DNA from: Verrucomicrobiota bacterium
GTDB lineage: Bacteria; Verrucomicrobiota; Verrucomicrobiia; Limisphaerales; PALSA-1396
Length of the DNA stretch: 64,000 nt
NCBI GenBank assembly: GCA_016200005.1
Contig: JACQFP010000053.1
Location: 124,001 to 188,000, forward strand
Reading direction: 5' to 3'
Positions 1 through 64,000 of the stretch are shown one piece after another; position 1 is the first letter of the stretch, and every line of letters begins with the position of its first letter. A model generated the notes under the pieces. The model was not told where the DNA came from. It ran no database searches and was given only the letters and a program-made list of their open reading frames with translations. A program made the position numbers and the translations under genes.

Positions 1-1
1 T

Positions 2-412
2 CGACTTGGTGATTATCTGAAGAAGCCCGCCGATCCGTTCAACAAGTTTGAACCCATGGACAGTTCCGCCGCCGCAATCGCGGCACAAGGTCTGTGGCGG
101 CTTGGCAACTATCTAAACGCCTCACGCCTCACGCCTCACGCCTCACGCTACAAACAAGCCGCGCTAACCATCGCCAGCACTCTCCTCGGCGAACCGTATC
201 TCAGCACGAACCCGAAGCACCAGGGCTTGCTGTTGCACTCGGTCTATCACCGACCTAACGGCTGGGATTACATCCCGCGCGGACAGAAAGTTCCGAACGG
301 CGAAAGCTCGATGTGGGGCGATTACCACGCGCGCGAACTGGCGCTGCTGTTGTTGCGCGAAGCGCGCGGAGAACCGCATTTAACCTTTTTCAAACCTACG
401 GGTACCAAATGA
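2..412 (+). CDS. Glycoside hydrolase family 88-like (unsaturated glucuronyl/rhamnogalacturonyl hydrolase), C-terminal part
   Basis: The reading frame is open from the window edge, so the N-terminus lies outside. The visible part has the end of the (alpha/alpha)6 barrel typical of GH88/GH105 enzymes: a DSSAAAIAAQGL helix, a WDYIPRGQ stretch, then GESSMWGDYHARELALLLL close to the C-terminus. Known members remove unsaturated uronic acids from oligosaccharides made by polysaccharide lyases. The stop overlaps the next start (ATGA), so it is translationally linked to the DUF6807 gene. Oddity: four perfect copies of a 7-bp unit lie inside the gene and encode an A-S-R-L-T-P-H stretch between two conserved helices. 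Family assignment is from recognised motifs; substrate is not known. Confidence 0.8.
   Translation, partial: RLGDYLKKPADPFNKFEPMDSSAAAIAAQGLWRLGNYLNASRLTPHASRYKQAALTIASTLLGEPYLSTNPKHQGLLLHSVYHRPNGWDYIPRGQKVPNGESSMWGDYHARELALLLLREARGEPHLTFFKPTGTK
121..148 (+). repeat. Heptanucleotide tandem repeat (CTCACGC)x4 inside the GH88 gene
   Basis: Four perfect adjacent copies of CTCACGC, within a coding region and read through in frame. One of several 7-bp-period repeats in this window, each with a different unit. Confidence 0.95.
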
Positions 413-1356
413 AATCTTTTCTCCTCCATCTGTTCACTACGGTTGTCGTATTGGCTGCGACACACGAACATAGCGCCGCCGCCGGCTTTGCATTAGAACA
501 AAAGGGCGACGAACTCGTCATTACCTGCAACGGCCAGACAATTGCCACTTACGTCCTGCACGACGATAAAATTCTCCGCCCTCATTTCAAGAACGTCCGC
601 ACGCTCGACGGCCTTCAAGTGACGCGTAATCACCCACCCATCGCGGGCAAAGATGCGACCGATCACTCGGACATGCATCCCGGCATCTGGCTGGCGTTCG
701 GCGCAATCAATGATCAGGATTTCTGGCGCAACAAGGCGAAGGTTGAACATGAGCGATTCGTCGAACCACCTTTCGCTCGCGACGACGAAGCTGGTTTTAC
801 CGCACTCAACCATTACATATCCACCAATGGCCAGTTGATCTGCCGCGAGACCTGCCGCATCCGATTCAAGAGCGGGCCTGAGGGTTGGTGGTTGCTTTGG
901 GATTCAACGTTTGAGTCCGATCGCGAGGTTGTTTTTGGTGACCAAGAGGAGATGGGTTTGGGTGTGCGCCTGGCGACCCCGCTCACAGTCAAGCAGGGCG
1001 GCTCAATTCTGAACAGTGCTGGCGGCCAGAATGAGAAGGGCACGTGGGGCAAGACCGCCGAGTGGGTTGATTATTTCGGAAACCTCGAGGGCAAGACTGC
1101 GGGAGTGATGCTCATGCCTGATCCCGCGAATTTCCGGCAGTCATGGTTTCACAGTCGCGATTACGGATTGGTAGTGGCGAATCCGTTTGGCCAGAACGCC
1201 TTTACTAAGGGCGAAAAGAGCCGGGTCGTGGTTAAATCGGGAGAGCGCTTTCGTCTGCGCTTCGGGTTGTTGATCCATTCTTCGCCGCAAGACAAACCGC
1301 TAAATCGCGTTGCTGCGTACCAGACGTCTCTCGCAGAATTGAAACGAGCCGAGTGA
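409..1356 (+). CDS. DUF6807 (PmoA-like) secreted protein
   Basis: 315 residues. The ATG at 409 overlaps the preceding stop and opens a classic signal peptide (MKSFLLHLFTTVVVLAATHE...). The frame is open further upstream, but that stretch belongs to the GH88 gene. The mature protein resembles DUF6807 proteins (called PmoA in some annotations): a beta-rich protein with TYVLHDDKILRPHFKNV, then DHSDMHPGIWLAFG with conserved Asp/His, and a GGQNEKGTWG segment. Such genes are common beside GH88 and dehydrogenase genes in Verrucomicrobiota and Planctomycetota; the biochemical role is unknown. It probably acts in the periplasm on sugar-derived substrates, by context only. Its TGA overlaps the GTG start of the next gene. 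Confidence 0.75.
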   Translation: MKSFLLHLFTTVVVLAATHEHSAAAGFALEQKGDELVITCNGQTIATYVLHDDKILRPHFKNVRTLDGLQVTRNHPPIAGKDATDHSDMHPGIWLAFGAINDQDFWRNKAKVEHERFVEPPFARDDEAGFTALNHYISTNGQLICRETCRIRFKSGPEGWWLLWDSTFESDREVVFGDQEEMGLGVRLATPLTVKQGGSILNSAGGQNEKGTWGKTAEWVDYFGNLEGKTAGVMLMPDPANFRQSWFHSRDYGLVVANPFGQNAFTKGEKSRVVVKSGERFRLRFGLLIHSSPQDKPLNRVAAYQTSLAELKRAE

Positions 1357-2216
1357 AAAGCCCGTCGAAGCAAATCGGTTTGGTTGGCCTCGGTTTGATG
1401 GGCAGCGCCCTCGCCGAACGATTTTTGAAATCCGGTTTTGCGCTAATCGGTTTCGACGTGAACGCCGCTCGACGGCGTGCGCTGAAGACACTTGGCGGGA
1501 AACCGCTCGACTCAGTTGCAAAAGTGGCTGCGGCGTGCGGGCGAATCGTTTTCTCACTACCGACGACCGAGGTCGTCGCCGAGGTGATTCGTGAGATGGG
1601 GGACAAATTGCGCCCCAGCTCCATAATTGTCGACACGACCACTGGCGAAGCCGAAGAAACTGTGCGGCTGGGCGCAAAGCTGGCAAAGAGGCGCATCCAC
1701 TACCTGGATGCCACCGTCGTCGGTAACAGCGAACAGGTTCGTACTGGGGATGTAATTGTATTGGCTGGCGGCACACGACCATCGGTGGCCGCGTGCCGCG
1801 ACGTCTTCGAAAGCTTTGCGCGTCAAACTTTTCAGGTCGGGCCATGCGGCAGCGGTTCGCGGATGAAACTGGTCGTTAATCTGGTGCTCGGTTTGAACCG
1901 CGCGGGACTCGCCGAAGGACTTGCCTTCGCCGAAGCCGCAGGCGTTTCACCAAAGCGCGCGTTGGAAATTCTAAAGTCCAGCGCGGCCTATTCTCGCGTG
2001 ATGGACACGAAGGGAAGCAAGATGCTCAGGAGTGATTTCAAGCCGCAAGCCAGGCTCTCACAGCATCTCAAAGACGTGCGGTTGATTCTTTCCCTGGGCC
2101 GGAAGGCTGGCGCGAAACTGCCGCTGTCCAAACAACATAGCAAGTTGTTGGAACAAGTCGAAGCCGCGGGCGGTGGCGATTTGGACAACAGCGCGATCAT
2201 CAAGGCGTTCAAATGA
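1353..2216 (+). CDS. NAD(P)-dependent beta-hydroxyacid dehydrogenase (3-hydroxyisobutyrate dehydrogenase family)
   Basis: 287 residues, GTG start overlapping the upstream stop (GTGA). The N-terminal Rossmann fold has the G-x-G-x-M-G signature (GLVGLGLMGSALAERF) followed by FDVN, where the acidic residue suggests NAD contacts. Around residues 165-180 is the catalytic-lysine segment GPCGSGSRMKLVVN, then the all-alpha C-terminal domain. Length matches the family (about 290). Members oxidise or reduce short hydroxyacids or semialdehydes such as tartronate semialdehyde and 3-hydroxyisobutyrate. Next to a GH88 gene, a role in uronate or sugar-acid breakdown is plausible, but that is inference. Confidence 0.85.
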   Translation: MKSPSKQIGLVGLGLMGSALAERFLKSGFALIGFDVNAARRRALKTLGGKPLDSVAKVAAACGRIVFSLPTTEVVAEVIREMGDKLRPSSIIVDTTTGEAEETVRLGAKLAKRRIHYLDATVVGNSEQVRTGDVIVLAGGTRPSVAACRDVFESFARQTFQVGPCGSGSRMKLVVNLVLGLNRAGLAEGLAFAEAAGVSPKRALEILKSSAAYSRVMDTKGSKMLRSDFKPQARLSQHLKDVRLILSLGRKAGAKLPLSKQHSKLLEQVEAAGGGDLDNSAIIKAFK

Positions 2217-2244
2217 CTCAGGTCCAACTCTTGATGCACGGGGC

Positions 2245-2319
2245 GTTGGAGTTCAAACTTTAGTTTGTCTCCTGAGTGCGGGTTGTTTTACCGTGACAAG
2301 CTGAAGCTTGAACTCCAAC
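2245..2319. repeat. Inverted repeat, 25-bp arms, intergenic between convergent genes
   Basis: Left arm 2245-2269 and right arm 2295-2319 are reverse complements at 22 of 25 positions, separated by 25 bp. The arms read GTTGGAGTTCAA... and ...TTGAACTCCAAC. The repeat lies between two convergent genes, so it could serve as a bidirectional transcript end, or be a copy of a dispersed intergenic palindrome. Confidence 0.85.
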
Positions 2320-2359
2320 AACGGTTGCATCTTCGTCGTCGGGCGTGCGCGTTCCGATT

Positions 2360-3622
2360 TTAGTCCCGCAAACTTTTTCCCGTCGTGTCCGGCGCGAACC
2401 AGATGATCACCATGCCAACGGCGTAGATCAGACTGGTGATGACGCCGACCCTCGCGTAATCCCCTTCGAAAACTTGCATCAACGCGCCGGCTCCGAGCAC
2501 GCCTGCCGCTGACGCGAAGCGACCGAAGTTGTAACTCACGCCTGTGCCGCTCGCCCGCACGCGCGTTGGAAAAAGCTCCGGCAAATAGAGCGGCAGCCAG
2601 CCGAAGAAAAGCGTGGAGATGAAGCCTTGAACAAAAACGCATGGCAGAAACACGGTGTCCAGCGGTTTCAGAAACACATAGATGCTGACCGTGGCGGTCA
2701 CTGAGCCGAGGCTGATGAGAAAATAGGTGAGCCGACGGCCCATCAGGTTGGCCAGATGTCCGCCGAGCAAACTACCGAGCGCAGCCCCCACCGCCCAATA
2801 CGCCTGGGTCGTGGCTTTGTAGCCGGGTTGAGCCGCGCCGCCAATTTTGTCCGCCCAAGGGATCATCCATTTGCTCGCGCCCCACGCGCCGATCAGCGGG
2901 ATCGCGCCGAGACAGATGCCGATCAGCGTCAGCCGCAGCAGCGGCGGGTGAAATAACTCGGCAAGCGGCGACTTGGACATTTTAGTTTTATCCTTCGAGC
3001 GGGTTGACAACCACGCCGGTGATTCCGGTACGAACCAGAGTGAAATCAGTCCGAGGATTACCGGGAGCGCGGTGACAAGCATGAGCCAGCGCCATGAATC
3101 GGGAGTGACTTTGCGGAACGTGCCGAGTTGCGACATCACGAACACACCGATGTTCGCCGACGTCCCCAACAAACCGGCCAGCATTGGGCGCGACACGTCC
3201 GACCAGAACTCCGACACAAGGGCCACGCCGTTCGGCCACATGCCTCCGATGCCGAGTCCGGTGAGAAAGCGCAGCAACAGCAATTGCTCCTGGTTAGTCA
3301 CGAAATAACCCGCGCCACCGAAAATCGAATAGCAAAGAATGCTACAGCCCATGGCCTTTGCCCTTCCGATGCGGTCGCCCAACCAGCCCAAAACAATGCC
3401 GCCGATGGCCGCGCCGAGCATGATCGACGCGGTGTAGCGGGCAAACCAATCGCCGGCATCCGCGTCGTTGAATGCCCCGCCCATCAAATCTCGCGAGACC
3501 GAGAGCGACGCCAGCGGCATGAGTCCGAGTTGCACGCCGGCACAGAGCCAGCCGAGAAAACCGGCTGCGAGCACAGTGTAACGCAGTTGGGCCTGGAACG
3601 AAGTTGAAGAGTCGTTGCTCAT
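2360..3622 (-). CDS. MFS transporter (sugar/organic acid porter type)
   Basis: 420 residues with about twelve predicted membrane segments. Family signatures are visible: the loop 2-3 motif GWLGDRIGRAKAM, the RFLTGLGIGGMWPNGVALVSEFW stretch in helix 4-5, and GRRLTYF in the second half. This is the arrangement of sialate/hexuronate and aromatic-acid porters. It starts 4 bp inside the upstream aldo/keto reductase gene, so the two form an operon, and it is convergent with the dehydrogenase gene. Likely imports the substrate degraded by its neighbours; the substrate cannot be read from sequence. Confidence 0.85.
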   Translation of the reverse strand: MSNDSSTSFQAQLRYTVLAAGFLGWLCAGVQLGLMPLASLSVSRDLMGGAFNDADAGDWFARYTASIMLGAAIGGIVLGWLGDRIGRAKAMGCSILCYSIFGGAGYFVTNQEQLLLLRFLTGLGIGGMWPNGVALVSEFWSDVSRPMLAGLLGTSANIGVFVMSQLGTFRKVTPDSWRWLMLVTALPVILGLISLWFVPESPAWLSTRSKDKTKMSKSPLAELFHPPLLRLTLIGICLGAIPLIGAWGASKWMIPWADKIGGAAQPGYKATTQAYWAVGAALGSLLGGHLANLMGRRLTYFLISLGSVTATVSIYVFLKPLDTVFLPCVFVQGFISTLFFGWLPLYLPELFPTRVRASGTGVSYNFGRFASAAGVLGAGALMQVFEGDYARVGVITSLIYAVGMVIIWFAPDTTGKSLRD

Positions 3623-4590
3623 GCGAAAAGGTTTTCCAGCAACGCTGGAGGAAGCGGACCTGCTTGTGCGAAACCAACGGCTTCATCAAGTTGTTCTGGG
3701 CCGGCGAAGCCGATCAACGCCGTTGAGATTTGTGCATCCCCAAGCACGTAACGAATGGACGCTTCCTTGAGGCTCGTGCCGGGCGGCAGTAACGCTGCCA
3801 ATTGCGCGGCACGATGCTGATCGCGCTGGTAAAGTTCGAGCGGGAAGAATTTCGTTTGCAGCGTGTGGGCGCTGGGTGGTTGTCCGACGAGCGCGCCGCC
3901 GGCAAAAACGCGGATGGCCAGCACCGCAATCCCTCGTTGGGCACAGGTCGCTATCCAATCACCTTCAGAACGGCGCGGTCCGAGGATATGGAATGGAACC
4001 TGGAGCGTCGTCCAATCTCCCTCGGCAATCACCTCGCGGATTGACAACCCGTCGCCCAGTCCGGTCAGGCCGAAATTCTCGACGATGCCGTCGGCTTTCA
4101 ACTTCAGGAATGCGTCAAGGACACTAGCCTTTCTCAGCACATCACGTGGAGTGATTGAAGTCGGCTGGTCGCCACGGTTTGGCGTGATGGAATTGTGGAG
4201 TTGAATGAGCGTGATGCGCGGAACGCCAAGCCGTTTCAAGCTGGCGGCAACGGAGGACTTCACTGCTTCGCCAACATTACCGAGTTGCTGTTCCGTCAGG
4301 CGCACTTTGGTGGCGATGTGCACTTTCTCCAGAGCGCCGAGTTCACGCAGTGCCGCGCCAAGATTGGTTTCAGAATGGCCATCCCCGTAGGTCGCAGCCG
4401 TATCGAACCAGTTGATGCCGACCTCAAGCGCGCGCCGGATGGTCTTGAGTTGAGCCCCTCGCGCTTTGCTTGTCATGAGTGCGGCGACTGGTCCGGCGCC
4501 GAACGAGATTTCGGAAATGCGAAGACCCGTCGAACCAAGCGAGCGGGTGTTGAGCATCGGAACGGTCATGGCGAATGCCGAACAGTTCAT
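3619..4590 (-). CDS. Aldo/keto reductase
   Basis: About 323 residues. The start is set by a good ribosome site (AGGTGAG at 4597-4603) placed 6 nt before the ATG at 4590; an ATG at 4593 and a TTG at 4596 are the alternatives. The (beta/alpha)8 fold shows the catalytic tetrad: Asp in NWFDTAATYGDG, Tyr in the same segment, Lys in IATKV, His in LIQLHN. It resembles the L-fucose/D-threo-aldose dehydrogenase branch of AKRs. Divergent from the Old Yellow Enzyme gene (shared 95-bp promoter region) and overlapping the MFS gene by 4 bp, suggesting co-expression. Confidence 0.85.
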   Translation of the reverse strand: MNCSAFAMTVPMLNTRSLGSTGLRISEISFGAGPVAALMTSKARGAQLKTIRRALEVGINWFDTAATYGDGHSETNLGAALRELGALEKVHIATKVRLTEQQLGNVGEAVKSSVAASLKRLGVPRITLIQLHNSITPNRGDQPTSITPRDVLRKASVLDAFLKLKADGIVENFGLTGLGDGLSIREVIAEGDWTTLQVPFHILGPRRSEGDWIATCAQRGIAVLAIRVFAGGALVGQPPSAHTLQTKFFPLELYQRDQHRAAQLAALLPPGTSLKEASIRYVLGDAQISTALIGFAGPEQLDEAVGFAQAGPLPPALLENLFA

Positions 4591-4685
4591 CATCAACTCA
4601 CCTAGATGGCAAGGTGGGATCGCGGACAGGACCCTTGCCTTGCGGTCGTTGACGCGGCTAGTGTCATTTCGACATCGCGAACATT

Positions 4686-6200
4686 ATGGCCGCCGATTTC
4701 AAGCTGACGCGCATTCCGACACTCAAGACTGTTGCCGACTTTCGCAACCAGGTCGCAGCACTTGGCATTCAACTGCCGTGTGAAGATGAAATCTTTTTGG
4801 GAAATGCGTCACCCCTTGCACAACCAATCGAGGGGATAACCATCAACGGCAAACGCATCAACAATCGCTGGGCGATTCAACCGATGGAAGGTTGGGACGG
4901 CACGACGACTGGTGGCGCGACGGATGAGGTGCGTCGTCGCTGGCAGCGCTTCGGCGAGAGCGGCGCGAAGACGATTTACGGTGGCGAAGCGATGGCTGTG
5001 CGCCCGGATGGTCGCGCAAATCCGAACCAGCTCGTCATAATCGAGCAGAACCAGCGCGACTTTGCGGAGTTGCGGGAGATTTTGCTGAAGGCGCATCGCG
5101 AGCGTTTCGGCAACGCGGACGACGTGGTCATCGGCTTTCAACTCACGCATTCGGGTCGGTTCTGCAAACCGAATGACAAGTTTCGCCTTGAGCCGCGAGT
5201 TGCCTATCGTCATCCGATCCTTGACCGAAGATTCAATGTCACGAGCGATGCGCAAGTCTTCAGCGATGCGGAGATCGATCGACTCATTGAAGATTATGTC
5301 CGAGCTGCCCGCATTGCGTGGGAGGTCGGCGCAGATTTCGTGGACCTCAAGCATTGCCACGGTTATCTGCTGCATGAGTTTCTCGGAGCACACGCGCGGC
5401 CTGGTAAATTCGGCGGCAGCTTCGAGAACCGGACGCGAATTCTGCGCGAGATCGTGTCGGGGATTCGTGCGAGCGGGAACAAGGTTGAACTTGGCGTGCG
5501 CCTGAGCGCATTTGACTTTGTGCCGTTCAAACCTGATCCGGCGTTGTCGCACCCCGGCAAACTTGGGCCAGGTATTCCGGAGGATTTCTCTCATTGCCTG
5601 CCTTATCGGTACGGTTTTGGCGTGAACGCGAACAATCCGGTGGAGTATGATTTGACCGAAGCGTTTCAGTTCGCGGAGCAGTGTGCGCAACTCGGCGTGA
5701 AGATTTTGAACCTCAGCGCGGGTTCGCCTTACTACAATCCGCACATCCAGCGGCCCGCCGCGTATCCGCCGAGCGACGGTTATCAACCGCCGGAAGACCC
5801 GCTGGTCGGCGTGGCGAGGCAGATCAATGTCGTGCGACAAGTGAAGGAACACCTTGTCAAAATCCGAGATCCGAAATCCGAAATCCGAAATCCAGTCGTG
5901 ATCGGGACGGCTTACAGTTACTTGCAGGAATACCTGCCGCATGTGGCGCAATATGCCGTGCGCCATGGCTGGACGGACATGATTGGGCTGGGGCGAATGG
6001 TGCTGGCATATCCGGCGATTCTGGCGGATGCGTTGGCGAAGGGGGAGTTAGAAAAAAGATCCATTTGCCGGACGTTCAGCGATTGCACCACCGCGCCGCG
6101 GAATGGCCTCATCAGTGGCTGCTACCCGTTAGACAAATATTACACGAGCAAGCCGGAATTCGATCGGCTAAAGGAACTGAAGAAAAAAGTTGGGGCGTGA
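4686..6200 (+). CDS. NADH:flavin oxidoreductase / Old Yellow Enzyme family protein
   Basis: 504 residues, longer than simple OYEs (about 360) because of N- and C-terminal extensions but lacking the second Rossmann half of 2,4-dienoyl-CoA reductases. TIM-barrel signatures: QPMEGWDG near residue 60, IGFQLTHSGRFCKPN (the HSGR flavin/active-site loop), VDLKHCHGYLLHEFLG, then KFGGSFENRTR, which matches the OYE GG-S-x-E-NR phosphate site. It probably reduces activated C=C bonds using FMN. A 7-bp tandem repeat (5860-5893) is translated as an I-R-D-P-K-S-E-I-R-N-P stretch in a surface loop. The first codon follows a poor ribosome site, so the exact start is moderately sure. Confidence 0.8.
   Translation: MAADFKLTRIPTLKTVADFRNQVAALGIQLPCEDEIFLGNASPLAQPIEGITINGKRINNRWAIQPMEGWDGTTTGGATDEVRRRWQRFGESGAKTIYGGEAMAVRPDGRANPNQLVIIEQNQRDFAELREILLKAHRERFGNADDVVIGFQLTHSGRFCKPNDKFRLEPRVAYRHPILDRRFNVTSDAQVFSDAEIDRLIEDYVRAARIAWEVGADFVDLKHCHGYLLHEFLGAHARPGKFGGSFENRTRILREIVSGIRASGNKVELGVRLSAFDFVPFKPDPALSHPGKLGPGIPEDFSHCLPYRYGFGVNANNPVEYDLTEAFQFAEQCAQLGVKILNLSAGSPYYNPHIQRPAAYPPSDGYQPPEDPLVGVARQINVVRQVKEHLVKIRDPKSEIRNPVVIGTAYSYLQEYLPHVAQYAVRHGWTDMIGLGRMVLAYPAILADALAKGELEKRSICRTFSDCTTAPRNGLISGCYPLDKYYTSKPEFDRLKELKKKVGA
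5860..5893 (+). repeat. Heptanucleotide tandem repeat (AAATCCG)x4.9 inside the OYE-like gene
   Basis: AAATCCG, AGATCCG, AAATCCG, AAATCCG, AAATCC in direct succession. Read in frame; the peptide contains S-E-I-R-N-P. Confidence 0.95.
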
Positions 6201-6230
6201 TGAATGGATCAGACGGCTTGGTCACCGGTT

Positions 6231-6734
6231 TCACTCCACTTGTTCAGCCAGATTTCGCTTTATCTCTCGATAATCAATAGACTCGCCACCGCACAATTTG
6301 TTCATGATCACTTTTCCCGTGCGTGGCCAAGGGCCTATAATCACGCCCTTAATTATTCGCCACACGCTGAGTCTTTCTCTTACATATGGTCCGGTCTTGA
6401 TCTCGCCGATTACAAGAAATTGATTTCGCCGATAGAGCCGAATTTCCTTAACTTCGATTAAGGTCCCCTTTGGAAGAACGCCGATTGGCTGAATGTAATA
6501 CGGGTGGTAATCCTCATACGGCTTGTAGTTCTGAAGATTATAGTTGGGGTTTTCGACTGAGTCCATCAAGCCGCGATTCGCCAAAAGGATGGCTTCTCTT
6601 TGCAGTAGATATCTTTTCCCAATCGTCAAGTGTGCATCGTTAGAGCCGACATGACTAACTGAGGTTGAACATCCGACAAAAGCGAGCATCACCATCCAGA
6701 AGATCGGGTAAGAGTGTGTGGCGAGTTTATTCAT
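6231..6734 (-). CDS. Small lipoprotein of unknown function
   Basis: 167 residues from the ATG at 6734. That start gives a lipoprotein signal peptide: MNKLATHSYPIFWMVMLAF followed by the lipobox-like FVGC. An upstream ATG at 6761 would add nine residues and run into the neighbouring gene. The mature part is rich in Tyr, Arg and Ile with no recognised domain (YPY-rich centre, then GTLIEVKEIRLYRRNQFLVIGEI, which looks like a beta-barrel/SH3-like strand pattern). Base composition is somewhat A+T richer than its neighbours. The product is probably anchored to a membrane; function unknown. Confidence 0.6.
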   Translation of the reverse strand: MNKLATHSYPIFWMVMLAFVGCSTSVSHVGSNDAHLTIGKRYLLQREAILLANRGLMDSVENPNYNLQNYKPYEDYHPYYIQPIGVLPKGTLIEVKEIRLYRRNQFLVIGEIKTGPYVRERLSVWRIIKGVIIGPWPRTGKVIMNKLCGGESIDYREIKRNLAEQVE

Positions 6735-6757
6735 CGAAAGTTTCGTGCTTATACAAG

Positions 6758-9565
6758 TCACTGGACGACCTCGACGCGGTAGAAGCGCGCCATGGCCGCG
6801 CCATCATCAGTGAAGCTTTGAGTGGACGGCTGCCCCAATGGCGTCGGGTCGATTTCTTCGGCAGCACTCCGTTCAATGGATTGGAAGCCGCCTCCGAGGT
6901 CGCCGTTGGCATCAGGTTCGACTCGGCTGATCCGGTAACGCGTGCCGCCGACGGAGGTCCAAGTCAGAATGAAGCGCCTTTGCTCATCCATTCGCGCGCT
7001 GAGAATCCTCAGGCTCGAGCCGGCATCGCGTGGATCGGTGTTGGCCCAGTATTCCGCCGCGTTGCCGACGCCATCACGATCCTCGTCGCCGTCCGGATTC
7101 GTGAGGCCGTGTTTGGTCATCCAACCGGCGGAAACTCCGTTGGGCAATACATCGGGCGGATTGAATACATTAAGTGAGAAAGTCGCCGGCTCACTGAACA
7201 TCAACCCGTCAAAAACGCGGAAGATGAAGTGATCCGGCCCAGCATAGCCGTGCGCTGCCGTGTAAGTGCATTTGCCCTTTATAGGATCAAAACCGGTGAT
7301 CAGGCCGTGTCCCGGCAGCGAAAAGAGTTGGTATGTCAACACGGCATCCTCGGGATCACTGCCGTGCAATTTCAACGGTCGCGGTGTATCTGCGTGGATC
7401 AGAGCGGCCAGGTTGTTGGCGCTGGGCGGGTAATTCGTGGTGGAGGTGAAATGCCAAATCGGTCCGCTGACAATGTTTGTTCCATCACTCACACTGACCT
7501 GCCACTCGTACAGAGTGCCACGGGCGAGATTTGTCCACGCGAGCGAAGCATTGTTGCCGGAAGGAACTCCGGCCACAGTGCCGAGCACGGCAAAGGGGTT
7601 CGTCGTCGTGCCTTCCCGGCCGTAAAACGTCACGGCTAGATCATTCGTCTCCGGATCGGAAACATTCACCGTCAACTCCGGTGGTGTGGGCACTTCCACC
7701 GCGCAGTCAAGCGGAGCGATCAACACCGGCGGATTCGGTGGATCGTTCAGTTTCTGGATCGTGAAGAAGTCATTGGTGGTGCCGTTCTCGCGAATGAACT
7801 TTGCATCAAGCCGGTTGCCCGAGATGTCAAGGACGAGTGAACCAAGATTGTTCAACGAAATGTACATCGCCGGATGGTTCAACGAGCCGCCGCTGATCTG
7901 CCCGGAACTTCCGACCACCGCATAGACCGCGCCCTGATGCGAAGCCGGACCGCCGGCGGGCTTAGTGTACACGCCGCTGCCTGATTCGCGCCCGCTGCCG
8001 GCGTTCAATTTATTGGTGGTGGAGAGCGTGGACGATTGTCCATAATGACTGTCCAGCAGGAACGACCTTTCATAACAATGGCTGTGTCCGCTCAACACCA
8101 AATCCACGCCATACGCCTCGAGGATCGGCAAGAAATTGCGCCGCATCTGGATCAACTCAATTTCAGCGTCCGAGTTGTGTGAACCCTTGCTGTAAGGCGG
8201 ATGATGCCAGAAGGCGATGATCCAATCTGCCGTCACATCTGCGAGATCGTTGGTAAGCCAGGTGGCCATGGCGCCGTTGGTCGCGCGATTCGCCGTCATC
8301 GAGTCCAGGCAGACGAAGTGGATGTTCGCGTAATTGAACGAGTAATAATGTTCCGTCCCGGACGCCAGGCCGCCGGCTTCCCCGTTCTTGGGAAATGTGA
8401 AAATATTGAAGTAAGGATAGTTGTCGGTGAACGCGGTGGCCTGGGCAGTCTCATGGTTGCCAAGAGTGGACCACAAGACCGTTTTACGCAGCAGGTTGGC
8501 GTAAATATTAAACACAGCGGTTTGGTATTCGCGATCCGTGCCGCTGTCGTAGGCGTTGTCCCCGAGCATCAACCACAAATCCGTGTCACGTCCGGCCGTG
8601 AATTTTTCGTAGGCGTTCCGGACGTTGATCTGGTTCGCGTTGCCCGTGCCCGAATCGCCGATGACCCAGATGCGTGTCGGCTTGCGTGTGCCCGGAATCG
8701 GCGGCGTGGTGAAGAAATGATTCGTGTCACCGCCCGCGAGGTTGGTGCTCACCGTGCCGACGGCATAAAAGTACTTTGTGTTGGGCCGCAATCCCGTCAA
8801 GTTTACCTCGTGTTCAGTGGATGCCGTGTTGACGTCCGCCTGCGAAATCAACTCGGCGAGGTTTGTACCGAAGCGGACGCGACCGCCGGTGGCCACGTCT
8901 GTCCGCCAGCGAACCACGAGGCTCGTGGGTGAGGCGCTTTGCAAGTAAGGTCCGCGCGTGACCCGGGCTGAAATCCCGCTTACCAGACTCGCCGCCGAAC
9001 CCAACACAATGTCGGAACTGTTCGTCGCCTGCTGATGCACTTCCACCGCCAGAACATTGTCGCCATTTACCAGGTTCGTCAGCGTATCACCGGACAATCC
9101 GAATACATCGTACGCGGACGCATCTCCCACCACTCGCGAACTCAGCGTCTCATAAACCACCGGGCCCGCCGGCATGCCGAGGCGCTGGATTTCGACGCCG
9201 TTCAAATAAAACACGGCACCATCATCAATGAGGTTTGAGAAGACCAGCACGCTGTCCGGTGGCGCGCTGGTCGCCGTAAAGTGCGTGCGGAAATAATACG
9301 TCGCGGCACCCAGTGTCAGCGGCGTGTTTTTGGGCGCCGGTAACGGCGCTGTTTCAACGAACAGCAGTGCTGGTCCGGACGCCCAAGACGAATCGTCAAA
9401 ATCGAACGCAGTCCAGTTGCTGGCATCCAGACTGCCGGCTTGCCAATAACGCCACTCGTTGGTGATGCCGAACAGAAGATTGGTCTGCGCGGCGGCGGCA
9501 CGCGTAGAGATGAATCCGCCGGTTGTGACCAGCAAGGCGACGATTCCAAGTCGGAGCAAAAACAT
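6758..9565 (-). CDS. Secreted purple acid phosphatase-like metallophosphoesterase, modular
   Basis: 935 residues with a signal peptide (MFLLRLGIVALLVTTGG...). Modules in order: a galactose-binding-like beta-sandwich (about 30-190), a fibronectin-like purple acid phosphatase N-domain starting ARVTRGPYLQ, and the calcineurin-like catalytic domain. Metal motifs are GDSG (about 303), GDNAYD (about 332), GNHE (about 370), HHPPY and GHSHCYERS (about 493). Then come an Ig-like domain, a cadherin-like domain, a calcium-loop segment (NPDGDEDRDGVGNAAEYWA) and a C-terminal tail ending ...ARFYRVEVVQ. It probably hydrolyses phosphate esters outside the cell or in the periplasm. The tail is shared with four other secreted proteins in this window. 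Confidence 0.85.
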   Translation of the reverse strand: MFLLRLGIVALLVTTGGFISTRAAAAQTNLLFGITNEWRYWQAGSLDASNWTAFDFDDSSWASGPALLFVETAPLPAPKNTPLTLGAATYYFRTHFTATSAPPDSVLVFSNLIDDGAVFYLNGVEIQRLGMPAGPVVYETLSSRVVGDASAYDVFGLSGDTLTNLVNGDNVLAVEVHQQATNSSDIVLGSAASLVSGISARVTRGPYLQSASPTSLVVRWRTDVATGGRVRFGTNLAELISQADVNTASTEHEVNLTGLRPNTKYFYAVGTVSTNLAGGDTNHFFTTPPIPGTRKPTRIWVIGDSGTGNANQINVRNAYEKFTAGRDTDLWLMLGDNAYDSGTDREYQTAVFNIYANLLRKTVLWSTLGNHETAQATAFTDNYPYFNIFTFPKNGEAGGLASGTEHYYSFNYANIHFVCLDSMTANRATNGAMATWLTNDLADVTADWIIAFWHHPPYSKGSHNSDAEIELIQMRRNFLPILEAYGVDLVLSGHSHCYERSFLLDSHYGQSSTLSTTNKLNAGSGRESGSGVYTKPAGGPASHQGAVYAVVGSSGQISGGSLNHPAMYISLNNLGSLVLDISGNRLDAKFIRENGTTNDFFTIQKLNDPPNPPVLIAPLDCAVEVPTPPELTVNVSDPETNDLAVTFYGREGTTTNPFAVLGTVAGVPSGNNASLAWTNLARGTLYEWQVSVSDGTNIVSGPIWHFTSTTNYPPSANNLAALIHADTPRPLKLHGSDPEDAVLTYQLFSLPGHGLITGFDPIKGKCTYTAAHGYAGPDHFIFRVFDGLMFSEPATFSLNVFNPPDVLPNGVSAGWMTKHGLTNPDGDEDRDGVGNAAEYWANTDPRDAGSSLRILSARMDEQRRFILTWTSVGGTRYRISRVEPDANGDLGGGFQSIERSAAEEIDPTPLGQPSTQSFTDDGAAMARFYRVEVVQ

Positions 9566-9709
9566 ACGTCGGGGGCGAACCGGCTTCGCAGGCAGGTTGC
9601 GAGAATTGCGGAGACGGTATCATAACCGGCCAGAAAGTCACGACAAACCTAGAGCACAGGATTGAAATCCGGCTGAGGTGCCACATAAGTGAGCGATCAA
9701 CAAATGAGG

Positions 9710-9735
9710 AACCCTGCCGGTCACCCAGCAGGGTT
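9710..9735 (-). terminator. Stem-loop downstream of tRNA-fMet
   Basis: Perfect 8-bp stem (AACCCTGC / GCAGGGTT) with a 10-nt loop, a few bases past the tRNA 3' end on the minus strand. Only a weak T-run follows, so termination is likely but not certain. Confidence 0.55.
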
Positions 9736-9737
9736 CA

Positions 9738-9818
<81 letters not shown>

Positions 9819-10155
9819 ATCAACTGCGCTCAATATACCCGCCGTTTCGTTGCTCGCGCAAGCTATTTAGGGTGAAAGTCGGCAAACCGACTTTTTGTGC
9901 CAAATGACCATCAAAACCAGCTTGCAATTCCCAACCCACTGCCGAACCCACATCGATTCGCCACAGTTTCGAGCAGCAGACCCATCATGCGGCTGGTCAG
10001 TGGCGCCCTCCGACACCGCCTGAATTCACGGTCCCCGGGCATGGGGGATATCCCCCCGTTGTAACGGCAGGGTTTCGACGCTTACTCTCACAAGTCCGGC
10101 ACCGCACGATCAGCGGTGCCGACCCCGAACCCAAACTTAAAACGGAAAGAAAAAA
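9819..10155 (+). other. Gene-free leader upstream of the four-module secreted protein, with hairpins
   Basis: 337 bp without a supported gene. It holds a terminator-like stem (9875-9882 with 9887-9894, followed by T's on the plus strand), a G/C palindrome GGGGGATATCCCCC near 10043, and a perfect 9-bp stem CGGCACCGC / GCGGTGCCG (10097-10121) about 35 nt before the start codon. The last could lie in the 5' untranslated RNA. No known riboswitch was recognised. Confidence 0.5.
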
Positions 10156-12708
10156 ATGAATGCTCCAAAACAAAGTCCCAAACCAAATTGCGTCGTTCAA
10201 CCGTCAGATGACTTGCCTACGAACAGGGAAAGCTCGTCCACAGCAAGAAAACCGCAGACTTCCTTCACCTTGCCTTTGTGCCTGATGGCCTTTATTTCCC
10301 TGCTATTCGGAACGCCTTCGACCCGCGCTGCTTTACTGCCCAAGAACTTCTGGGTGAATCCGGCTTTCGAGCTTGGCAGTAACCTCAACCAAACCGACGG
10401 CACCGTTTCCAATTGGAGTCGCGGAGGTGGCGATTCGACCATCTGCCAGGTGATCACCAATAACTCCGTGAGTTCAAGTCATTCATTGGCGGTCATCGAC
10501 GCCAATAGCGGCCCCGACGGTTACGGCGAGTGGTACTCCGACCTCACTTTTAGCGGCCAAGCTTACCCCGGCGACACGTTGGATATCCAGTGGTATGAAA
10601 TGTATAACCTCGACAGTCCTGAGATGCGCTTAACCGTGCTATTTTTCAATGCCGCCGACTCAGTCGTTGGACAAACCCACTTTGTCACGACCAACGCGAC
10701 CAGCGGCGGATGGGTGAGCACCATCGAAGATTCCACATTTACGAAGCGAAATGAGACCTTATCCGTGCCGCTCGGCGCGGTGAAAATGCGCTGTTCTCTG
10801 GTCTCCGGCGGTCCCGCAGCCACCACCGGGGTCATGATCATTGACGACTTATCCGTGGCGCGCTCACCCGTGCCGAACCTACTGTTCGGCAACTTCTGGG
10901 TGAATCCATCGTTCGAGCTCGGCGTTAACCTCGACCAAACGAACGGGACTCCTTCAAATTGGAATCGCGGAGGCGGTGACACGACGATCGATCAAGTCCT
11001 TACTAATAATTACGCCAGCTCAAATCATTCGTTGGCCGTCATTGATACCAATACTACTGGCAGCGGTTACGGCGAGTGGTACTCGGACGTGACTCTCAGC
11101 GGCAATGCCAGCCCCGGTGACACGTTGAATATCCAATGGTTCGAAATGTATAACATCAGCGCCGCCGAGATGCGCTTGTCAGTGCTGTTTTTTGACGGAG
11201 CGGATGTGGTCGTTGGACAAACCCATTTTGTCACCTCCGGCACCACTAACGCCGGATGGCTAGGCACCATCGCGGATTCGACGTTTACGAAGCGCAATGG
11301 GTCCGTGTTGGTGCCGACCGGCGCGGTGAAGATGCGCTGTTCCCTGGTATCCGGCGGTGACGCATCCATTACCGGGGTGATGCTCGTTGATGATTTATCG
11401 GTGGCGCGCGTGGCGCCTACGGTGTCGGGCAACTTCTGGTTGAACTCGACTTTCGAGACCGGTACCAGCCTCGATCAACCTACCGGCACGCCCGCAAATT
11501 GGAATCGCGGTGGCAGCGATGGCTCGATTGATCAGGTCACCACCAACAAATCTGTCAGCCCCACACATGCTCTGGCAGTTGTGGATACCAATGCCACTGG
11601 TTACGGGGAGTGGTATGCGGACGTTTTGCTCAGCGGCCACGCCAACCCGGGCGACCGGTTGGATGTCCAGTGGTCTGAAATGTATGGCATCACCAATGGA
11701 AGCATGCGGGTGACGGTCGGGTTTCGCACTGCCGGCGACGCTTTCATCTCGGAAACTAGTTTCAACGTGTCCGGCAATAGTGCCGGGTGGCTGGGCACCA
11801 TCGCTGGCTCTACCTTTGTGGCGCGACAACAAGACGTGGTGGTGCCTGCGGGCGCGGGGAAGATTCGTGTTCAACTGGCCTCCGCCGGTCCCGTCGCAAC
11901 CGTCGGCGTCATGGTCATCGACGATTTGACCGTGGCCCTTCATCCCTCGACCGTCCTGGCGGGGAACTTCTTCCCGAATCCGACGTTCGAGAATGGCGAT
12001 CAGTTGGACAATCCCACGGCCGCAACGCCGGCCGGCATTTGGAATCGCGGCGGGGGTGATAGTTCGATTGATCAGGTCAGCGCGGGCAACTCCGTCAGCC
12101 CAACCCACTCATTGTCTTTGTTGGACAACAATACCGCCGGCAACGGGTACGGCGAGTGGTACGGGTTTCTCACCCTGTCCGGCGTCGGAACTGACGACGT
12201 GCTCGATCTGCAATGGTTCCAACTCTACAGCGTGACGAATGGGGCTATGCGTTTGAGCTTCAGGTTTACCGATGCCGGGAATGGTGAGTTGGGATTCGCC
12301 AACGATTTCAACACGTCTGGCGAAAGTAGCCCGGACTGGACGGGAAGCATCGCCACATCGCCCTTCGAGCGGCGTAACGAAAGGCTACTGGTGCCTGCGG
12401 GCGCCGTGAAACTCCGGGTGAACTTCGCCTCCGGCGGTGCCGGGAGCGTGACGGGTACGATGTTGATCGACGATTTGTCAGTGCGGCTCAGCGTGCCGAA
12501 CATTACATCGTTTGTGCCTGATTCGGGTGGCTTCAATCTGACTTGGGACAGCATGCCGAGCAAGACTTACAAAGTTCAATTCGCGACCACTCTGGGTTCT
12601 TGGGGGGACCTCGCAACTGGCCTGGCTTCGGGCGGCCTCACAACGTCGTATTTGGACACTGCCATCCATGCTGGCACTGCCGGCTTCTATCGCGTCGTTC
12701 AGGAGTAA
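10156..12708 (+). CDS. Secreted protein with four tandem GNFW-type beta-sandwich modules
   Basis: 850 residues. A long basic N-region (about 36 residues) precedes the hydrophobic signal segment FTLPLCLMAFISLLFG; a GGAAAG ribosome site precedes the ATG. Four repeats of about 180 residues begin near 63, 245, 425 and 603. Each opens NFW-x-N-P/S-x-FE, then NWNRGG-x-D, HSLAV-x-D-x-N, GYGEWY and ends with a ...VMIIDDLSV strand, a layout like carbohydrate-binding jelly-roll domains. The last about 70 residues form a different tail (LTWDSMPSKTYKVQF ... FYRVVQE). No catalytic domain was seen, so it probably binds a glycan. A single copy of the same module starts the protein at 26036. Function is inferred, not recognised from a named family. 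Confidence 0.75.
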   Translation: MNAPKQSPKPNCVVQPSDDLPTNRESSSTARKPQTSFTLPLCLMAFISLLFGTPSTRAALLPKNFWVNPAFELGSNLNQTDGTVSNWSRGGGDSTICQVITNNSVSSSHSLAVIDANSGPDGYGEWYSDLTFSGQAYPGDTLDIQWYEMYNLDSPEMRLTVLFFNAADSVVGQTHFVTTNATSGGWVSTIEDSTFTKRNETLSVPLGAVKMRCSLVSGGPAATTGVMIIDDLSVARSPVPNLLFGNFWVNPSFELGVNLDQTNGTPSNWNRGGGDTTIDQVLTNNYASSNHSLAVIDTNTTGSGYGEWYSDVTLSGNASPGDTLNIQWFEMYNISAAEMRLSVLFFDGADVVVGQTHFVTSGTTNAGWLGTIADSTFTKRNGSVLVPTGAVKMRCSLVSGGDASITGVMLVDDLSVARVAPTVSGNFWLNSTFETGTSLDQPTGTPANWNRGGSDGSIDQVTTNKSVSPTHALAVVDTNATGYGEWYADVLLSGHANPGDRLDVQWSEMYGITNGSMRVTVGFRTAGDAFISETSFNVSGNSAGWLGTIAGSTFVARQQDVVVPAGAGKIRVQLASAGPVATVGVMVIDDLTVALHPSTVLAGNFFPNPTFENGDQLDNPTAATPAGIWNRGGGDSSIDQVSAGNSVSPTHSLSLLDNNTAGNGYGEWYGFLTLSGVGTDDVLDLQWFQLYSVTNGAMRLSFRFTDAGNGELGFANDFNTSGESSPDWTGSIATSPFERRNERLLVPAGAVKLRVNFASGGAGSVTGTMLIDDLSVRLSVPNITSFVPDSGGFNLTWDSMPSKTYKVQFATTLGSWGDLATGLASGGLTTSYLDTAIHAGTAGFYRVVQE

Positions 12709-12730
12709 AGGCCGTGGCGGAAACTTCTTT

Positions 12731-12812
12731 CCGGCGGGGAGAGTACCCGCCGGAGTGAGATAAAAAGCAGGGCTGCCTGTGCAGAGTTCGTATTCTGCCA
12801 TGCAGCCCTGCT
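12731..12812 (+). terminator. Two stem-loops after the four-module gene
   Basis: First stem CCGGCGGG / CCCGCCGG (12731-12753) with a 7-nt loop. Second, larger stem AGCAGGGCTGC / GCAGCCCTGCT (12766-12812) with an inner GCAGA/TCTGC pair. No long T-tract follows, so they may be RNA-processing or intergenic palindromes rather than strong terminators. Confidence 0.5.
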
Positions 12813-12965
12813 GACTGAAATGATTGCTTTATCGAGCGCACGGCCTTGCGGAATTAATGAGTGACGACCGGCCAAATCACTCTCGTAAACTGTGTCAACC
12901 TGTGCCCCTATGTTTCAGCGCGAGCGAAGAGGTCGATCACGTCGTGTCCGATGGTTAGTCCAATT

Positions 12966-15131
12966 ATGAAAAACTCTTCCTTCGTTCTGCGAATCCTGCC
13001 AGTCGTTGCCTGGTTGGTGACGACGGGAGATGCAGGGTGCCTCGGCGCGGTTGAGGAGACTTTGCAATCGAGGATCCCTCGCGTTGAGCGGATGCCGAAT
13101 CTTCCGCAGCCGTTTGCGATGCGCGATTGGTCCCAACTGACTCGTGATTACCTCGACCTCGTGTTCGATTTCGAAAAGCGCGGCGAGCATCTGCCGCTCG
13201 TCGGTTGGCTCGATGCGGGCCGCACGATGGTATCGTTCCCGTCTTATGTCGGCGGGCCGAACGATCCGGAGGCCGTCAACTATCTTGCGGCGGTTGTCAG
13301 CGGGTCACTTGTCGGCTTGGACATGCGGAATTATCGCGGTCATGACTGGGTGACGTTAGGGACAAATTTCTTCAACGTGGAAGAAGGGGTTTACGTGAAC
13401 CGCCCGCACGGTAGCACAGGGGGCTCATTTTGGTATGACGTTTTTCCCAATGTTCTCTTCTACCAGCTCTACGAGCTGTATCCGGGCAATCCTGCACGCG
13501 ACAAGCAGGCGCGCTCGGCGGCGCAGAAGTGGTATGAAGCTTGTGTGGCGTTAGGCGGTAAAACCGACCCACACGCACTGCCGAATTTCGATCACACCGG
13601 ATTGAATCTGAAAACCATGAAGCCGACGGAGCAGGGGCGGATCGAACCGGAAGGCGCCGCCGGCATCGCGTGGCTCGAATACATGGCGTGGCTGAAATTC
13701 AAAGACTCGCGCTTCCTGACCGCCGCAGACTGGGCCATCCGTTCACTGGAGGAAAGGCCGGTCGCTAAAAGTCCCCTCTATGAAGTTCTGCTGCCCTATG
13801 GCGCCCTGATCGCCGCACGCATGAACGCCGAACTGGGTCGTCATTACGATGTCGCCAAGCTGGTGAATGCTTGCTTTGAACCGCGCGGCCAGCCTCAAGC
13901 CCGACCGGGATGGGGAGTCATAGCGGATCGCTGGAATGGGCTGGATGCGGATGGCCTGGTCGGCAGTACCACGGACGGCGAAGGCTATGCGTTTGCCATG
14001 AACACGTTTCAATGGGCGGGCGCATTGGTGCCGTTGGCGCGCTATGACTCGCGATACGCGCGGGACATCGGCAAGTGGACGCTGAACCTGGCGAATGCCG
14101 CGCGTCTTTTCTATCCCAACGCCCACGACGCCGGGCACCAATCGAGTTACGCCTGGGCCCAAGCGCATGACGCCAAATCGGTGATTGCCTACGAAGGAAT
14201 CCGCAAGTGGAAGCGCGGCGCGGCGACCGCCCGTGCCGATTACCGTACGGTGCGGGGAAAAATCGTGGAGGGAAGTTTCGCGTCCACACATTTTCGGAGC
14301 GACGTGCCGCCCGATCGTGAGGTATTCGAAGAGGCGTCCGGCAATGGGCCGCCGTTTGAACATATCTGGGAGTTCACCCTTCCCGAGGCGCGGTCAAAGT
14401 GGCTCGTGGTGGCGGCAGACCGCATTAATGGCGGACATGCTGGCAATGTCTTCCGGTTTTCTTACGCGAGCCGTCCTGATGGCCCGTACACGCCCGCTTT
14501 CTCGGTGGCCGGCTCAGGTCCCGCTCAGGTGGTTGAACTGCCCGCCGCGCTTCAGACCAAACTCTACGTCAAGGTGGAGAGCAGTGACCGATCGGCCGGT
14601 TGGAGCGGCCCGGACCGGCTATCGGTGGACGCCATGGCGATTTCCTATCAATCCAGTATCGGCCCGTTTGCCCAAGGTGACTTGGTGGTTACATTCATTG
14701 ACCTCCTCAAAGAAGCCACCGTTCCCATTGTGCTCTATCGCCCCGCTGCGGCCGCGACCGACCTGGGTCTTTATGGCAGTTCGCATGTGGGAATTCTTGG
14801 CGGCATCATCAAGCCAACCAACGTCGAAAAAATTCTGCAATTGGACCTTCTGAAAACGGATTACTTCCACGCCAAAGCGTATCCCACCTACCTCTATTAC
14901 AACCCCTACCCTTCAACCAAGACAGTGGAGATCGCTGTCGGGGCAGAGGCGAGGGATATTTACGATGCGGCCAGCGATCAATTTCTCCAAAAGAACGTTT
15001 TCGGTCGCGCGCGCATCACCATCCCGTCAGACACCGCGAGGATCGTGGTGCTCACTCCGGTGGGAGGGAAAATATTGCGCGAGGGAAAACGGACTCTGAT
15101 CGACAATGTCATCGTGCGTTACAGGGATTAG
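12966..15131 (+). CDS. Secreted helical-domain protein, putative glycan-active, paralogue of the protein at 26036
   Basis: 721 residues from the ATG at 12966, chosen because it opens a signal peptide (MKNSSFVLRILPVVAWLV). The core looks like an (alpha/alpha) barrel. Shared motifs with the protein at 26036 are SYVG-x-P-x-D, FWYD-x-FP (WYDIFP there), GIAWLEYMA, ARMNAELGR, PGWG, then G-S-T-T-D-x-x-G-Y-A-F and LFYP. About 150 residues (roughly 414-565) form an inserted beta-sandwich absent from the paralogue (FEHIWEFTLPEARSKW...). The C-terminal beta domain includes KAYPTYLYYNPYP. I do not recognise a named glycoside hydrolase family. The context (four-module binder upstream, GH130 and permease downstream) suggests glycan processing. 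Confidence 0.7.
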   Translation: MKNSSFVLRILPVVAWLVTTGDAGCLGAVEETLQSRIPRVERMPNLPQPFAMRDWSQLTRDYLDLVFDFEKRGEHLPLVGWLDAGRTMVSFPSYVGGPNDPEAVNYLAAVVSGSLVGLDMRNYRGHDWVTLGTNFFNVEEGVYVNRPHGSTGGSFWYDVFPNVLFYQLYELYPGNPARDKQARSAAQKWYEACVALGGKTDPHALPNFDHTGLNLKTMKPTEQGRIEPEGAAGIAWLEYMAWLKFKDSRFLTAADWAIRSLEERPVAKSPLYEVLLPYGALIAARMNAELGRHYDVAKLVNACFEPRGQPQARPGWGVIADRWNGLDADGLVGSTTDGEGYAFAMNTFQWAGALVPLARYDSRYARDIGKWTLNLANAARLFYPNAHDAGHQSSYAWAQAHDAKSVIAYEGIRKWKRGAATARADYRTVRGKIVEGSFASTHFRSDVPPDREVFEEASGNGPPFEHIWEFTLPEARSKWLVVAADRINGGHAGNVFRFSYASRPDGPYTPAFSVAGSGPAQVVELPAALQTKLYVKVESSDRSAGWSGPDRLSVDAMAISYQSSIGPFAQGDLVVTFIDLLKEATVPIVLYRPAAAATDLGLYGSSHVGILGGIIKPTNVEKILQLDLLKTDYFHAKAYPTYLYYNPYPSTKTVEIAVGAEARDIYDAASDQFLQKNVFGRARITIPSDTARIVVLTPVGGKILREGKRTLIDNVIVRYRD

Positions 15132-15136
15132 GAAAA

Positions 15137-15162
15137 ATTCGGGTCGTGTCCTAATTCGACGG
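15137..15162 (+). repeat. Left end of an inverted repeat bounding the 15.1-17.3 kb island
   Basis: Near-match, in inverted orientation, to 17240-17266. The core on the other strand reads AATTAGGACACGACC. A further related site, AAATTAGAGCACTACC, occurs at 25958-25973. Confidence 0.6.
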
Positions 15163-15248
15163 AAGTCCGTCTGCTTTTGCGCGAGAGCTAGCTGTTTCCG
15201 TTTCCCCCTGTTGGGGCGGGAACAAAATGAGATTGCTGGGGGAACAAA

Positions 15249-15953
15249 ATGCAGGAATCAATTGTCTTGCACGCCGCCGACAGGAACAATAAGTTAACGC
15301 ACAGACTGAACTCGTCGGTCAAGAACATGCCATTGAAACTACCAAGCTTTAGAAAATCGCGCTGCCAGATGCTAACGGCTTGCGGCGAAATTGTGGACGC
15401 CGCGGATTTCAGCATCGAGCGTTTGGTAAAGAAGAAAACTCTCAGTGCATCATACAAAGCGGCTGATGAAAGAGCCTCCATACGCATCTTCAGTGGAGGA
15501 AAGAAAGGAAATCATCTTCATATCGACATAGCCACCCCCGCGTTCTTTGGCGGCAAAGTGCCAAAGGCCACTCACAAAAGGTCGGATATCGATGCAATTC
15601 TGAACCAAGTTATTGGGATGAAAGTCAACGTAGGCGTGCGGGGTATGTTTGTAGCGCCCGTTGAATCCTTGCCGGCAGACGGTGTCATTCGCTCGCTTTC
15701 AGTTCAGAAGACATCTGGGAAAGTGGGCCTCAAAATGACAGGTGGCACGGTGTCAGTCGAGGGTGCGCCGATCCGAAAAATGGAATGGTCGCTAATCCAG
15801 AACGGGAAGCGCGTTCGGGTTGCCGTTTGGGCAGATAAGTCGCAATTGATTCACGAGGATTACCTCGTCGACTTGCTGAAGTGGATAGAGTCAACGTTTG
15901 ATACTTTTGTGCTCGGAAAAGAATCTCATGCCTACGATAAAGAACAGAATTGA
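15249..15953 (+). CDS. Hypothetical protein
   Basis: 234 residues from the ATG at 15249 (GGGGG 7 nt upstream); an internal ATG at 15327 is the alternative. No known domain. The middle looks beta-rich with basic strands (IRIFSGGKKGNHLHIDIATPAFFGGK), and the end carries a helix with an acidic C-terminus (LVDLLKWIESTFDTF). No signal peptide, so probably cytoplasmic. It overlaps the next gene by 26 bp, so these genes probably form one transcript. Lies in an island bounded by inverted repeats beside restriction-gene debris, hence possibly a defence or mobile-element gene; that is a guess from place only. Confidence 0.5.
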   Translation: MQESIVLHAADRNNKLTHRLNSSVKNMPLKLPSFRKSRCQMLTACGEIVDAADFSIERLVKKKTLSASYKAADERASIRIFSGGKKGNHLHIDIATPAFFGGKVPKATHKRSDIDAILNQVIGMKVNVGVRGMFVAPVESLPADGVIRSLSVQKTSGKVGLKMTGGTVSVEGAPIRKMEWSLIQNGKRVRVAVWADKSQLIHEDYLVDLLKWIESTFDTFVLGKESHAYDKEQN

Positions 15954-16467
15954 GGCTTTCCTCCCCGAAGCGCACGAGGCCGAAGCTCAGGGTTGGCGTC
16001 CGCCGGAATGCGAGCAGGTCTTGGTTGTACATCGAAAGCCAAGGCAGTACGTTGCTCCGAACTGGCAGAGGATAATGCCCATATTGCTCGCCAAGTTTGC
16101 GCAGACGTTTCTCGCTGCGCGGATTGAAGCCCTGGAGCGCGACGTCGAAGCCTTGCGGAAGCGACTCGACCAAGTCGGCTCATCGCGTTCAATAATTGCG
16201 CCCATCGAGACATTCGCCCCAGAGCCTTACGAGGCGACCAAGCCATTCCACGTTGTTGTCGAGCCGGTAGACGATGAGTTTATAGCCACGCTGTTCGATG
16301 CAAACATCAACGCATCGGGCGACACGGCAGAAGAATCCGTCTCAAACCTGAAGGACATTATGCTCACGCTTTTTGAGCGCCTACAGAGAGAACCCCAAGG
16401 GAAACTCGGTTCTGGACCAGCCCGCCAGTTAAGTGTCTTGAAAAGCCTGGTGAGAAAGCAGCCTTAG
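15928..16467 (+). CDS. HicB-like domain protein, possible antitoxin component
   Basis: 179 residues from the ATG at 15928. N-terminal part is a helix-rich stretch with a short coiled coil (RIEALERDVEALRKRL). The C-terminal half has the HicB-type pattern FHVVVEPVDDEFIATLFDANINASGDTAEESVSNLKDIM, where substrates of HicA toxins are usually bound by a partial RNase-H-like fold. It overlaps the gene before and is followed after one base by a 92-residue basic protein, a spacing usual for toxin-antitoxin pairs. Longer than simple HicB proteins. Assignment is by pattern and neighbourhood only. Confidence 0.5.
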   Translation: MPTIKNRIEAFLPEAHEAEAQGWRPPECEQVLVVHRKPRQYVAPNWQRIMPILLAKFAQTFLAARIEALERDVEALRKRLDQVGSSRSIIAPIETFAPEPYEATKPFHVVVEPVDDEFIATLFDANINASGDTAEESVSNLKDIMLTLFERLQREPQGKLGSGPARQLSVLKSLVRKQP

Positions 16468-16468
16468 C

Positions 16469-16747
16469 ATGGCGCGAATCATAACCAAGGAATCGGCACT
16501 CAAGATTGCCAAAAAACTGGAAGCCGAAATTGAGACGGGGGGCAAAGCCCACGACATGGCCTATGTTTACCACGAGGGTAAAATGATAGCCAATTTCGGT
16601 ATCCGCAGAGGGTCGCAGAAGGACAAAGGTCATGACCATATCCCTCGCGATTTACATGTTGGCCCGCATGATGCCCGTATGCTAGCCCAGTGCCCACTGA
16701 CTCGCGCGGGATGGCTCGACATCTTGGGCGAAAAAGGGTTGCTGTGA
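16469..16747 (+). CDS. Small protein, possible partner/toxin of the HicB-like gene
   Basis: 92 residues, ATG one base after the upstream stop. Visible features: an N-terminal helix (ESALKIAKKLEAEIETGGKA), a strand pair (DMAYVYHEGKMIANFGIRRG), then a His-rich loop GHDHIPRDLHVGPHDA and a final helix. The G-x-x-x-KDKGHDHIP part recalls basic, RNA-facing loops of HicA-like proteins, but the sequence is not a clear HicA. Tight coupling to the HicB-like gene is the main argument for a toxin-antitoxin role. Confidence 0.5.
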   Translation: MARIITKESALKIAKKLEAEIETGGKAHDMAYVYHEGKMIANFGIRRGSQKDKGHDHIPRDLHVGPHDARMLAQCPLTRAGWLDILGEKGLL

Positions 16748-16971
16748 GCCGTGTTCCCGGCGCGCAACCAGACCCGTGATGCGGAAAACCAAACCCGCTT
16801 CACACTTCGTCCGGCGAGTGATGCTCGCGCTTCTCGTCCGTCTTAAGATTGCTGACTTTGATTCGCTCAACAAGTTTGATGTCCACGCGCGGCGAGCTGC
16901 CGGTCGGCGGCGTGCAGCGCAACGATGTGGCGATCCCGCGCCTTGGAGGGACTTGGCGACGTGAACAATAA

Positions 16972-17217
16972 GAAAGCGGCGGGGGGGGAATTCTCCTCAC
17001 GCTGGAAAAGCCATCCAAGCCGATGCGCGACGAAGCCGTGGACGCAGGCCGTTACGAATCGAAGTTCTGGCACGACAAGGATTATCCAAAAATCCAACTG
17101 CTCACGATTGAGGGCTTGCTGAACGGCAAAGAACGCGTGGACGCGCCACCGCAGATGAATCCCTTTGCCAAAGCCCAGCGCGAAGCCAAACCGGAGAAGC
17201 AGACGGAGTTGATTTGA
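16972..17217 (+). pseudogene. C-terminal stub of a site-specific DNA methyltransferase
   Basis: An open stretch after an in-frame TAA (16969-16971) encodes GGILLTLEKPSKPM, then DAGRYESKFW, YPKIQLLTIEGLLNG and PPQMNPFAKAQ before the stop. This matches the usual C-terminal end of type III-like adenine methyltransferases (I-T-L-E-x-P-T/S-x-P-M ... YPK-x-Q-x-LT-x-x-x-LL-G). Nothing of the catalytic part (DPPY, FxGxG) lies upstream; 16748-16968 holds no supported gene. It is therefore a relic of a restriction-modification or phage-defence locus truncated at its 5' side. Confidence 0.65.
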
Positions 17218-17239
17218 GCGTTGCTTCGCCGCAATCCTG

Positions 17240-17266
17240 CCGTCAAATTAGGACACTACCAAGAAT
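17240..17266 (-). repeat. Right end of an inverted repeat bounding the 15.1-17.3 kb island
   Basis: Reads AAATTAGGACACTACC on the plus strand and pairs with 15137-15162. It ends 8 bp before the GH130 start codon. Confidence 0.6.
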
Positions 17267-17273
17267 TCGGATT

Positions 17274-18332
17274 ATGCCTGACATCGCGAAACGCTTTGCT
17301 GAAAACCCGATCCTGAGGCCGGCTGACATCCGCCCGAGCATTGAGGGAATGAAAGTCGAATGTCTGCTGAATCCCGGCGTCTTCCGGTTCAACCACAAGA
17401 CCTGGCTCCTCTTGCGCGTGGCCGAGCGCCCCGAGCAGAAGCCGGGCAAGACGTCGTTCCCCATCCTGGGCGCCAAGGGAGAGTTGCAGATCCTGGAATT
17501 CGACAACTCCGATCCGAAGCTCAATCGCGCCGACCCCAGGGTCATCGGCTATGACGGCAGGGATTACTTGACGACGATGTCGCATTTGCGGCTGGTCGCC
17601 AGTGCCGACGGAATTAACTTTGCCGAAGACGCGTCTTATCCATCGATGTTCGGCCAGGGCGAATTGGAAGCCTACGGCATAGAGGATTGCCGGGTGGTGC
17701 AGATCGGTGAGACCTACTATCTTACCTTCACGGAAGTGTCGGAGCACGGCGTGGGCGTGGGCTTGCGCAGCACAACCGACTGGCGCAATATTTTCCAACA
17801 CGGCATGATTCTCCCACCCCACAACAAGGACTGCGCGATTTTCGGCGAGCAAATCGGTGGCAAATACTACGCCTTGCACCGACCCAGCAGTCCGGCCCTC
17901 GGCGGAAATTACATCTGGCTCGCTGAATCGCCTGACCTCGTGCATTGGGGCCGGCACCATTGTCTGGCGCACAGTCGGCCGGGCCTGTGGGACAGCGCCC
18001 GTGTTGGGGCTGGGGCCGCCCCCATCCGCACACCGGAAGGCTGGCTGGAAATTTACCACGGCGCCAATGGCGAAAACCACTACTGCCTCGGAGCGCTGCT
18101 GCTCGATCTTGAATCTCCGTGGAAAGTCCTCGCCCGCTCGCGTCAGCCAATCATGGAACCGATTGCGGACTACGAACGCACCGGTTTCTTCGGCAATGTC
18201 GTCTTCACCAACGGCCATCTGGTGGACGGCGACACGGTGACTCTTTACTACGGCGCTTCCGACAGCGTCATCTGTGGCGCGCGACTCTCCATCCAGGAGA
18301 TTCTGCAAACCCTCCGTTCAGCCGCGTTATGA
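17274..18332 (+). CDS. Glycoside hydrolase family 130-like enzyme (mannoside phosphorylase/hydrolase type)
   Basis: 352 residues, five-bladed beta-propeller family. Motifs along the chain: ENPILRP at the start, CLLNPGVFRF, ADPRVIGYDGRDYLTTMSHLRLVASADG, GIEDCRVV (the G-x-ED-x-R element carrying the conserved acidic residue), HNKDCAIFG, ALHRP, and LYYGASDSVI at the end. GH130 enzymes act on beta-1,4- or beta-1,2-mannosides, usually by phosphorolysis in the cytoplasm. No signal peptide was seen from the ATG at 17274, which agrees. Its stop overlaps the start of the MFS gene, so import and cleavage are probably co-expressed. Confidence 0.8.
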   Translation: MPDIAKRFAENPILRPADIRPSIEGMKVECLLNPGVFRFNHKTWLLLRVAERPEQKPGKTSFPILGAKGELQILEFDNSDPKLNRADPRVIGYDGRDYLTTMSHLRLVASADGINFAEDASYPSMFGQGELEAYGIEDCRVVQIGETYYLTFTEVSEHGVGVGLRSTTDWRNIFQHGMILPPHNKDCAIFGEQIGGKYYALHRPSSPALGGNYIWLAESPDLVHWGRHHCLAHSRPGLWDSARVGAGAAPIRTPEGWLEIYHGANGENHYCLGALLLDLESPWKVLARSRQPIMEPIADYERTGFFGNVVFTNGHLVDGDTVTLYYGASDSVICGARLSIQEILQTLRSAAL

Positions 18333-19615
18333 AAAAGTGTTTGCACGAGTATCGGCACTTCCTCTCGTATCCGCGCGACATGCGGATTCTCCTGATCACC
18401 AATCTGGTCTATGGGTTGGTGATGCCGGTGATCGAGATGTTCATCGGCGCCTACGTCATGCGGAAATCCGACGACGTGAAAATGGTCGTCATCTACCAGT
18501 TAGCGGTTTACACGGGAATCCCCTTCACGTTTCTGGTCAACGGCTGGCTGCTGCAACTGGTGAGCGTCAAGCGCCTTTACTCCGTCGGCATGTTGCTCAG
18601 CGGGCTTTCGATGGTGGTCATGATGTCCTTGACCGAGTTGAGCCTGATGGGATTGGGTGTGGCAGGATTGCTGATGGGCATGTCCTTCGGGCTTTATTGG
18701 GCCAACCGTGATTATTTGGCCCTGTCCAGTACGAGCGACGGCAACCGAAACTATTATTACGGCCTGGAAACTTTCTTCGCCACCAACATTGGCATTGTGG
18801 TGCCGTTCGCGGTGGGAGCATTTATTGGCTGGTATGGCGGCGAAGTTACCGGCCAGGTCTCCCGCGCGTATCAGGTGGTCACGGCGGTCGTGTTCGTCAT
18901 AACCATCGCGGCTTCGGTCATTGTCCATCAAGGTCAATTCAAGAATCCTCCCCGGAGCCAGTTCCTGTATTTCCGTTATCACTGGATTTGGAACCGGATG
19001 CAACTGCTCGCTATCCTCAAAGGGTTGGCTCAGGGCTACATTGTCACGGCGCCGGCCATGCTGATCATGACGCATGTTGGCAAAGAAGGCTCGCTGGGCA
19101 CGATCCTTTCGGTCGGCAGTGTCCTGTCGGCCATCCTGCTCTACATCCTCGGGCGGACCACCAAACCGAAACACCGCATTTACCTCTTCGCCGTCGGCCT
19201 GTCGTTGTTCGCCTTGGGCGCGCTGGCGAATGGAATCCTCTTCAACAAACTCGGCGTGCTGCTGTTCATGGTGCTTCTGGTCCTGGGACGTCCCCTGGCC
19301 GACATCGCTTATTTCACGATTCAACTGTTGGTAATAGACACCGTCTCCGCGCTCGAGAAACGCAATCAGTACGCCTACATCTTTGTTCAGGAGTTCGGAT
19401 TCTACATCGGGCGGTTCACCGGATGCGGGTTGTTCATCCTGCTGGCAACTCAAGTGTCAAACACGTTTGCCTTGCGTTTCGCATTGCTCATCGTCGCCGT
19501 GCTGCAGCTTCTCTCGGTGTTCGTGGCCAAACGGATCTTGAAAGGCTGCGCCGACACCGGGCAAGCGGGAAATGTCGCGCCAGCGGGAACACCGATCCCA
19601 ATCCCGGCGGCATAA
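18329..19615 (+). CDS. MFS transporter coupled to the GH130 gene
   Basis: 428 residues from the ATG that overlaps the GH130 stop (ATGA). About twelve hydrophobic segments; it begins HEYRHFLSYPRDMRILLITNLVYGLVMPVIEMFIGAYVM. Clear MFS loops are weaker than in the 2360 transporter, but the helix 4-5 GLYWANRDYLALSSTSDG region resembles permeases often paired with GH130 genes. Likely imports a manno-oligosaccharide or similar disaccharide. The last residues are Pro/Ala rich. Confidence 0.75.
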   Translation: MKKCLHEYRHFLSYPRDMRILLITNLVYGLVMPVIEMFIGAYVMRKSDDVKMVVIYQLAVYTGIPFTFLVNGWLLQLVSVKRLYSVGMLLSGLSMVVMMSLTELSLMGLGVAGLLMGMSFGLYWANRDYLALSSTSDGNRNYYYGLETFFATNIGIVVPFAVGAFIGWYGGEVTGQVSRAYQVVTAVVFVITIAASVIVHQGQFKNPPRSQFLYFRYHWIWNRMQLLAILKGLAQGYIVTAPAMLIMTHVGKEGSLGTILSVGSVLSAILLYILGRTTKPKHRIYLFAVGLSLFALGALANGILFNKLGVLLFMVLLVLGRPLADIAYFTIQLLVIDTVSALEKRNQYAYIFVQEFGFYIGRFTGCGLFILLATQVSNTFALRFALLIVAVLQLLSVFVAKRILKGCADTGQAGNVAPAGTPIPIPAA

Positions 19616-19671
19616 AAATCCGGGAACAACAGAAGCAAAGTCGCAGCGGCCTTCGGAAACGGAAACCGCTT

Positions 19672-19800
19672 TTATTTCCTGGTGCTTTCCTTCACCAGAT
19701 CGCATTCGGCGGGGGTCAGGCCGTAGAGCGCATACACCAACTCGTCTATCTTCTGCTCCAACACGCTCGTGTCCGCATCGGGATCGCCGCTGCCTGGCGC
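19672..19800 (-). pseudogene. C-terminal stub of a type IIG-like restriction methylase
   Basis: Reads DPDADTSVLEQKIDELVYAL then YGLTPAECDLVKESTRK before the stop. The IDELVYALYGLT segment is the standard C-terminus of large Eco57I-type methylase/nucleases, and equals in position IDQIVYRLYGLT at the end of the intact enzyme encoded at 20959-24876. The rest of the gene is missing; an antitoxin-like gene now lies directly upstream. Confidence 0.65.
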
Positions 19801-19801
19801 A

Positions 19802-20062
19802 TCACTCGCCCGATTTATAGCCTCCCGGCAACCGGTCGTAGTCCGGCGGCTCAACGTCCGGGACTTCCTGCAAGGCGTCGAGAAACTTTTCCCGGCTGGC
19901 GCGCTTGGCCCGCACGGCCATGTAGCTCTCGTTGCTCCACACGCCGACGGCTTGGGCGACTGCCAGACTGATGATCTGCGCCAGAGGAACATTCTCGCGC
20001 GCCGCCAGTTCTTGCGCCTGTTTGAGCACCGGTTCGGGAATTTGGGCTTCAATGGTTTTCAT
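19802..20062 (-). CDS. Antitoxin-like DNA-binding protein (ribbon-helix-helix type)
   Basis: 86 residues. N-terminal MKTIEAQIPEPVLKQAQELAARENVPLAQIISLAVAQAVG has the strand-helix-helix pattern of RHH antitoxins such as HicB/VapB types, followed by a disordered, acidic tail rich in Pro and Asp. No complete toxin partner remains: the upstream reading frame gives only a toxin-like tail. It may be an orphan antitoxin that protects against a related toxin. Confidence 0.6.
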   Translation of the reverse strand: MKTIEAQIPEPVLKQAQELAARENVPLAQIISLAVAQAVGVWSNESYMAVRAKRASREKFLDALQEVPDVEPPDYDRLPGGYKSGE

Positions 20063-20147
20063 TTTGTCGCTCGTAATTTCAACAGCATTTGCGCCGGAGT
20101 GATCGGTTCGATTCCGAAACTCTCCATTCCCGCTCCAACCGCGCGTC
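20059..20147 (-). pseudogene. Possible toxin C-terminal tail upstream of the RHH antitoxin
   Basis: The open frame gives GMESFGIEPITPAQMLLKL and ends with a TGA overlapping the antitoxin ATG. G-I-x-x-x-TP-x-x-x-L is the usual end of PIN-domain toxins. The fragment has no room for the rest of the protein. Confidence 0.4.
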
Positions 20148-20343
20148 AGGCGGTGACGGCGTAATCCACGCCACGCGGGTTTTCGACGCGCTGCGAGGCG
20201 TTGAGCACTTCCATCCCCACCACGTTGCCGTCTTTGTCGTAATCAAGAATCACGCCGGGTTTGTCCTCGTCGCTCTCTTCAACCGGAACGTCGCGGAATA
20301 GAATCCGCAGCACGTCCACTTCGGGATCGTAGGTCACTTTCAT
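20146..20343 (-). CDS. DUF2283 family protein (putative antitoxin)
   Basis: 65 residues. Typical DUF2283 features: start MKVTYDPEVDVLRILF, PVEESDEDKPGVILDYD, then VVGMEVLNAS. Families of this type usually follow a DUF4258 toxin-like gene. Here the start overlaps the end of a truncated DUF4258-like frame by 4 bp. Confidence 0.8.
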   Translation of the reverse strand: MKVTYDPEVDVLRILFRDVPVEESDEDKPGVILDYDKDGNVVGMEVLNASQRVENPRGVDYAVTA

Positions 20344-20455
20344 GTCGTTGCCTTCCAGTATTTGTTGATCTTGCTCGTGCGATAAACCGTCACCACTTTC
20401 GGCGGTGTTGCCGTCTCGTTCCGCACCGGCGTCCTGTTGCTTTGCTGCGGATGCG
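20340..20455 (-). pseudogene. DUF4258-like toxin, C-terminal stub
   Basis: The frame reads NETATPPKVVTVYRTSKINKYW and stops at a TGA that overlaps the ATG of the DUF2283 gene. The V-V-T-V-Y-R-T-S-K-I-x-K-YW end is characteristic of DUF4258 proteins. The N-terminal half is absent; 20457 onward is a different gene. Confidence 0.65.
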
Positions 20456-20456
20456 C

Positions 20457-20666
20457 TCAGGCGGGAGCTAAGTCTGCCTCCAACGGCTTGTCCTTTTTGA
20501 ACTTGCTCACGCCCATGACGCTGAAGCCGATGACGTGGCCTTTGGCATCCACCCGCTCCATGACGGCGTCGTGCTTGGTTTCCTTTTCGTAACCGGCAGC
20601 GTCCGAAAATCTCACTTCGAGATAATCGGCTTCCGCGTCAAACCAGACTTTTATTTTATCGGCCAT
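20457..20666 (-). CDS. Second DUF2283-like protein (putative antitoxin)
   Basis: 69 residues from the ATG at 20666, which gives the family start (MADKIKVWFDAEADYLEVRF). The VIGFSVMGVSKF segment corresponds to the VVGMEVLNAS strand in the neighbouring DUF2283 gene. It begins 16 bp inside the upstream 103-residue gene, as expected for a coupled toxin-antitoxin pair. Confidence 0.75.
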   Translation of the reverse strand: MADKIKVWFDAEADYLEVRFSDAAGYEKETKHDAVMERVDAKGHVIGFSVMGVSKFKKDKPLEADLAPA

Positions 20667-20962
20667 AAATCTTCTCCGGCTTTCGGTTTGTCGGTCAGGT
20701 AGGCCGTGACCACAAACGCATCGTTCTCCGCATACTTGACCACAACGCACAGCCATTTGCCACCCACAATCGTCTGCGCGTAAAATTCGTAAAACAACCG
20801 CACCGCTTCATCCGAACGCGAACGCCGCACCAATTGGGGTTGAATCAACACCCGCTCAATCTCCGCGCCCATCTCCTTCATTTCGGGATGCTCAAGAATG
20901 TGCGCCAGCCGCTCATCCGTGAGCCGGACTTGATGGCCGAAACAATCTTGCAGCGTTTTCAT
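20651..20962 (-). CDS. Putative toxin (DUF4258/PBECR-like small nuclease fold)
   Basis: 103 residues. Begins MKTLQDCFGHQVRLTDERLAHI, has the LTDERLAHILEHPEM motif common in phage/plasmid toxin-like proteins, then RSDEAVRLFYEFYAQT, KWLCVVVKY and FVVTAYLTDKPKAGEDLW. The beta-strand series with a terminal TAY-x-TD resembles RelE/BECR-fold nucleases. Pairing with the overlapping DUF2283 gene supports a toxin role. Start overlaps the stop of the type IIG gene by 4 bp, so it is carried in the same operon. Confidence 0.65.
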   Translation of the reverse strand: MKTLQDCFGHQVRLTDERLAHILEHPEMKEMGAEIERVLIQPQLVRRSRSDEAVRLFYEFYAQTIVGGKWLCVVVKYAENDAFVVTAYLTDKPKAGEDLWPIK

Positions 20963-23900
20963 TTGGCGGCTTGCACGAGGGCTTTTTCTTCCGCCGTCAG
21001 GCCGTAAAGGCGATAGACGATCTGGTCAATCAACTCGTCGGTGAAGGTGATTTGCGATTCCAGTGGCACGACTTTGTCTTTGGCTGTCTGGAAACGGGTG
21101 CGGAGTCTTTCTTCGTCCGAATCTTTGAGGCGGAACTTGTTGGCGCGAAAATGGGCGAAGGCTTCGGCGGCATCAAGCTCCCAAAACTTGTCGAGCTTGG
21201 TTTTGGGTTTCAAGGCGTGGGCGTCAACGCCGTGGAAATCTTTGAGGTCGGTCAGGAATTGTTTGGCGGTGGCACGTTTCTCCCGGTTCAAGGTTATCAT
21301 CTGTTCGGCCAGGAAGGCGAGCAGGTCGTGGACGATATCCGCGCGTTCGGGTCTGGCGGCAAGTTGCTCCGTCACGAAGGCCAGCACACTGTCCGGGTTT
21401 CCATCCGACGCGCTGCGTTGGTGAAGTTGCTTGGATTTGGCGACGAGCGATGCACGCGACTTCTCTGGCGTCGTGAATTCAATTCGGCGGATGGGAAGCT
21501 CGCCAAGATATTGTTTGGTGCATGTGATCCAGCCTCCGCGAAAGAGATTGCTCATTTGAGCAAGCTTCCAAAAAAGCAACTTCGAGTTTATGAGCGCTAG
21601 CACGTAGCCTGAATTAACCGTCGCGGATTCGGCCAAACTAATCGTGAAGCCTCCGCTGGCCATCGGGCAGAATTCGTTCCGGAGGCTGATTGGAACGTGA
21701 GCGAACAATCCGCGATCTGCCAAGAGCGGGATGTAGATTTGAGCACGGTCGTGAAGTTCAAGATTTCGTGGCGCGCTGTAGCCAAACCATTGCGCGAACT
21801 GCTTACGCTTTTCAAGCCTCTGTCGCGCGTTCTGCAAATGGGCGAACGCTTTCGGGAAACGGGCTTTCAGCTCATCCTCCGAGTAAAGTCGGTACGAACC
21901 TCCGTCGAGCCAATATGGGAAAATAATTTTCCAGCGTCCGGCCGGAGCAAAAGAGTATCGGCCGAAGTCCGAAGCGAACACCGGGACGCGACAGATGCCT
22001 TCCTCAATGTCTTCGTTCTCATTCATGAACACATCATCGTCCCCGCTGCTGCTCCCTCGGCTCATCTCTGCCGGGAGATCGAGCAAGCGGATGGAATCGC
22101 GCTGAATCTTCTTGAGAAGATCCGCCGCAGCATCGGTGGAAAACGTCCATGAGCTTTGGTCTAGCGATTTGCCGGCGATGCGCGTGAACTTCGGGGATCG
22201 CAGTGAGTGCGAGTCCGCTCGCGCTTCAGCATAGTCGAACGCTTCTTGAATTCCGCGTGTGAGGAAAAGCAAACAAGTATAAGTCGTGGCGGGAAACACC
22301 TGGCTTGCGCCGAAGTCAACGATCTGTGTCAACATGCCCTCGCGTGTTATCAATCGCCGCAAACCCTCTCCATAATCCGTCTTGAAAAACTTGTTCGGTA
22401 CAATCTCGCCGAGGAGTCCTCCCCGTTTGAGCATTTTCAAGCCGCGCTCGATGAAACTCACATATAGATCAACATTGCCTGTGGCTGACTCAAAGTTCTC
22501 TGCGAGGAAGTCAATTTCCAGACGTGGGAAGCCTTGAATTCTCACGTATGGGGGATTTCCGATCACAGCATCAAAGCCTGGACTGTCTCTGTGCGAACCA
22601 TCGTCGTTGAAAAAGACTTCAGGAAATTCGAGTTCCCAGTGGAAGTAAGGTTTGTCGAGCTCTTTGATCCCGTAGCGCGCCGCTGCTTCCTGCAATCGGG
22701 CCGCGCTTTCTTGCGCCACCACGAGGATTTCTTTTGCCGCAGCCAAATACTCTTCCTCACTTAGCGGCCCATCGAAGAAGATGTTTGTCCAGAGGTCTGC
22801 CACCCTCTTGTACGGCGCGAGCCGGGGCAGGATTTCAGTTTCCCAGCGCTTTTCCTTTGCCTTCACCGTCGCCATATCGAGGCTGACTTGTCTTTCGATT
22901 TCGTGAATCTGGCAGATGGTTTCGGCCACGGCCTGCTTGAAGTCAGGGCCGAACGTAAAATGGATTTGTTGCGCGCCGCCTTTGCTCTTTTTCTGCGGCA
23001 GACTGCCGAGCTGATCGAGGCGCGCGCCGATGAGCGAATTTCCGCGCCGCAAGTGATGGTCGAGAAAGTTGAGTGGCTGGTCGCTGGAGATGGTGGTGAG
23101 CCAGAGCGAAAGTTTGGCAAGCTCCACGGCCAGCGGATTCAGGTCCACGCCATAGATGCAGGCTTCAACGACGCGCCGCCGCCAATAAGCGATCTCGGTT
23201 TCTTCCTGAGACTCGCCCTTGACGAACTCCGCCTGAAATCTCGTGGTCGGGTGATAAACGATTTGGTCAGCCAAAAACGTGGTTGCCTCGACGAGGAAAT
23301 GGCCCGAACCCATTGCTGGATCGCAGATGTTCAGCTTGAGGACTTCGCCCGCGAATGAGTTGTCCTGTTTGCCGGCGGCACGGGCGGCTTTAACCATCTT
23401 TCGTTGCTCGATTTCCTGCAACAGTGGCGTGATCGTTTGCTCGACGATGTATTTGACGACGTAGTCAGGCGTGTAATATGTGCCGGTGGCTTTGCGTTCC
23501 GCTTTATCGGTTTTAAGCACGAGCTTGCCGCCCTCGCGCACGAAGTGGTGTTCGAGCAGTCCTTCGTAAATCGAACCGAGTTGTTGGACACTGAGGTCGG
23601 CGTAGTCCACCGACTCGAAGGGGACAAACTTTTGTCCGCGCTTTTCCGGGGTAAACATGAGTTGCCGCAACACGTCCGCCAGCACCGCGTCGGCCACGGC
23701 CCACTCCTTCAGCAGCGGGCAGTGGTCGGGGTCGAAAAGCCCGCCGTTGTAGCGCGGAACTCCGAATTCATCATTCGCCTTCTTGTCTGTCCCGTTGATG
23801 ACCAGACAGAGCGCATGGATGTCGCGGTAAAAGCGCGTTTGAGTCTGGCTGTCGTACTCGGTGAAGCTTTTCAGTGGCACGAGGAGGCGGGCGAGCGACA

Positions 23901-24876
23901 GTTGCTTGTAATATTTGCGCGATTTGGGTTCAACCGGCAGCAACAAACGGCCTTCGGCGTAGAGAATAAAAAGCAATCGGTACAGAAAGATGAGACAATT
24001 TTCATAAAGGCGCGGCAAGTCCGCGTCGTTGATTTTGTTTTCCGGGCGTTCGGCAAATCCATTGGCGAGAATCTCGACGATGGTGAAGATTCGCTCACGA
24101 AGGTCGGCTTCCAATTCGGCCTGCGTGGCCAAAGCGCTTTCGCGGACCTGGTCGAGGCGGCATTTGCCTTGGGCATCGCGCGTGAACGCGGCGGAACTGA
24201 ACAGTACCAGGAAAATTTTGAAGTCTTCGAGGGATTTGAGGGCGACTTCAAAGTTCAGCGCGAAATAGTGGCTGGCCTTGGAGTCGCGGCAGTAAAGTCG
24301 CCAGACCTCGCCGTTCGTCAGAATTCCCCAAACAATGGAATCCGATTCCTGTAGGTAATCCCGAATTTGCTGATGGGGGTAGCGCTGCTGATGCTTGCTG
24401 ATTTGGGAAAGCGGGTGTCCAAACTTCTTCGCTTCCAAAATGCCCACACCAGCGCGATACCGCTCGGCAACGCTTTTGTTGAGCACGCTTTCCTTGGTCT
24501 CGCCATTGGGGTACAGAATGTAGTCAGGCTCTAAATCCTGCTTAGTTTCCGGTAGTCGCAAGTTGTCCGACCAGGCGAAGCCAAGTCGCTCCAGAATCTT
24601 GTCGATGAATTCCTGACGGACTCCCATTTCGTTGTCATACTTGCGCAATGCAAAGGCGCGCTTTTCATATAGCTCTTTGCAGAACTGGAAAGTCGGTTGT
24701 GCTTCGGCGTCGTTGGGCCACCAGTCATTATTTTTGAGGCGTGCTTTGAGGTAGTGATCGGAGAAAAGCCCTTCAGTTTGCCAAAGCTTTCTGACTTCTG
24801 GCATTCCCAGAAGTTCAGGATGGTCGTGAAATTTGTTTTGCTTCGGCACGTTGGCGCTATATCCCGAGCCGGTCAC
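20959..24876 (-). CDS. Type IIG (Eco57I-type) restriction endonuclease-methyltransferase
   Basis: 1305 residues, GTG start at 24876; a later ATG (MPEVRKLW) is possible. N-terminal nuclease of PD-(D/E)xK type: LEPDYIL near 114 and GILEAKKFG near 146. Then a helical spacer (about 200-450), the N6-adenine methylase with CDPAMGSGHFLVEA (AdoMet motif I, about 515) and IGNPPYVRIQG (catalytic NPPY, about 772). The target-recognition region follows (about 850-1150). The C-terminus IDQIVYRLYGLT is family-typical. One polypeptide both cuts and modifies DNA. All catalytic motifs are intact, so it may be active, with the toxin-like genes in the same transcript. Confidence 0.88.
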   Translation of the reverse strand: MTGSGYSANVPKQNKFHDHPELLGMPEVRKLWQTEGLFSDHYLKARLKNNDWWPNDAEAQPTFQFCKELYEKRAFALRKYDNEMGVRQEFIDKILERLGFAWSDNLRLPETKQDLEPDYILYPNGETKESVLNKSVAERYRAGVGILEAKKFGHPLSQISKHQQRYPHQQIRDYLQESDSIVWGILTNGEVWRLYCRDSKASHYFALNFEVALKSLEDFKIFLVLFSSAAFTRDAQGKCRLDQVRESALATQAELEADLRERIFTIVEILANGFAERPENKINDADLPRLYENCLIFLYRLLFILYAEGRLLLPVEPKSRKYYKQLSLARLLVPLKSFTEYDSQTQTRFYRDIHALCLVINGTDKKANDEFGVPRYNGGLFDPDHCPLLKEWAVADAVLADVLRQLMFTPEKRGQKFVPFESVDYADLSVQQLGSIYEGLLEHHFVREGGKLVLKTDKAERKATGTYYTPDYVVKYIVEQTITPLLQEIEQRKMVKAARAAGKQDNSFAGEVLKLNICDPAMGSGHFLVEATTFLADQIVYHPTTRFQAEFVKGESQEETEIAYWRRRVVEACIYGVDLNPLAVELAKLSLWLTTISSDQPLNFLDHHLRRGNSLIGARLDQLGSLPQKKSKGGAQQIHFTFGPDFKQAVAETICQIHEIERQVSLDMATVKAKEKRWETEILPRLAPYKRVADLWTNIFFDGPLSEEEYLAAAKEILVVAQESAARLQEAAARYGIKELDKPYFHWELEFPEVFFNDDGSHRDSPGFDAVIGNPPYVRIQGFPRLEIDFLAENFESATGNVDLYVSFIERGLKMLKRGGLLGEIVPNKFFKTDYGEGLRRLITREGMLTQIVDFGASQVFPATTYTCLLFLTRGIQEAFDYAEARADSHSLRSPKFTRIAGKSLDQSSWTFSTDAAADLLKKIQRDSIRLLDLPAEMSRGSSSGDDDVFMNENEDIEEGICRVPVFASDFGRYSFAPAGRWKIIFPYWLDGGSYRLYSEDELKARFPKAFAHLQNARQRLEKRKQFAQWFGYSAPRNLELHDRAQIYIPLLADRGLFAHVPISLRNEFCPMASGGFTISLAESATVNSGYVLALINSKLLFWKLAQMSNLFRGGWITCTKQYLGELPIRRIEFTTPEKSRASLVAKSKQLHQRSASDGNPDSVLAFVTEQLAARPERADIVHDLLAFLAEQMITLNREKRATAKQFLTDLKDFHGVDAHALKPKTKLDKFWELDAAEAFAHFRANKFRLKDSDEERLRTRFQTAKDKVVPLESQITFTDELIDQIVYRLYGLTAEEKALVQAAK

Positions 24877-24894
24877 GCGAAATTCTACCCGGTT

Positions 24895-24982
24895 CGTTCG
24901 TGATGAAGGTCAGGTCGGAGGACATTGATGCAGAGCTTGCCTGCGGTTGCACTTTGATTCAACCCGATAACCGCGAAACTTT
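24895..24982 (+). repeat. Direct repeat, left copy, flanking the HigBA-like module
   Basis: 88 bp matching 25829-25916 at about 77 positions without gaps (offset 934). Shared core: GTCAGGTCGGAGGACATTG then GCAGAGCTTGCC. Both copies have the same short open frame (M-x-VRSEDI-x-AELA), so it could be a relic of a coding segment. Confidence 0.8.
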
Positions 24983-25050
24983 TCACTTCGCGTTCGGTAC
25001 GATGACCACGCACCACGGACTGCCAGAAGATTTCACCCGCCGGTTCGGAT

Positions 25051-25401
25051 TCATGATTTCCTGCGGATTTTGTAAGCGACTTTTGCTTCCGACAGGGTCA
25101 TGGGTGCGGATTCCTCCTTGGGTGCGATGGTGACGCGGATGGTCGCGCCGAGGATTTCCGCCACGCGGCGCAACATGGTCAAGGAGTGGCCTTCGTAAGA
25201 AGGCGATTCGAGGCGGCTGATGTTTTGCTGGGAGGTCTTGAGTTTCCGGGCGAGGTCCTTTTGGGAGAGGCCGGCCTTTTCGCGCAGCGCGGCAAGCTGC
25301 ATGGCCACGTCCCATGCCTCACCCGCTCTTTCAAACCGCTCGGCGAAGACGGGGTCTTTGAGTTGTTCTTCCAGATAAAGGTCGAAGTTGGTTTTTTTCA
25401 T
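25051..25401 (-). CDS. XRE-family antitoxin (HigA-like)
   Basis: 116 residues. A helix-turn-helix of Cro/CI type covers roughly 36-90: LREKAGLSQKDLARKL, then TSQQNISRLE, a typical recognition helix. Preceded by the leader helix common in antitoxins of RelE/HigB-type toxins. The start overlaps the toxin stop by 4 bp, with the toxin gene first, the usual HigBA order. It would neutralise the toxin and repress the pair's promoter upstream of 25751. Confidence 0.85.
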   Translation of the reverse strand: MKKTNFDLYLEEQLKDPVFAERFERAGEAWDVAMQLAALREKAGLSQKDLARKLKTSQQNISRLESPSYEGHSLTMLRRVAEILGATIRVTIAPKEESAPMTLSEAKVAYKIRRKS

Positions 25402-25751
25402 GTTTCAAATCTTTCCTGCCAGTCCCGCATCCGCGCCTGTGCCGTGTCGAGGTCGCGGGCCGGGATGGCCTGGCCTTTGTTGCGGATGCCGTGAACGGCA
25501 ATGATGCGCCGGTCTTTTACAAAGAACCACATGACGCGCGTGTTCAACTTGCCGACATGGCGCAACTCAAACAGGCCGTCCCCCAGCGCCTTGGACAGCG
25601 GTTCGCGGTGGTACTGGCGATTCCGCAGCTTCGCCAGACCTCGCAGCACCGCCGCGTGGTCGCCGGGGTCGCTTTGCTTGAGTTCATCAAGAAACTCCTG
25701 CACGGGCGAGCGTCCGCTGGCATTGACGTAGAACTCTACGGTGAACTCCAT
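25398..25751 (-). CDS. RelE/HigB-family toxin (phage Gp49-like)
   Basis: 117 residues with the Gp49/HigB pattern: SPVQEFLDELK, LRGLAKLRN, FELRHVGKLNTRVMWFF and IIAVHGIRNKGQAIPARDLDTA. Basic residues in the RVMWFFV and KGQAIP stretches fit an mRNA-cleaving ribosome-dependent toxin. With the antitoxin gene it forms a compact 700-bp module between direct repeats. Confidence 0.85.
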   Translation of the reverse strand: MEFTVEFYVNASGRSPVQEFLDELKQSDPGDHAAVLRGLAKLRNRQYHREPLSKALGDGLFELRHVGKLNTRVMWFFVKDRRIIAVHGIRNKGQAIPARDLDTAQARMRDWQERFET

Positions 25752-25828
25752 AAATGAGCAACATCAAATTTGATGTTCAGCGATTAACCACGAGGAAAGG
25801 AGGCTTCGCGCGGCGCGAGCGCTTGTCT

Positions 25829-25916
25829 CGTTCGTGATGAATGTCAGGTCGGAGGACATTGCCGCAGAGCTTGCCGCCGCTTGGATTTTGGTTCAACTCG
25901 ATAACGGCGAAACTTT
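25829..25916 (+). repeat. Direct repeat, right copy, flanking the HigBA-like module
   Basis: Right copy of the 88-bp repeat described at 24895. The following 120 bp up to the next start codon hold a related AAATTAG...CACTACC site (25958-25973) and two adjacent TGATTTA heptads (26019-26032), and no supported gene. Confidence 0.8.
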
Positions 25917-26035
25917 GTGCGATTAAACGTGGGTTGCTCCGAGGCGATCCGCCTGCGAAATTAGAGCACTACCGTGAGCCACGTACTGTGAACTCGAATG
26001 TGTGTTATGATTTAAATGTGATTTATGATTTAACC

Positions 26036-28594
26036 ATGGCCCGGTCGTTTCATGTGCCCCGGCGGTTCTTTTATCTTTTGACAGCGATACTATCGCTGGT
26101 CTGGGCGCCCCCACTCCTCCAGGCGGGACTCCTGCCCGGCAACTTCTGGCCGAACCCGACTCTCGAAACCGACACCAATAACGACGGAGTGCCGGATTTC
26201 TGGCACAAAGGCGGGGACAGCCAGGCGATCGACGTGTGGACCACTGCGCTGTCGCTCAGCCCTACACATTCCTTTCAGCTCAACGACACCAACGCCACTG
26301 CCTATGGCGAGTGGTATTCCGACCGGCTCAACATCACCGCTGGCACGAACTATCAACTACGCTACAACCTGCGCTACACCATCACCAATGTCGGACCGAT
26401 GCGCTTGAGCGTAAACTTCTATAGTGCTGCCGATGCGTCATTACCCGGAGTGAGCTATCTGTTCTCCAGCGCCCACGATTTCTGGGAGGAATTCACGCAG
26501 TCGTTCACCGCTCCGGCAGGCGCAGCGAAGCTGGAACTCCACTTCACTTCGGGCGGCGGCGCGGATGTCACCGGCCAGGCTTGGCTGGACGACATCTCCT
26601 TGGCCCCGGCGACGAACGTTAATTCGTTGGTGCCTTACCTCGAAAACTTCCCGTTCTTGCCGGATCCACTCGTCATTCGCGATTGGAAGCAAACCGCGCT
26701 TGATTATCATCAGCTTGCTTTCAACCCATCCGTCACGGGCCAATATCTGCCGCTGCTCTATGAATACACCGCGAACACCGCAGCGGGTTTCTCCGGGCCG
26801 GCCTTTGGTCTGCCGAGTTACGTCGGCAACCCGCGGGACAGCGGGGAGGCGCTCACAACGCTCGGCGGCGTGCTGGGCGGCACCCTCGCGGGCCTCAACC
26901 TGGCTTCGCTCAACGGCCAGGACCGCGTGCAACAGTGCGAGGTTTTCTATTGCGTCGTCAATGGCCACGGCCTGCTTTTGAACAACATCAACTCCCAGGG
27001 CTCTGGCTCCGCCTGGTACGACATTTTCCCGAGCACGCTGCTTTATCAAATCGGCTCGCGCTATCCGGGGCGGGCTTCGTTTCAAACAAAGATGGCTGCC
27101 ATCGCGGACAGTTGGCTCACCGCGCTGCCGGTGTTGAGCAATAACTGGGAACATGCCGGCTTCAGCTTTCAAACGATGACGCCGGTCAATAAAGCCTGGA
27201 TCGAACCGGACATGGCCATCGGCATCGCGTGGCTCGAATACATGGCTTACGTGCAATTCCACGACGCCAAGTATCTCGCCGCTGCCGACACCTGCCTGAC
27301 GCAGATGAACAGCCGCACGACTAATCCGTTTTACGAAACGCTGGGCTTTTTCGGCCCGCCACTGGCCGCCCGCATGAACGCGGAGTTGGGTCGGAGCTAT
27401 TCGACGAGCAAACATCTGAACTGGATTTTTGCTCCCGGCTCCGATGCCCGGCCCGGTTGGGGCTGCGAGAACTCACGCTGGGGAAACTATGACGCCTACG
27501 GTCTGATGGGCAGCACGACCGACTCCAGCGGCTACGCCTTTTCGATGAACTCCTATACCGCCGCCGGCATCATCGCGCCCGTGGTCCGTTATGAGCCGCA
27601 ATTTGCCCGGTTGCTGGGCCGCTGGTTGTTGCATGTCGCCGCCAACGCAAACCTTTTTTATCCGAGCACGCTTCCAACTAATATGCAGTCCAGCGCCGCG
27701 TGGGTGGAGCAAACCGGCGTGCAAAGCATCTCTTACGAAGGCGTCCGTCACCTCGGCACCACGACGCCTTACGCGACGGGCGACGCCGCCGCGCCGATTC
27801 AAGATTTGAATCCCTATGGCACGTGGGGGAGCGGATTCATGGCGGCGTTGTTCAGAACGTCGAACGTGCCGGGCATCCTCCAAATTGATTGCGTAACCTC
27901 GGAAGCCTTTCCGCCGCCCGCCTATCCAACTTATCTTTTCTACAACCCTCACGCTATCGCGCAACAAGTCACCATCAACGTCGGAGCGAACACGAATCAT
28001 TTGTTTGATGCCGTCACCGGCGCTTTCGTGGCCACCAATGTTACGGGGAATGCCAACTTCACGATTCAGCCGGACGTCGCAGTCGTTTTGGTGCAGTGCC
28101 CGGCGACGGGCGCCATCAGCCAGGCTAGTCAGAAATTGTCGGTCGCGGGCGTTGTCATCGATTACTGGAATGCCGCGCGAGACAGCGAAGGCGACGGTCT
28201 GCCCGACTGGTGGGAAAGCCGATACTACGGAAGCATCACCAACGCGTTGCCACAAGCGACCGCCGCCAATGTCTACAACAACCTCCAATGTTACTGGCTC
28301 GGGCTGGACCCAACTAATCCCAACTCCACCTTCAAAGTGCAAGCCGCTGTCCAGCCCGGCACTGGCTATCCGCAAATCACGTGGAGTTCCGTCGGCGGAA
28401 AGACCTACGCCGTGGAATACGCGAACAGCCTTGTTGCATCGGGGACGGTGTTCACCCAGGCGCTGACTGTGACCGAGACTAATGTGCCCGCGGGCGTTGA
28501 GAGCACCGAGACGTTTGTGGACAATTACGAACTCACCGCTGGACCACCCGGCTCGAAGGGACGTTACTATCGGATCAGGTGGGTTGGGCCCTGA
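26036..28594 (+). CDS. Secreted GNFW-module plus helical-domain protein (fusion paralogue of 10156 and 12966)
   Basis: 852 residues from the ATG at 26036, which gives a signal peptide (RRFFYLLTAILSLVW...). Residues about 30-195 are one GNFW module (LLPGNFWPNP, HSFQLNDTNA, YGEWYSD, AWLDDISLAP). Residues about 196-690 match the core of the 12966 protein: LPSYVGNPRD, WYDIFPSTLLYQI, GIAWLEYMA, ARMNAELGR, PGWG, GSTTDSSGYAFSMN and AYPTYLFYNP. A calcium-loop segment follows (DSEGDGLPDWWESRYYG), then the shared tail (ITWSSVGGKTYAVEYA ... YYRIRWVGP). The fusion links the binder and helical proteins in function. Catalytic residues are not identified. Confidence 0.75.
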   Translation: MARSFHVPRRFFYLLTAILSLVWAPPLLQAGLLPGNFWPNPTLETDTNNDGVPDFWHKGGDSQAIDVWTTALSLSPTHSFQLNDTNATAYGEWYSDRLNITAGTNYQLRYNLRYTITNVGPMRLSVNFYSAADASLPGVSYLFSSAHDFWEEFTQSFTAPAGAAKLELHFTSGGGADVTGQAWLDDISLAPATNVNSLVPYLENFPFLPDPLVIRDWKQTALDYHQLAFNPSVTGQYLPLLYEYTANTAAGFSGPAFGLPSYVGNPRDSGEALTTLGGVLGGTLAGLNLASLNGQDRVQQCEVFYCVVNGHGLLLNNINSQGSGSAWYDIFPSTLLYQIGSRYPGRASFQTKMAAIADSWLTALPVLSNNWEHAGFSFQTMTPVNKAWIEPDMAIGIAWLEYMAYVQFHDAKYLAAADTCLTQMNSRTTNPFYETLGFFGPPLAARMNAELGRSYSTSKHLNWIFAPGSDARPGWGCENSRWGNYDAYGLMGSTTDSSGYAFSMNSYTAAGIIAPVVRYEPQFARLLGRWLLHVAANANLFYPSTLPTNMQSSAAWVEQTGVQSISYEGVRHLGTTTPYATGDAAAPIQDLNPYGTWGSGFMAALFRTSNVPGILQIDCVTSEAFPPPAYPTYLFYNPHAIAQQVTINVGANTNHLFDAVTGAFVATNVTGNANFTIQPDVAVVLVQCPATGAISQASQKLSVAGVVIDYWNAARDSEGDGLPDWWESRYYGSITNALPQATAANVYNNLQCYWLGLDPTNPNSTFKVQAAVQPGTGYPQITWSSVGGKTYAVEYANSLVASGTVFTQALTVTETNVPAGVESTETFVDNYELTAGPPGSKGRYYRIRWVGP

Positions 28595-28638
28595 GCGCGC
28601 TTAATGTTGAGGGCGACCAGAGCGCAATCATGCGCCGT

Positions 28639-29643
28639 CTATTTCGTGCCAGTTGGTGCTGAGATCGAGCCTGAGTTCGATTCGTAAAAACGCCCCAGTT
28701 CGAGCAACAGCTTTTCGAGTTCGCGGTAGTAATCGTCCTCCGCCAACTGACTTTTCTTCTCGCGATGAATGTTGATAGCTCGTTCCAATGCATCGCGGCG
28801 TGCGCGTTGTTCCAACGTCAGCTTTTGTTCCTCTTGACTGCGGATTAAATGGAATTGCTGAGCCAGCAGGCCGTCCACCAGCGCCCCTTCTTTCGGTTTC
28901 TTGATCGCTCGCAGGCCACGAAACCAATCGGCGGGTGTCCCCAAGCCGTCGCCGCTGTCGTCGAGTAAGGCGTGTTCAGTCGCGAGGCGACCCTCGACCT
29001 TATAAAATTCACTCGCCTGACGCGACGCCATCAAAAACGCTTCCAGAAGCGAAACCTGGCCATCTTTGTCTAGGTCGGCTTGGGGATTGGCGATCGCCTC
29101 GGAAAGATATTGTCCGAAGCGCGCAAAGTTTTGTTCGTTGCCACTGCGGGTTGCCGTGATGACGACGCGGTTGGTGGCGGATAGTTTGGTAAGGAAGGGC
29201 GCGCTGGACGAAGCCGTGTTGATCACCGCCAACGGCCGTCGAAATGGCTGAAGCCAGTGCGCCAGTTCCGTGGCGGACACATCGGGGCCACGAAGATTGA
29301 ATCGGGCCTCCTTGCCATCGAATGTTCCGTGGCCAAGCAACACCAGCCACAACTCACCCGGCCCGTCCTTCGGTTCGAGTTCAAGAGTTTGCTTCAACCG
29401 ATCAAAGTCGTTAGTCTGGCCGCCGTCGTCGAGCCCCAAGGCGATCTGCCGACAGTCTGCTTGTTGACACGCTTTTTCCCAGAGACTTGCCTGCCGTACA
29501 AAATTACTCCCAAACTCCGGCTCACCCGGCGCGCCGACAACCAGGATGACAGTGGGCCGACTCATCGGTGTTTCTCCGCGCGCCGTCGGAACGGTGAGGA
29601 GAAAAATGGCCAAGACCAGAACTTGCGATACCCAACAAGCCAC
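28639..29643 (-). CDS. Caspase/legumain-fold protein with signal peptide, catalytic Cys apparently missing
   Basis: About 334 residues from a GTG at 29643, chosen to include the signal peptide VSQVLVLAIFLLTVPTARG; an ATG at 29565 would lose it, and an ATG at 29739 would overlap the upstream gene. The fold is caspase/C13-like: ILVVGAPGE at the first strand, then LVLLGHGTFDG (catalytic His position) and LAVINTASSSAPF, where a catalytic Cys is expected but Ala/Ser are found. An EF-hand-like DLDKDGQVSLLEAF follows, then a charged C-terminal helix. Last gene of the minus-strand MoxR/DUF58 cluster. Could be a pseudo-protease or a Ser variant. Confidence 0.6.
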   Translation of the reverse strand: MACWVSQVLVLAIFLLTVPTARGETPMSRPTVILVVGAPGEPEFGSNFVRQASLWEKACQQADCRQIALGLDDGGQTNDFDRLKQTLELEPKDGPGELWLVLLGHGTFDGKEARFNLRGPDVSATELAHWLQPFRRPLAVINTASSSAPFLTKLSATNRVVITATRSGNEQNFARFGQYLSEAIANPQADLDKDGQVSLLEAFLMASRQASEFYKVEGRLATEHALLDDSGDGLGTPADWFRGLRAIKKPKEGALVDGLLAQQFHLIRSQEEQKLTLEQRARRDALERAINIHREKKSQLAEDDYYRELEKLLLELGRFYESNSGSISAPTGTK

Positions 29644-29661
29644 GCGCGCACAGCTTTCGAC

Positions 29662-29689
29662 GTTGGATGTTGGATGTTGGATGTTGGAT
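29662..29689 (-). repeat. Heptanucleotide tandem repeat (GTTGGAT)x4 between two cluster genes
   Basis: Four perfect copies of GTTGGAT. The unit and its end (GTTTTC) match the right arms at 32182-32202 and 40700-40727, but no opposing left arm is present here. Confidence 0.95.
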
Positions 29690-29705
29690 GTTTTCTCTTC
29701 CCTCC

Positions 29706-32096
29706 TCACGGCATTCCTTTCCAACGACGCAGTCCCCATTCGCCGACGAAGCAGGCGAGCGCAAACGCAAACATCGCGGGCGTGTGCCAAAGCGGGAAGT
29801 TCCAGGAATCCATGACCGGTGCCTGTTTGTGCGGCAGGTTGCGGGCGAACGTGCTGAGGTTTGCTGCCGCGACGATTTCGCCTCCGGTCTTTTTCGCAAT
29901 GGACTCCAACAACGCCACGTTCGGAGTGAGCGATCGGAATTCCTCGGCGGCAAGATCGGTGCTCCAACCGGCCTCGGCGCGACCCACCTCAGCCCCGACC
30001 GAGTTCGTCACGAACGCCGTCGTCTTGTAGCCGCCGGTGGCGCGCGGAACATAAGTGATCTGGTAAAGACCGGCTTCGTTTGCCGACGGTTCGGCCTGGA
30101 GGCGGATGGAATTGGTCGTCGCACCGGATGAGGTTTCCGTCAGGAGCGGCTGGATTTCCACGCTGACACCGGCGTTGTCGAGTGGTTGAAATGTTTTGTC
30201 GCGCACGCGCACCTGCAACTGCATCGCGCCACTCGCGTCTTGCGGTTGCGGCTCGACCGTGAGGTCCACTGGATTCGGCACGTCGGTCACCAGCCAGCGC
30301 ATCAACTGTCGCCAGGACTTGTCCATGTCGTGGTGCGCCGCGGCATCATGCAAGCCCCACCGCCAGACATCGCCGATTGTGAGGGCGGCCGTTCGACCGC
30401 GACCTAACCGTTGCACCACGAGCGCTGGAAAACTCTTTCCGGCCGCATCAGACACCGTGGCGATGACGCTCGCGCCGGGCTTCACTTCACGAACTTGATT
30501 CAGGACTTGGAATGGTGTCATTGATTGCAGGCGCGCTTTCTCATCCGATTCGTTGTCGCGCAGCCGCGCCCAAGGTTGCAGCCAGCCTTCACGCGTAAGG
30601 TCCAGATGCAACGCATCCGGAGGCTTGTTTTCCTCCGCACGGTCAAGATAAACCGGCAGCATGTCGCCGATGGGCGTGCGCAGATACTTGCCTTGCTGAA
30701 AGGTGTCGATGCCGCCGAGCATAAGAAAACCGCCGCCGCGTTCGGACACGAACTTTTGCAACAACGCCGCCTGATCGGGCGTAAAGAACTCCGCCTCGAC
30801 ATCATCGAGGATCACGGCATGATAATTGTAGAGCGCGTCGGCCGTCCTCGGAAAACCGCCGCTCAGACCCGGCTCGCAACGGTCTTTGACGTCATCATTC
30901 GGGTAGAGCCTGACGAGCACGGGTTGATCGTAGCGTTCGACCTGTTCAGGCGACTGGTTGCCAAAACCGCGATAGAGCGGATTGCTGGTCTCGCCCGCGC
31001 GGCCCATGAAATTGAATTTCGGTTCGCGCTTGGCGACGCGAATCAAGCCGACCAGGTTGATCTGCTCATCCTCCTGCACAGCGCGATTGAGAAACTTGAA
31101 TTCCCAATTGGGCCGGCCCGACACATAAAGAATGCGATACGGCCCGCGCCCGCGATCAACCACCAGCACGCGACTGTTGTTCGCGAGCGTGGCCTCGCTC
31201 GATTTGTTCTGCGCGCCCGGCGTTTCAATTTCATTCTTTGCTCCCGCGCGCAGCCGGTAGAAGGACAAACCCGGCTTCTCCGGACGGAACTGAAACCGAA
31301 ACGCAAGCGTCTCGTTGTCCTTGCGCGCCCGGAGTGTTTTCTCTTCGACGTTTTTGCCAGACGCGTCGAGCAACTGGGCCACGATGGATTCGCCGCTGTA
31401 ACCCGCGGCGGACACGTCGGCTTGGACGGAAACTGGCGCGTCCTCAAAGTCCGTTTGACTGACATGGGTTTGTTGCACCGCAATGTCACGCGGCGACTCA
31501 CGGCCGCCGAGGATGACCGGGTAAATCGGCGGCAATCCAGTCAGCTCCGGCGCACCTGGAAGATCAGTGGCGTTGCCGTCAGTCAGAAGCAAGACACCCG
31601 CGAGCGGACGATTACGGTAACGTTCCGCCAGCGTGTGTAATGTCGCGCCGATGGCTGACGCGCGACCATCGAACGTCAGTTCGCCGAAGTCCTTGGTGGT
31701 TTGCAGCCGGGCATCGAAGAAATAGCGCCGCAATTCGAAATTGTCCTCCATCGTCCCCTGCCAATTCGCGCGTTGGGGATTGAGCAGCTCGCGGAGCAAC
31801 TCACCGCGACTGAGCGTCTCGCCCCGATCTTTGATCTGCAACCCCTGACTGTTGTCCGCGACGATGGCAAACAGGTTGGCGCCGGGTCGCGCCCGTTGTC
31901 CGGACCAAAGCGGTTCGAGTAAACAGAATGCGAGCGCTGCCAGTCCGAGCAGCTTCAGGCCGAGGCACACCCACCGTATCATTCCCGTGGGCGCGGCGCG
32001 GTAGCTCCAGATCAAAAGCACAAGCGCAACGCCTATCGCTCCGGCAGCGGGCCAGAGCCAGTTCCAACCTGAGAATATCAGGGTAGCGAGGAACAT
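29706..32096 (-). CDS. Membrane-anchored VWA/glutamine-amidotransferase-like protein
   Basis: 796 residues from the ATG at 32096; a longer frame starts in a heptad repeat and is ignored. The N-terminus has two hydrophobic segments (FLATLIFSGWNWLWPAAG... and GLKLLGLAALAFCLLEPLW), then a periplasmic domain with IVADNSQGLQ, a degraded DxS metal-site, and GVLLLTDGNATDLPG. Later segments resemble DUF1355/GATase-like parts of such proteins: RILYVSGRPNWEFKFLNRA, VILDDVEAEFF, and FLMLGGIDTFQQGKY. C-terminal Ig-like repeats. Typical member of the MoxR/DUF58 cluster in Verrucomicrobiota and Planctomycetota; role unknown. Confidence 0.7.
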   Translation of the reverse strand: MFLATLIFSGWNWLWPAAGAIGVALVLLIWSYRAAPTGMIRWVCLGLKLLGLAALAFCLLEPLWSGQRARPGANLFAIVADNSQGLQIKDRGETLSRGELLRELLNPQRANWQGTMEDNFELRRYFFDARLQTTKDFGELTFDGRASAIGATLHTLAERYRNRPLAGVLLLTDGNATDLPGAPELTGLPPIYPVILGGRESPRDIAVQQTHVSQTDFEDAPVSVQADVSAAGYSGESIVAQLLDASGKNVEEKTLRARKDNETLAFRFQFRPEKPGLSFYRLRAGAKNEIETPGAQNKSSEATLANNSRVLVVDRGRGPYRILYVSGRPNWEFKFLNRAVQEDEQINLVGLIRVAKREPKFNFMGRAGETSNPLYRGFGNQSPEQVERYDQPVLVRLYPNDDVKDRCEPGLSGGFPRTADALYNYHAVILDDVEAEFFTPDQAALLQKFVSERGGGFLMLGGIDTFQQGKYLRTPIGDMLPVYLDRAEENKPPDALHLDLTREGWLQPWARLRDNESDEKARLQSMTPFQVLNQVREVKPGASVIATVSDAAGKSFPALVVQRLGRGRTAALTIGDVWRWGLHDAAAHHDMDKSWRQLMRWLVTDVPNPVDLTVEPQPQDASGAMQLQVRVRDKTFQPLDNAGVSVEIQPLLTETSSGATTNSIRLQAEPSANEAGLYQITYVPRATGGYKTTAFVTNSVGAEVGRAEAGWSTDLAAEEFRSLTPNVALLESIAKKTGGEIVAAANLSTFARNLPHKQAPVMDSWNFPLWHTPAMFAFALACFVGEWGLRRWKGMP

Positions 32097-32118
32097 CACG
32101 ATTCGAAGGAGAACATGC

Positions 32119-32202
32119 AACCTCCAACCTCCAACGTCCAACACCCAACGGCGCGGAACGCCGGCCAGTTCGATGTTCGGCGTTGGAGGTTGGAGCTTGG
32201 AT
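32119..32202. repeat. Inverted heptad-repeat element
   Basis: Left arm 32119-32146: four AAC-x-x-CC-type heptads. Right arm 32182-32202: GTTGGAG, GTTGGAG, CTTGGAT. The arms can pair around a 35-nt spacer. Same architecture as 40614-40727. Confidence 0.85.
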
Positions 32203-32219
32203 GTTTCCCGCTTCTCACT

Positions 32220-35200
32220 TTACTTGTCCTTCCCCAACTCCTCGTAGTATCGGCGCACCAGTTCGGAGAAGCGGCTTGGCACGGGATCACGATCAATCGG
32301 CACGAGCGAGTCCGTGGACTGCCGCCGCGCCAGCTCCTCGGCGATGCGGTCGCGCACCTCGACGAGCGGCTTGATCACCTGCAAACGTACGACCACCCAG
32401 TCCGGCTTCTTGAGATCGCGTTTGAAATCCTGCCTCATCAAACGGACGCGCTCGCGAGCGGTGGCGACGTCAGTGCGCAAATCGGGCAGGTCGATCATTT
32501 CCTCCACGTCACGCAGCCGATCCGACCAGGGGCCGAAGTTATCACCTGTGATCGGTCCGCCCGTCGGCGTGGCGTCCCCGTCCAGAATACGGTCCCAGTC
32601 AAAACGTGAGCCGCCGCGTCGATAATTGCCGTCACCATCGGTCGTGGCAGAATTCACTCTCCCGTCCCGCGATCCACTCCGTTGACCGCCGCGCGCAGAT
32701 GCCGATTGCCGAACGGATGCTTGTCCGGGCGCACTTTGTTGCGAGGCGTTTCCACGAGCCTGGGCTGGATCTGAAGTTTGCTGGCCTTGTCCGTTTGCTT
32801 GTGATGATTGGCCCGGCTGCTGGCCCGGATTTTGTGCTGGTGAGGGTTGATGGTCGCCTGAGGCCGGCTTGTTGTCAGGTTGTCCGGCGCTCGCTGCTGC
32901 AACTTGACGCGGTTCCTGGTTCGTCTCTGAATTGTCGGTCTCCGGCCGGGCGATTTCTCGCTGCAATTGATCGGTCAGCTTATCAAGTTCCTGTTGCGCC
33001 AGACGCAACGCTTCGGTGTCGTCGCCAAGCACGCTTTCCGCCGCCCGCTCCACGCCGCGTTTGAGATCGTTGATGCTGGAGCGGGCGCGTCCCTCGGCCT
33101 GCCGGGCTTGCGGAAGAAATTCCCGGCGCAGCATCTCCGACGTCAGTTCGAGCGATTTGGTGTCGTCTTTTTCAGCCATTCGCTTGATGCGGTCGTAGAG
33201 TTCACTGCCTATCAAACCACGCTGGATCAGTTCCTGTTGAAACTCCTTTACAGTGTTCGCGTCATCCTGGCTGAATTTTCGCAAAGTGTCATAAAGCTGG
33301 TGCGAAACGAGCGGTTCGGCTTCTTCGGTCTGTTGCGAAAGCTGCGTGGCTTTCTCGACTACATTCGTTAGCCGTTGCTTTTGTTGCGCCAGTTGATCGA
33401 GCGCTTGCTGGCGCTCCGTGGAATCGTCCAACGTCTTCCGACCGCTGTCAGCAAGCGTGTCCATCTTTTTTTGAATGTCCTCCTGTTGCCGCGCCAGTTC
33501 GCGGGCTTCGGCGCGCATCTGGCGCAGCTCGTCGGCGAACTGGCTGGAATTCTCCTTGCGCATCTGGTCGCGGAGTTCCTGCAACTGCCGCTGCGCGCGT
33601 GTGCCGGACGCGAGTGCTTGTGAAGCGGACCCTTGGCTCGCGGCCTCGGCAGCCCGCTGCACGTCGTTGCGCGTTTGCTCCACTTGTTTTCGCTCCTCGG
33701 CCATGCGCGACTGGTTTTCAGGCCGGTCCATCCGCTGACGCACCTCGTCCACGTCGGCGAGCATCTGCTGTTCTTCCTCTTGCAGGCGTTTCAAGCGGCG
33801 TTTGATTTCCTCGCGCTCCTCTTCGCTGCGCGCTTCCTGCAAAGCGGTCTGGAGTTCCTTGAGACGGTCGTTCAAGTCCTGCTTGCGTCGCGCGAGTTCC
33901 TGGAGGCGGTTCATGACCTGCAACTGCTCGCGACGCTCGGCGCTTTGCGGAGATTGGGCCTTGCTTTGCGTTTCGTAACGGTTTTCCGACTGGGTCAGAT
34001 CCAACTGCTCAAGCTGACGTTGCATCTGTTGGTCGCGACCACCGCCCCCGCCGCGTTGATTGCGGCCCTGACGCATCACCTGATATTCGTGCTGTTGCAG
34101 TTTCAACAAAGCCTCATAGGCGGCCTGTTCAGCGACCAACGCATCGGCCATTGCGGCCGGTGAATTGGTGGCCTCGTTTAAGCGCTTTACCGCCTTCTTC
34201 ATTTCTTCCACCGCGTTTCGCCAGAGAATTGCGGCGCGCGGATCTTGCTGGCGTTCCGCGGTGGCTTCCGCCTGTTCCAGCGCCTGGGCTTGCGAATCGA
34301 GGACAACCACCGCGTCGCTTTCGTACTGCGAAGTCTTGGTTGGGCCAGGAGTATTCTCGCGAACGGAGCGCGTACCTTTTGGAAAAGGAGACGGCACATC
34401 TGACTCTGCCGCGCGCTGGCCAAATACGAGCGGCCCGAACCCACCCCCAACCCCTCCAAGGAGGGGAGAATCTTTGGACGCGAGCTTGTGAGAGTTCCTC
34501 TCCTGGGAGGGGTCAGGGGTGGGTCGGGAGAATTCCCTCTCCCCTTCAGAAGGGGAGAGGGTCAGGGTGAGGGGTTGGGTTTGCGCGATTTTAGGCACGG
34601 CGCGAGTTGGTGAAACGTGCCTCCCCCTAACCCCGGCCCTCTCCCCCGTCGGCGGGGGAGAGGGAGAAGTTTCGACAAATAGCGACCCGGAGTTCCGGCC
34701 GCGCGAATCGCTCGTCGGCGAGTTGTCCTTCCCGGATTTCCGCGGAGCAGCAGGTTGAGTCTCGGCTGGCCGGGTTGAACTGCCGTGCTCACGCTGAAGT
34801 CTCCAGGTGGCGTTGATGATTTGCTTCTGCAACTCCGCGAGCTTGGCGGTCTGGCTGGGCTGCTGGCCGGAGGATTGCCCATCCATCGGCTGGCCTTCCC
34901 GATAAATTTCCTCGAAGGGCCGCACCTCGGCGAAAAACAAATCGCCCGTCGAGCGCCGCACCTGTCCATCGGGTCCGATGTCGTCCGCCCAAACAAACCA
35001 GGAGATGAGCTGATCGGGCTGAAGGCCGAGGTCTTCAATGCGTAGCACGTACTGGAAGGGATGTTTTTCTTTCGCGGCGACGGGTTGACCCAACTCGATG
35101 AACTGCGGCTCTTGATTGACCAGCGCGTAGGCCAGCCCGTATGCCTGCACACCGAAGTCGTCCCAGACCGTACCGTCGAACGAAATCTCTTCGAGCGGGG

Positions 35201-36377
35201 AGGGCCGCACATCGCCACGAGGCGAAGTGAGCGTGAGTTCCGGGGTGCGATTCTTTAGCGCGACGAAAACAAACTGCGCGGGCACTTTGTTCGTCCGGTT
35301 TTCTGCATCCACGAGTTGCAGTTCATAAGTCTTGTTCGTTTCGAGCAGGAACTGCTTCAGTTCAGCCACGGCGCGATTGGTTTCGACGATCAATGGGATA
35401 GATTTTGTTTCTTTGTTCTTCTCGATGAGGTGGGCGGAGGTGACCGGTTTGTTAAGTTGAAGATTCAGGTCCACACGCGAGCCTTCCACCGCCGTGAGTC
35501 GGCGGGTGTCCTTGATATGCTTCGGTGACAGGCCGGTGTAATCAGGATAAGTCAGGTCAGCGTCGGAGCGCTCGAGGCGCGGATAGTCGAACACGGTCAC
35601 CTTGAAATCACGCGTCTGCTGGCCGGCGAATTCGATGCGATAAACCAGATTGCTGGTGACCTCGGACACGCTGCCGCCGAACATCGGATCGGCCAGGCTC
35701 TTGACCAGTGGTATGCGTCGGCTGGATTCCGAAGAGTCACCTACAACGAGATCGACCGTTACCGGCAACCCACCGCCAAATCGAGCCAGGACGACGAGGC
35801 TGTTGCCGCGCTCGATGCTGGTGTCGCCGGGCGTTACGGTGATTGCTGAATCCGCAATCCGAGCGAGGAGACTGTGTCCCCCAGTCGTGCGCAGCCCGAA
35901 CAAAACGGCGCCGAAGAAAACCAGCGCCAGGAGGTGAGCCAATTGCGCGGCACCGATGCGGGAGTCCGGAATCATTTCCGCCCAGTCCTCGCGCGCGTGG
36001 TGGGCGACGACTTCATGGACGAGGCGGTCCTGGAGATAATTGAGTTCGCGGCCCCCTTTGGCCTCTTGCTGGACGGCGGTCAGAAGTCGCCCGTCCAGTT
36101 TCGGATGGCGCGCTTCGATTTCCGCAGCGACGCGACGCCAATCCGGATCGGCCCGGCGATGTCGCAACGCGAGGACAATTGCGGCGACGACGCCAAGCGT
36201 GGCGACGACGGGCAGCACGAGCGACGATGCCCAGCCGATTTGCCGTTGAAGAATCAGCAAACCGAGGCCGAGAAACGCCGCCACCGTCCAGCAACCGGCG
36301 AGCCTGGACCAGAATTGCAATCGTCGCTTCCGGTCAACGACCGTTTGCAGGCGCGCTCTGATAAGTGGCGGCATCAT
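32220..36377 (-). CDS. Large membrane protein with extended Gln/Arg-rich coiled coil (DUF4175-like)
   Basis: 1385 residues; ATG at 36377 has GGAAGGTG upstream. Two N-terminal membrane helices (FWSRLAGCWTVAAFLGLG..., WASSLVLPVVATLGVV), a third near residue 150, then Ig-like periplasmic domains (about 190-520). A long coiled coil follows (about 750-1150) full of Gln, Arg, Glu, then a Gly/Gln/Asn-rich low-complexity stretch and a C-terminal helix domain (SDRLRDVEEMIDLPDLRTDVA). Residues about 569-647 are translated REP-like palindromes (see 34438). It is the first gene of the downstream half of the cluster; the plus-strand toxin module separates it from the BatA-like gene. Confidence 0.7.
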   Translation of the reverse strand: MMPPLIRARLQTVVDRKRRLQFWSRLAGCWTVAAFLGLGLLILQRQIGWASSLVLPVVATLGVVAAIVLALRHRRADPDWRRVAAEIEARHPKLDGRLLTAVQQEAKGGRELNYLQDRLVHEVVAHHAREDWAEMIPDSRIGAAQLAHLLALVFFGAVLFGLRTTGGHSLLARIADSAITVTPGDTSIERGNSLVVLARFGGGLPVTVDLVVGDSSESSRRIPLVKSLADPMFGGSVSEVTSNLVYRIEFAGQQTRDFKVTVFDYPRLERSDADLTYPDYTGLSPKHIKDTRRLTAVEGSRVDLNLQLNKPVTSAHLIEKNKETKSIPLIVETNRAVAELKQFLLETNKTYELQLVDAENRTNKVPAQFVFVALKNRTPELTLTSPRGDVRPSPLEEISFDGTVWDDFGVQAYGLAYALVNQEPQFIELGQPVAAKEKHPFQYVLRIEDLGLQPDQLISWFVWADDIGPDGQVRRSTGDLFFAEVRPFEEIYREGQPMDGQSSGQQPSQTAKLAELQKQIINATWRLQREHGSSTRPAETQPAAPRKSGKDNSPTSDSRGRNSGSLFVETSPSPPPTGERAGVRGRHVSPTRAVPKIAQTQPLTLTLSPSEGEREFSRPTPDPSQERNSHKLASKDSPLLGGVGGGFGPLVFGQRAAESDVPSPFPKGTRSVRENTPGPTKTSQYESDAVVVLDSQAQALEQAEATAERQQDPRAAILWRNAVEEMKKAVKRLNEATNSPAAMADALVAEQAAYEALLKLQQHEYQVMRQGRNQRGGGGGRDQQMQRQLEQLDLTQSENRYETQSKAQSPQSAERREQLQVMNRLQELARRKQDLNDRLKELQTALQEARSEEEREEIKRRLKRLQEEEQQMLADVDEVRQRMDRPENQSRMAEERKQVEQTRNDVQRAAEAASQGSASQALASGTRAQRQLQELRDQMRKENSSQFADELRQMRAEARELARQQEDIQKKMDTLADSGRKTLDDSTERQQALDQLAQQKQRLTNVVEKATQLSQQTEEAEPLVSHQLYDTLRKFSQDDANTVKEFQQELIQRGLIGSELYDRIKRMAEKDDTKSLELTSEMLRREFLPQARQAEGRARSSINDLKRGVERAAESVLGDDTEALRLAQQELDKLTDQLQREIARPETDNSETNQEPRQVAAASAGQPDNKPASGDHQPSPAQNPGQQPGQSSQANGQGQQTSDPAQARGNASQQSAPGQASVRQSASARGGQRSGSRDGRVNSATTDGDGNYRRGGSRFDWDRILDGDATPTGGPITGDNFGPWSDRLRDVEEMIDLPDLRTDVATARERVRLMRQDFKRDLKKPDWVVVRLQVIKPLVEVRDRIAEELARRQSTDSLVPIDRDPVPSRFSELVRRYYEELGKDK
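34438..34671. repeat. Cluster of four REP-like palindromes inside the coiled-coil protein gene
   Basis: Units near 34438-34467 (CCCCTCC-AA-GGAGGGG), 34496-34525 (CTCCTGGGAGG), 34534-34574 (CTCTCCCCTTCAGAAGGGGAG) and 34619-34671 (CTCTCCCCCG...CGGGGGAGAG). The reading frame stays open through all of them and codes for P/S/G/E/R-rich segments such as LTLTLSPSEGERE. Confidence 0.9.
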
Positions 36378-36627
36378 ATGGCACCTTCCCCTTGAGCCAC
36401 CGTTGCCCAACCACGGGTCATCTCGCGAAGGAACTGCCACTGCCACCGTTGGCGGTTGATCGGCTCGGTATGAATTTTGAATGGGCGATCAATCATTTTG
36501 AACTCGCATTAAATTGCTCCGCGTGGGGCAAAGATGCCAGCAGATATTAATGCATCAACGCCGGTTTGGAGAAAGGACGGCTCTTTAGCTTGCATCGCCC
36601 GCGCGCGTGAGATAATTTTCGAACGTC

Positions 36628-36816
36628 ATGAAAGAGCCAGCCCGCAAACGGAAGAAGCTTGATTATCCGGATCAAACCGAAGACAGCCGTCTGGCGGCCA
36701 AAGCCCGGAAACTGGCGAGCAGGCTCACGCCGGAAGAACGCCGGGCACATTTCAACGCGGCGATGGTGAAGATCTTTGGCGGCCGGCCCCAAGCGAAAAC
36801 TCTTACTGGACACTAA
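36628..36816 (+). CDS. Small antitoxin-like protein, first copy
   Basis: 62 residues, basic. Shares with the next gene K-R-K-x-LDYPD near the start, R-x-A-A-x-A-R-x-L-A-S-x-LTPEE in the middle and GG-x-P near the end. The pattern fits a short DNA-binding or toxin-binding antitoxin. Two bases separate its stop from the next ATG. Probably part of the PIN toxin operon. Confidence 0.65.
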   Translation: MKEPARKRKKLDYPDQTEDSRLAAKARKLASRLTPEERRAHFNAAMVKIFGGRPQAKTLTGH

Positions 36817-36818
36817 CC

Positions 36819-37001
36819 ATGCGACGAAAAGCGGCCAAGCGAAAGCGGCTCGATTATCCCGACGTAACCAACGGCACGCGCTGGGCGGCCGAAGCGCGCC
36901 GGCTCGCCAGCAAACTGACACCCGAACAAGAGGCTGAATACATCCGGCGCGGAATGGCCAAGGTCTATGGCGGCAAGCCCAAAGAAGTCACTGGCGCTTG
37001 A
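36819..37001 (+). CDS. Small antitoxin-like protein, second copy
   Basis: 60 residues and a diverged duplicate of the gene before it (KRKRLDYPDVTNGTRWAAEARRLASKLTPEQ). Its 3' end overlaps the start of the PIN toxin gene by 35 bp in another frame, an overlap common in toxin-antitoxin operons. Whether both copies bind the same toxin is unknown. Confidence 0.7.
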   Translation: MRRKAAKRKRLDYPDVTNGTRWAAEARRLASKLTPEQEAEYIRRGMAKVYGGKPKEVTGA

Positions 37002-37464
37002 CGCCAACCTCCTGCTCGACCTCGCCGAGGAAAACGACTTTGCCCACGATTTCCGGGAGGAATTCACCAAGCGGGGTTACAGTCTGGCGGTTCCACCGAC
37101 GGTGCTCGCGGAGTTGGAAGCGCTCTCGGCGTCCGGACGCGCGCCGCAATGTCATTTCGCCGACACGGCGTTGGAAAAGCTCGCAGATTGGGAATGCCAG
37201 CCGTTCATGTTGTCCGCCCTGAAGCTTGCCATTGCCCATCGTTTCGCGGAACGGCTGCTCGACATGCGACTCATCCCCGAAACCGAACGCAACGACGGAA
37301 AGATTCTGGCACAAACTTCACTCGTGCAGATTCCGCTGCTCGTCACTTCGGACAAACATTTGCTGGACATTGACGAGGAGGCGCTACTGCTGGCGTTCAA
37401 CGAAGCGGACTTGTTGCCCGTGCATCCCGCGCATCCGAAACGATTGTTAAAGGCGTTACGATAA
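36967..37464 (+). CDS. PIN-domain toxin (VapC-like RNase)
   Basis: 165 residues. PIN acidic residues are visible: Asp in LALDANLLLDLAEE, Glu in VLAELEAL, Asp in ERNDGKIL, and Asp in LLVTSDKHLL. This is the metal-binding set of PIN nucleases that cut RNA. The start at ATG 36967 lies inside the antitoxin gene. The operon runs on the plus strand, opposite to the cluster that surrounds it. Confidence 0.8.
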   Translation: MAASPKKSLALDANLLLDLAEENDFAHDFREEFTKRGYSLAVPPTVLAELEALSASGRAPQCHFADTALEKLADWECQPFMLSALKLAIAHRFAERLLDMRLIPETERNDGKILAQTSLVQIPLLVTSDKHLLDIDEEALLLAFNEADLLPVHPAHPKRLLKALR

Positions 37465-37472
37465 ACTGGCTT

Positions 37473-39629
37473 TCAGACGGCGACGTTGCCCGAGGTCGCT
37501 TCGACAGGCGTGACCAGCCGGCGCGCGGTGCGTCCGGCGAGCCAAGTTTCCACCAACAACGCCACCAGCGTCGCGACGATGAACCAGCGCCACAGCTTTT
37601 GTCGGCCCTCCAACTCGGCGGTCTGAAGCTGGACCTTGCGCGCCGCTTCGCGAGCGACGGTCTGGGTTTGTCGTCCGACCGGCGCGCCCAACCTTTCCAA
37701 CTCCTCAAGCGGCAAAGGAGCAGTGCGGCTTTCGGCGGCGTCGAGATTTACGACAAACCGTTTGGATGGTTGCGAATCCACGCTGTAGATTCCCGGCGTC
37801 ATCGTTTGGGAGAAATTCGTTTCAGCCGGAGACAAATTCAACTGCGAACCGTCGGGAGCGCGGAGAACCCACCCCTGACCCCTCCCAGGAGGGGAACTGG
37901 CCAGCGGGACAACATCGCCGACGTGATATTGCACAGGTGGAGGCGTTGCCGCGCCGCTCAAGTCCAGTATGGAGTAAAGCAACGGAACGAACTTCGTTGA
38001 AAGCGCAAGCTGGCTGTCGTCCGATTGCCAGCCCGAGGTCAGCACAATGACGCGGCCTTTGCCTACGGGAACATCGACGACCGCCGGATCGCCGCTGTCG
38101 AACTTCGCCACGACGCGAGCGTTGGGAATTGTTGTCGCGTCAAGGCGGCGATATTTCCAGAAATGAATCTTTGTGAAATCGCTGAAACGCGGGTCGGCAA
38201 ATGGAGCGAAGAGCGGATGGCGAAAATCAATCTCCGCGAGCATGGCGTAGTTGCTGGGGCGCGCTTCTTCGACGGCAAGGCTGTCCACGCCAAGCAGACG
38301 GGCGAGCGTTGCCGCACCTTGGACGAACCCACCCCCAGCCCCTCCCGGGAGGGGAGCAAGCACCAAAAGCACGTTCTTCCCGGCAGCAACCTGATCGTGC
38401 AGCGCTTTCGCCTGCGGTTCGGGCAGCGGAGCGGTGGCGACGAAGAGTGCGGCGGTATTCGCCTCGCCTTCTGTGAGGGGCGTCGCAGGCGGGCGGACCA
38501 ACACTTGAACCGCCTGTCGTCGTGTTTCCTGAAATGCGCGTTGGAGGAAATAAAGCGGTTGCCGCGCGTCCTTCTCCGAATCGCTGCCGAGATAAACGAC
38601 GACCGGTCGCGCGATCTCCGGCGGGATCACAAAAACGGTGTTGTCAAAATCCTCGTCGTCGCCCTGCAGAATAATCCGATCAACCAAACCCATACCCGGC
38701 CCCTCCACGGAGGGGAGTGCGACGATGCGGCTTTGGCCGGGCGGCACGTACACTTCAATGGGCTTGCCAACGGAGCTGCGCGCGTCCGCCGGCGCCCATC
38801 CCACCTTGAACTGCTCGCGCTTGGAATCGGCGGCGTTGCTGACACGCACCCGCACACTGGCACTGGCTTTGGGATCGGCGTCGTCTGAGTCAGTGACGAG
38901 TTGCAGAGCAGCATTGTTTACGTGCTGTGCTTTGACGGGTTCGACGGACACCTCGATTCCTTTCGGCCATTCATAACCTTGCAGTTGATCCAGACGGCTA
39001 CCCTCCTGGAAGTCCGTGATGAGAACTATCTGCCGCGGACCGGTCGTCGTTTTTCCGTCAGTGTCCGCGAGGAGTTCAGCGGCGCTGACGAGCGCGTTGC
39101 CAAGGTGCGTGGCTGACCAACCCGGCGAAGTCGCCTTCAGCCGCTGCGTTGCCAGCGACACGCGCTCGCCACTTGGAGCCGTGTTCCACTGGTCGAACGT
39201 CACCAGCGGATTCACCTGACGATCGAAAGTGGAGATGGCCACCTGATCCGCCGCCGAAGTTTTCCGCAGGATCGATTCGACTTTGTCGCGCGCGTCCGAC
39301 CAAAGATTCGCGCGGCGCATGCTGGCGCTAGTATCGACGAGAATCACGATTCGTTTCGGTGCTCCCGCATGCTGATCATTGCTGACAGTTTTCTTTATGA
39401 AGGGGCGCGCAAAGCCAACCGCCAGCAGACAAAGCACGAGGCAACGCAACGCGAGCAGAAGGATGTGTTCGAGTCGGCTGCGGCGTGTGAGACGCGGGGG
39501 CGAGGGGAGCAGGAACATCAGCGAACTGAAGATGGTCCGGTCCTTGGTCGTGCGCCGGATGAGATGAAATATCACCGGCAGCGCAATCGCCAGACCGCCG
39601 AGCAAAAAAAGTGGCGCGAGGAAACTCAT
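37473..39629 (-). CDS. BatA-like aerotolerance/VWA membrane protein
   Basis: 718 residues. The BatA N-terminus is obvious: MSFLAPLFLLGGLAIALPVIFHLIRR, then a second helix LLLALRCLVLCLLAVGFARPFI. A VWA domain follows with a MIDAS-type VDTSASMR near 95 and ITDFQEG. The rest is a large periplasmic region with an Ig-like section, and a final membrane helix (LWRWFIVATLVALLVETWLAGR). Three REP palindromes are translated within it (37866, 38325, 38687). It starts 4 bp inside the DUF58 gene. Works with MoxR and DUF58 in envelope assembly or stress; the exact role is not known. Confidence 0.8.
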   Translation of the reverse strand: MSFLAPLFLLGGLAIALPVIFHLIRRTTKDRTIFSSLMFLLPSPPRLTRRSRLEHILLLALRCLVLCLLAVGFARPFIKKTVSNDQHAGAPKRIVILVDTSASMRRANLWSDARDKVESILRKTSAADQVAISTFDRQVNPLVTFDQWNTAPSGERVSLATQRLKATSPGWSATHLGNALVSAAELLADTDGKTTTGPRQIVLITDFQEGSRLDQLQGYEWPKGIEVSVEPVKAQHVNNAALQLVTDSDDADPKASASVRVRVSNAADSKREQFKVGWAPADARSSVGKPIEVYVPPGQSRIVALPSVEGPGMGLVDRIILQGDDEDFDNTVFVIPPEIARPVVVYLGSDSEKDARQPLYFLQRAFQETRRQAVQVLVRPPATPLTEGEANTAALFVATAPLPEPQAKALHDQVAAGKNVLLVLAPLPGGAGGGFVQGAATLARLLGVDSLAVEEARPSNYAMLAEIDFRHPLFAPFADPRFSDFTKIHFWKYRRLDATTIPNARVVAKFDSGDPAVVDVPVGKGRVIVLTSGWQSDDSQLALSTKFVPLLYSILDLSGAATPPPVQYHVGDVVPLASSPPGRGQGWVLRAPDGSQLNLSPAETNFSQTMTPGIYSVDSQPSKRFVVNLDAAESRTAPLPLEELERLGAPVGRQTQTVAREAARKVQLQTAELEGRQKLWRWFIVATLVALLVETWLAGRTARRLVTPVEATSGNVAV
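37866..37896. repeat. REP-like palindrome inside the BatA-like gene, copy 1
   Basis: AACCCACCCC...CCCCTCC-CA-GGAGGGG; encodes S-S-P-P-G-R-G-Q-G-W-V on the minus strand. Confidence 0.85.
38325..38356. repeat. REP-like palindrome inside the BatA-like gene, copy 2
   Basis: Same consensus; read in a different frame as A-P-L-P-G-G-A-G-G-G-F. Confidence 0.85.
38687..38716. repeat. REP-like palindrome inside the BatA-like gene, copy 3
   Basis: Same consensus; read in the third frame as L-P-S-V-E-G-P-G-M-G-L. Confidence 0.85.
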
Positions 39630-40588
39630 ACATGCCTTCTGGTTGCGTAGCGACCCACATGCTGGACCTGACGGCGGCGTTGCATTCGCTCCCGCACAAA
39701 GTCGAACAATGTGAGTTCGAGCGCGCGATCCGTTGGGAGACGATGGAACACAATGCCGAGCCGCTGGCAGGTCGCGCGCAACGTCGCGGTATGAGTTTCA
39801 AGCCTGCCCAGGTATTCCTTGCGAGCTGCAGTGGGATCGATGAAAAGGATGCGCCCGGATTCGATGTCTTCAAACATGGCGGATGGGCCGAACTCAAAAG
39901 CCAGTTCTGCCGGATCGAGGACTTGGAACAGAATCACTTCGTGCCCGCCGGCGGTAAGCGCAATGAGGTCCGCCTCCAGTCGTTCGATGGGCGCAAGAAA
40001 GTCGGAGAGCAACACAATCAGGCCGCGTTTGCGGACAATCTCCGCGATGCGCTTGAGGGGTGCCGCCAGATTCGTGTCTTTGCCGCCCGCGGGTTTTTCC
40101 AACGCGAGCATCAGGTGACGAAGATGTCCGGTGCGATGGCGAGCGGGCAGATAGTCGCGAATTTGCTCGTCGAATGTCAGCAGACCCACCGCGTCGCCTT
40201 GCAGGTAAAGGAAGTAGGCGAGCGTCGCGGCGAGCGTCGCGGCGTATTGGGCCTTGGAATATCCGCGCGAACCGTAGCTCATGGAGCGGCTATTGTCCAC
40301 GAGCAGATGGCAACGGAGGTTGGTCTCGTCTTCAAACTTCTTGATGAAGTAGCGGTCGCTGCGGGCGAAGACGCGCCAGTCGAGATAGCGCGGATCATCG
40401 CCGGGCGTGTATTGGCGGTACTCGGTGAATTCGACGGAGAAACCGTGATAAGGGCTGCGATGAATGCCGTTCCAAAAACCCTCGACGACCACGCGCGCGC
40501 GCATTTCGAGATTGCGAATGCTCATCAACGCCTGCGGGTCAATCAGCGAGGCGGAGGGGAGAGACGAGGTGTTGGAGGTGGCTAACAT
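39626..40588 (-). CDS. DUF58 domain protein
   Basis: 320 residues from the ATG at 40588; ten further codons upstream run into a heptad repeat. Family hallmarks: GFSVEFTEYRQYTPGDDPRYLDWRVFARSDR and a VWA-like VDNSRSMSYG, LLTF, LSDFLAP. Cytoplasmic partner of MoxR-type ATPases, thought to act with BatA-type VWA proteins. Ends inside the BatA gene start (4-bp overlap). An internal ATG (MSIRNLEMRARV) is an alternative start. Confidence 0.88.
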   Translation of the reverse strand: MLATSNTSSLPSASLIDPQALMSIRNLEMRARVVVEGFWNGIHRSPYHGFSVEFTEYRQYTPGDDPRYLDWRVFARSDRYFIKKFEDETNLRCHLLVDNSRSMSYGSRGYSKAQYAATLAATLAYFLYLQGDAVGLLTFDEQIRDYLPARHRTGHLRHLMLALEKPAGGKDTNLAAPLKRIAEIVRKRGLIVLLSDFLAPIERLEADLIALTAGGHEVILFQVLDPAELAFEFGPSAMFEDIESGRILFIDPTAARKEYLGRLETHTATLRATCQRLGIVFHRLPTDRALELTLFDFVRERMQRRRQVQHVGRYATRRHV

Positions 40589-40613
40589 GAGGAGCGGGTG
40601 AACGTGGCAAATA

Positions 40614-40727
40614 AACATTCAACATTCAACATCCAACGCCCAACATTCAAGGAGTTGCGACGCGCGCATCCATTCAATGTCCGGCATTCCCTGTTAAGCG
40701 TTGGATGTTGGATGTTGGATGTTGAAT
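40614..40727. repeat. Inverted heptad-repeat element between the MoxR and DUF58 genes
   Basis: Left arm 40614-40648: five AACATTC-type heptads. Right arm 40693-40727: GTTAAGC, three GTTGGAT, GTTGAAT. Arms pair around a 44-nt spacer. It fills almost the whole gap between the two genes. Confidence 0.9.
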
Positions 40728-40730
40728 GTT

Positions 40731-41768
40731 TCATTGAATCGGAGGTTTGATCGTCTCCAAGAGCCGCTTGGTGACATTCTCCACGCTGACGCCTTCCGCT
40801 TCGGCGCGGTAATTGAGCAGAATGCGATGGCGAAGGACAGGGTAAGCGAGAGTTTGAATGTCCTCCACCGTCACGTGAGCACGGCCTTTCAGGAGCGCAC
40901 GGGTCTTGGCGCCAAGCACAAGGAATTGTCCGGCGCGCGTGCCGGCACCCCAACTGGCCCATTCGTTGATGAACGGCGGCGTGCCGTCTTGATGCGGGCG
41001 CGAAGCCGCGGCAAGCTGCACGGCGTAGCGGACGATTTCCTCGGCGATGGGCACTTTGCGGACGATGTCGTGGAAACGCAGCACATCCCCGCCGGTGAAC
41101 AGTGGTTCGATAAGGGCAGGCAGTTCCGATGTGGTGCGGGTAACGACAGTGACCTCGTCGTTCTCCGGCAGATAGTCCATGACGACATTGAACATGAAGC
41201 GATCGAGTTGCGCCTCGGGCAACGGATACGTGCCTTCCATCTCGATGGGATTCTGCGTGGCGAGCACGAAGAAGGGTTCTTCCAGTGCGTGGCGAACACC
41301 GGCGGCGGTGACCTGGTGTTCCTGCATCGCTTCGAGCAACGCGGCCTGGGTCTTCGGCGGCGTGCGATTGATTTCGTCGGCGAGGATGATGTTGGCAAAC
41401 ACCGGACCGCGCACAAAAACCATTCGCCGTCCATCGCCCGTGTCCTGCAAAATCTCTGTGCCGGTAATGTCCGCCGGCATGAGGTCGGGCGTGAACTGGA
41501 TGCGCTGGAACTTGAGATGGAAAATCTGCGCGATGGATTTAACCAGAAGCGTCTTGGCCAGCCCCGGCGCGCCCGTGATCAAACAATGTCCGCCCGCGAA
41601 AAGAGCGATCAATAGCTGCTCGATCACGTCCTTCTGTCCGACGATGACCTTGCCGAGCTCCGCTTCGATCTGGGCGCGGCCGGTGGTGAGGCGCTCGACG
41701 GTTTCGCGCTGGGTCTGGATCGTTGGCGATACAGCTTCTTCGGGTTTGGCTTCTGTGAGAGTGCTCAT
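40731..41768 (-). CDS. MoxR-family AAA+ ATPase
   Basis: 345 residues. Walker A GAPGLAKTLL near 62, Walker B IILADEINR near 120, then TPPKTQAALLEAMQE, the sensor segment LATQNPIEMEGTYPLPEAQLDRF and an arginine-finger region. MoxR proteins act as chaperone-like ATPases with DUF58/VWA partners. Ends at the heptad element, with the DUF4159 gene directly upstream (its stop abuts this ATG). Confidence 0.93.
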   Translation of the reverse strand: MSTLTEAKPEEAVSPTIQTQRETVERLTTGRAQIEAELGKVIVGQKDVIEQLLIALFAGGHCLITGAPGLAKTLLVKSIAQIFHLKFQRIQFTPDLMPADITGTEILQDTGDGRRMVFVRGPVFANIILADEINRTPPKTQAALLEAMQEHQVTAAGVRHALEEPFFVLATQNPIEMEGTYPLPEAQLDRFMFNVVMDYLPENDEVTVVTRTTSELPALIEPLFTGGDVLRFHDIVRKVPIAEEIVRYAVQLAAASRPHQDGTPPFINEWASWGAGTRAGQFLVLGAKTRALLKGRAHVTVEDIQTLAYPVLRHRILLNYRAEAEGVSVENVTKRLLETIKPPIQ

Positions 41769-42743
41769 TTAGTGTGTCATTACGTAATAGATTATGTTGA
41801 TGCCGAGCGGATAGGAAATTTTCTCAGAAAACTTTTCGAAATACTCAAGGTCCTCGCCTTCACGTTCCCAACCGTCGCTGATGTCGCTGTTGTGGATGGC
41901 GATGATCATGAGGCGCTGTTTGTCGTCAAACCAGGCGCGGACGTGCATTTCCTCGGAGCCTTCGCCGCGAAAGACGCGTTGCAGACTCGACCCCGGATCG
42001 CGCGGATCATAGTCGCGATTCCAAAATTGCTTGGTCGGCACTTGAAGATTGTTCAGAGGGCCCTTGAGATCACAAACGCAATGGAACAACGGATGACCCA
42101 TCGGCAGGTCGCTCCACGACCGGCCTGGTAACACGCGTTTCATCTGCGCTTCAAATCCGTTCCATTCCTGCGCGCCCCAAAAATCGTTCATGAAGAGGAC
42201 GCCCCCATTGAGCAAGTATTTGCGCAGCGCGTCCACCTCCTCGTCCCGCAAACGCATGTAGCCCGCGTGCTCCATGTAAAGGAGGGGATAATCGGAAATA
42301 GACGGGTCGGTGAGCTTCAGCACACGACAGTCTGGATCAGTCTTGAACGAGGTCATCTGCTGGAGGCGGTGGGAAAGATTCAAGTCGGCGTCGGGGTAAT
42401 CGACCCACCAGCCCAGCCAGCGCCAGCGTCCGTCCCCGCGCGATCTGGGACGCAGGTCAGATTTGAAAATGACGCGGGCGAAGGTGAACACGTCCTTCTC
42501 GAAGCCGGCGGCGTTGGTCCAATTGGGCGTGCCGGTACTGTGGGACATCGTTTCACGCGCGGTTCGAACCGTGTCTTCGTTGACCAACCCGCTGCCTTCC
42601 GTCCAGACATACGAGCCGCTTTCCTCGTAGTCAGCGCTTCGGAAACCGCTGCGACCCGCGCCGCGCCGGTATTGCGCGACACAAATGCCCGCTCCAATCG
42701 CGGCCACAGCGCCAACGAGAAAAATCTTTCGGCCGGTGTTCAT
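41769..42743 (-). CDS. DUF4159 domain protein, copy 2
   Basis: 324 residues. One N-terminal membrane helix (KIFLVGAVAAIGAGICVAQY), then the DUF4159 body: NWTNAAGFEKDVFTFARV, SLFRLQQMTS-like SHRLQQMTSFKTDPD, PLLYMEHAGYMRL, LRKYLLNGGVLFMNDFWG and, at the end, YPLGINIIYYVMTH. DUF4159 proteins have a Rossmann-like GATase/VWA-related fold of unknown activity. It follows its paralogue without a gap. Confidence 0.88.
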   Translation of the reverse strand: MNTGRKIFLVGAVAAIGAGICVAQYRRGAGRSGFRSADYEESGSYVWTEGSGLVNEDTVRTARETMSHSTGTPNWTNAAGFEKDVFTFARVIFKSDLRPRSRGDGRWRWLGWWVDYPDADLNLSHRLQQMTSFKTDPDCRVLKLTDPSISDYPLLYMEHAGYMRLRDEEVDALRKYLLNGGVLFMNDFWGAQEWNGFEAQMKRVLPGRSWSDLPMGHPLFHCVCDLKGPLNNLQVPTKQFWNRDYDPRDPGSSLQRVFRGEGSEEMHVRAWFDDKQRLMIIAIHNSDISDGWEREGEDLEYFEKFSEKISYPLGINIIYYVMTH

Positions 42744-43628
42744 CTAATGAGTCATGACGTAGAAGATGACGTTGATGCCGAGCGGATACGCGATCTTTTC
42801 CGAGAAGTGTTCAAAGAAGTACTGGTACTCGCCTTCGCGTTCCCAACCGTCGCCGTTGTCGGTGTTGTGGGTGGCCAACACCATCATGCGTCCCTTGTCA
42901 TCAAAGATGGCGCGATGATGAACTTCGATGCATTCCTCGGCGTCGTGGTATTCCCAGGTGACATGTTGCGGATCATATTGGCTGCGCTCGCCCAGCCAGT
43001 AATTGGGGACCTGTCCTTTGGATTTTATCTCGAAGACACAATGATAAATTGGATGGTCGAGCGGCAGTTCAACGAAACTGCGACCTGGAAACACACGCTT
43101 CATTACGGCGTTCATCCCGGCCCACTGAGCTTCACCCCAGAAATCATCGAGCCAGAGAAATCCGCCGTTGAGCAAATACGCACGCAAGGCGTCGATTTCC
43201 GGGTCCGTGAGCGAGAGGCTGCCGGGTTCCACCATGTAGATGAAGGGGTAATCGACCAGTTCTTTTTCGGTCAACCAGAGGAAGCGGCCGTTCGGGTCGG
43301 TCTTCAACGAAGTCATTTGTTGCAAACGAAACGACAGGTTGAGGTCGCTGTCCGGGGCGTCCGTGGTCCACGGCCCGCCGCTGCTGTAAGGCTCGCGACC
43401 ACGCTTGATCCGCACAAAGGTCCAAACATCCTTCTCGAATCCGGGCGCGTTTGTCCACACGGGTGTGCCAGTGCTATGCGTCGGCACCTCACGTGGAGTC
43501 CGGGTGTCATCAGGAATGTAGCTTTCGCCGCCGAACCCGCCCCAGTAACCACCTCGACTGCGACGCTGGGCAAGCACGGCGCCCAAGGCCAAGGCAAGAA
43601 CGAAGAGTATCAGCCAAAACTTTTTCAT
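42744..43628 (-). CDS. DUF4159 domain protein, copy 1
   Basis: 294 residues with an N-terminal signal-like helix (FWLILFVLALALGAVLA). Same ordered motifs as the next gene: PVWTNAPGFEKDVWTFVRI, SFRLQQMTSLKTDPNG, YPFIYMVEPGSLSLTD, LRAYLLNGGFLWLDDFWGE, and the identical-style C-terminus YPLGINVIFYVMTH. A tandem duplication that has diverged well. Starts 4 bp inside the TPR protein gene. Confidence 0.88.
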   Translation of the reverse strand: MKKFWLILFVLALALGAVLAQRRSRGGYWGGFGGESYIPDDTRTPREVPTHSTGTPVWTNAPGFEKDVWTFVRIKRGREPYSSGGPWTTDAPDSDLNLSFRLQQMTSLKTDPNGRFLWLTEKELVDYPFIYMVEPGSLSLTDPEIDALRAYLLNGGFLWLDDFWGEAQWAGMNAVMKRVFPGRSFVELPLDHPIYHCVFEIKSKGQVPNYWLGERSQYDPQHVTWEYHDAEECIEVHHRAIFDDKGRMMVLATHNTDNGDGWEREGEYQYFFEHFSEKIAYPLGINVIFYVMTH

Positions 43629-46327
43629 GGCTTCAATTGAACTTTGGATTCAGACAGCGGGACACTGGCTTCTGATTGTAGCGACGCGCCATTGATTCGC
43701 AGCAGTAGCTTAAGGGCATCACGATAGCGCGGCGACTCTTCCAAAGCCTGTAAGACGTGACGGCGCGCCTCCGGGTCATGGACGCGATGGAGAGCCTGGG
43801 CCAGATGGAAATGCAATTCTGCCGGATCGGGTGGATCGAGTTGCAGCAAGGCGCGGTAAGCCGAGATGGTTGACTGTGGCGCATCGGTCTGCTCGCTGGC
43901 TTTTGCCAGGAAACGATAGGGCGGCGACACCAGCGGGTCCACCGCCAGAAAGCGTTCGGCATTTTCAGTGACCGCCGGCCAGTCTTGCACGGCGGTTCCC
44001 AATTCCATCAGGCGAAGATAGGCATCAATGGCCTCATTGTCTTGTTCCGCAAGCCGGGCGAGGACTAGGCGCTCTGCATTGGTCTCGCCCAACTCGCGAT
44101 GCACGATCGCCAGCATACGATAGGCGCTGTCGGCACCGATTTGCGCTGGATAAAGCTGAATCAGTTTTTCCAACGGCGCCTTGGCTTGTTGAAATTTCTT
44201 CTCCTCGATGAGTCGTCTGGCTTGCTCGCTTAACGCGTAAAAAGTCGTGGGATGGCTGGCAATCCATTTCGTAAGTTCGACTTCGCCGTGTCGAGACGGA
44301 GAGCGAAAGCGAGGATCAATCTTAAATTGGTCCTTGGAATCAACCGATGCGTTTGTTTTCTGACCATCGTGCAGGGGAGGAACTGGCACGACAGCCCCAA
44401 TTTCAACTGGCGCATCCTTTAAGTCCGGCTTTGCCCAGTCGAGACCGGGCGCGAGTTTGTCGGCCCGTTCACGGGCGAAAGCGGCGAATTCTTTTTCAAT
44501 TTCTGCCATCGCCACGGTGTTTTTCTCGAGGGTCTGATTGATCTCTGCGCCGTCGCCCAAGTCGTGGAGAATCGACTTTAACTTGTCCAACCCAAACTGT
44601 TGAACAAGAAATTCCACGACGAGCGAAGATTCGTAATAGGCGAATTGAAGATGGTGCTCGGATGGTGCCGTCAAGAATGCGGCGCTCAGCTTCGACACCG
44701 GTGTCAAGTCCTCGCCCAGGATCATTTCACGGTAACGCGGCGTCAGGTGTTCTCCCCAACTCGGATTGGCCTGCCGCTCCTCGTAAACGGAAATGCCCTC
44801 GCTCAGCCAGCGCGGCATCTTGTTGCGCGTCATCTGGAGCGTGACGACGTGACAAAACTCGTGCCAGAGAACAGCCTGCCAGTTGACCGGATGTCCGGGA
44901 TGCGCCGCCGGACTATTAGCAGTCACCACCGTGCCGAAGCAAACGCCGAGGTAGCCGGGGTTGCCCGGCATGCCGAAGGTGCGCACTGCAAAATCCTTTT
45001 GCTCGGGGAACACCTCAACCGTCGTGGGCCGCTTCGGTTCGAAACCGTATTTCGCGCTGAGGTTGCTGCGAGCTTGTTCCAGCAATGCCAGCACGCGCTG
45101 GCCGTACACTGCGGCTTCGTGACTGCCCATGCGGACGATGAAGTTCTGGTTGGTGAGCGTCGCAAACTTTCCCATCGTGTCGTGCAATGTCGTCAGATTG
45201 AAGGCTGCCACGTCATAGGCGTCGCGCTTTTGCACTTCTTCGGCGAGCTTCCAGCCGTCCGCTTCCTCGCCAAGTCGCAACAAGTCCTGAGCGAGTTGGG
45301 CCTTGGCGGGAAGATAGTTGGTGTCGAACTCCAAGGCTTGTCGCTGATGCGCCGAGCCTTCGGCAAAGCGATATTTCTCGGAGAGCTTTTTCCCGATCAA
45401 ATGGTCCACGCGTGGATCCGTGGGCCAGAATTTCAGCGCGGTCGCTCTCGCATTCTTTTCGGTGTCGGGCTGGTTCTGGAGATGCGCGATCACGGCGCGG
45501 TAGGCCCAAGCCTCCGGCTGCCACGGGTTGATGGTCTTGATTCGATCCAGGAGTTTTCCAGCCTCGCCGTAATCTTCGGCGTCGATGTTGTGATCGGCCA
45601 GCAAGAGCAGGCTGCCGATATGATTGCTGTTGCGTTCCAACGCGGCTTCCAATGCATCAATCATGCGCGACTGGTCACTGGGCGCGAAAGCCTGTGCGAG
45701 ACCGAAATAAAGGTCGGGATCCTCCGGCAGTTGCTTGAGACCCTCCTGAAATTTTTTCGCGGCGAGCGCGAAGTCATGTTTTTCCAGCGCCAGTTCGCCG
45801 CTCGCGAGATAGACGTCTCGCAATTTCGGGTCGGCTTTGCGCGCGGTTTCGAGGATTTTGTCCAACACGCGTTTCGGATCAGCGCCACCGAGGAGGGCCG
45901 CCTTGCCCAACACCACGAGACTCGCTGCGTCCCGGTAGCTGCCTTGGTAGGACGAAAACCGTTGCACAATTTCCTCCAGCAATTGTGCGGCTGCGTCGGG
46001 CTGGCCGTTGTGGAGGAATACGTCGCGTGCCTGCCACCGCAATCGAATGCTCTGTCGCTGTTGAGCCAGCGCGTTGGTGATCGCTGCCAGAGCCCGGGGA
46101 TACTGGCCGGTTGTCAAAAGCGCTTGGCTCAACAAAATGTGCCAGTCTTCATCGTCCTCGCCATTCTTAATTGCTTTCCCCGCAAGCGCGATGCACTTGT
46201 CGTAATTCCCTGATAGAAACTGTTGTCGTGCCTCCTCCACGTCCGCTGCCGCCGCGGCTGTCGCAGCCTGGATCAGCAGCGTGCCGACAACCGCCAGGCA
46301 CATCAGGGTGGCAACAGAGCGAATCAT
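43625..46327 (-). CDS. TPR protein with gluzincin (peptidase MA-like) domain
   Basis: 900 residues with a signal peptide (MCLAVVGTLLIQAATAAAAA). TPR-like helical repeats run from about 28 to 400 and again from about 690 to the end. Between them is a metalloprotease-like domain: WHEFCHVVTLQMTRNKMPRWLSEGISVYEE near 489, where H-E-x-x-H and the downstream Glu of SEGISVYEE give the gluzincin zinc set. First gene of the minus-strand cluster and probably periplasmic. The metal motif is intact, so it may be an active protease; its target is unknown. Confidence 0.82.
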   Translation of the reverse strand: MIRSVATLMCLAVVGTLLIQAATAAAAADVEEARQQFLSGNYDKCIALAGKAIKNGEDDEDWHILLSQALLTTGQYPRALAAITNALAQQRQSIRLRWQARDVFLHNGQPDAAAQLLEEIVQRFSSYQGSYRDAASLVVLGKAALLGGADPKRVLDKILETARKADPKLRDVYLASGELALEKHDFALAAKKFQEGLKQLPEDPDLYFGLAQAFAPSDQSRMIDALEAALERNSNHIGSLLLLADHNIDAEDYGEAGKLLDRIKTINPWQPEAWAYRAVIAHLQNQPDTEKNARATALKFWPTDPRVDHLIGKKLSEKYRFAEGSAHQRQALEFDTNYLPAKAQLAQDLLRLGEEADGWKLAEEVQKRDAYDVAAFNLTTLHDTMGKFATLTNQNFIVRMGSHEAAVYGQRVLALLEQARSNLSAKYGFEPKRPTTVEVFPEQKDFAVRTFGMPGNPGYLGVCFGTVVTANSPAAHPGHPVNWQAVLWHEFCHVVTLQMTRNKMPRWLSEGISVYEERQANPSWGEHLTPRYREMILGEDLTPVSKLSAAFLTAPSEHHLQFAYYESSLVVEFLVQQFGLDKLKSILHDLGDGAEINQTLEKNTVAMAEIEKEFAAFARERADKLAPGLDWAKPDLKDAPVEIGAVVPVPPLHDGQKTNASVDSKDQFKIDPRFRSPSRHGEVELTKWIASHPTTFYALSEQARRLIEEKKFQQAKAPLEKLIQLYPAQIGADSAYRMLAIVHRELGETNAERLVLARLAEQDNEAIDAYLRLMELGTAVQDWPAVTENAERFLAVDPLVSPPYRFLAKASEQTDAPQSTISAYRALLQLDPPDPAELHFHLAQALHRVHDPEARRHVLQALEESPRYRDALKLLLRINGASLQSEASVPLSESKVQLKP

Positions 46328-46511
46328 TCTTTTTGGGCTACTTGATTAATGCTCCACCTTAAGCCATGCCCATATCACGCGCAAGGAATTCGGCGCGACG
46401 ATTGAGTTTGTTCTGCGTCGGAAACTCGCCTTGCGTGGGTGGTCCGCAGACGCAAACACCGCATTCGCCTTCAGCCTTGAAACGGTTCGGGCTTTCTTCT
46501 AGCGTCGCCGG

Positions 46512-47630
46512 ATGCAACAACACGATGTAATTGTATCCTTCGATAACTGTGAGACGAGGACAAGGTCCGCTGTCTCAACGGGCCTGCTATTGCTCGCAAT
46601 TTCCTGTCTGACCTCCGCCGTTGCGTCCGACTTCCCGACGCTGCAAGCGCGGCTGCAACAGACGCCGTTCAAGATCGCGTATGAAACCTACGTGGACAAC
46701 AACTGGGAGATTTTCGTCATGAACGCCGACGGGTCCAATCCGGTGAACCTGACGCACACGCCTGACTTGAACGAGCATTATCCGCAAATTTCCCCAGACG
46801 GCACCAAGATCGCGTTTGCGGTGGACGAAGGGGAGGGCCGCGACGCCGTCCGCACCATTTACTACATGGATAGCGACGGGAAGAACCGGAAGAAAGTCGC
46901 CGACCACGCGCGGGAACAGTTCTGGAGCCCGGACGGAAAGACGATTGGGTTTCTGAAGCAGGAATACCCGAAATTCAACGTGATGGATTACTACACCACC
47001 GGGATTGAATACTTTGATCTGGCCAAGGGCACTATCACGGCGCATCCCAACAGTGAGCAAATCCACCATCTCTATAACCCATCTTTTTCGCAGGACGGTA
47101 AGTGGATTGTAGCTACCGTCCACGCCGGCATGGGGTTTGGCCATGCCATTCTGGCCATCGAAGCTTACGGCGATAAAATCTTTAATCTCGGGATTTCCGG
47201 CTGTCGGCCCTGTCTCAGTCCGGACGGCAAACAGATTGCGTGGGGGCCGGGCGATCACGAACTGGCGGCGGCGCCCATCGATCTGGACTCCAATCCGCCG
47301 AAGGTCGGTCCCAAGCGCGTGCGGATTTTCGATTCCAAGAACAAGATTTACCATGTGGACTGGTCGCCGGACAGCCGCTTTTTGAGTTTTAGCCGCGGGC
47401 CAGACGGGGAGGGTGACCTCACCAAACCGGGAACGTTCCAGGCCGCTTGCGAGATCGTCGGCGTTTATGCGAAAGGTTGGGACCTCTGCGCCGTCTCGGC
47501 GGAACACGATCACGTTTTCAGTTTCGCGACGGCGACCAACGGTGAGATTGCCGTGCTTACCACGAATGGCTTGAGCAACAAAGAATCCGCCTGGTTCCGC
47601 CCCAACCCAGCGACAAAGGCCGCACGATGA
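46512..47630 (+). CDS. TolB-like WD40/PD40 beta-propeller secreted protein
   Basis: 372 residues with an N-terminal signal region (TGLLLLAISCLTSAVA). Repeated PD40 motifs: WEIFVMNADGSNPVNLT, YPQISPDGTKIAF, FWSPDGKTIGFL, NPSFSQDGKWIVA, CLSPDGKQIAW and VDWSPDSRFLSFSRG. It folds as a beta-propeller, probably a binding or scaffold protein in the periplasm. The stop overlaps the next gene (ATGA), suggesting that the two work together. Confidence 0.82.
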   Translation: MQQHDVIVSFDNCETRTRSAVSTGLLLLAISCLTSAVASDFPTLQARLQQTPFKIAYETYVDNNWEIFVMNADGSNPVNLTHTPDLNEHYPQISPDGTKIAFAVDEGEGRDAVRTIYYMDSDGKNRKKVADHAREQFWSPDGKTIGFLKQEYPKFNVMDYYTTGIEYFDLAKGTITAHPNSEQIHHLYNPSFSQDGKWIVATVHAGMGFGHAILAIEAYGDKIFNLGISGCRPCLSPDGKQIAWGPGDHELAAAPIDLDSNPPKVGPKRVRIFDSKNKIYHVDWSPDSRFLSFSRGPDGEGDLTKPGTFQAACEIVGVYAKGWDLCAVSAEHDHVFSFATATNGEIAVLTTNGLSNKESAWFRPNPATKAAR

Positions 47631-48511
47631 AACGCCTCAGATTCGTGGCTGCGTTGATTGTCGTGCCGACGATTTCGCTGATTCCCGTTCGGGCGCAATC
47701 AACCGAGCCGGTGGAGGTGGTCACGAAATCCGGCGTGGAGATGGTTTACCTGCCGGCAGGCGAGTTTCAAATGGGCACCAGTGACGGCAATCCCGATGAA
47801 GCACCGGTTCATAAGGTAAAAATCTCCGGACTGCTCATGGACAAGTTCGAGGTCACTCAGGAGATGTTTGCCAAAGTGCAGTTACCGAATCCTTCTCATT
47901 GGCAGGATCATCCCAGAAACCCGGTCGAACGAGTGCGCTGGCGCGACGCGAAACAGTATTGCAATGAACGGTCGCGGCTCGAAGGGTTGAGCCTTTGTTA
48001 CAATGAGAAAACCGAAGGCTGGGACTGCAATTATGACGCTACTGGGTACCGGCTTCCGACAGAGGCGGAGTGGGAATATGCCTGTCGTGCCGGCACGACC
48101 GGTCCATTTGATTTCGGTTCGGAAGACAAGCTGCGCCAATACGCCTGGTTTGATCGAGACGCCGCTGCGCGCACGCACGTGGTCGGCACGAAACGGCCGA
48201 ATCGCTGGGGATTGTATGATCTTCACGGCAACGTCTCCGAATGGTGTGAAGATGTTTATAGCCCGGGCTATTACCGCGAAAGTCCGGGCGCGGATCCAAA
48301 AGGTCCACCAAGTCCCGGCAAGGACGTGAAACGCGTTCTGCGCGGTGGTTCCTGGAAGTCCTCCGCGGCAATGTGCCGCGCCTCATTCCGCCAGGGTGAG
48401 CGGACCGGGAACACAGACGCTTGCTTCTCCACGGATTTTTGCGGGTTTCGTTGTGTTCGGCGAATTGCGCCAGACGAGTTGTCGAAATTGCGCAGCAGGC
48501 CCAAGTCGTAA
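47627..48511 (+). CDS. SUMF1/formylglycine-generating-enzyme-fold protein, likely not catalytic
   Basis: 294 residues, signal peptide at the start (RLRFVAALIVVPTISL). The fold is clear: EMVYLPAGEFQMGTSDGNPDE, DKFEVTQEMF, YRLPTEAEWEYACRAGT, WGLYDLHGNVSEWCEDVY, VLRGGSWKSSAAMCRASFR, CGFRCVRR. In true FGE the segment after RGGS holds two Cys with spacing C-x-x-x-x-C; here the first is replaced by Ser (KSSAAMC). It therefore probably lacks the oxidase chemistry and acts as a binding or structural domain. No sulfatase gene is in the window. Confidence 0.85.
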   Translation: MKRLRFVAALIVVPTISLIPVRAQSTEPVEVVTKSGVEMVYLPAGEFQMGTSDGNPDEAPVHKVKISGLLMDKFEVTQEMFAKVQLPNPSHWQDHPRNPVERVRWRDAKQYCNERSRLEGLSLCYNEKTEGWDCNYDATGYRLPTEAEWEYACRAGTTGPFDFGSEDKLRQYAWFDRDAAARTHVVGTKRPNRWGLYDLHGNVSEWCEDVYSPGYYRESPGADPKGPPSPGKDVKRVLRGGSWKSSAAMCRASFRQGERTGNTDACFSTDFCGFRCVRRIAPDELSKLRSRPKS

Positions 48512-48555
48512 CGATGCAGACCGACGAACTCCTCGGCCTCCCCATGAGCCTCGTT

Positions 48556-48619
48556 GCAGCGGACGTGAGTCCGCTCGATCTGAATTCGATGAAAGTTAGA
48601 GCCGACTCACGTCGGCTGC
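48556..48619. repeat. Paired hairpins with compensating base changes
   Basis: Left hairpin AGCGGAC-GTGA-GTCCGCT (48556-48576) and right hairpin AGCCGAC-TCAC-GTCGGCT (48599-48619) are 19/21 reverse complements of each other; the two differences fall in one base pair. The rest of the 48512-48735 gap holds a REP-like stem near 48660 and no gene. Confidence 0.85.
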
Positions 48620-48735
48620 CACGGTCCGGTGGTACATTGCGCGAACTTTGTAGAGGGATTCTCCCTCCGTCGGAAGGGGGAAGGATCGGAATCGACAACT
48701 TCGTTCTGAATTAGTGTCGCACTCGTCGCACGCGT

Positions 48736-50337
48736 ATGCTTTTTCATACCTGGCCGTTCCTGCTCTTCTTGCTCGTCGTGTTGCCGGTCTTCTTCGCGTT
48801 GCGGAAGACACGGTTCTGGATTCACTGGTTGATGGTGGCCTCTTACTTTTTTTACGGCTGGTGGAATCCCTACTACCTGGTCTTGGTGGTTTATTCGACC
48901 GCGCTGGATTTTTTTCTGGTCGCGTTGATGGATCATTGTCCACGTGAAGGCAAACGTGTGGACGTAATCGCCCGGCTGACGCAGTTGCGTTTCGACGATC
49001 AAACACTCAAGTACGCATTCTTGGGCGCGTCCTCGGCAACAGTGAGCGTGATCGTCATCGCATTTCTCGGCCCGCCAACGCTTCGCTTCACGATGGCCAT
49101 TCTCGCTTTGATCCTTTTCCTCATGGCTACCGGTGCGCTGTTCAGCAGCCGTCGAATATGGCTGTTCATCAGTGTTTTCAACAATCTGGCCTTGCTGCTG
49201 TTCTTCAAATACGCCCGGTTCGTCATAGAGAACCTCAACCTGGCTTTTGCCTCGGCGCACATGACGGTGCGGTTGCCCGATCCCTCCACCATGATGCCGT
49301 TCGGCTTTGCCTACATTCTGCCGGTCGGCATTTCGTTTTTCACGTTTCAATCCCTGAGCTACACAATCGATTTTTATTTCGGCAAGGCGCAACGCGAGCG
49401 CAGTTTCTTCCGGTTCGCCGCGTTCGTGTGCTTCTTTCCCCAACTCATGGCCGGCCCGATTGAACGGGCGCGGCATCTGTTACCGCAGTTTCATCACTTT
49501 CCCGCCATCCGATTGCAGAACCTCACGGACGGGATGTCGCTGTTCATCGTGGGGTTGTTCAAGAAACTGGCGCTGGCCAATTACCTCTCGCTGTATGTGG
49601 AGCGGGTCTATGACAACCCCAAGGCGTTCGACGCGCCCGCGCTGATTCTGGCAACGTTCGCATTCGGCTGGCAGATTTTTTTCGACTTCAGCGGTTACAC
49701 CGACATGGCGCGAGGGGTGGCGCGAATTCTGGGTTTTAATTTGATTCTGAATTTCAACAATCCGTATCTCGCGACGGGTCTGGGCGATTTCTGGTCGCGC
49801 TGGCACATCAGCCTCTCAACCTGGTTTCGCGATTACGTTTATGTTCCGCTGGGCGGCAACCGCCACGGCAAATTCCAGACTTATCGCAACCTCTTCATCA
49901 CGTTTCTCATCTCGGGCATCTGGCACGGTGCCGCGTGGACGTTCGCGATTTGGGGGATGCTCCATGCGGCGGGCGTGATGTTGACCCGTGAATTGGAACG
50001 GTCGGCTTGGTATCGAGAGCGAATGCCGAAGTTGATCAAACAACTCGGAGTGTTCGCGTTTGTCAGTTTCGCCTGGATTTTTTTCCGCGCCGAAACGCTG
50101 GCGGATGCATCGCTCATTGTGCATCGGATTTTTTCAGCCGCCTGGCGGAATCCTGAATGCCCGGCCTTGATGCTGGGTCTGGTCGGCGTGGTGTGGCTTT
50201 ATCAATTCCTTTACGAATCGTCGGTTCGCGCGTTTCTGCAACAGGGGCTTGTCCGGGTAAGTGTCGTAGTAGCCATGGTGGTTTATATGTGCCTGTGCTC
50301 TGCGGGCGGCGGAAACTTCATCTACTTTCAATTCTGA
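48736..50337 (+). CDS. MBOAT O-acyltransferase (AlgI-like)
   Basis: 533 residues and about eleven membrane helices. Family motifs: FHTWPFLLFLLVVLPVFF at the start, LPVGISFFTFQSLSYTIDFY, FFPQLMAGPIERARHLLPQ, GYTDMARGVARILGF, FWSRWHISLSTWFRDYVYVPLGGNR, and SGIWHGAAWTFAIWGMLHA near 395 with the catalytic His. This family transfers acetyl groups across the inner membrane to exopolysaccharides. It is followed after three bases by a GDSL/SGNH gene, the usual AlgJ/AlgX-type partner. Confidence 0.92.
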   Translation: MLFHTWPFLLFLLVVLPVFFALRKTRFWIHWLMVASYFFYGWWNPYYLVLVVYSTALDFFLVALMDHCPREGKRVDVIARLTQLRFDDQTLKYAFLGASSATVSVIVIAFLGPPTLRFTMAILALILFLMATGALFSSRRIWLFISVFNNLALLLFFKYARFVIENLNLAFASAHMTVRLPDPSTMMPFGFAYILPVGISFFTFQSLSYTIDFYFGKAQRERSFFRFAAFVCFFPQLMAGPIERARHLLPQFHHFPAIRLQNLTDGMSLFIVGLFKKLALANYLSLYVERVYDNPKAFDAPALILATFAFGWQIFFDFSGYTDMARGVARILGFNLILNFNNPYLATGLGDFWSRWHISLSTWFRDYVYVPLGGNRHGKFQTYRNLFITFLISGIWHGAAWTFAIWGMLHAAGVMLTRELERSAWYRERMPKLIKQLGVFAFVSFAWIFFRAETLADASLIVHRIFSAAWRNPECPALMLGLVGVVWLYQFLYESSVRAFLQQGLVRVSVVVAMVVYMCLCSAGGGNFIYFQF

Positions 50338-50340
50338 CCC

Positions 50341-51516
50341 ATGCGAAACGATCTGCCGGAAGTTCCATTTGGAGTCAACGAAGTGCGGCTGAATGCGCGC
50401 CAGTGGGTCATCGCCATTATTGTGCTGACGTTCATCATTCTCTTGACGCCGCACCTGTGGAAGAAGGTAGAACGATTCAAAATCGATCCCGACTATCGAA
50501 TCCCCTACGCGCTTAGCAAGGATTACTGGCTCTTCGAACGACGGCTCGAAAAAATCGCCGACCCGAACCAAATCATTGTGCTTGGTGACTCGGTCGTGTG
50601 GGGGGAATACGTCCTGCCGAACGGGACGTTGTCGCACTTTTTGAATGAAGCGGCGGGATCAACCAACCGGTTCATCAACGGCGGCGTAAATGGGCTGTTC
50701 CCACTCGCGCTTGAAGGACTGGTCAGGTATTACGGAGACACGTTGCGCGACCGGAAGATTATCCTGCACTGCAACCTGCTTTGGATGAGCAGCCCGAAGG
50801 CGGATCTTCAAATCCCGCAGGAGGAGACCTTCAATCATCAGCAATTGGTGCCGCAATTCCGTCCGCGCGTTCCTTGCTACAAAGCCAGTGTGGCGGAACG
50901 ATTGAACATTGTCGTCGATCGGGAAGTCCGCTTTCTCGGTTGGGTGGATCATTTGCAGAGCGCTTATTTCGATGGAAAAAGCATCTTGAACTGGACGCTG
51001 GCAGACGACGCGGGAGACCCTCCGCACTATCCCAACACTTACAAGAATCCGTTTGCTCAAATCACTTTTGAAGTGCCGACCACGCCCGCCAGCGATCCGT
51101 TGCGCGGCCCGCAAAGCCCGCGGCATAAAGCCTGGGATGCGAGAGGTCCGGCGGTCCAGAGTTTTGAATGGGTCGATCTGAACACGTCGCTTCAATGGGG
51201 CGCGTTTCAACGGTTGGTGCAGCAGCTTCTCAACCATCACAATCAACTCCTGATCATCCTCGGGCCGTTTAACGAGCACATGATCGCACCGGACAATCTC
51301 GCGGCGTACCAAGCCCTGTGTGATGCGGTCGCCGACTGGTTGGCGAAAAACAAAGTGACGCACCTCGTCCCGAAGGTCTTGCCAAGTGGGCTGTATGCCG
51401 ACGCCAGCCACCCTTTGACGCAGGGCTATGAACGGTTGTCCAAAGAGATCTATCGTGAGGAAGTGTTTCAAGCATGGCTGAAAAGCTCGCGCGAGACAGC
51501 GGCCTCGCGACACTGA
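50341..51516 (+). CDS. SGNH/GDSL hydrolase-like partner of the O-acetyltransferase
   Basis: 391 residues with an N-terminal anchor (QWVIAIIVLTFIILLTPHLW). Block I is IIVLGDSVVWGE near 81, block III-like GGVNG, and the end has YADASHPLTQGYERL near 355, where Asp and His would complete the triad with the block I Ser. AlgJ/AlgX and related periplasmic proteins with this layout complete O-acetylation of exopolysaccharides. Position 3 bp after the AlgI-like gene supports a joint operon. Confidence 0.82.
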   Translation: MRNDLPEVPFGVNEVRLNARQWVIAIIVLTFIILLTPHLWKKVERFKIDPDYRIPYALSKDYWLFERRLEKIADPNQIIVLGDSVVWGEYVLPNGTLSHFLNEAAGSTNRFINGGVNGLFPLALEGLVRYYGDTLRDRKIILHCNLLWMSSPKADLQIPQEETFNHQQLVPQFRPRVPCYKASVAERLNIVVDREVRFLGWVDHLQSAYFDGKSILNWTLADDAGDPPHYPNTYKNPFAQITFEVPTTPASDPLRGPQSPRHKAWDARGPAVQSFEWVDLNTSLQWGAFQRLVQQLLNHHNQLLIILGPFNEHMIAPDNLAAYQALCDAVADWLAKNKVTHLVPKVLPSGLYADASHPLTQGYERLSKEIYREEVFQAWLKSSRETAASRH

Positions 51517-51547
51517 GCGAGCGCCTGACTTTTCCACGGCCGAACTG

Positions 51548-53128
51548 TTACTCGGTTACTCGACGCGAGAGGGTGAACAGAATCGCGCAAAGCAGGACGA
51601 ACATCATCAAAATCGAATAGATTTGGAACGGGAAATCGAAGCGCGCATGGATCAAACATCCCGCCAGTGACAACCAAAGCAGCGAGGTGAACGTCCACCG
51701 GATCGGAATGCCCGTGGGCAAAAACCAACGCGCGAGCACCAGCAATAGCGCCGCCATGATGAAACCGCTGCCCAGCCAGCCAAAGGTTATCCGTATTTCC
51801 AGCCAGTCATTGTGCAGTTCGGCCGGCCAGAATTCCTCCTCGGACGCGCGGTAAAGCTGGAAGACCGGTTCGAACGCACCTGGGCCAATGCCGAACAAAG
51901 GATAGTCTCGAGCGATGCCAGCCGCCGTTTCGTAAATGTGCTCCCGACTAGTCAAGCCCGTATCGAAATCCCGCATTCGCTCGGCTAACTTGTCTCCTCC
52001 GAGGTAAGTGCCCAACCCCAATATGGCGATGAAAAACAATACGAGCGCGAATCGGGTGCTCGGGTGGCGTCGTCGCCAGGCAAACAACAAGATACACGCT
52101 GCCGCCAGGATCATGACCACCGCCACGAGGGCGCCACCCCGGCTGGCGGACATGATCGGGCACGCTGCCATGACCAGGACGCACGGAAGCAGTACGTGAT
52201 GACGCCGTCGGGTTCGGTTGACAGACGCCCTTAGCTGACTCCGGGCTTCACGGCGCAGGACCCACCACAACCCCAGAGCAACGGGCCAGACCAGATTGAA
52301 GTATTGCGCCGCATTCGCGCGGTAGGCATACGGTCCAAACTGCGATTCCGCGCTCTTGTTCATGTGGGTCGGCATGAACCACAACAGTTTGTTTGTGTCT
52401 GAAAGCCGCTGGCAGATTCCTTCCGCACCGAGCAATGCGCCGTTAATGCTCACAACCCAAAGCAGCCGTCGAAGTCGTTCTGGCAGTAGCGGGGTCAGGT
52501 CGCAGTCGCCAGCTTGAATGCGGCTGGTGCGTTCTTCTGCTGCAGTTTTGCCAAGCAGCCAGTCGCGCACCGACCAAAAAAAACTGGCGAGCGCCAGAAC
52601 GTTGAAAAAAAGTTGCCAGGTGCGCCGGCTGTCATAACTGTGCGGCAACCAGGCAATGTAAGAGCGGTAGCGGAAGTCCATGCGCCAGGGATCATAAGTG
52701 GAACGCGCGTTGAGTGCGGCAGTCAGGCAATAACCCAGAATCAACAGCGTGAGCAACGCCAGCCCCGCGGCGATGATTGTGACGGCCTTGTTTTTTTCGC
52801 ATCCTGTATTTGACCCGTGCGTTTGAACTGGCCGCATGAAGGGCGAACCGCCGCGCTCCCGGCGAAGCGCGAACTTGCTGATCAACAGGATTCCCAGTGC
52901 AAAGCCGCAAGCATTCATGGCCCAGATCGACCACGGCTGCGTCGTTCCGAAAGCCCAAGGGCTGGATACAACCATGAAATATATCAGCGCCTCGGACACT
53001 CGATCGCAGGCGTGATAGGCCAGGAGCGCGCGCAGGGTCATTGGGCGCCTGGGGGAACTGGCCGCGCTCGAGGTTGAAACCGGGGCGCGAGACCCACCCG
53101 TGAGATCGTTGCGGGCTGGTGGTTCCAT
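51548..53128 (-). CDS. O-antigen ligase/polymerase-like membrane protein
   Basis: 526 residues with about ten to twelve hydrophobic segments. Features of the Wzy/WaaL family: AYRANAAQYFNLVWPVALGLWW, SASRGGALVAVVMILAAAC, and the periplasmic loop with YPLFGIGPGAFEPVFQLYR, AELHNDWLEIRITFGWLGSG, then ARFDFPFQIYSILMMF. Likely joins or extends polysaccharides at the outer face of the inner membrane. It is convergent with the acetyltransferase pair, consistent with an exopolysaccharide locus. Confidence 0.85.
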   Translation of the reverse strand: MEPPARNDLTGGSRAPVSTSSAASSPRRPMTLRALLAYHACDRVSEALIYFMVVSSPWAFGTTQPWSIWAMNACGFALGILLISKFALRRERGGSPFMRPVQTHGSNTGCEKNKAVTIIAAGLALLTLLILGYCLTAALNARSTYDPWRMDFRYRSYIAWLPHSYDSRRTWQLFFNVLALASFFWSVRDWLLGKTAAEERTSRIQAGDCDLTPLLPERLRRLLWVVSINGALLGAEGICQRLSDTNKLLWFMPTHMNKSAESQFGPYAYRANAAQYFNLVWPVALGLWWVLRREARSQLRASVNRTRRRHHVLLPCVLVMAACPIMSASRGGALVAVVMILAAACILLFAWRRRHPSTRFALVLFFIAILGLGTYLGGDKLAERMRDFDTGLTSREHIYETAAGIARDYPLFGIGPGAFEPVFQLYRASEEEFWPAELHNDWLEIRITFGWLGSGFIMAALLLVLARWFLPTGIPIRWTFTSLLWLSLAGCLIHARFDFPFQIYSILMMFVLLCAILFTLSRRVTE

Positions 53129-53272
53129 TGATGCGGCAATTCAACAATGTGGACGGCTAATCCTCAAGTTTGATTTCGACCCGGGAGGGCCACCCGTCTG
53201 AAACGCATAAAAGCCTTGTGAACAGGGCGTTTGCACCTGCAATCCTGGGAAAAAAAATAATGTGAAATTTAG

Positions 53273-53300
53273 TTGACAACTTGGGCAGGGTCACTAGGGT
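53273..53300 (+). promoter_or_regulatory. Sigma-70-like promoter for the PEP-CTERM gene
   Basis: TTGACA (53273-53278), 16-bp spacer, TAGGGT (53295-53300), about 38 bp before the start codon. Confidence 0.6.
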
Positions 53301-53337
53301 AGGTTCAACTCGAAATCAACGATGGACGGAGTTCTAT

Positions 53338-54036
53338 ATGAGATCAAAATCCAACCTTTCACATTTCTTCGCAGTGGCCGTAGCGGCATTCACGATGGTG
53401 CCGTTGGCGCAGGCTGAATTGGTTTATGACAACTCAGTGAACGATCAAAGCACACGGTTCAACCCGGGCACGATCGAGGTGGGCGACGAGATCGCCCTGG
53501 CCGGCACTGGACGAATCATCACGGACTTCACCTTCCAGTATTGGGGTACAAACTTTACGGGCGGAGAAAACGCGCGCGTGCGTTTTTATGCGAACGACGG
53601 CACAGCTTCACCGTCCGGTGCGCTCATGCCGGGCACCTTGCTTTTTGACAGCGGTCCCTTCATAATCGCGGACACAGCGCGATCGACACTGACTTTCACT
53701 GACTTCAGTCTCCTCGGCGGCAATCTTACGCCTTTGACGGGTCCACTTCCCGACAATTTCACCTGGTCGGTGCAGTTCAGTTTGCTGGCACCCGGCGCAA
53801 CAGCGGGCGTGGATCTTTACAGTCCGCAAGCCGTTGGCGATAGCTTTGACGACTATTGGGACCACACCACGGCCGGGCCCACCGGGTGGACGCTACGCAC
53901 AAACAACACCGCGCCATTCACACCGTACGATTTCGCGGCGCGCATCAATGCGGTGCCGGAGCCGACAACGTTGTGGCTCGCCATCTTTGGCGGTCTGGCG
54001 TTGCTGGGGATTCGACTTCATTATTCGCGGTCGTAA
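53338..54036 (+). CDS. PEP-CTERM sorted secreted protein
   Basis: 232 residues from the ATG at 53338, which gives a signal peptide (SHFFAVAVAAFTMVPLAQA). The body is a beta-rich domain without a named family (YDNSVNDQSTRFNPG, IITDFTFQYWG, VRFYANDG). The C-terminus is VPEPTTLWLAIFGGLALLGI followed by Arg, a textbook PEP-CTERM signal cut by an exosortase. No exosortase lies in the window. Strong promoter and strong terminator around it, so it is its own unit. Probably an envelope or extracellular-matrix protein. Confidence 0.88.
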   Translation: MRSKSNLSHFFAVAVAAFTMVPLAQAELVYDNSVNDQSTRFNPGTIEVGDEIALAGTGRIITDFTFQYWGTNFTGGENARVRFYANDGTASPSGALMPGTLLFDSGPFIIADTARSTLTFTDFSLLGGNLTPLTGPLPDNFTWSVQFSLLAPGATAGVDLYSPQAVGDSFDDYWDHTTAGPTGWTLRTNNTAPFTPYDFAARINAVPEPTTLWLAIFGGLALLGIRLHYSRS

Positions 54037-54057
54037 GTTTGTTGCACAATTTGGAAG

Positions 54058-54086
54058 AGGCGCGGCGCAGTGCCGCGCCTTTTTTC
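54058..54086 (+). terminator. Rho-independent terminator after the PEP-CTERM gene
   Basis: Stem AGGCGCGGC / GCCGCGCCT (54058-54080) with a 5-nt loop, followed by TTTTTCTTTT. Confidence 0.92.
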
Positions 54087-54116
54087 TTTTGGCAGACAAA
54101 CTCGCGCGCGCGCGGG

Positions 54117-55595
54117 TCAAGGCGGTGAGTAGGCGCGGTAGAAGCGGTAGGGCACGTTCGCTACGGAAGAATTCGTGTAATCGAAGCGGCCCGCCGATAG
54201 ATTGGTGGTCAGGAGCGACACCCAGTTTGCCAGATTCGTTGAGGCTTGGATCACGAACCCCTGCGGCGCGGTTCCAGTGACCGTCAGACGAAACCGGCCT
54301 TCCGGCAAAAATAACGCCTCACTCAAACCAAGTTGATTAATGCTGACACTGACGTACCAGTTGTTCGTACCACGAAGCAGGTTAACGGGGTCGTTACGAA
54401 CCAGAGGAGTAGGGTCATTTACCACGGCACGAATCACGTGGGTGCCGTCGCCGACCGAAGTCGGGGGAAATTCGAAGCTTGGATTTGTCGCCCCGCTTAT
54501 TGTCACGCCGTTGGTGTACCACTGGATGGTCAGATCATGCGTGGCAGGTTGCATGGGCGTGACGCTGAACGCCACGGTCTGCGTGCTGAAGATCGAAAAG
54601 TTTGTGGCGGCAGGGGAAAAGGAGTCGAGGGTGCGGACGCGGTTGGTTTTGTAAATGGAGAGGACGAGTTGTTCGGTGCAAACCTCGCAGAAGGGAACGA
54701 AGAGGTGGTTCATCTTGCAGTCAAGCCTGGGTCGATACCAGCCGTTGGTCTGATACTGAGCGCCTTGGAACAAGCCGACCAGGTCGGAGTTGGTCGGATC
54801 GTCGGGTGTGGGCAGTGGGGTGTTGGTGAGAATCCACGTTGTCCACCGGATCTGAGCGCGATTGGTTTGGGTGGTGGCGTTGGGCATTTCTACGGGCGTG
54901 AATCCGGGGTAGGCAGTGTTGTATTCATCGGCCAGGCCGCCGATCATGTGGCCGGATTCATGCACGACGATTTCTGGTCCGTAGGAAGGGTTGATTGAAG
55001 TGATCGCAAGGGGCAGGGGATCGCCCGGCGTTGGCGGCTGTCCGGAGCCGCCGGGTTCCGGATGGTTTACCAACAGAATGACGAAATCATATTGCGGCAT
55101 CAAATTGGTCAGCAGGGTCTGGACTTTGCCTTTGCCTTGGCTGTAATCGTTGCTCCCGTAAACTGTGCTGCCATTCGTCCAGGCGTTTGGCGGAATGGTA
55201 ATGAGAAGTGAATTATTGTAGCTCTGATACATGCTGTTGAAGTAAGTGTTCTTGAATTCTCCGCTGACAGGATGATCCGAGCCGGATTCCACGGACGCGA
55301 TGGAGATGGCGAAGGCGTTGAAGTAATTCGAGTATTCTTGAAAGGGCTGGGCCGCGAACAGATTGCTCACGGTATTGACGGCGTCCACGAGAAACTGCGC
55401 GAGTTGATTGCTTTGGTAACCCTCGGAAAGGACAACGATGTTGAGTCGCTGGCTCGCTGGCCCGTTGGTGAAAATTGTCGAGAGCGTTCCTTGACCAAAG
55501 ATTCGAGCGAACGGGAAAGCCAGCAGCAGCAGCGCGAGGACAACTCCATTTCCTTGCACCCGACGAAAGCGAGCAATGGAACAGCCTCTTGTCAT
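54117..55595 (-). CDS. Secreted M64-family (IgA peptidase-like) metalloprotease
   Basis: 492 residues with a signal peptide (NGVVLALLLLAFPFARIFG). The zinc site EIVVHESGHMIGGLADEYN near 209-225 is the M64 H-E-x-G-H-x-x-x-x-L-x-D-E-Y signature; RLNIVVLSEGY and FNAFAISIASVESGSD are other family landmarks. After the catalytic domain (to about 335) are an Ig-like domain and the shared tail (LTVTGTAPQGFVIQASTN ... YRFYRAYSPP). Likely an extracellular protease. The tail suggests export by the same route as its neighbour. Confidence 0.87.
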   Translation of the reverse strand: MTRGCSIARFRRVQGNGVVLALLLLAFPFARIFGQGTLSTIFTNGPASQRLNIVVLSEGYQSNQLAQFLVDAVNTVSNLFAAQPFQEYSNYFNAFAISIASVESGSDHPVSGEFKNTYFNSMYQSYNNSLLITIPPNAWTNGSTVYGSNDYSQGKGKVQTLLTNLMPQYDFVILLVNHPEPGGSGQPPTPGDPLPLAITSINPSYGPEIVVHESGHMIGGLADEYNTAYPGFTPVEMPNATTQTNRAQIRWTTWILTNTPLPTPDDPTNSDLVGLFQGAQYQTNGWYRPRLDCKMNHLFVPFCEVCTEQLVLSIYKTNRVRTLDSFSPAATNFSIFSTQTVAFSVTPMQPATHDLTIQWYTNGVTISGATNPSFEFPPTSVGDGTHVIRAVVNDPTPLVRNDPVNLLRGTNNWYVSVSINQLGLSEALFLPEGRFRLTVTGTAPQGFVIQASTNLANWVSLLTTNLSAGRFDYTNSSVANVPYRFYRAYSPP

Positions 55596-55619
55596 ACCTG
55601 GGAACCTCTAGTCAGGCCG

Positions 55620-58436
55620 TCACGGAAACGTGAGTCGGAAGAAACGCTTTTCAGAGTCGGTGGACAACGTCACCACGTTTTGACCGCTCATGACGACGGG
55701 CGTGTTGGTCACCTCCGCCCACACAATTGGCGGAGAAAGATTGGTGGTCTGTTGCAGGCCGAAGCCATTGGCTGTGTTCGTCCAGGAGAGAGTGAACTGA
55801 TGGGTCGTGTTGGAGAGGGTTGCCGTCAATCCTGGTTGGGGCGCGGCGGAAAGGCCCAAAGAGAATTCCGAGGTGTTATTGGAGGGATCAGTTGCGGTCG
55901 CGGTGATGAGTTGACCGACGGGCACGGTCATCGGCAAGGCGACGGTGAAGTTCTGCGTGCAACTTCCACCCGTGGTCACGTAAGCGTCTCCCAAAAATGT
56001 CTGCCCCTCGCCGTACCCTGACGGTTCAACGAGGGTGTTGGCGTAAAACTGCAAGAGGTAGGTCGTATTCGCCACGCTGTTCAGCGTGCCCCGCACCCAG
56101 GTGCCGTTGCCCGTGTAAACCGCACTTAAGACAGGAAAATTTTGTTTCTGATTGGCGCCGGTGTCCGTGTCGCAAGCGTCATTGGCGGTGACTCCGTCCG
56201 TGCTCACATCAATGCCCAGACCATTGACGGCTGACCCGCCGTTCCCGAAGATCGAATTGCCACGGACAAGATTCGCGGTGCAGCCATCGCGGATACGCAC
56301 ACCGTCATAGGCGCCGGAAATGGCGTAGGCGATGACGTTGGCTTCGCCGGGCGACGCGCCGCCGATGAGGTTGCCGCTGGACGTGTTCGCGATTTCCACT
56401 CCGTGTTGTCCGTTTCCAAGGGCGTTGAGGCCGTCGGCGCGGGTGCCGATGAGATTGCCAATCACCTGGTTTCCATTCGCACCTGGGTCGCCGATGGCAA
56501 CGCCGACGAGAGCGTTGCCCGAAATCAGGTTGCCGGCGCCGGCACCGCCGACCTGATTCGATGACGCACCCGTGATATAAACCCCACCAAGCCCATTTCC
56601 GAGCGCGCTGCTTCCCGTCACATCAGTGCCGATGTAATTGCCTGCGATCACATTCCCCGTAGCGGTCGGCCGGACCACGTAAATGCCGGTGCCCGCGTTG
56701 GCTGAAATGACGTTGCGCGCGGTGCTGGTCGTTCCGCCGACGGTATTGTCGGGCGCATTGTCAAGGCCGAGACCCATGTTGGAATTACCCAAGGGGGCTG
56801 TCCCGGTGACGTCGGTGCCGATGTAGTTGCCTTGGACGACGTTGTTGGAAGCGATTAAGCCTAAAAAATAAATCCCGCTGTTGGTGTTAGCCGACACAAT
56901 ATTTCGACTGGTGGCGACGCTGCCGCCAATTGAATTGCCGAAGGCTTCGACCCGAAGGCCCGCAGCGCCATTGCCCAAACGCCGCGTGCCGGTGAGGTCG
57001 GTCCCGATAAAATTCCCCTGCACCACGTTGCCCTGACAATTCGCATCCGCCAGGTAGATGCCGTTTTGAAGGTTCCCTGAAATCACATTCCCAGCCCCCG
57101 GTACGGCACCGCCGATGAAGTTGTTCGAGACGCCGGAAATGAAGATGCCATTATTCATGTTACCCAGGGTGTTTGTTCCGTTCACGTCCGTGCCAATGAG
57201 ATTCCCCTGCACCACGTTGGTGCTGGCGCTGGAACTGTCAATGGACACGCCGCTAAGTTGGTTGCCGGAAATAAGGTTCCCGGCGCCGGTCAGCGCTCCA
57301 CCAACAGCGTTGCCAGAGGCATTGAAAATCTCGACGCCGCTGTAGGCGTTGGCCAGTTTGTTCGTGCCGTTGACATCCGTGCCGATGAAATTTCCCTGGA
57401 TCTGGTTGGCCGTTGCACCGCCGGTATTGAGGAGCACGCCGCGGCCGCCGTTGCCGGAAATGACATTGCGCAGCGTCGGGTTGGTGCCGCCGATCACATT
57501 TCCCGTGCCGCCGGAAATCGTCACGCCATCGGCAGTGTTGCTGATGGCGGCGGTCCCGTTGACATCGGTGCCGATGAAGTTGCCCTGAATGAGGTTGGTC
57601 GTTGAGCCAGGATTCAAATAAACCCCACTCTGCAAATTGCCGGAGATGATGTTCCGCGCGGCAACACCGCTCCCACCGATTTGATTCCCCCTGCCACCGG
57701 AAATGGCGATGCCGTTTTGCGCGTTGCCCAGACGCTTGGTGCCGGTGACATCGGTGCCGATGAGATTTCCCTGGATTTGATTTCCGACGGCGGTCGCGTT
57801 CAGGAGGAAGATGCCATGCTTGTTGCTGCCGGAAATCAGGTTGCGGTTCGTGATGTCAATGCCGCCCACCAGATTGCTGGCGGACAGAATCGTGATCCCG
57901 CCAAACCCGCTGGCGGTATTGCCGTTGCCCAGCGAGTTGGTCCCATAAACCCCAGTACCAATGAAATTTCCATGGATGACATTGCCGCCGTAGGTTTCGA
58001 TTCGGATTCCTTCTCTTGCGAATTGGTCAATCGCCAACCCTCTGACCACGCAATTGGGCGCGAGCAGGTAAAGCCCGCTGGCACTGCTGCCGGCCAGGAG
58101 GCCGTTCAATTCGATGAGCGGTTGACCGGCATACCCGATTTGCGTCGTCCCATCGATCCTCACAGTTTCGGTGATGGACGGCAGTTGAGCGACCAGATTG
58201 ATGGTGAAGGGTCCGGCACCCGGAAGGTTGAAGACCACGTCGCTCCCTGGATTAGCGTTGGCGTCGAGGATCGCCTGCCGCAGCGACCCGGGAGGTGGGG
58301 AGACATTATTGTCATTGGCGTTGGTGACGGTTAGCGTTGACGCTTGAATCGAAAAAAAAACCGTCCCGATTCCGACACAGGCACAAGCAAGCCAGATTTT
58401 GGCCCAACGGGACGGGGTTCCGCGCATACCTTGCAT
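55620..58436 (-). CDS. Secreted right-handed beta-helix repeat protein
   Basis: About 938 residues; ATG at 58436 or 58427, followed by a signal segment (IWLACACVGIGTVFFSIQA). Begins with the polymorphic-outer-membrane-type leader GSLRQAILDANANPGSDVVF. Then nine copies of G-N-x-I-G-T-D-x-x-G-T at about 48-95 residue spacing, alternating with N-x-I-G-G and N-x-I-S-G-N turns, the ladder of a parallel beta-helix. Ends in an Ig-like domain and the shared tail (FTLSWTNTANGFGLQQTTN ... RFFRLTFP). Likely an adhesin or polysaccharide-binding/lyase-like surface protein; no catalytic site recognised. Confidence 0.82.
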   Translation of the reverse strand: MQGMRGTPSRWAKIWLACACVGIGTVFFSIQASTLTVTNANDNNVSPPPGSLRQAILDANANPGSDVVFNLPGAGPFTINLVAQLPSITETVRIDGTTQIGYAGQPLIELNGLLAGSSASGLYLLAPNCVVRGLAIDQFAREGIRIETYGGNVIHGNFIGTGVYGTNSLGNGNTASGFGGITILSASNLVGGIDITNRNLISGSNKHGIFLLNATAVGNQIQGNLIGTDVTGTKRLGNAQNGIAISGGRGNQIGGSGVAARNIISGNLQSGVYLNPGSTTNLIQGNFIGTDVNGTAAISNTADGVTISGGTGNVIGGTNPTLRNVISGNGGRGVLLNTGGATANQIQGNFIGTDVNGTNKLANAYSGVEIFNASGNAVGGALTGAGNLISGNQLSGVSIDSSSASTNVVQGNLIGTDVNGTNTLGNMNNGIFISGVSNNFIGGAVPGAGNVISGNLQNGIYLADANCQGNVVQGNFIGTDLTGTRRLGNGAAGLRVEAFGNSIGGSVATSRNIVSANTNSGIYFLGLIASNNVVQGNYIGTDVTGTAPLGNSNMGLGLDNAPDNTVGGTTSTARNVISANAGTGIYVVRPTATGNVIAGNYIGTDVTGSSALGNGLGGVYITGASSNQVGGAGAGNLISGNALVGVAIGDPGANGNQVIGNLIGTRADGLNALGNGQHGVEIANTSSGNLIGGASPGEANVIAYAISGAYDGVRIRDGCTANLVRGNSIFGNGGSAVNGLGIDVSTDGVTANDACDTDTGANQKQNFPVLSAVYTGNGTWVRGTLNSVANTTYLLQFYANTLVEPSGYGEGQTFLGDAYVTTGGSCTQNFTVALPMTVPVGQLITATATDPSNNTSEFSLGLSAAPQPGLTATLSNTTHQFTLSWTNTANGFGLQQTTNLSPPIVWAEVTNTPVVMSGQNVVTLSTDSEKRFFRLTFP

Positions 58437-58562
58437 TTGAGGCGGCAATCTAGCACAAATTGCAGTCGTCGCAAGCACGAAGAACGTTCCAGAGAACGGC
58501 GACATTTGGGGATCGGTTCAATCAACCCGGAATGTGCCTTCAAAACTAATTCAAAAAGAAGA

Positions 58563-58591
58563 TTGACAGAGACTGGGCGCACTGCTAGACA
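58563..58591 (+). promoter_or_regulatory. Sigma-70-like promoter for the alanine-rich secreted protein
   Basis: TTGACA (58563-58568), 17-bp spacer, TAGACA (58586-58591), 34 bp before the ATG at 58626. Confidence 0.65.
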
Positions 58592-58625
58592 GTGATCATT
58601 GATAGTAGGCCAACTCAAACCTCTT

Positions 58626-59453
58626 ATGAAACTCAACTCATTTACCTCGCTGGTGGTCGTGGGCACGACTCTGTGTTTTCTCGGCGGACCCGCATTTGCC
58701 GGGAAGACGCCGCAATTGGATTCGTTCAGAAAAGAATTGAAAAGCGTACCGGTGCCTGAAATGGGCGCCAAAGCCGCTCGACTGGTAGCGGAGGCAAAAG
58801 CCGACGTGCGTGAATCAACCGCGCTCGCGGTCGTCTCCGCAGCAATCGAGTTGAAGCCGGTGGCCGCAATTGCAGTCGTCAGTGCCATCTCGCGCGAGAA
58901 TCCCGACGTCGCGCCCGCCACTGCAGCGCGCGCGGCGGGTCTGCTGCCGAAAGATGCGGCTGCCATCGCAAAAGCTGCGGCCGGTGCCGCACCAGCACAG
59001 GCGGCCAAGATTGTTCTGGCGGTCTGTAAGGCAGTGCCCGCAAAGTATGCCGCCGTGGCGACCGCCGTGTCGCAAGCGGTGCCGTATGCCAGCAAGGAAA
59101 TCGTGGAGGCAGTTACAACCGCGTTGCCATCCCTGAAACCCTTTGTCGAACGCGCCGACACGAACTTGGCCGGTCGCAGTAAATCCGTCGGCAGCATCAT
59201 GGCCCAAACAGAAAGTTTGGTCGCATATACAGCGCAATTGACGGGCACCACCTCGGAAAAAATCATCACGTCCCCGACTTCAAACCCAATCCTGCTCTCC
59301 GGCGCTCCAAGTCCGCAGGGGCCTGTTCTTGCTGCCTTGCCCCCGCCAACTGTTGGTCCGCCGTTCACGCCTTTGGGCGGAACCCCGACGGAGTTGAACC
59401 GGACGAATACCGGCCAGATTCCGCCCGGCGGGGTGCGTTACTCCAGCCCATGA
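58626..59453 (+). CDS. Alanine-rich secreted protein of unknown function
   Basis: 275 residues from the ATG at 58626 (signal peptide SLVVVGTTLCFLGGPAFAG). The middle (about 40-165) is Ala/Val/Lys-rich with a repeated helix pattern (AAIELKPVAAIAVVSAISRE, ATAARAAGLLPKDAAAIAKA, APAQAAKIVLAVCKAVPAKY), likely a helical-repeat array of about 25 residues per unit. The C-terminal 70 residues are Pro/Gly/Thr-rich and probably unstructured. No known family. Own promoter and terminator suggest good expression; could be an envelope-associated structural protein. Confidence 0.72.
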   Translation: MKLNSFTSLVVVGTTLCFLGGPAFAGKTPQLDSFRKELKSVPVPEMGAKAARLVAEAKADVRESTALAVVSAAIELKPVAAIAVVSAISRENPDVAPATAARAAGLLPKDAAAIAKAAAGAAPAQAAKIVLAVCKAVPAKYAAVATAVSQAVPYASKEIVEAVTTALPSLKPFVERADTNLAGRSKSVGSIMAQTESLVAYTAQLTGTTSEKIITSPTSNPILLSGAPSPQGPVLAALPPPTVGPPFTPLGGTPTELNRTNTGQIPPGGVRYSSP

Positions 59454-59474
59454 CGCTGTGTGGATTTTCAATAG

Positions 59475-59501
59475 AGGCCCGTTTTTTCACGAAACGGGCC
59501 T
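59475..59501 (+). terminator. Stem-loop after the alanine-rich protein gene
   Basis: 10-bp stem AGGCCCGTTT / AAACGGGCCT with a 7-nt loop; the downstream T-run is short (TCGTATTTT). Confidence 0.75.
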
Positions 59502-59643
59502 TCGTATTTTGCAGAGCGAGTGTTTGAAAACTCCAACGTGCGCTGGACGACGGTAGCGACCGGCATCCGCGACTGACCCGGCGCCAGGGCGCCTTAGCTG
59601 ACGGGACGCCCGACGCTACTACAACAGCTAGGACGCCCATGGT

Positions 59644-59855
59644 TCGCTGGATCTTGCCTTCGGCAACTCCGTCCCGACCACGAGCATTTTTTCCTATGCG
59701 GGACTCTCGACTGAGAGTATCCTCGTGGACAACGTAGCCATGCGCGCAGGCAAAAAGATTCAGTGGACTGGCGCCGACCTGTAGTTGACCAAGCAGCCGG
59801 AAACCAGCCAGTTTGTTCGCACTGAATAACGCATCGGCTGGTTGATGCAAACAAA
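59644..59855 (+). pseudogene. Gfo/Idh/MocA oxidoreductase, C-terminal remnant with stop codons
   Basis: In one frame the sequence reads LSTESILVDNVAMRAGKKI, QWTGADL, stop, LTKQPETSQFVRTE, stop, RIGWL. This matches the conserved end of secreted Gfo/Idh/MocA enzymes (L-T-E-x-x-L-x-x-N-V-A-x-R-x-G-K-K-I-x-W, then N-x-P-E-A-x-x-F-x-R-x-x-Y-R-x-G-W). Two in-frame stops and no N-terminal domain make it a relic. The stretch 59505-59640 before it contains a short palindrome-like repeat (GACGGGACGCCCGACGCTAC) and no gene. Confidence 0.7.
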
Positions 59856-59884
59856 CACATGATCCTCTAAACGAAAGGAACAAA

Positions 59885-60520
59885 ATGAACATCAAACCGG
59901 TGAACACAAAATCTGTTATTGCAACGGGAGTGCTGCTGAGCATTTTCGCTGTCCAGTCCAACCTTCGCGCCGAAGACTTCGCGCCGGACAAAGAGGGATT
60001 CATTCGGGACTGGCTGATGCTGGCGCCCATCCAGTTGGCGTCAGATGCCGAAGGCGGGGCGGCCATCGAAAAGAATCAGATTCCCGACGAAGGACAAGTG
60101 AAGCCCAAAGCGGGAGACAAAGTGACCGTGAGCGGCAAGGAATTGACCTGGAAGAAAGTCAAAGCCAGCGATTACACTCTGGACCTCAACGCGATTCTCA
60201 AGGAGCAGACGGAGAAGACGGTCGGCTACGCTGTTTGTTACGTTCGAACGGAAGAAGAGCGGAAGGATTTGCAGTTGAAGATGGGCAGCAACGACCAGGG
60301 AAAAGTCTATCTCAACGGGAAGCTCCTTCTAAAAACCTCCGAGCCGCGCCCGCTGCAACAGGACGAGGACGTCGCCCGCAACCTTACGCTGAACAAAGGT
60401 GTGAACGTGGTGGTTTTCAAAATCTTCAACGAAGGCGGAAGTGATTGGCAGGGCTGTCTGCGTTTCACTGACGCGAAAGGCAAGGCCGTCACGGACATCG
60501 TCATCCGGCTGGAGCCGTAA
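59885..60520 (+). CDS. Secreted galactose-binding-like domain protein
   Basis: 211 residues with a signal peptide (KSVIATGVLLSIFAVQSNLRA). The mature part resembles the beta-sandwich often seen beside sugar esterases and glycosidases: FIRDWLMLAPIQLA, YAVCYVRTEEE, LKMGSNDQGKVYLNGKLLL, NLTLNKGVNVVVFKIFNEGG, WQGCLRF. It may bind a carbohydrate or act as a stand-alone binding protein. A GAAAGGA ribosome site lies shortly before the ATG. No transmembrane part, so probably secreted or periplasmic. Confidence 0.72.
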   Translation: MNIKPVNTKSVIATGVLLSIFAVQSNLRAEDFAPDKEGFIRDWLMLAPIQLASDAEGGAAIEKNQIPDEGQVKPKAGDKVTVSGKELTWKKVKASDYTLDLNAILKEQTEKTVGYAVCYVRTEEERKDLQLKMGSNDQGKVYLNGKLLLKTSEPRPLQQDEDVARNLTLNKGVNVVVFKIFNEGGSDWQGCLRFTDAKGKAVTDIVIRLEP

Positions 60521-60601
60521 AGCAGGTCGAGATTTTGTCAGCGGCGAATGGCCGCTGGCAAATGAGCGGTGAAGACGTTGATTTGCGGGTGGGCGTGAGG
60601 A

Positions 60602-62217
60602 CTAGTTTGATTTGTTCGTGTTCCCGTTCTTCGGCGCGGGAAGGCCGTATCGTAATCGAGAATTCTCCTCCGCGCTTGATCCTCGCGGCGATGCCGGCGG
60701 ACGTAGGGTTGCCATGCGCTCTTCATCGGCCTTGTTTTCTGCCGCCGTTGCAGGCTGCGGCCAGACCCAATCGCGACCAAGTTGCCAGGCTCGCGATTTG
60801 GAATCACCCGGCAATCTTGGATCGCCGCCATCGTCGTTACCATCCTCGCCGATTGAGTAGAGCAAGAATGTTCCGTCCGCGTTGAGCCGATAACGCAAGG
60901 GCTGGCCGTCCACGGGGTCGAGCGGAACGGTGGAAATAAACTCCGGCACGAGCGCGATTAAGTCCGGCGGATAAGTTCCGCGGCGCATTTGATACCGCTT
61001 CAACGCAATGGCCGTCACCGCCAATCGCTGTTCAGCTTCGACAGTCAGAACTCTTTGAAGAGACTTGGCGGTTGCCCGCGCCCCGCCAGCAAAGATTCGA
61101 CGCATGTCCATATCATCAACATCCATCTTGTGTCCCAACTCTTCTTTCCACGCCGGATCGAGTTTCGCCAACGCGCTTTTTTGTTGTTGAAGCGCCGGGT
61201 AAAACGAGTGGTTTGTTTGGACAAGGCGGACGGCGTTCAGTTGCGCTTGATAAATCTTGAGTGCGTGCAACTCGTCCGTGAAGGACCAAGAGAAACGCCA
61301 CATCGTCAATTCAGCCGTAGTTTTTGCGAGGGATTGAAACCAATCCAAACCTTTCGCCCGGGAATAGACCAAACCACTTCTGAAATTACGATACGCCGCG
61401 CTTGATTTTTTTAGATCAGCAATAGTCATTTCTGCCATCGCACGCTCCATCAACATCGCGCTTTCTTCGGCACGAATGAATTCCAAGTCTGACCAACCAC
61501 GCCCCAATGCAGTGAGTTGCTTATCGGTGACTTTGGGTGACTGCAATAGCTCCCAGTTGGCGCTCCAGGCAATGTGCGCGATCGCAACCCGCACGAGTTG
61601 GGAATCAGGATTGGCTCGTCTCGCAAGCCTTTTACGAGAGCAAGCATGGCGAGTACGTTGGTCGTAGCTGATGCGACCTCGTCGCGATGTAAATCGCAAG
61701 TTGTAGCAGCGGACAAACGTTTCGCGGACTTTCTCATCGGCGCAAGATGAGGCAAAGGAAGAGATCCACCTTTTTTGTAATCAAGTTGAAAATCAAATGC
61801 AGGACGATCAATAATTTGCTGGAGCAATTGCAGCGCCTCGTTTTCGTTGGCGAGCGCGGCTTCAACTTCCTCCCACGAATTTGTGTTCTCCGTGCTCCGG
61901 ATATTCGGTTGCATCCAGCCAATCATTGCCTTACCCGGTGCGACCATGCGCATGGCGGGCGGAGGATTGCGATCCAACAAGTCCTGATTGGTATTCAGAA
62001 GCGATGCGGCCTGCTGAAAAATGGGGGCGCTGTTTTGTTCTGGTCGTACAGGTGGTGGAACAAGTTGCGACATCTCTAGCGGCTCGCCGTTGGCCTTAAG
62101 TTCAGCGACATAGATATTAACAGCGACGCGCAAATGTCGGTGGTAAAGATAGGGAATGAGAACCGCCACGCCCAACACCACGACAATGGCGCATAAGATT
62201 TTGCGGCGCTGGCTCAT
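60602..62217 (-). pseudogene. Membrane-anchored protein, single-base frameshift
   Basis: Two minus-strand frames join into one product. The first (from 62217) has an N-terminal anchor (KILCAIVVVLGVAVLIPYLYH) and runs to ...VLAMLALVKGLRDEP; the second continues NPDSQLVRVAIAHIAWSANW and ends with a segment typical of Verrucomicrobiota/Planctomycetota proteins (YPPDLIALVPEFISTVPLDPVDGQPLRYR ... LYSIGEDGNDDGGD). Continuity returns if one A is added near 61611-61618 (GAGCCAATCC to GAGCCAAATCC). Total about 537 residues. Either a real inactivation or a base-calling error. Overlaps the glycosylase stop by 4 bp. Confidence 0.72.
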
Positions 62218-63122
62218 GCTTTCAAGAAGAACCCTCGCTGCTTTTCACTGATCGGCGCGCCGAGTTTTTCGAGGACTTGCAGCATATCTTCCCAGACTTT
62301 GCGCTTTTCACTCAATGCCTGGTTGCGCAACAGGTAAGCCGGATGATACGTCGGCATGAGCGGCGTGCCGCGATACGTCTGCCATTGGCCGCGAAGTTTC
62401 GTGATGCCGACAGTTTTGCCAAGCAGTCCTTCAATGGCGGTTCCGCCCAGCGCGACAATCACTCTGGGCCGGATCAAATCAATCTGCTCGTGCAGATACG
62501 AAATGCAGGTCTGCATTTCTTCCGGCGTCGGCTTGCGATTGCCGGCGCTTTGGCCGGGCGTGTCAGGACGGCATTTCAGAATGTTGCCGATATAGACCTC
62601 GCTCCGCCGCAACCCCATCGTCTCAATGATCTTTGTGAGCAACTGACCCGCCTTGCCGACAAACGGTTCGCCTTGCTCATCTTCGTCCGCGCCGGGCGCT
62701 TCACCGACGAACATCAGCGGCGAATTGATGTCACCGACGCCGAAGACCACGGTCTTCCGCGAAGCAGCGAGATGCGGACATTTCACGCAGACCATCGCAC
62801 GCTGGCGCAACTCGGCGAACGCGGCGGCCTTCTCGGCCGGCGATTTCGGATTTGCGATTTGCGATTGAGAATCGCTGGACAATTCGAGCGACAGTTCGGC
62901 GGCGGACGGTGCGGACTTGGGAAGTTCCGGCTGCCGCTGGCCGGCTTCTGACCGCGCGGGTTCGGTTGAGGATGCTACGCGGGCCGGCGCGGGTTTTGGT
63001 GGCGGCTGCGACAAGGCGCGCAGCGTTTCTGGTGACACGGGGACGTGGCGGACGCCGCGCGATTTCAGTTCCTCCAGATGTTGAATCGTGGCGTCGAGAA
63101 GTTGATCGTAGTCGCTGGACAC
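62214..63122 (-). CDS. Uracil-DNA glycosylase, [4Fe-4S] type (family 4/5-like)
   Basis: 302 residues. A Pro/Ala-rich N-terminal extension (about 1-95) precedes the domain. Landmarks: CVKCPH near 110 and later Cys residues for the iron-sulfur cluster, FVGEAPGADEDEQGEPFVG near 139 (the GEAPG-x-x-E motif), YIGNILKCRPD, VALGGTAIEGLL, and MPTYHPAYLLRN near the end. Removes uracil from DNA in base-excision repair. A 7-bp repeat (62842-62869) is translated within the linker as S-Q-S-Q-I-A-N-P-K. The gene is first in an apparent two-gene operon with the frameshifted membrane protein. Confidence 0.9.
   Translation of the reverse strand: MSSDYDQLLDATIQHLEELKSRGVRHVPVSPETLRALSQPPPKPAPARVASSTEPARSEAGQRQPELPKSAPSAAELSLELSSDSQSQIANPKSPAEKAAAFAELRQRAMVCVKCPHLAASRKTVVFGVGDINSPLMFVGEAPGADEDEQGEPFVGKAGQLLTKIIETMGLRRSEVYIGNILKCRPDTPGQSAGNRKPTPEEMQTCISYLHEQIDLIRPRVIVALGGTAIEGLLGKTVGITKLRGQWQTYRGTPLMPTYHPAYLLRNQALSEKRKVWEDMLQVLEKLGAPISEKQRGFFLKA
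62842..62869 (-). repeat. Degenerate heptanucleotide repeat inside the glycosylase gene
   Basis: GATTTCG, GATTTGC, GATTTGC, GATTGAG in succession; the minus strand gives GCAAATC/CGAAATC heptads related to the AAATCCG repeat at 5860. Confidence 0.85.
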
Positions 63123-63179
63123 AACTGCATCTTAGCGCGAGCAAGAAAGTGCGCACGAAAAATTTTGCCGGCCACGCGC

Positions 63180-64000
<821 letters not shown>

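Follow-up and report, generated by a model that had tools for sequence, protein, structure and literature searches.

The five C-terminal tails carried by secreted proteins of the window, as we call the whole 64,000-nucleotide stretch of DNA analysed here, represent a new, uncatalogued domain family of an already known kind, namely a shared terminal domain on secreted proteins. The initial observation is confirmed, and its extent grows from five copies to no fewer than 146 across the genome. The domain is almost confined to Verrucomicrobiota and is predicted to be a divergent fibronectin type III (FN3)-like sandwich. It looks like an address label, used throughout the phylum, that would direct proteins outside the cell or onto it.

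Five tailed proteins in the window

The first-pass annotation reported five ORFs whose products end in a common tail. All five ORFs are present and their last ~70-90 residues align. Three are on the minus strand: 6758-9565, encoding a purple-acid-phosphatase-like protein (Pfam PF00149/PF16656 on the passenger), 54117-55595, encoding an M64 peptidase (PF09471, E 1.3e-36), and 55620-58436/58505, encoding a beta-helix protein. On the plus strand, 10156-12708 encodes an 850-aa protein with four repeats, and 26036-28594, for which a start at 25841 is also possible, an 852-aa protein. The FN3-like tail domains were delimited by profile matches. That of the 6758-9565 protein (6761..7000, minus strand) was matched at contig positions 130761-131000 by a profile built from the five tails and at 130764-131006 by a 27-tail profile; it has a long insertion between strands C and C' and ends FYRVEVVQ. 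The tail of the 10156-12708 protein (12496..12705, plus strand) ends FYRVVQE and that of the 26036-28594 protein (28331..28591, plus strand) ends YYRIRWVGP. The M64 peptidase tail (54120..54326, minus strand) reads TNLANW ... RFYRAYSPP and the beta-helix protein tail (55623..55838, minus strand) reads TNLSPPIVW ... RFFRLTFP.

The alignment of the five tails is characterized by x-F-x-L-T-W, a Tyr strand, T/S-N-L-x-x-W, and F-Y-R-V with 2-5 residues at the end. One Arg, in the FYR motif, is invariant. The T-N-L-x-x-W initially ascribed to the tails is literal in the M64 peptidase only and does not hold as such for the other four: the beta-helix and 10156 proteins carry relaxed forms (TNLSPPIVW and TTLGSW), and the 6758 and 26036 tails have long insertions at this place. 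A calcium loop before the tail had also been claimed for two proteins and was seen in 6758-9565 (DGDEDRDGVGNAAEY) and 26036-28594 (DSEGDGLPDWWE). From reading of the sequence and a pattern scan, a TSP3/calcium-loop segment (NPDGDEDRDGVGNAAEYWANTDPRDAGS) lies directly before the 6758-9565 tail, at approximately 7001..7110 on the minus strand, and a TSP3/calcium-loop-like segment (DSEGDGLPDWWESRYYG...GLDPTNPNS) directly before the 26036-28594 tail, at approximately 28180..28330 on the plus strand. The NF042425 (Amuc_1099) match on the 6758 protein (E 6.5e-4) covered the calcium-loop region, was far below the family cut-off and was dropped.

Other features of the window were noted. The 10156 protein contains four copies of a ~190-aa repeat, and the N-terminal domain of the 26036 protein is a further copy of it (31-38% identity); the repeat gave no confident Pfam match. 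The 55620-58505 protein contains long tandem beta-helix repeats of the form N-x-I-G-T-D-x-x-G-x-x-x-L-G-N ... G-N-x-I-G-G. The gene 53281-54036, which adjoins the tailed M64 peptidase, encodes a PEP-CTERM-type protein ending VPEPTTLWLAIFGGLALLGIRLHYSRS, and a 1305-aa ORF at 20959-24876 resembles a restriction-modification enzyme, with the NPPY motif of DNA methyltransferases.

Family size and distribution

The profile built from just five tails matched, at E≤1, 66 places in the 87 contigs (6.5 Mb) of the window's own genome, and its best match outside the window reached 8.6e-12. The likeness of the tails is therefore not due to chance. The 27-tail profile gave at least 146 own-genome matches at E≤0.1, a lower bound, as scoring covered 150 of the 254 candidates. 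Other genomes, with titles such as Pedosphaera, Verrucomicrobiales or subdivision 3, contain 85-142 copies each. No Pfam-A or NCBIfam model recognised the tail when 27 tails were searched, with nothing above noise, and no account of such a tail was found in the open-access literature on Verrucomicrobiota or Kiritimatiellae.

An internal motif, [QH]ASTNL[ATL][SNA]W, built from four more closely similar tails and blind to position, was searched in 84,980 species. Verrucomicrobiota account for 33 of the 34 loci found and Ca. Taylorbacteria (Patescibacteria) for the remaining one. The 0.8-Mb Ca. Taylorbacteria genome contains two tail genes, likely acquired by horizontal transfer; a gene of this lineage, L150:1514-4237, encodes a signal peptide and has the tail at its end. 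Within Verrucomicrobiota, the tail was found in 130 of 289 genomes.

Predicted fold and conserved positions

AlphaFold models were obtained for the M64 peptidase tail (model 1, 54120..54326, mean pLDDT 86.5) and for the 10156 tail (model 2, 12496..12705, mean pLDDT 84.8). Both consist of six strands with almost no helix, the last strand of model 2 being located at the C-terminus. VIA alignments of the two models retrieved mostly FN3 and Ig domains (Z up to 7.6), with Z values of 7.0-7.6 for model 2 against FN3. Foldseek alone gave no match under E 0.04, so the assignment of a fold class relies on VIA re-alignment and on the PDB match of the 27-tail profile to the FN3-like 3mpc (E 8.5e-5); the same profile also matched 5g56 (E 3.1e-4). 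The A4 profile, which is biased to one subtype, matched the PDB much more weakly (3mpc, E 2.8). The tails gave no match to Pfam fn3 (PF00041) at E≤1, and the only fn3-named Pfam model that they matched was PF25814, weakly (E 0.081).

FN3 targets were aligned through strand F only (residues 1-76 of ~93 for Tencon and 3-78 of 96 for 3mpc). As the tail ends after the FYRV motif of strand F, the usual seventh strand (G) is absent. A genuine FN3 domain in locus L111, picked up by the same profile, runs ~17 residues further. The six strands of both models, together with FN3 alignments that stop at strand F, point to a shortened derivative and not to a canonical seven-stranded FN3 domain.

Because the four-tail motif set and A4 are biased to ASTNLxxW, conservation of the loop was recomputed on 199 profile-found copies. 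The W of strand C' is conserved in 82% of these copies and the Y of strand C in 77%. In the C-C' loop, the L is conserved in 77% and N/D in 68%, and the FYR residues of strand F in 84, 83 and 96%, respectively. In model 1, strand C spans residues 33-40 and strand C' residues 46-54, so that TNLAN(W), with TNLAN at 41-45, corresponds to the C-C' loop. Both predicted structures and the conservation place TNLxxW at this loop.

Terminal placement and carrier proteins

The tail had been expected to lie almost always at the C-terminus of signal-peptide proteins, and nearly all profile matches are indeed C-terminal. The domain ends at most 6 residues from the stop codon in 110 of the 126 own-genome copies with a defined stop (87%; well-delimited copies in 100 regions) and is C-terminal in 63 of 66 copies of a phylum sample (60 regions across Verrucomicrobiota), placement figures from the 27-tail profile being biased since it was trained mostly on C-terminal copies. 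The least biased figures are those of the internal motif (40 of 42 closed copies, 34 loci) and of the five-tail profile (22 of 25 non-window matches). The opposite outcome envisaged by the first-pass annotation, a tail chiefly interior or equally frequent on cytoplasmic proteins, did not occur. The FYR Arg is separated from the stop by 3-6 residues in nearly all copies, with a mode of 4. The terminal residue is Pro in 68 of the 110 C-terminal copies, compared to 14 of 190 neighbouring background ORFs.

About nine own-genome copies are N-terminal, directly behind the signal peptide. Three of these are on formylglycine-enzyme-like proteins, two on hydrolase-like proteins and the rest on others. 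The domain is thus better described as a terminal module than as a strictly C-terminal signal. In the formylglycine-generating-enzyme-like proteins of loci L111, L097 and L038, the domain is N-terminal rather than C-terminal. No protein with both an N- and a C-terminal copy was found among the own-genome carriers. Tandem arrays occur in L038 (three copies), L037 and L081 (two copies each), and their last copy is always C-terminal. A handful of own-genome copies are interior.

A crude heuristic finds signal peptides in 84% of the carriers but in 49% of the neighbouring ORFs, an enrichment that had been anticipated, and most of the carriers that lack one look like 5'-truncated gene fragments. 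None of 104 complete carriers has a lipobox and only one has a further TM-like segment; the carriers are not lipoproteins. The diversity of the passengers bears out the earlier remark that the tail is common to unrelated enzymes: 76 carriers match at least 55 Pfam families, including beta-propellers, FG-GAP, LRR, RCC1, subtilases, glycosidases and FGE. At locus L131, homologues of the M64 and beta-helix genes lie side by side and both are tailed, the beta-helix homologue being 52% identical. Conversely, the window gene 12861-15131 is a tail-less paralogue of the tailed 26036-28594 protein (391 aa of the body align at 40% identity). A second similar block is present in this pair, and the tail and the N-terminal repeat domain are found in 25841-28594 only.

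Possible function of the tail

We tentatively regard the tail as an FN3-derived domain that folds on its own and serves as an address recognised in the periplasm, with the type II secretion system (T2SS) as the best candidate machine. The passenger would be exported by Sec and fold in the periplasm, where the tail would form a six-strand sandwich presenting a common surface. This surface may be the C-C' loop with T-N-L-x-x-W, the open strand-F edge with FYRV-x-x-P-COOH, or both. An envelope receptor would read the tail and pass the protein across the outer membrane, a step for which the T2SS appears the best candidate. The open F-strand edge, with its near-fixed FYRV-x-x-P end, could offer a second contact by strand addition.

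Terminal placement on unrelated passengers in three sets supports an address function, as do the mutual exclusion of N- and C-terminal copies, the C-terminal finish of the tandems and the window paralogue pair with and without a tail. The near-fixed distance from FYR to the stop, the Pro end and the 0/104 lipoproteins also support it. The nine N-terminal and few interior copies argue against it. Furthermore, the conservation of TNLxxW and FYRV may reflect folding, a Trp/Tyr core and a strand F of the Y-x-x-R-V type being general features of FN3 domains. No receptor, interaction or experiment concerning the tail was found in the open-access literature.

The T2SS exports folded Sec substrates. 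It is favoured for this reason, and because the signal of PelI/Pel3 resides in the C-C' loop and the conserved motif of the tail occupies the same loop. In PelI/Pel3, loop 3 of the FN3 domain, between strands C and C', is a key T2SS signal and contacts GspC and GspD (PMC7949064). Model 2 aligns with the PelI FN3 domain 3b4n (Z 7.2, rmsd 2.3, 67 aligned) and with Pel3 4u49 (Z 7.0), but Z values near 7 are tied with many FN3 and Ig rows, and the PelI match thus indicates fold class, not function.

The own genome contains a T2SS cluster, GspD/E/F/G/H/J, on L225. The best GspD frame (L225:9276-11828, minus strand) is interrupted in this assembly by one in-frame TAA (~10479-10481), giving two ORFs that each match GspD. 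Strong GspD matches (E<1e-70) were found in 232 of the 289 Verrucomicrobiota genomes. At least one tail is present in 127 of these 232 genomes compared to 3 of the 57 others (p 5e-13), and at least 10 scored tails in 65/232 compared to 0/57. Genus g3 (probably Akkermansia) has no tails and a weak secretin, whereas other genera of its family are tailed and have strong GspD. This GspD association, the T2SS cluster of the own genome and the tail-free genus with tailed relatives support the involvement of the T2SS. However, the association is not specific, many genomes with strong GspD have no tail at all, and Ca. Taylorbacteria, a lineage not known for T2SS, has two tail genes. Exosortase was detected in 218 of the 289 genomes, including all 65 with at least 10 scored tails, and gave three matches in the own genome. 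Phylogeny and genome size confound both associations, which do not single out the T2SS; GspD co-occurrence was rejected as proof of a T2SS route because exosortase co-occurs just as perfectly with tail-rich genomes. Elsewhere, the T2SS is not known to need a shared tail. We consider it rather unlikely that the tail is a general, transplantable T2SS address. Under this reading, more than 100 unrelated folded proteins per genome would share a single FN3 domain without strand G, and GspC/GspD or a dedicated receptor would recognise its C-C' loop (TNLxxW) and the open edge of strand F.

Attachment to the surface or matrix is a close rival of the address function and nearly as likely, given that the domain also occurs N-terminally and in tandem. 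The tail would then be a binding domain acting after export, which would hold enzymes on a surface polymer, S-layer, exopolysaccharide or substrate. Such a domain could naturally sit at either end, as carbohydrate-binding modules do, and both N- and C-terminal copies occur, as do the double and triple copies of L037, L081 and L038. Carbohydrate-active enzymes often contain FN3-like modules, and 3mpc and 5g56, the best matches by sequence, are of this type. TSP3 calcium linkers are also frequent before the tail (regular-expression scan: ~11% of the tails in the own genome, about 40% in a phylum sample). However, binding modules are usually interior as often as terminal, and 87-95% of the copies are C-terminal. 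Moreover, no conserved surface aromatic platform was identified, and the passengers, which include proteases, phosphatases, beta-propellers and LRR proteins, are not mainly glycan enzymes.

It is unlikely that the tail is a mere structural cap stabilising the C-terminal end of long extracellular proteins without any partner, for example by covering a beta edge or by protecting against carboxypeptidases through a terminal Pro. The Pro that ends 68 of 110 copies would fit such a role, and many passengers are beta-solenoids or propellers, which may need an end cap. Yet compact enzymes (M64, phosphatase) carry the tail too, and some copies are N-terminal, directly behind the signal peptide. Nor would a generic cap be expected to reach more than 140 copies in a single genome of one phylum and to be practically absent elsewhere.

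In soil and water, Verrucomicrobiota are abundant degraders of polysaccharides, with hundreds of secreted enzymes to sort. One uncatalogued domain marks a large share of the secretome, and its profile could be used to annotate exported proteins phylum-wide and the domain itself as bait for a receptor. If the tail is a T2SS signal, it bears on the long-standing question of how the T2SS recognises unrelated folded substrates. As a general address, it would give the T2SS the uniform signal that this system is thought to lack. The hypothesis is concrete and testable.

Comparison with known systems

Fibronectin type III domains (PF00041; 3mpc of C. thermocellum, the consensus FN3 Tencon) share with the tail the predicted strands A, B, C, C', E and F, a W in strand B, a Y in strand C and a strand F of the Y-x-x-R-V type, and align with it by VIA at Z 5.9-7.0. 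They differ in that Pfam fn3 does not score the tail, which has no strand G and is almost always the last domain of its protein.

The N-terminal Fn3 of PelI/Pel3 is, like the tail, an FN3 domain at the terminus of a Sec-exported protein, and its signal loop between strands C and C' (PMC7949064) corresponds to the place of TNLxxW in the tail. However, it has seven strands, is N-terminal, is found in one enzyme family of gammaproteobacteria and is 13-18% identical to the tail. The tail is carried by more than 100 unrelated proteins per genome, mostly C-terminally, and its use of the T2SS is proposed by analogy.

The C-terminal domain (CTD) of type IX secretion systems (T9SS; TIGR04183/PF18962; RgpB CTD) resembles the tail in logic and size, as a ~75-aa Ig-like C-terminal sandwich on many unrelated Sec-exported proteins of one phylum. 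Its C-terminus and one loop are important (PMC4804311, PMC11285876), and more precisely its last residues and the β3-β4 loop (PMC11285876). It is nevertheless very improbable that the tail serves as the CTD in a diverged T9SS. None of 27 tails matched TIGR04183 or PF18962 (E≤1, Pfam and NCBIfam), which disfavours CTD membership by sequence, and the own genome contains no PF18962 protein. T9SS CTDs have seven strands (3+4) and not six, belong to Bacteroidota and are strictly C-terminal, unlike a domain with ~9 N-terminal and several interior copies. They are read by SprA/PorV/PorU, a set not found here, SprA being detected in 0/289 Verrucomicrobiota genomes and in 0/14 control genomes by a search that thus had no positive control.

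PEP-CTERM and GlyGly-CTERM signals consist of a short motif, a transmembrane helix and a basic end. Sorting of a PEP-CTERM type by exosortase is just as improbable and this identity was rejected for its wrong anatomy: all 65 tail-rich genomes have an exosortase and the PEP-CTERM protein 53281-54036 adjoins a tail gene, but no tail read has a PEP motif, a transmembrane helix or a terminal basic cluster, and genus g3 mostly has exosortase without tails. Like the tail, these signals are regions of homology at the C-terminus of many unrelated proteins with signal peptides, and they were recognised by similar reasoning (PMC1569441, PMC3237569); unlike them, the tail is predicted to be a soluble folded domain.
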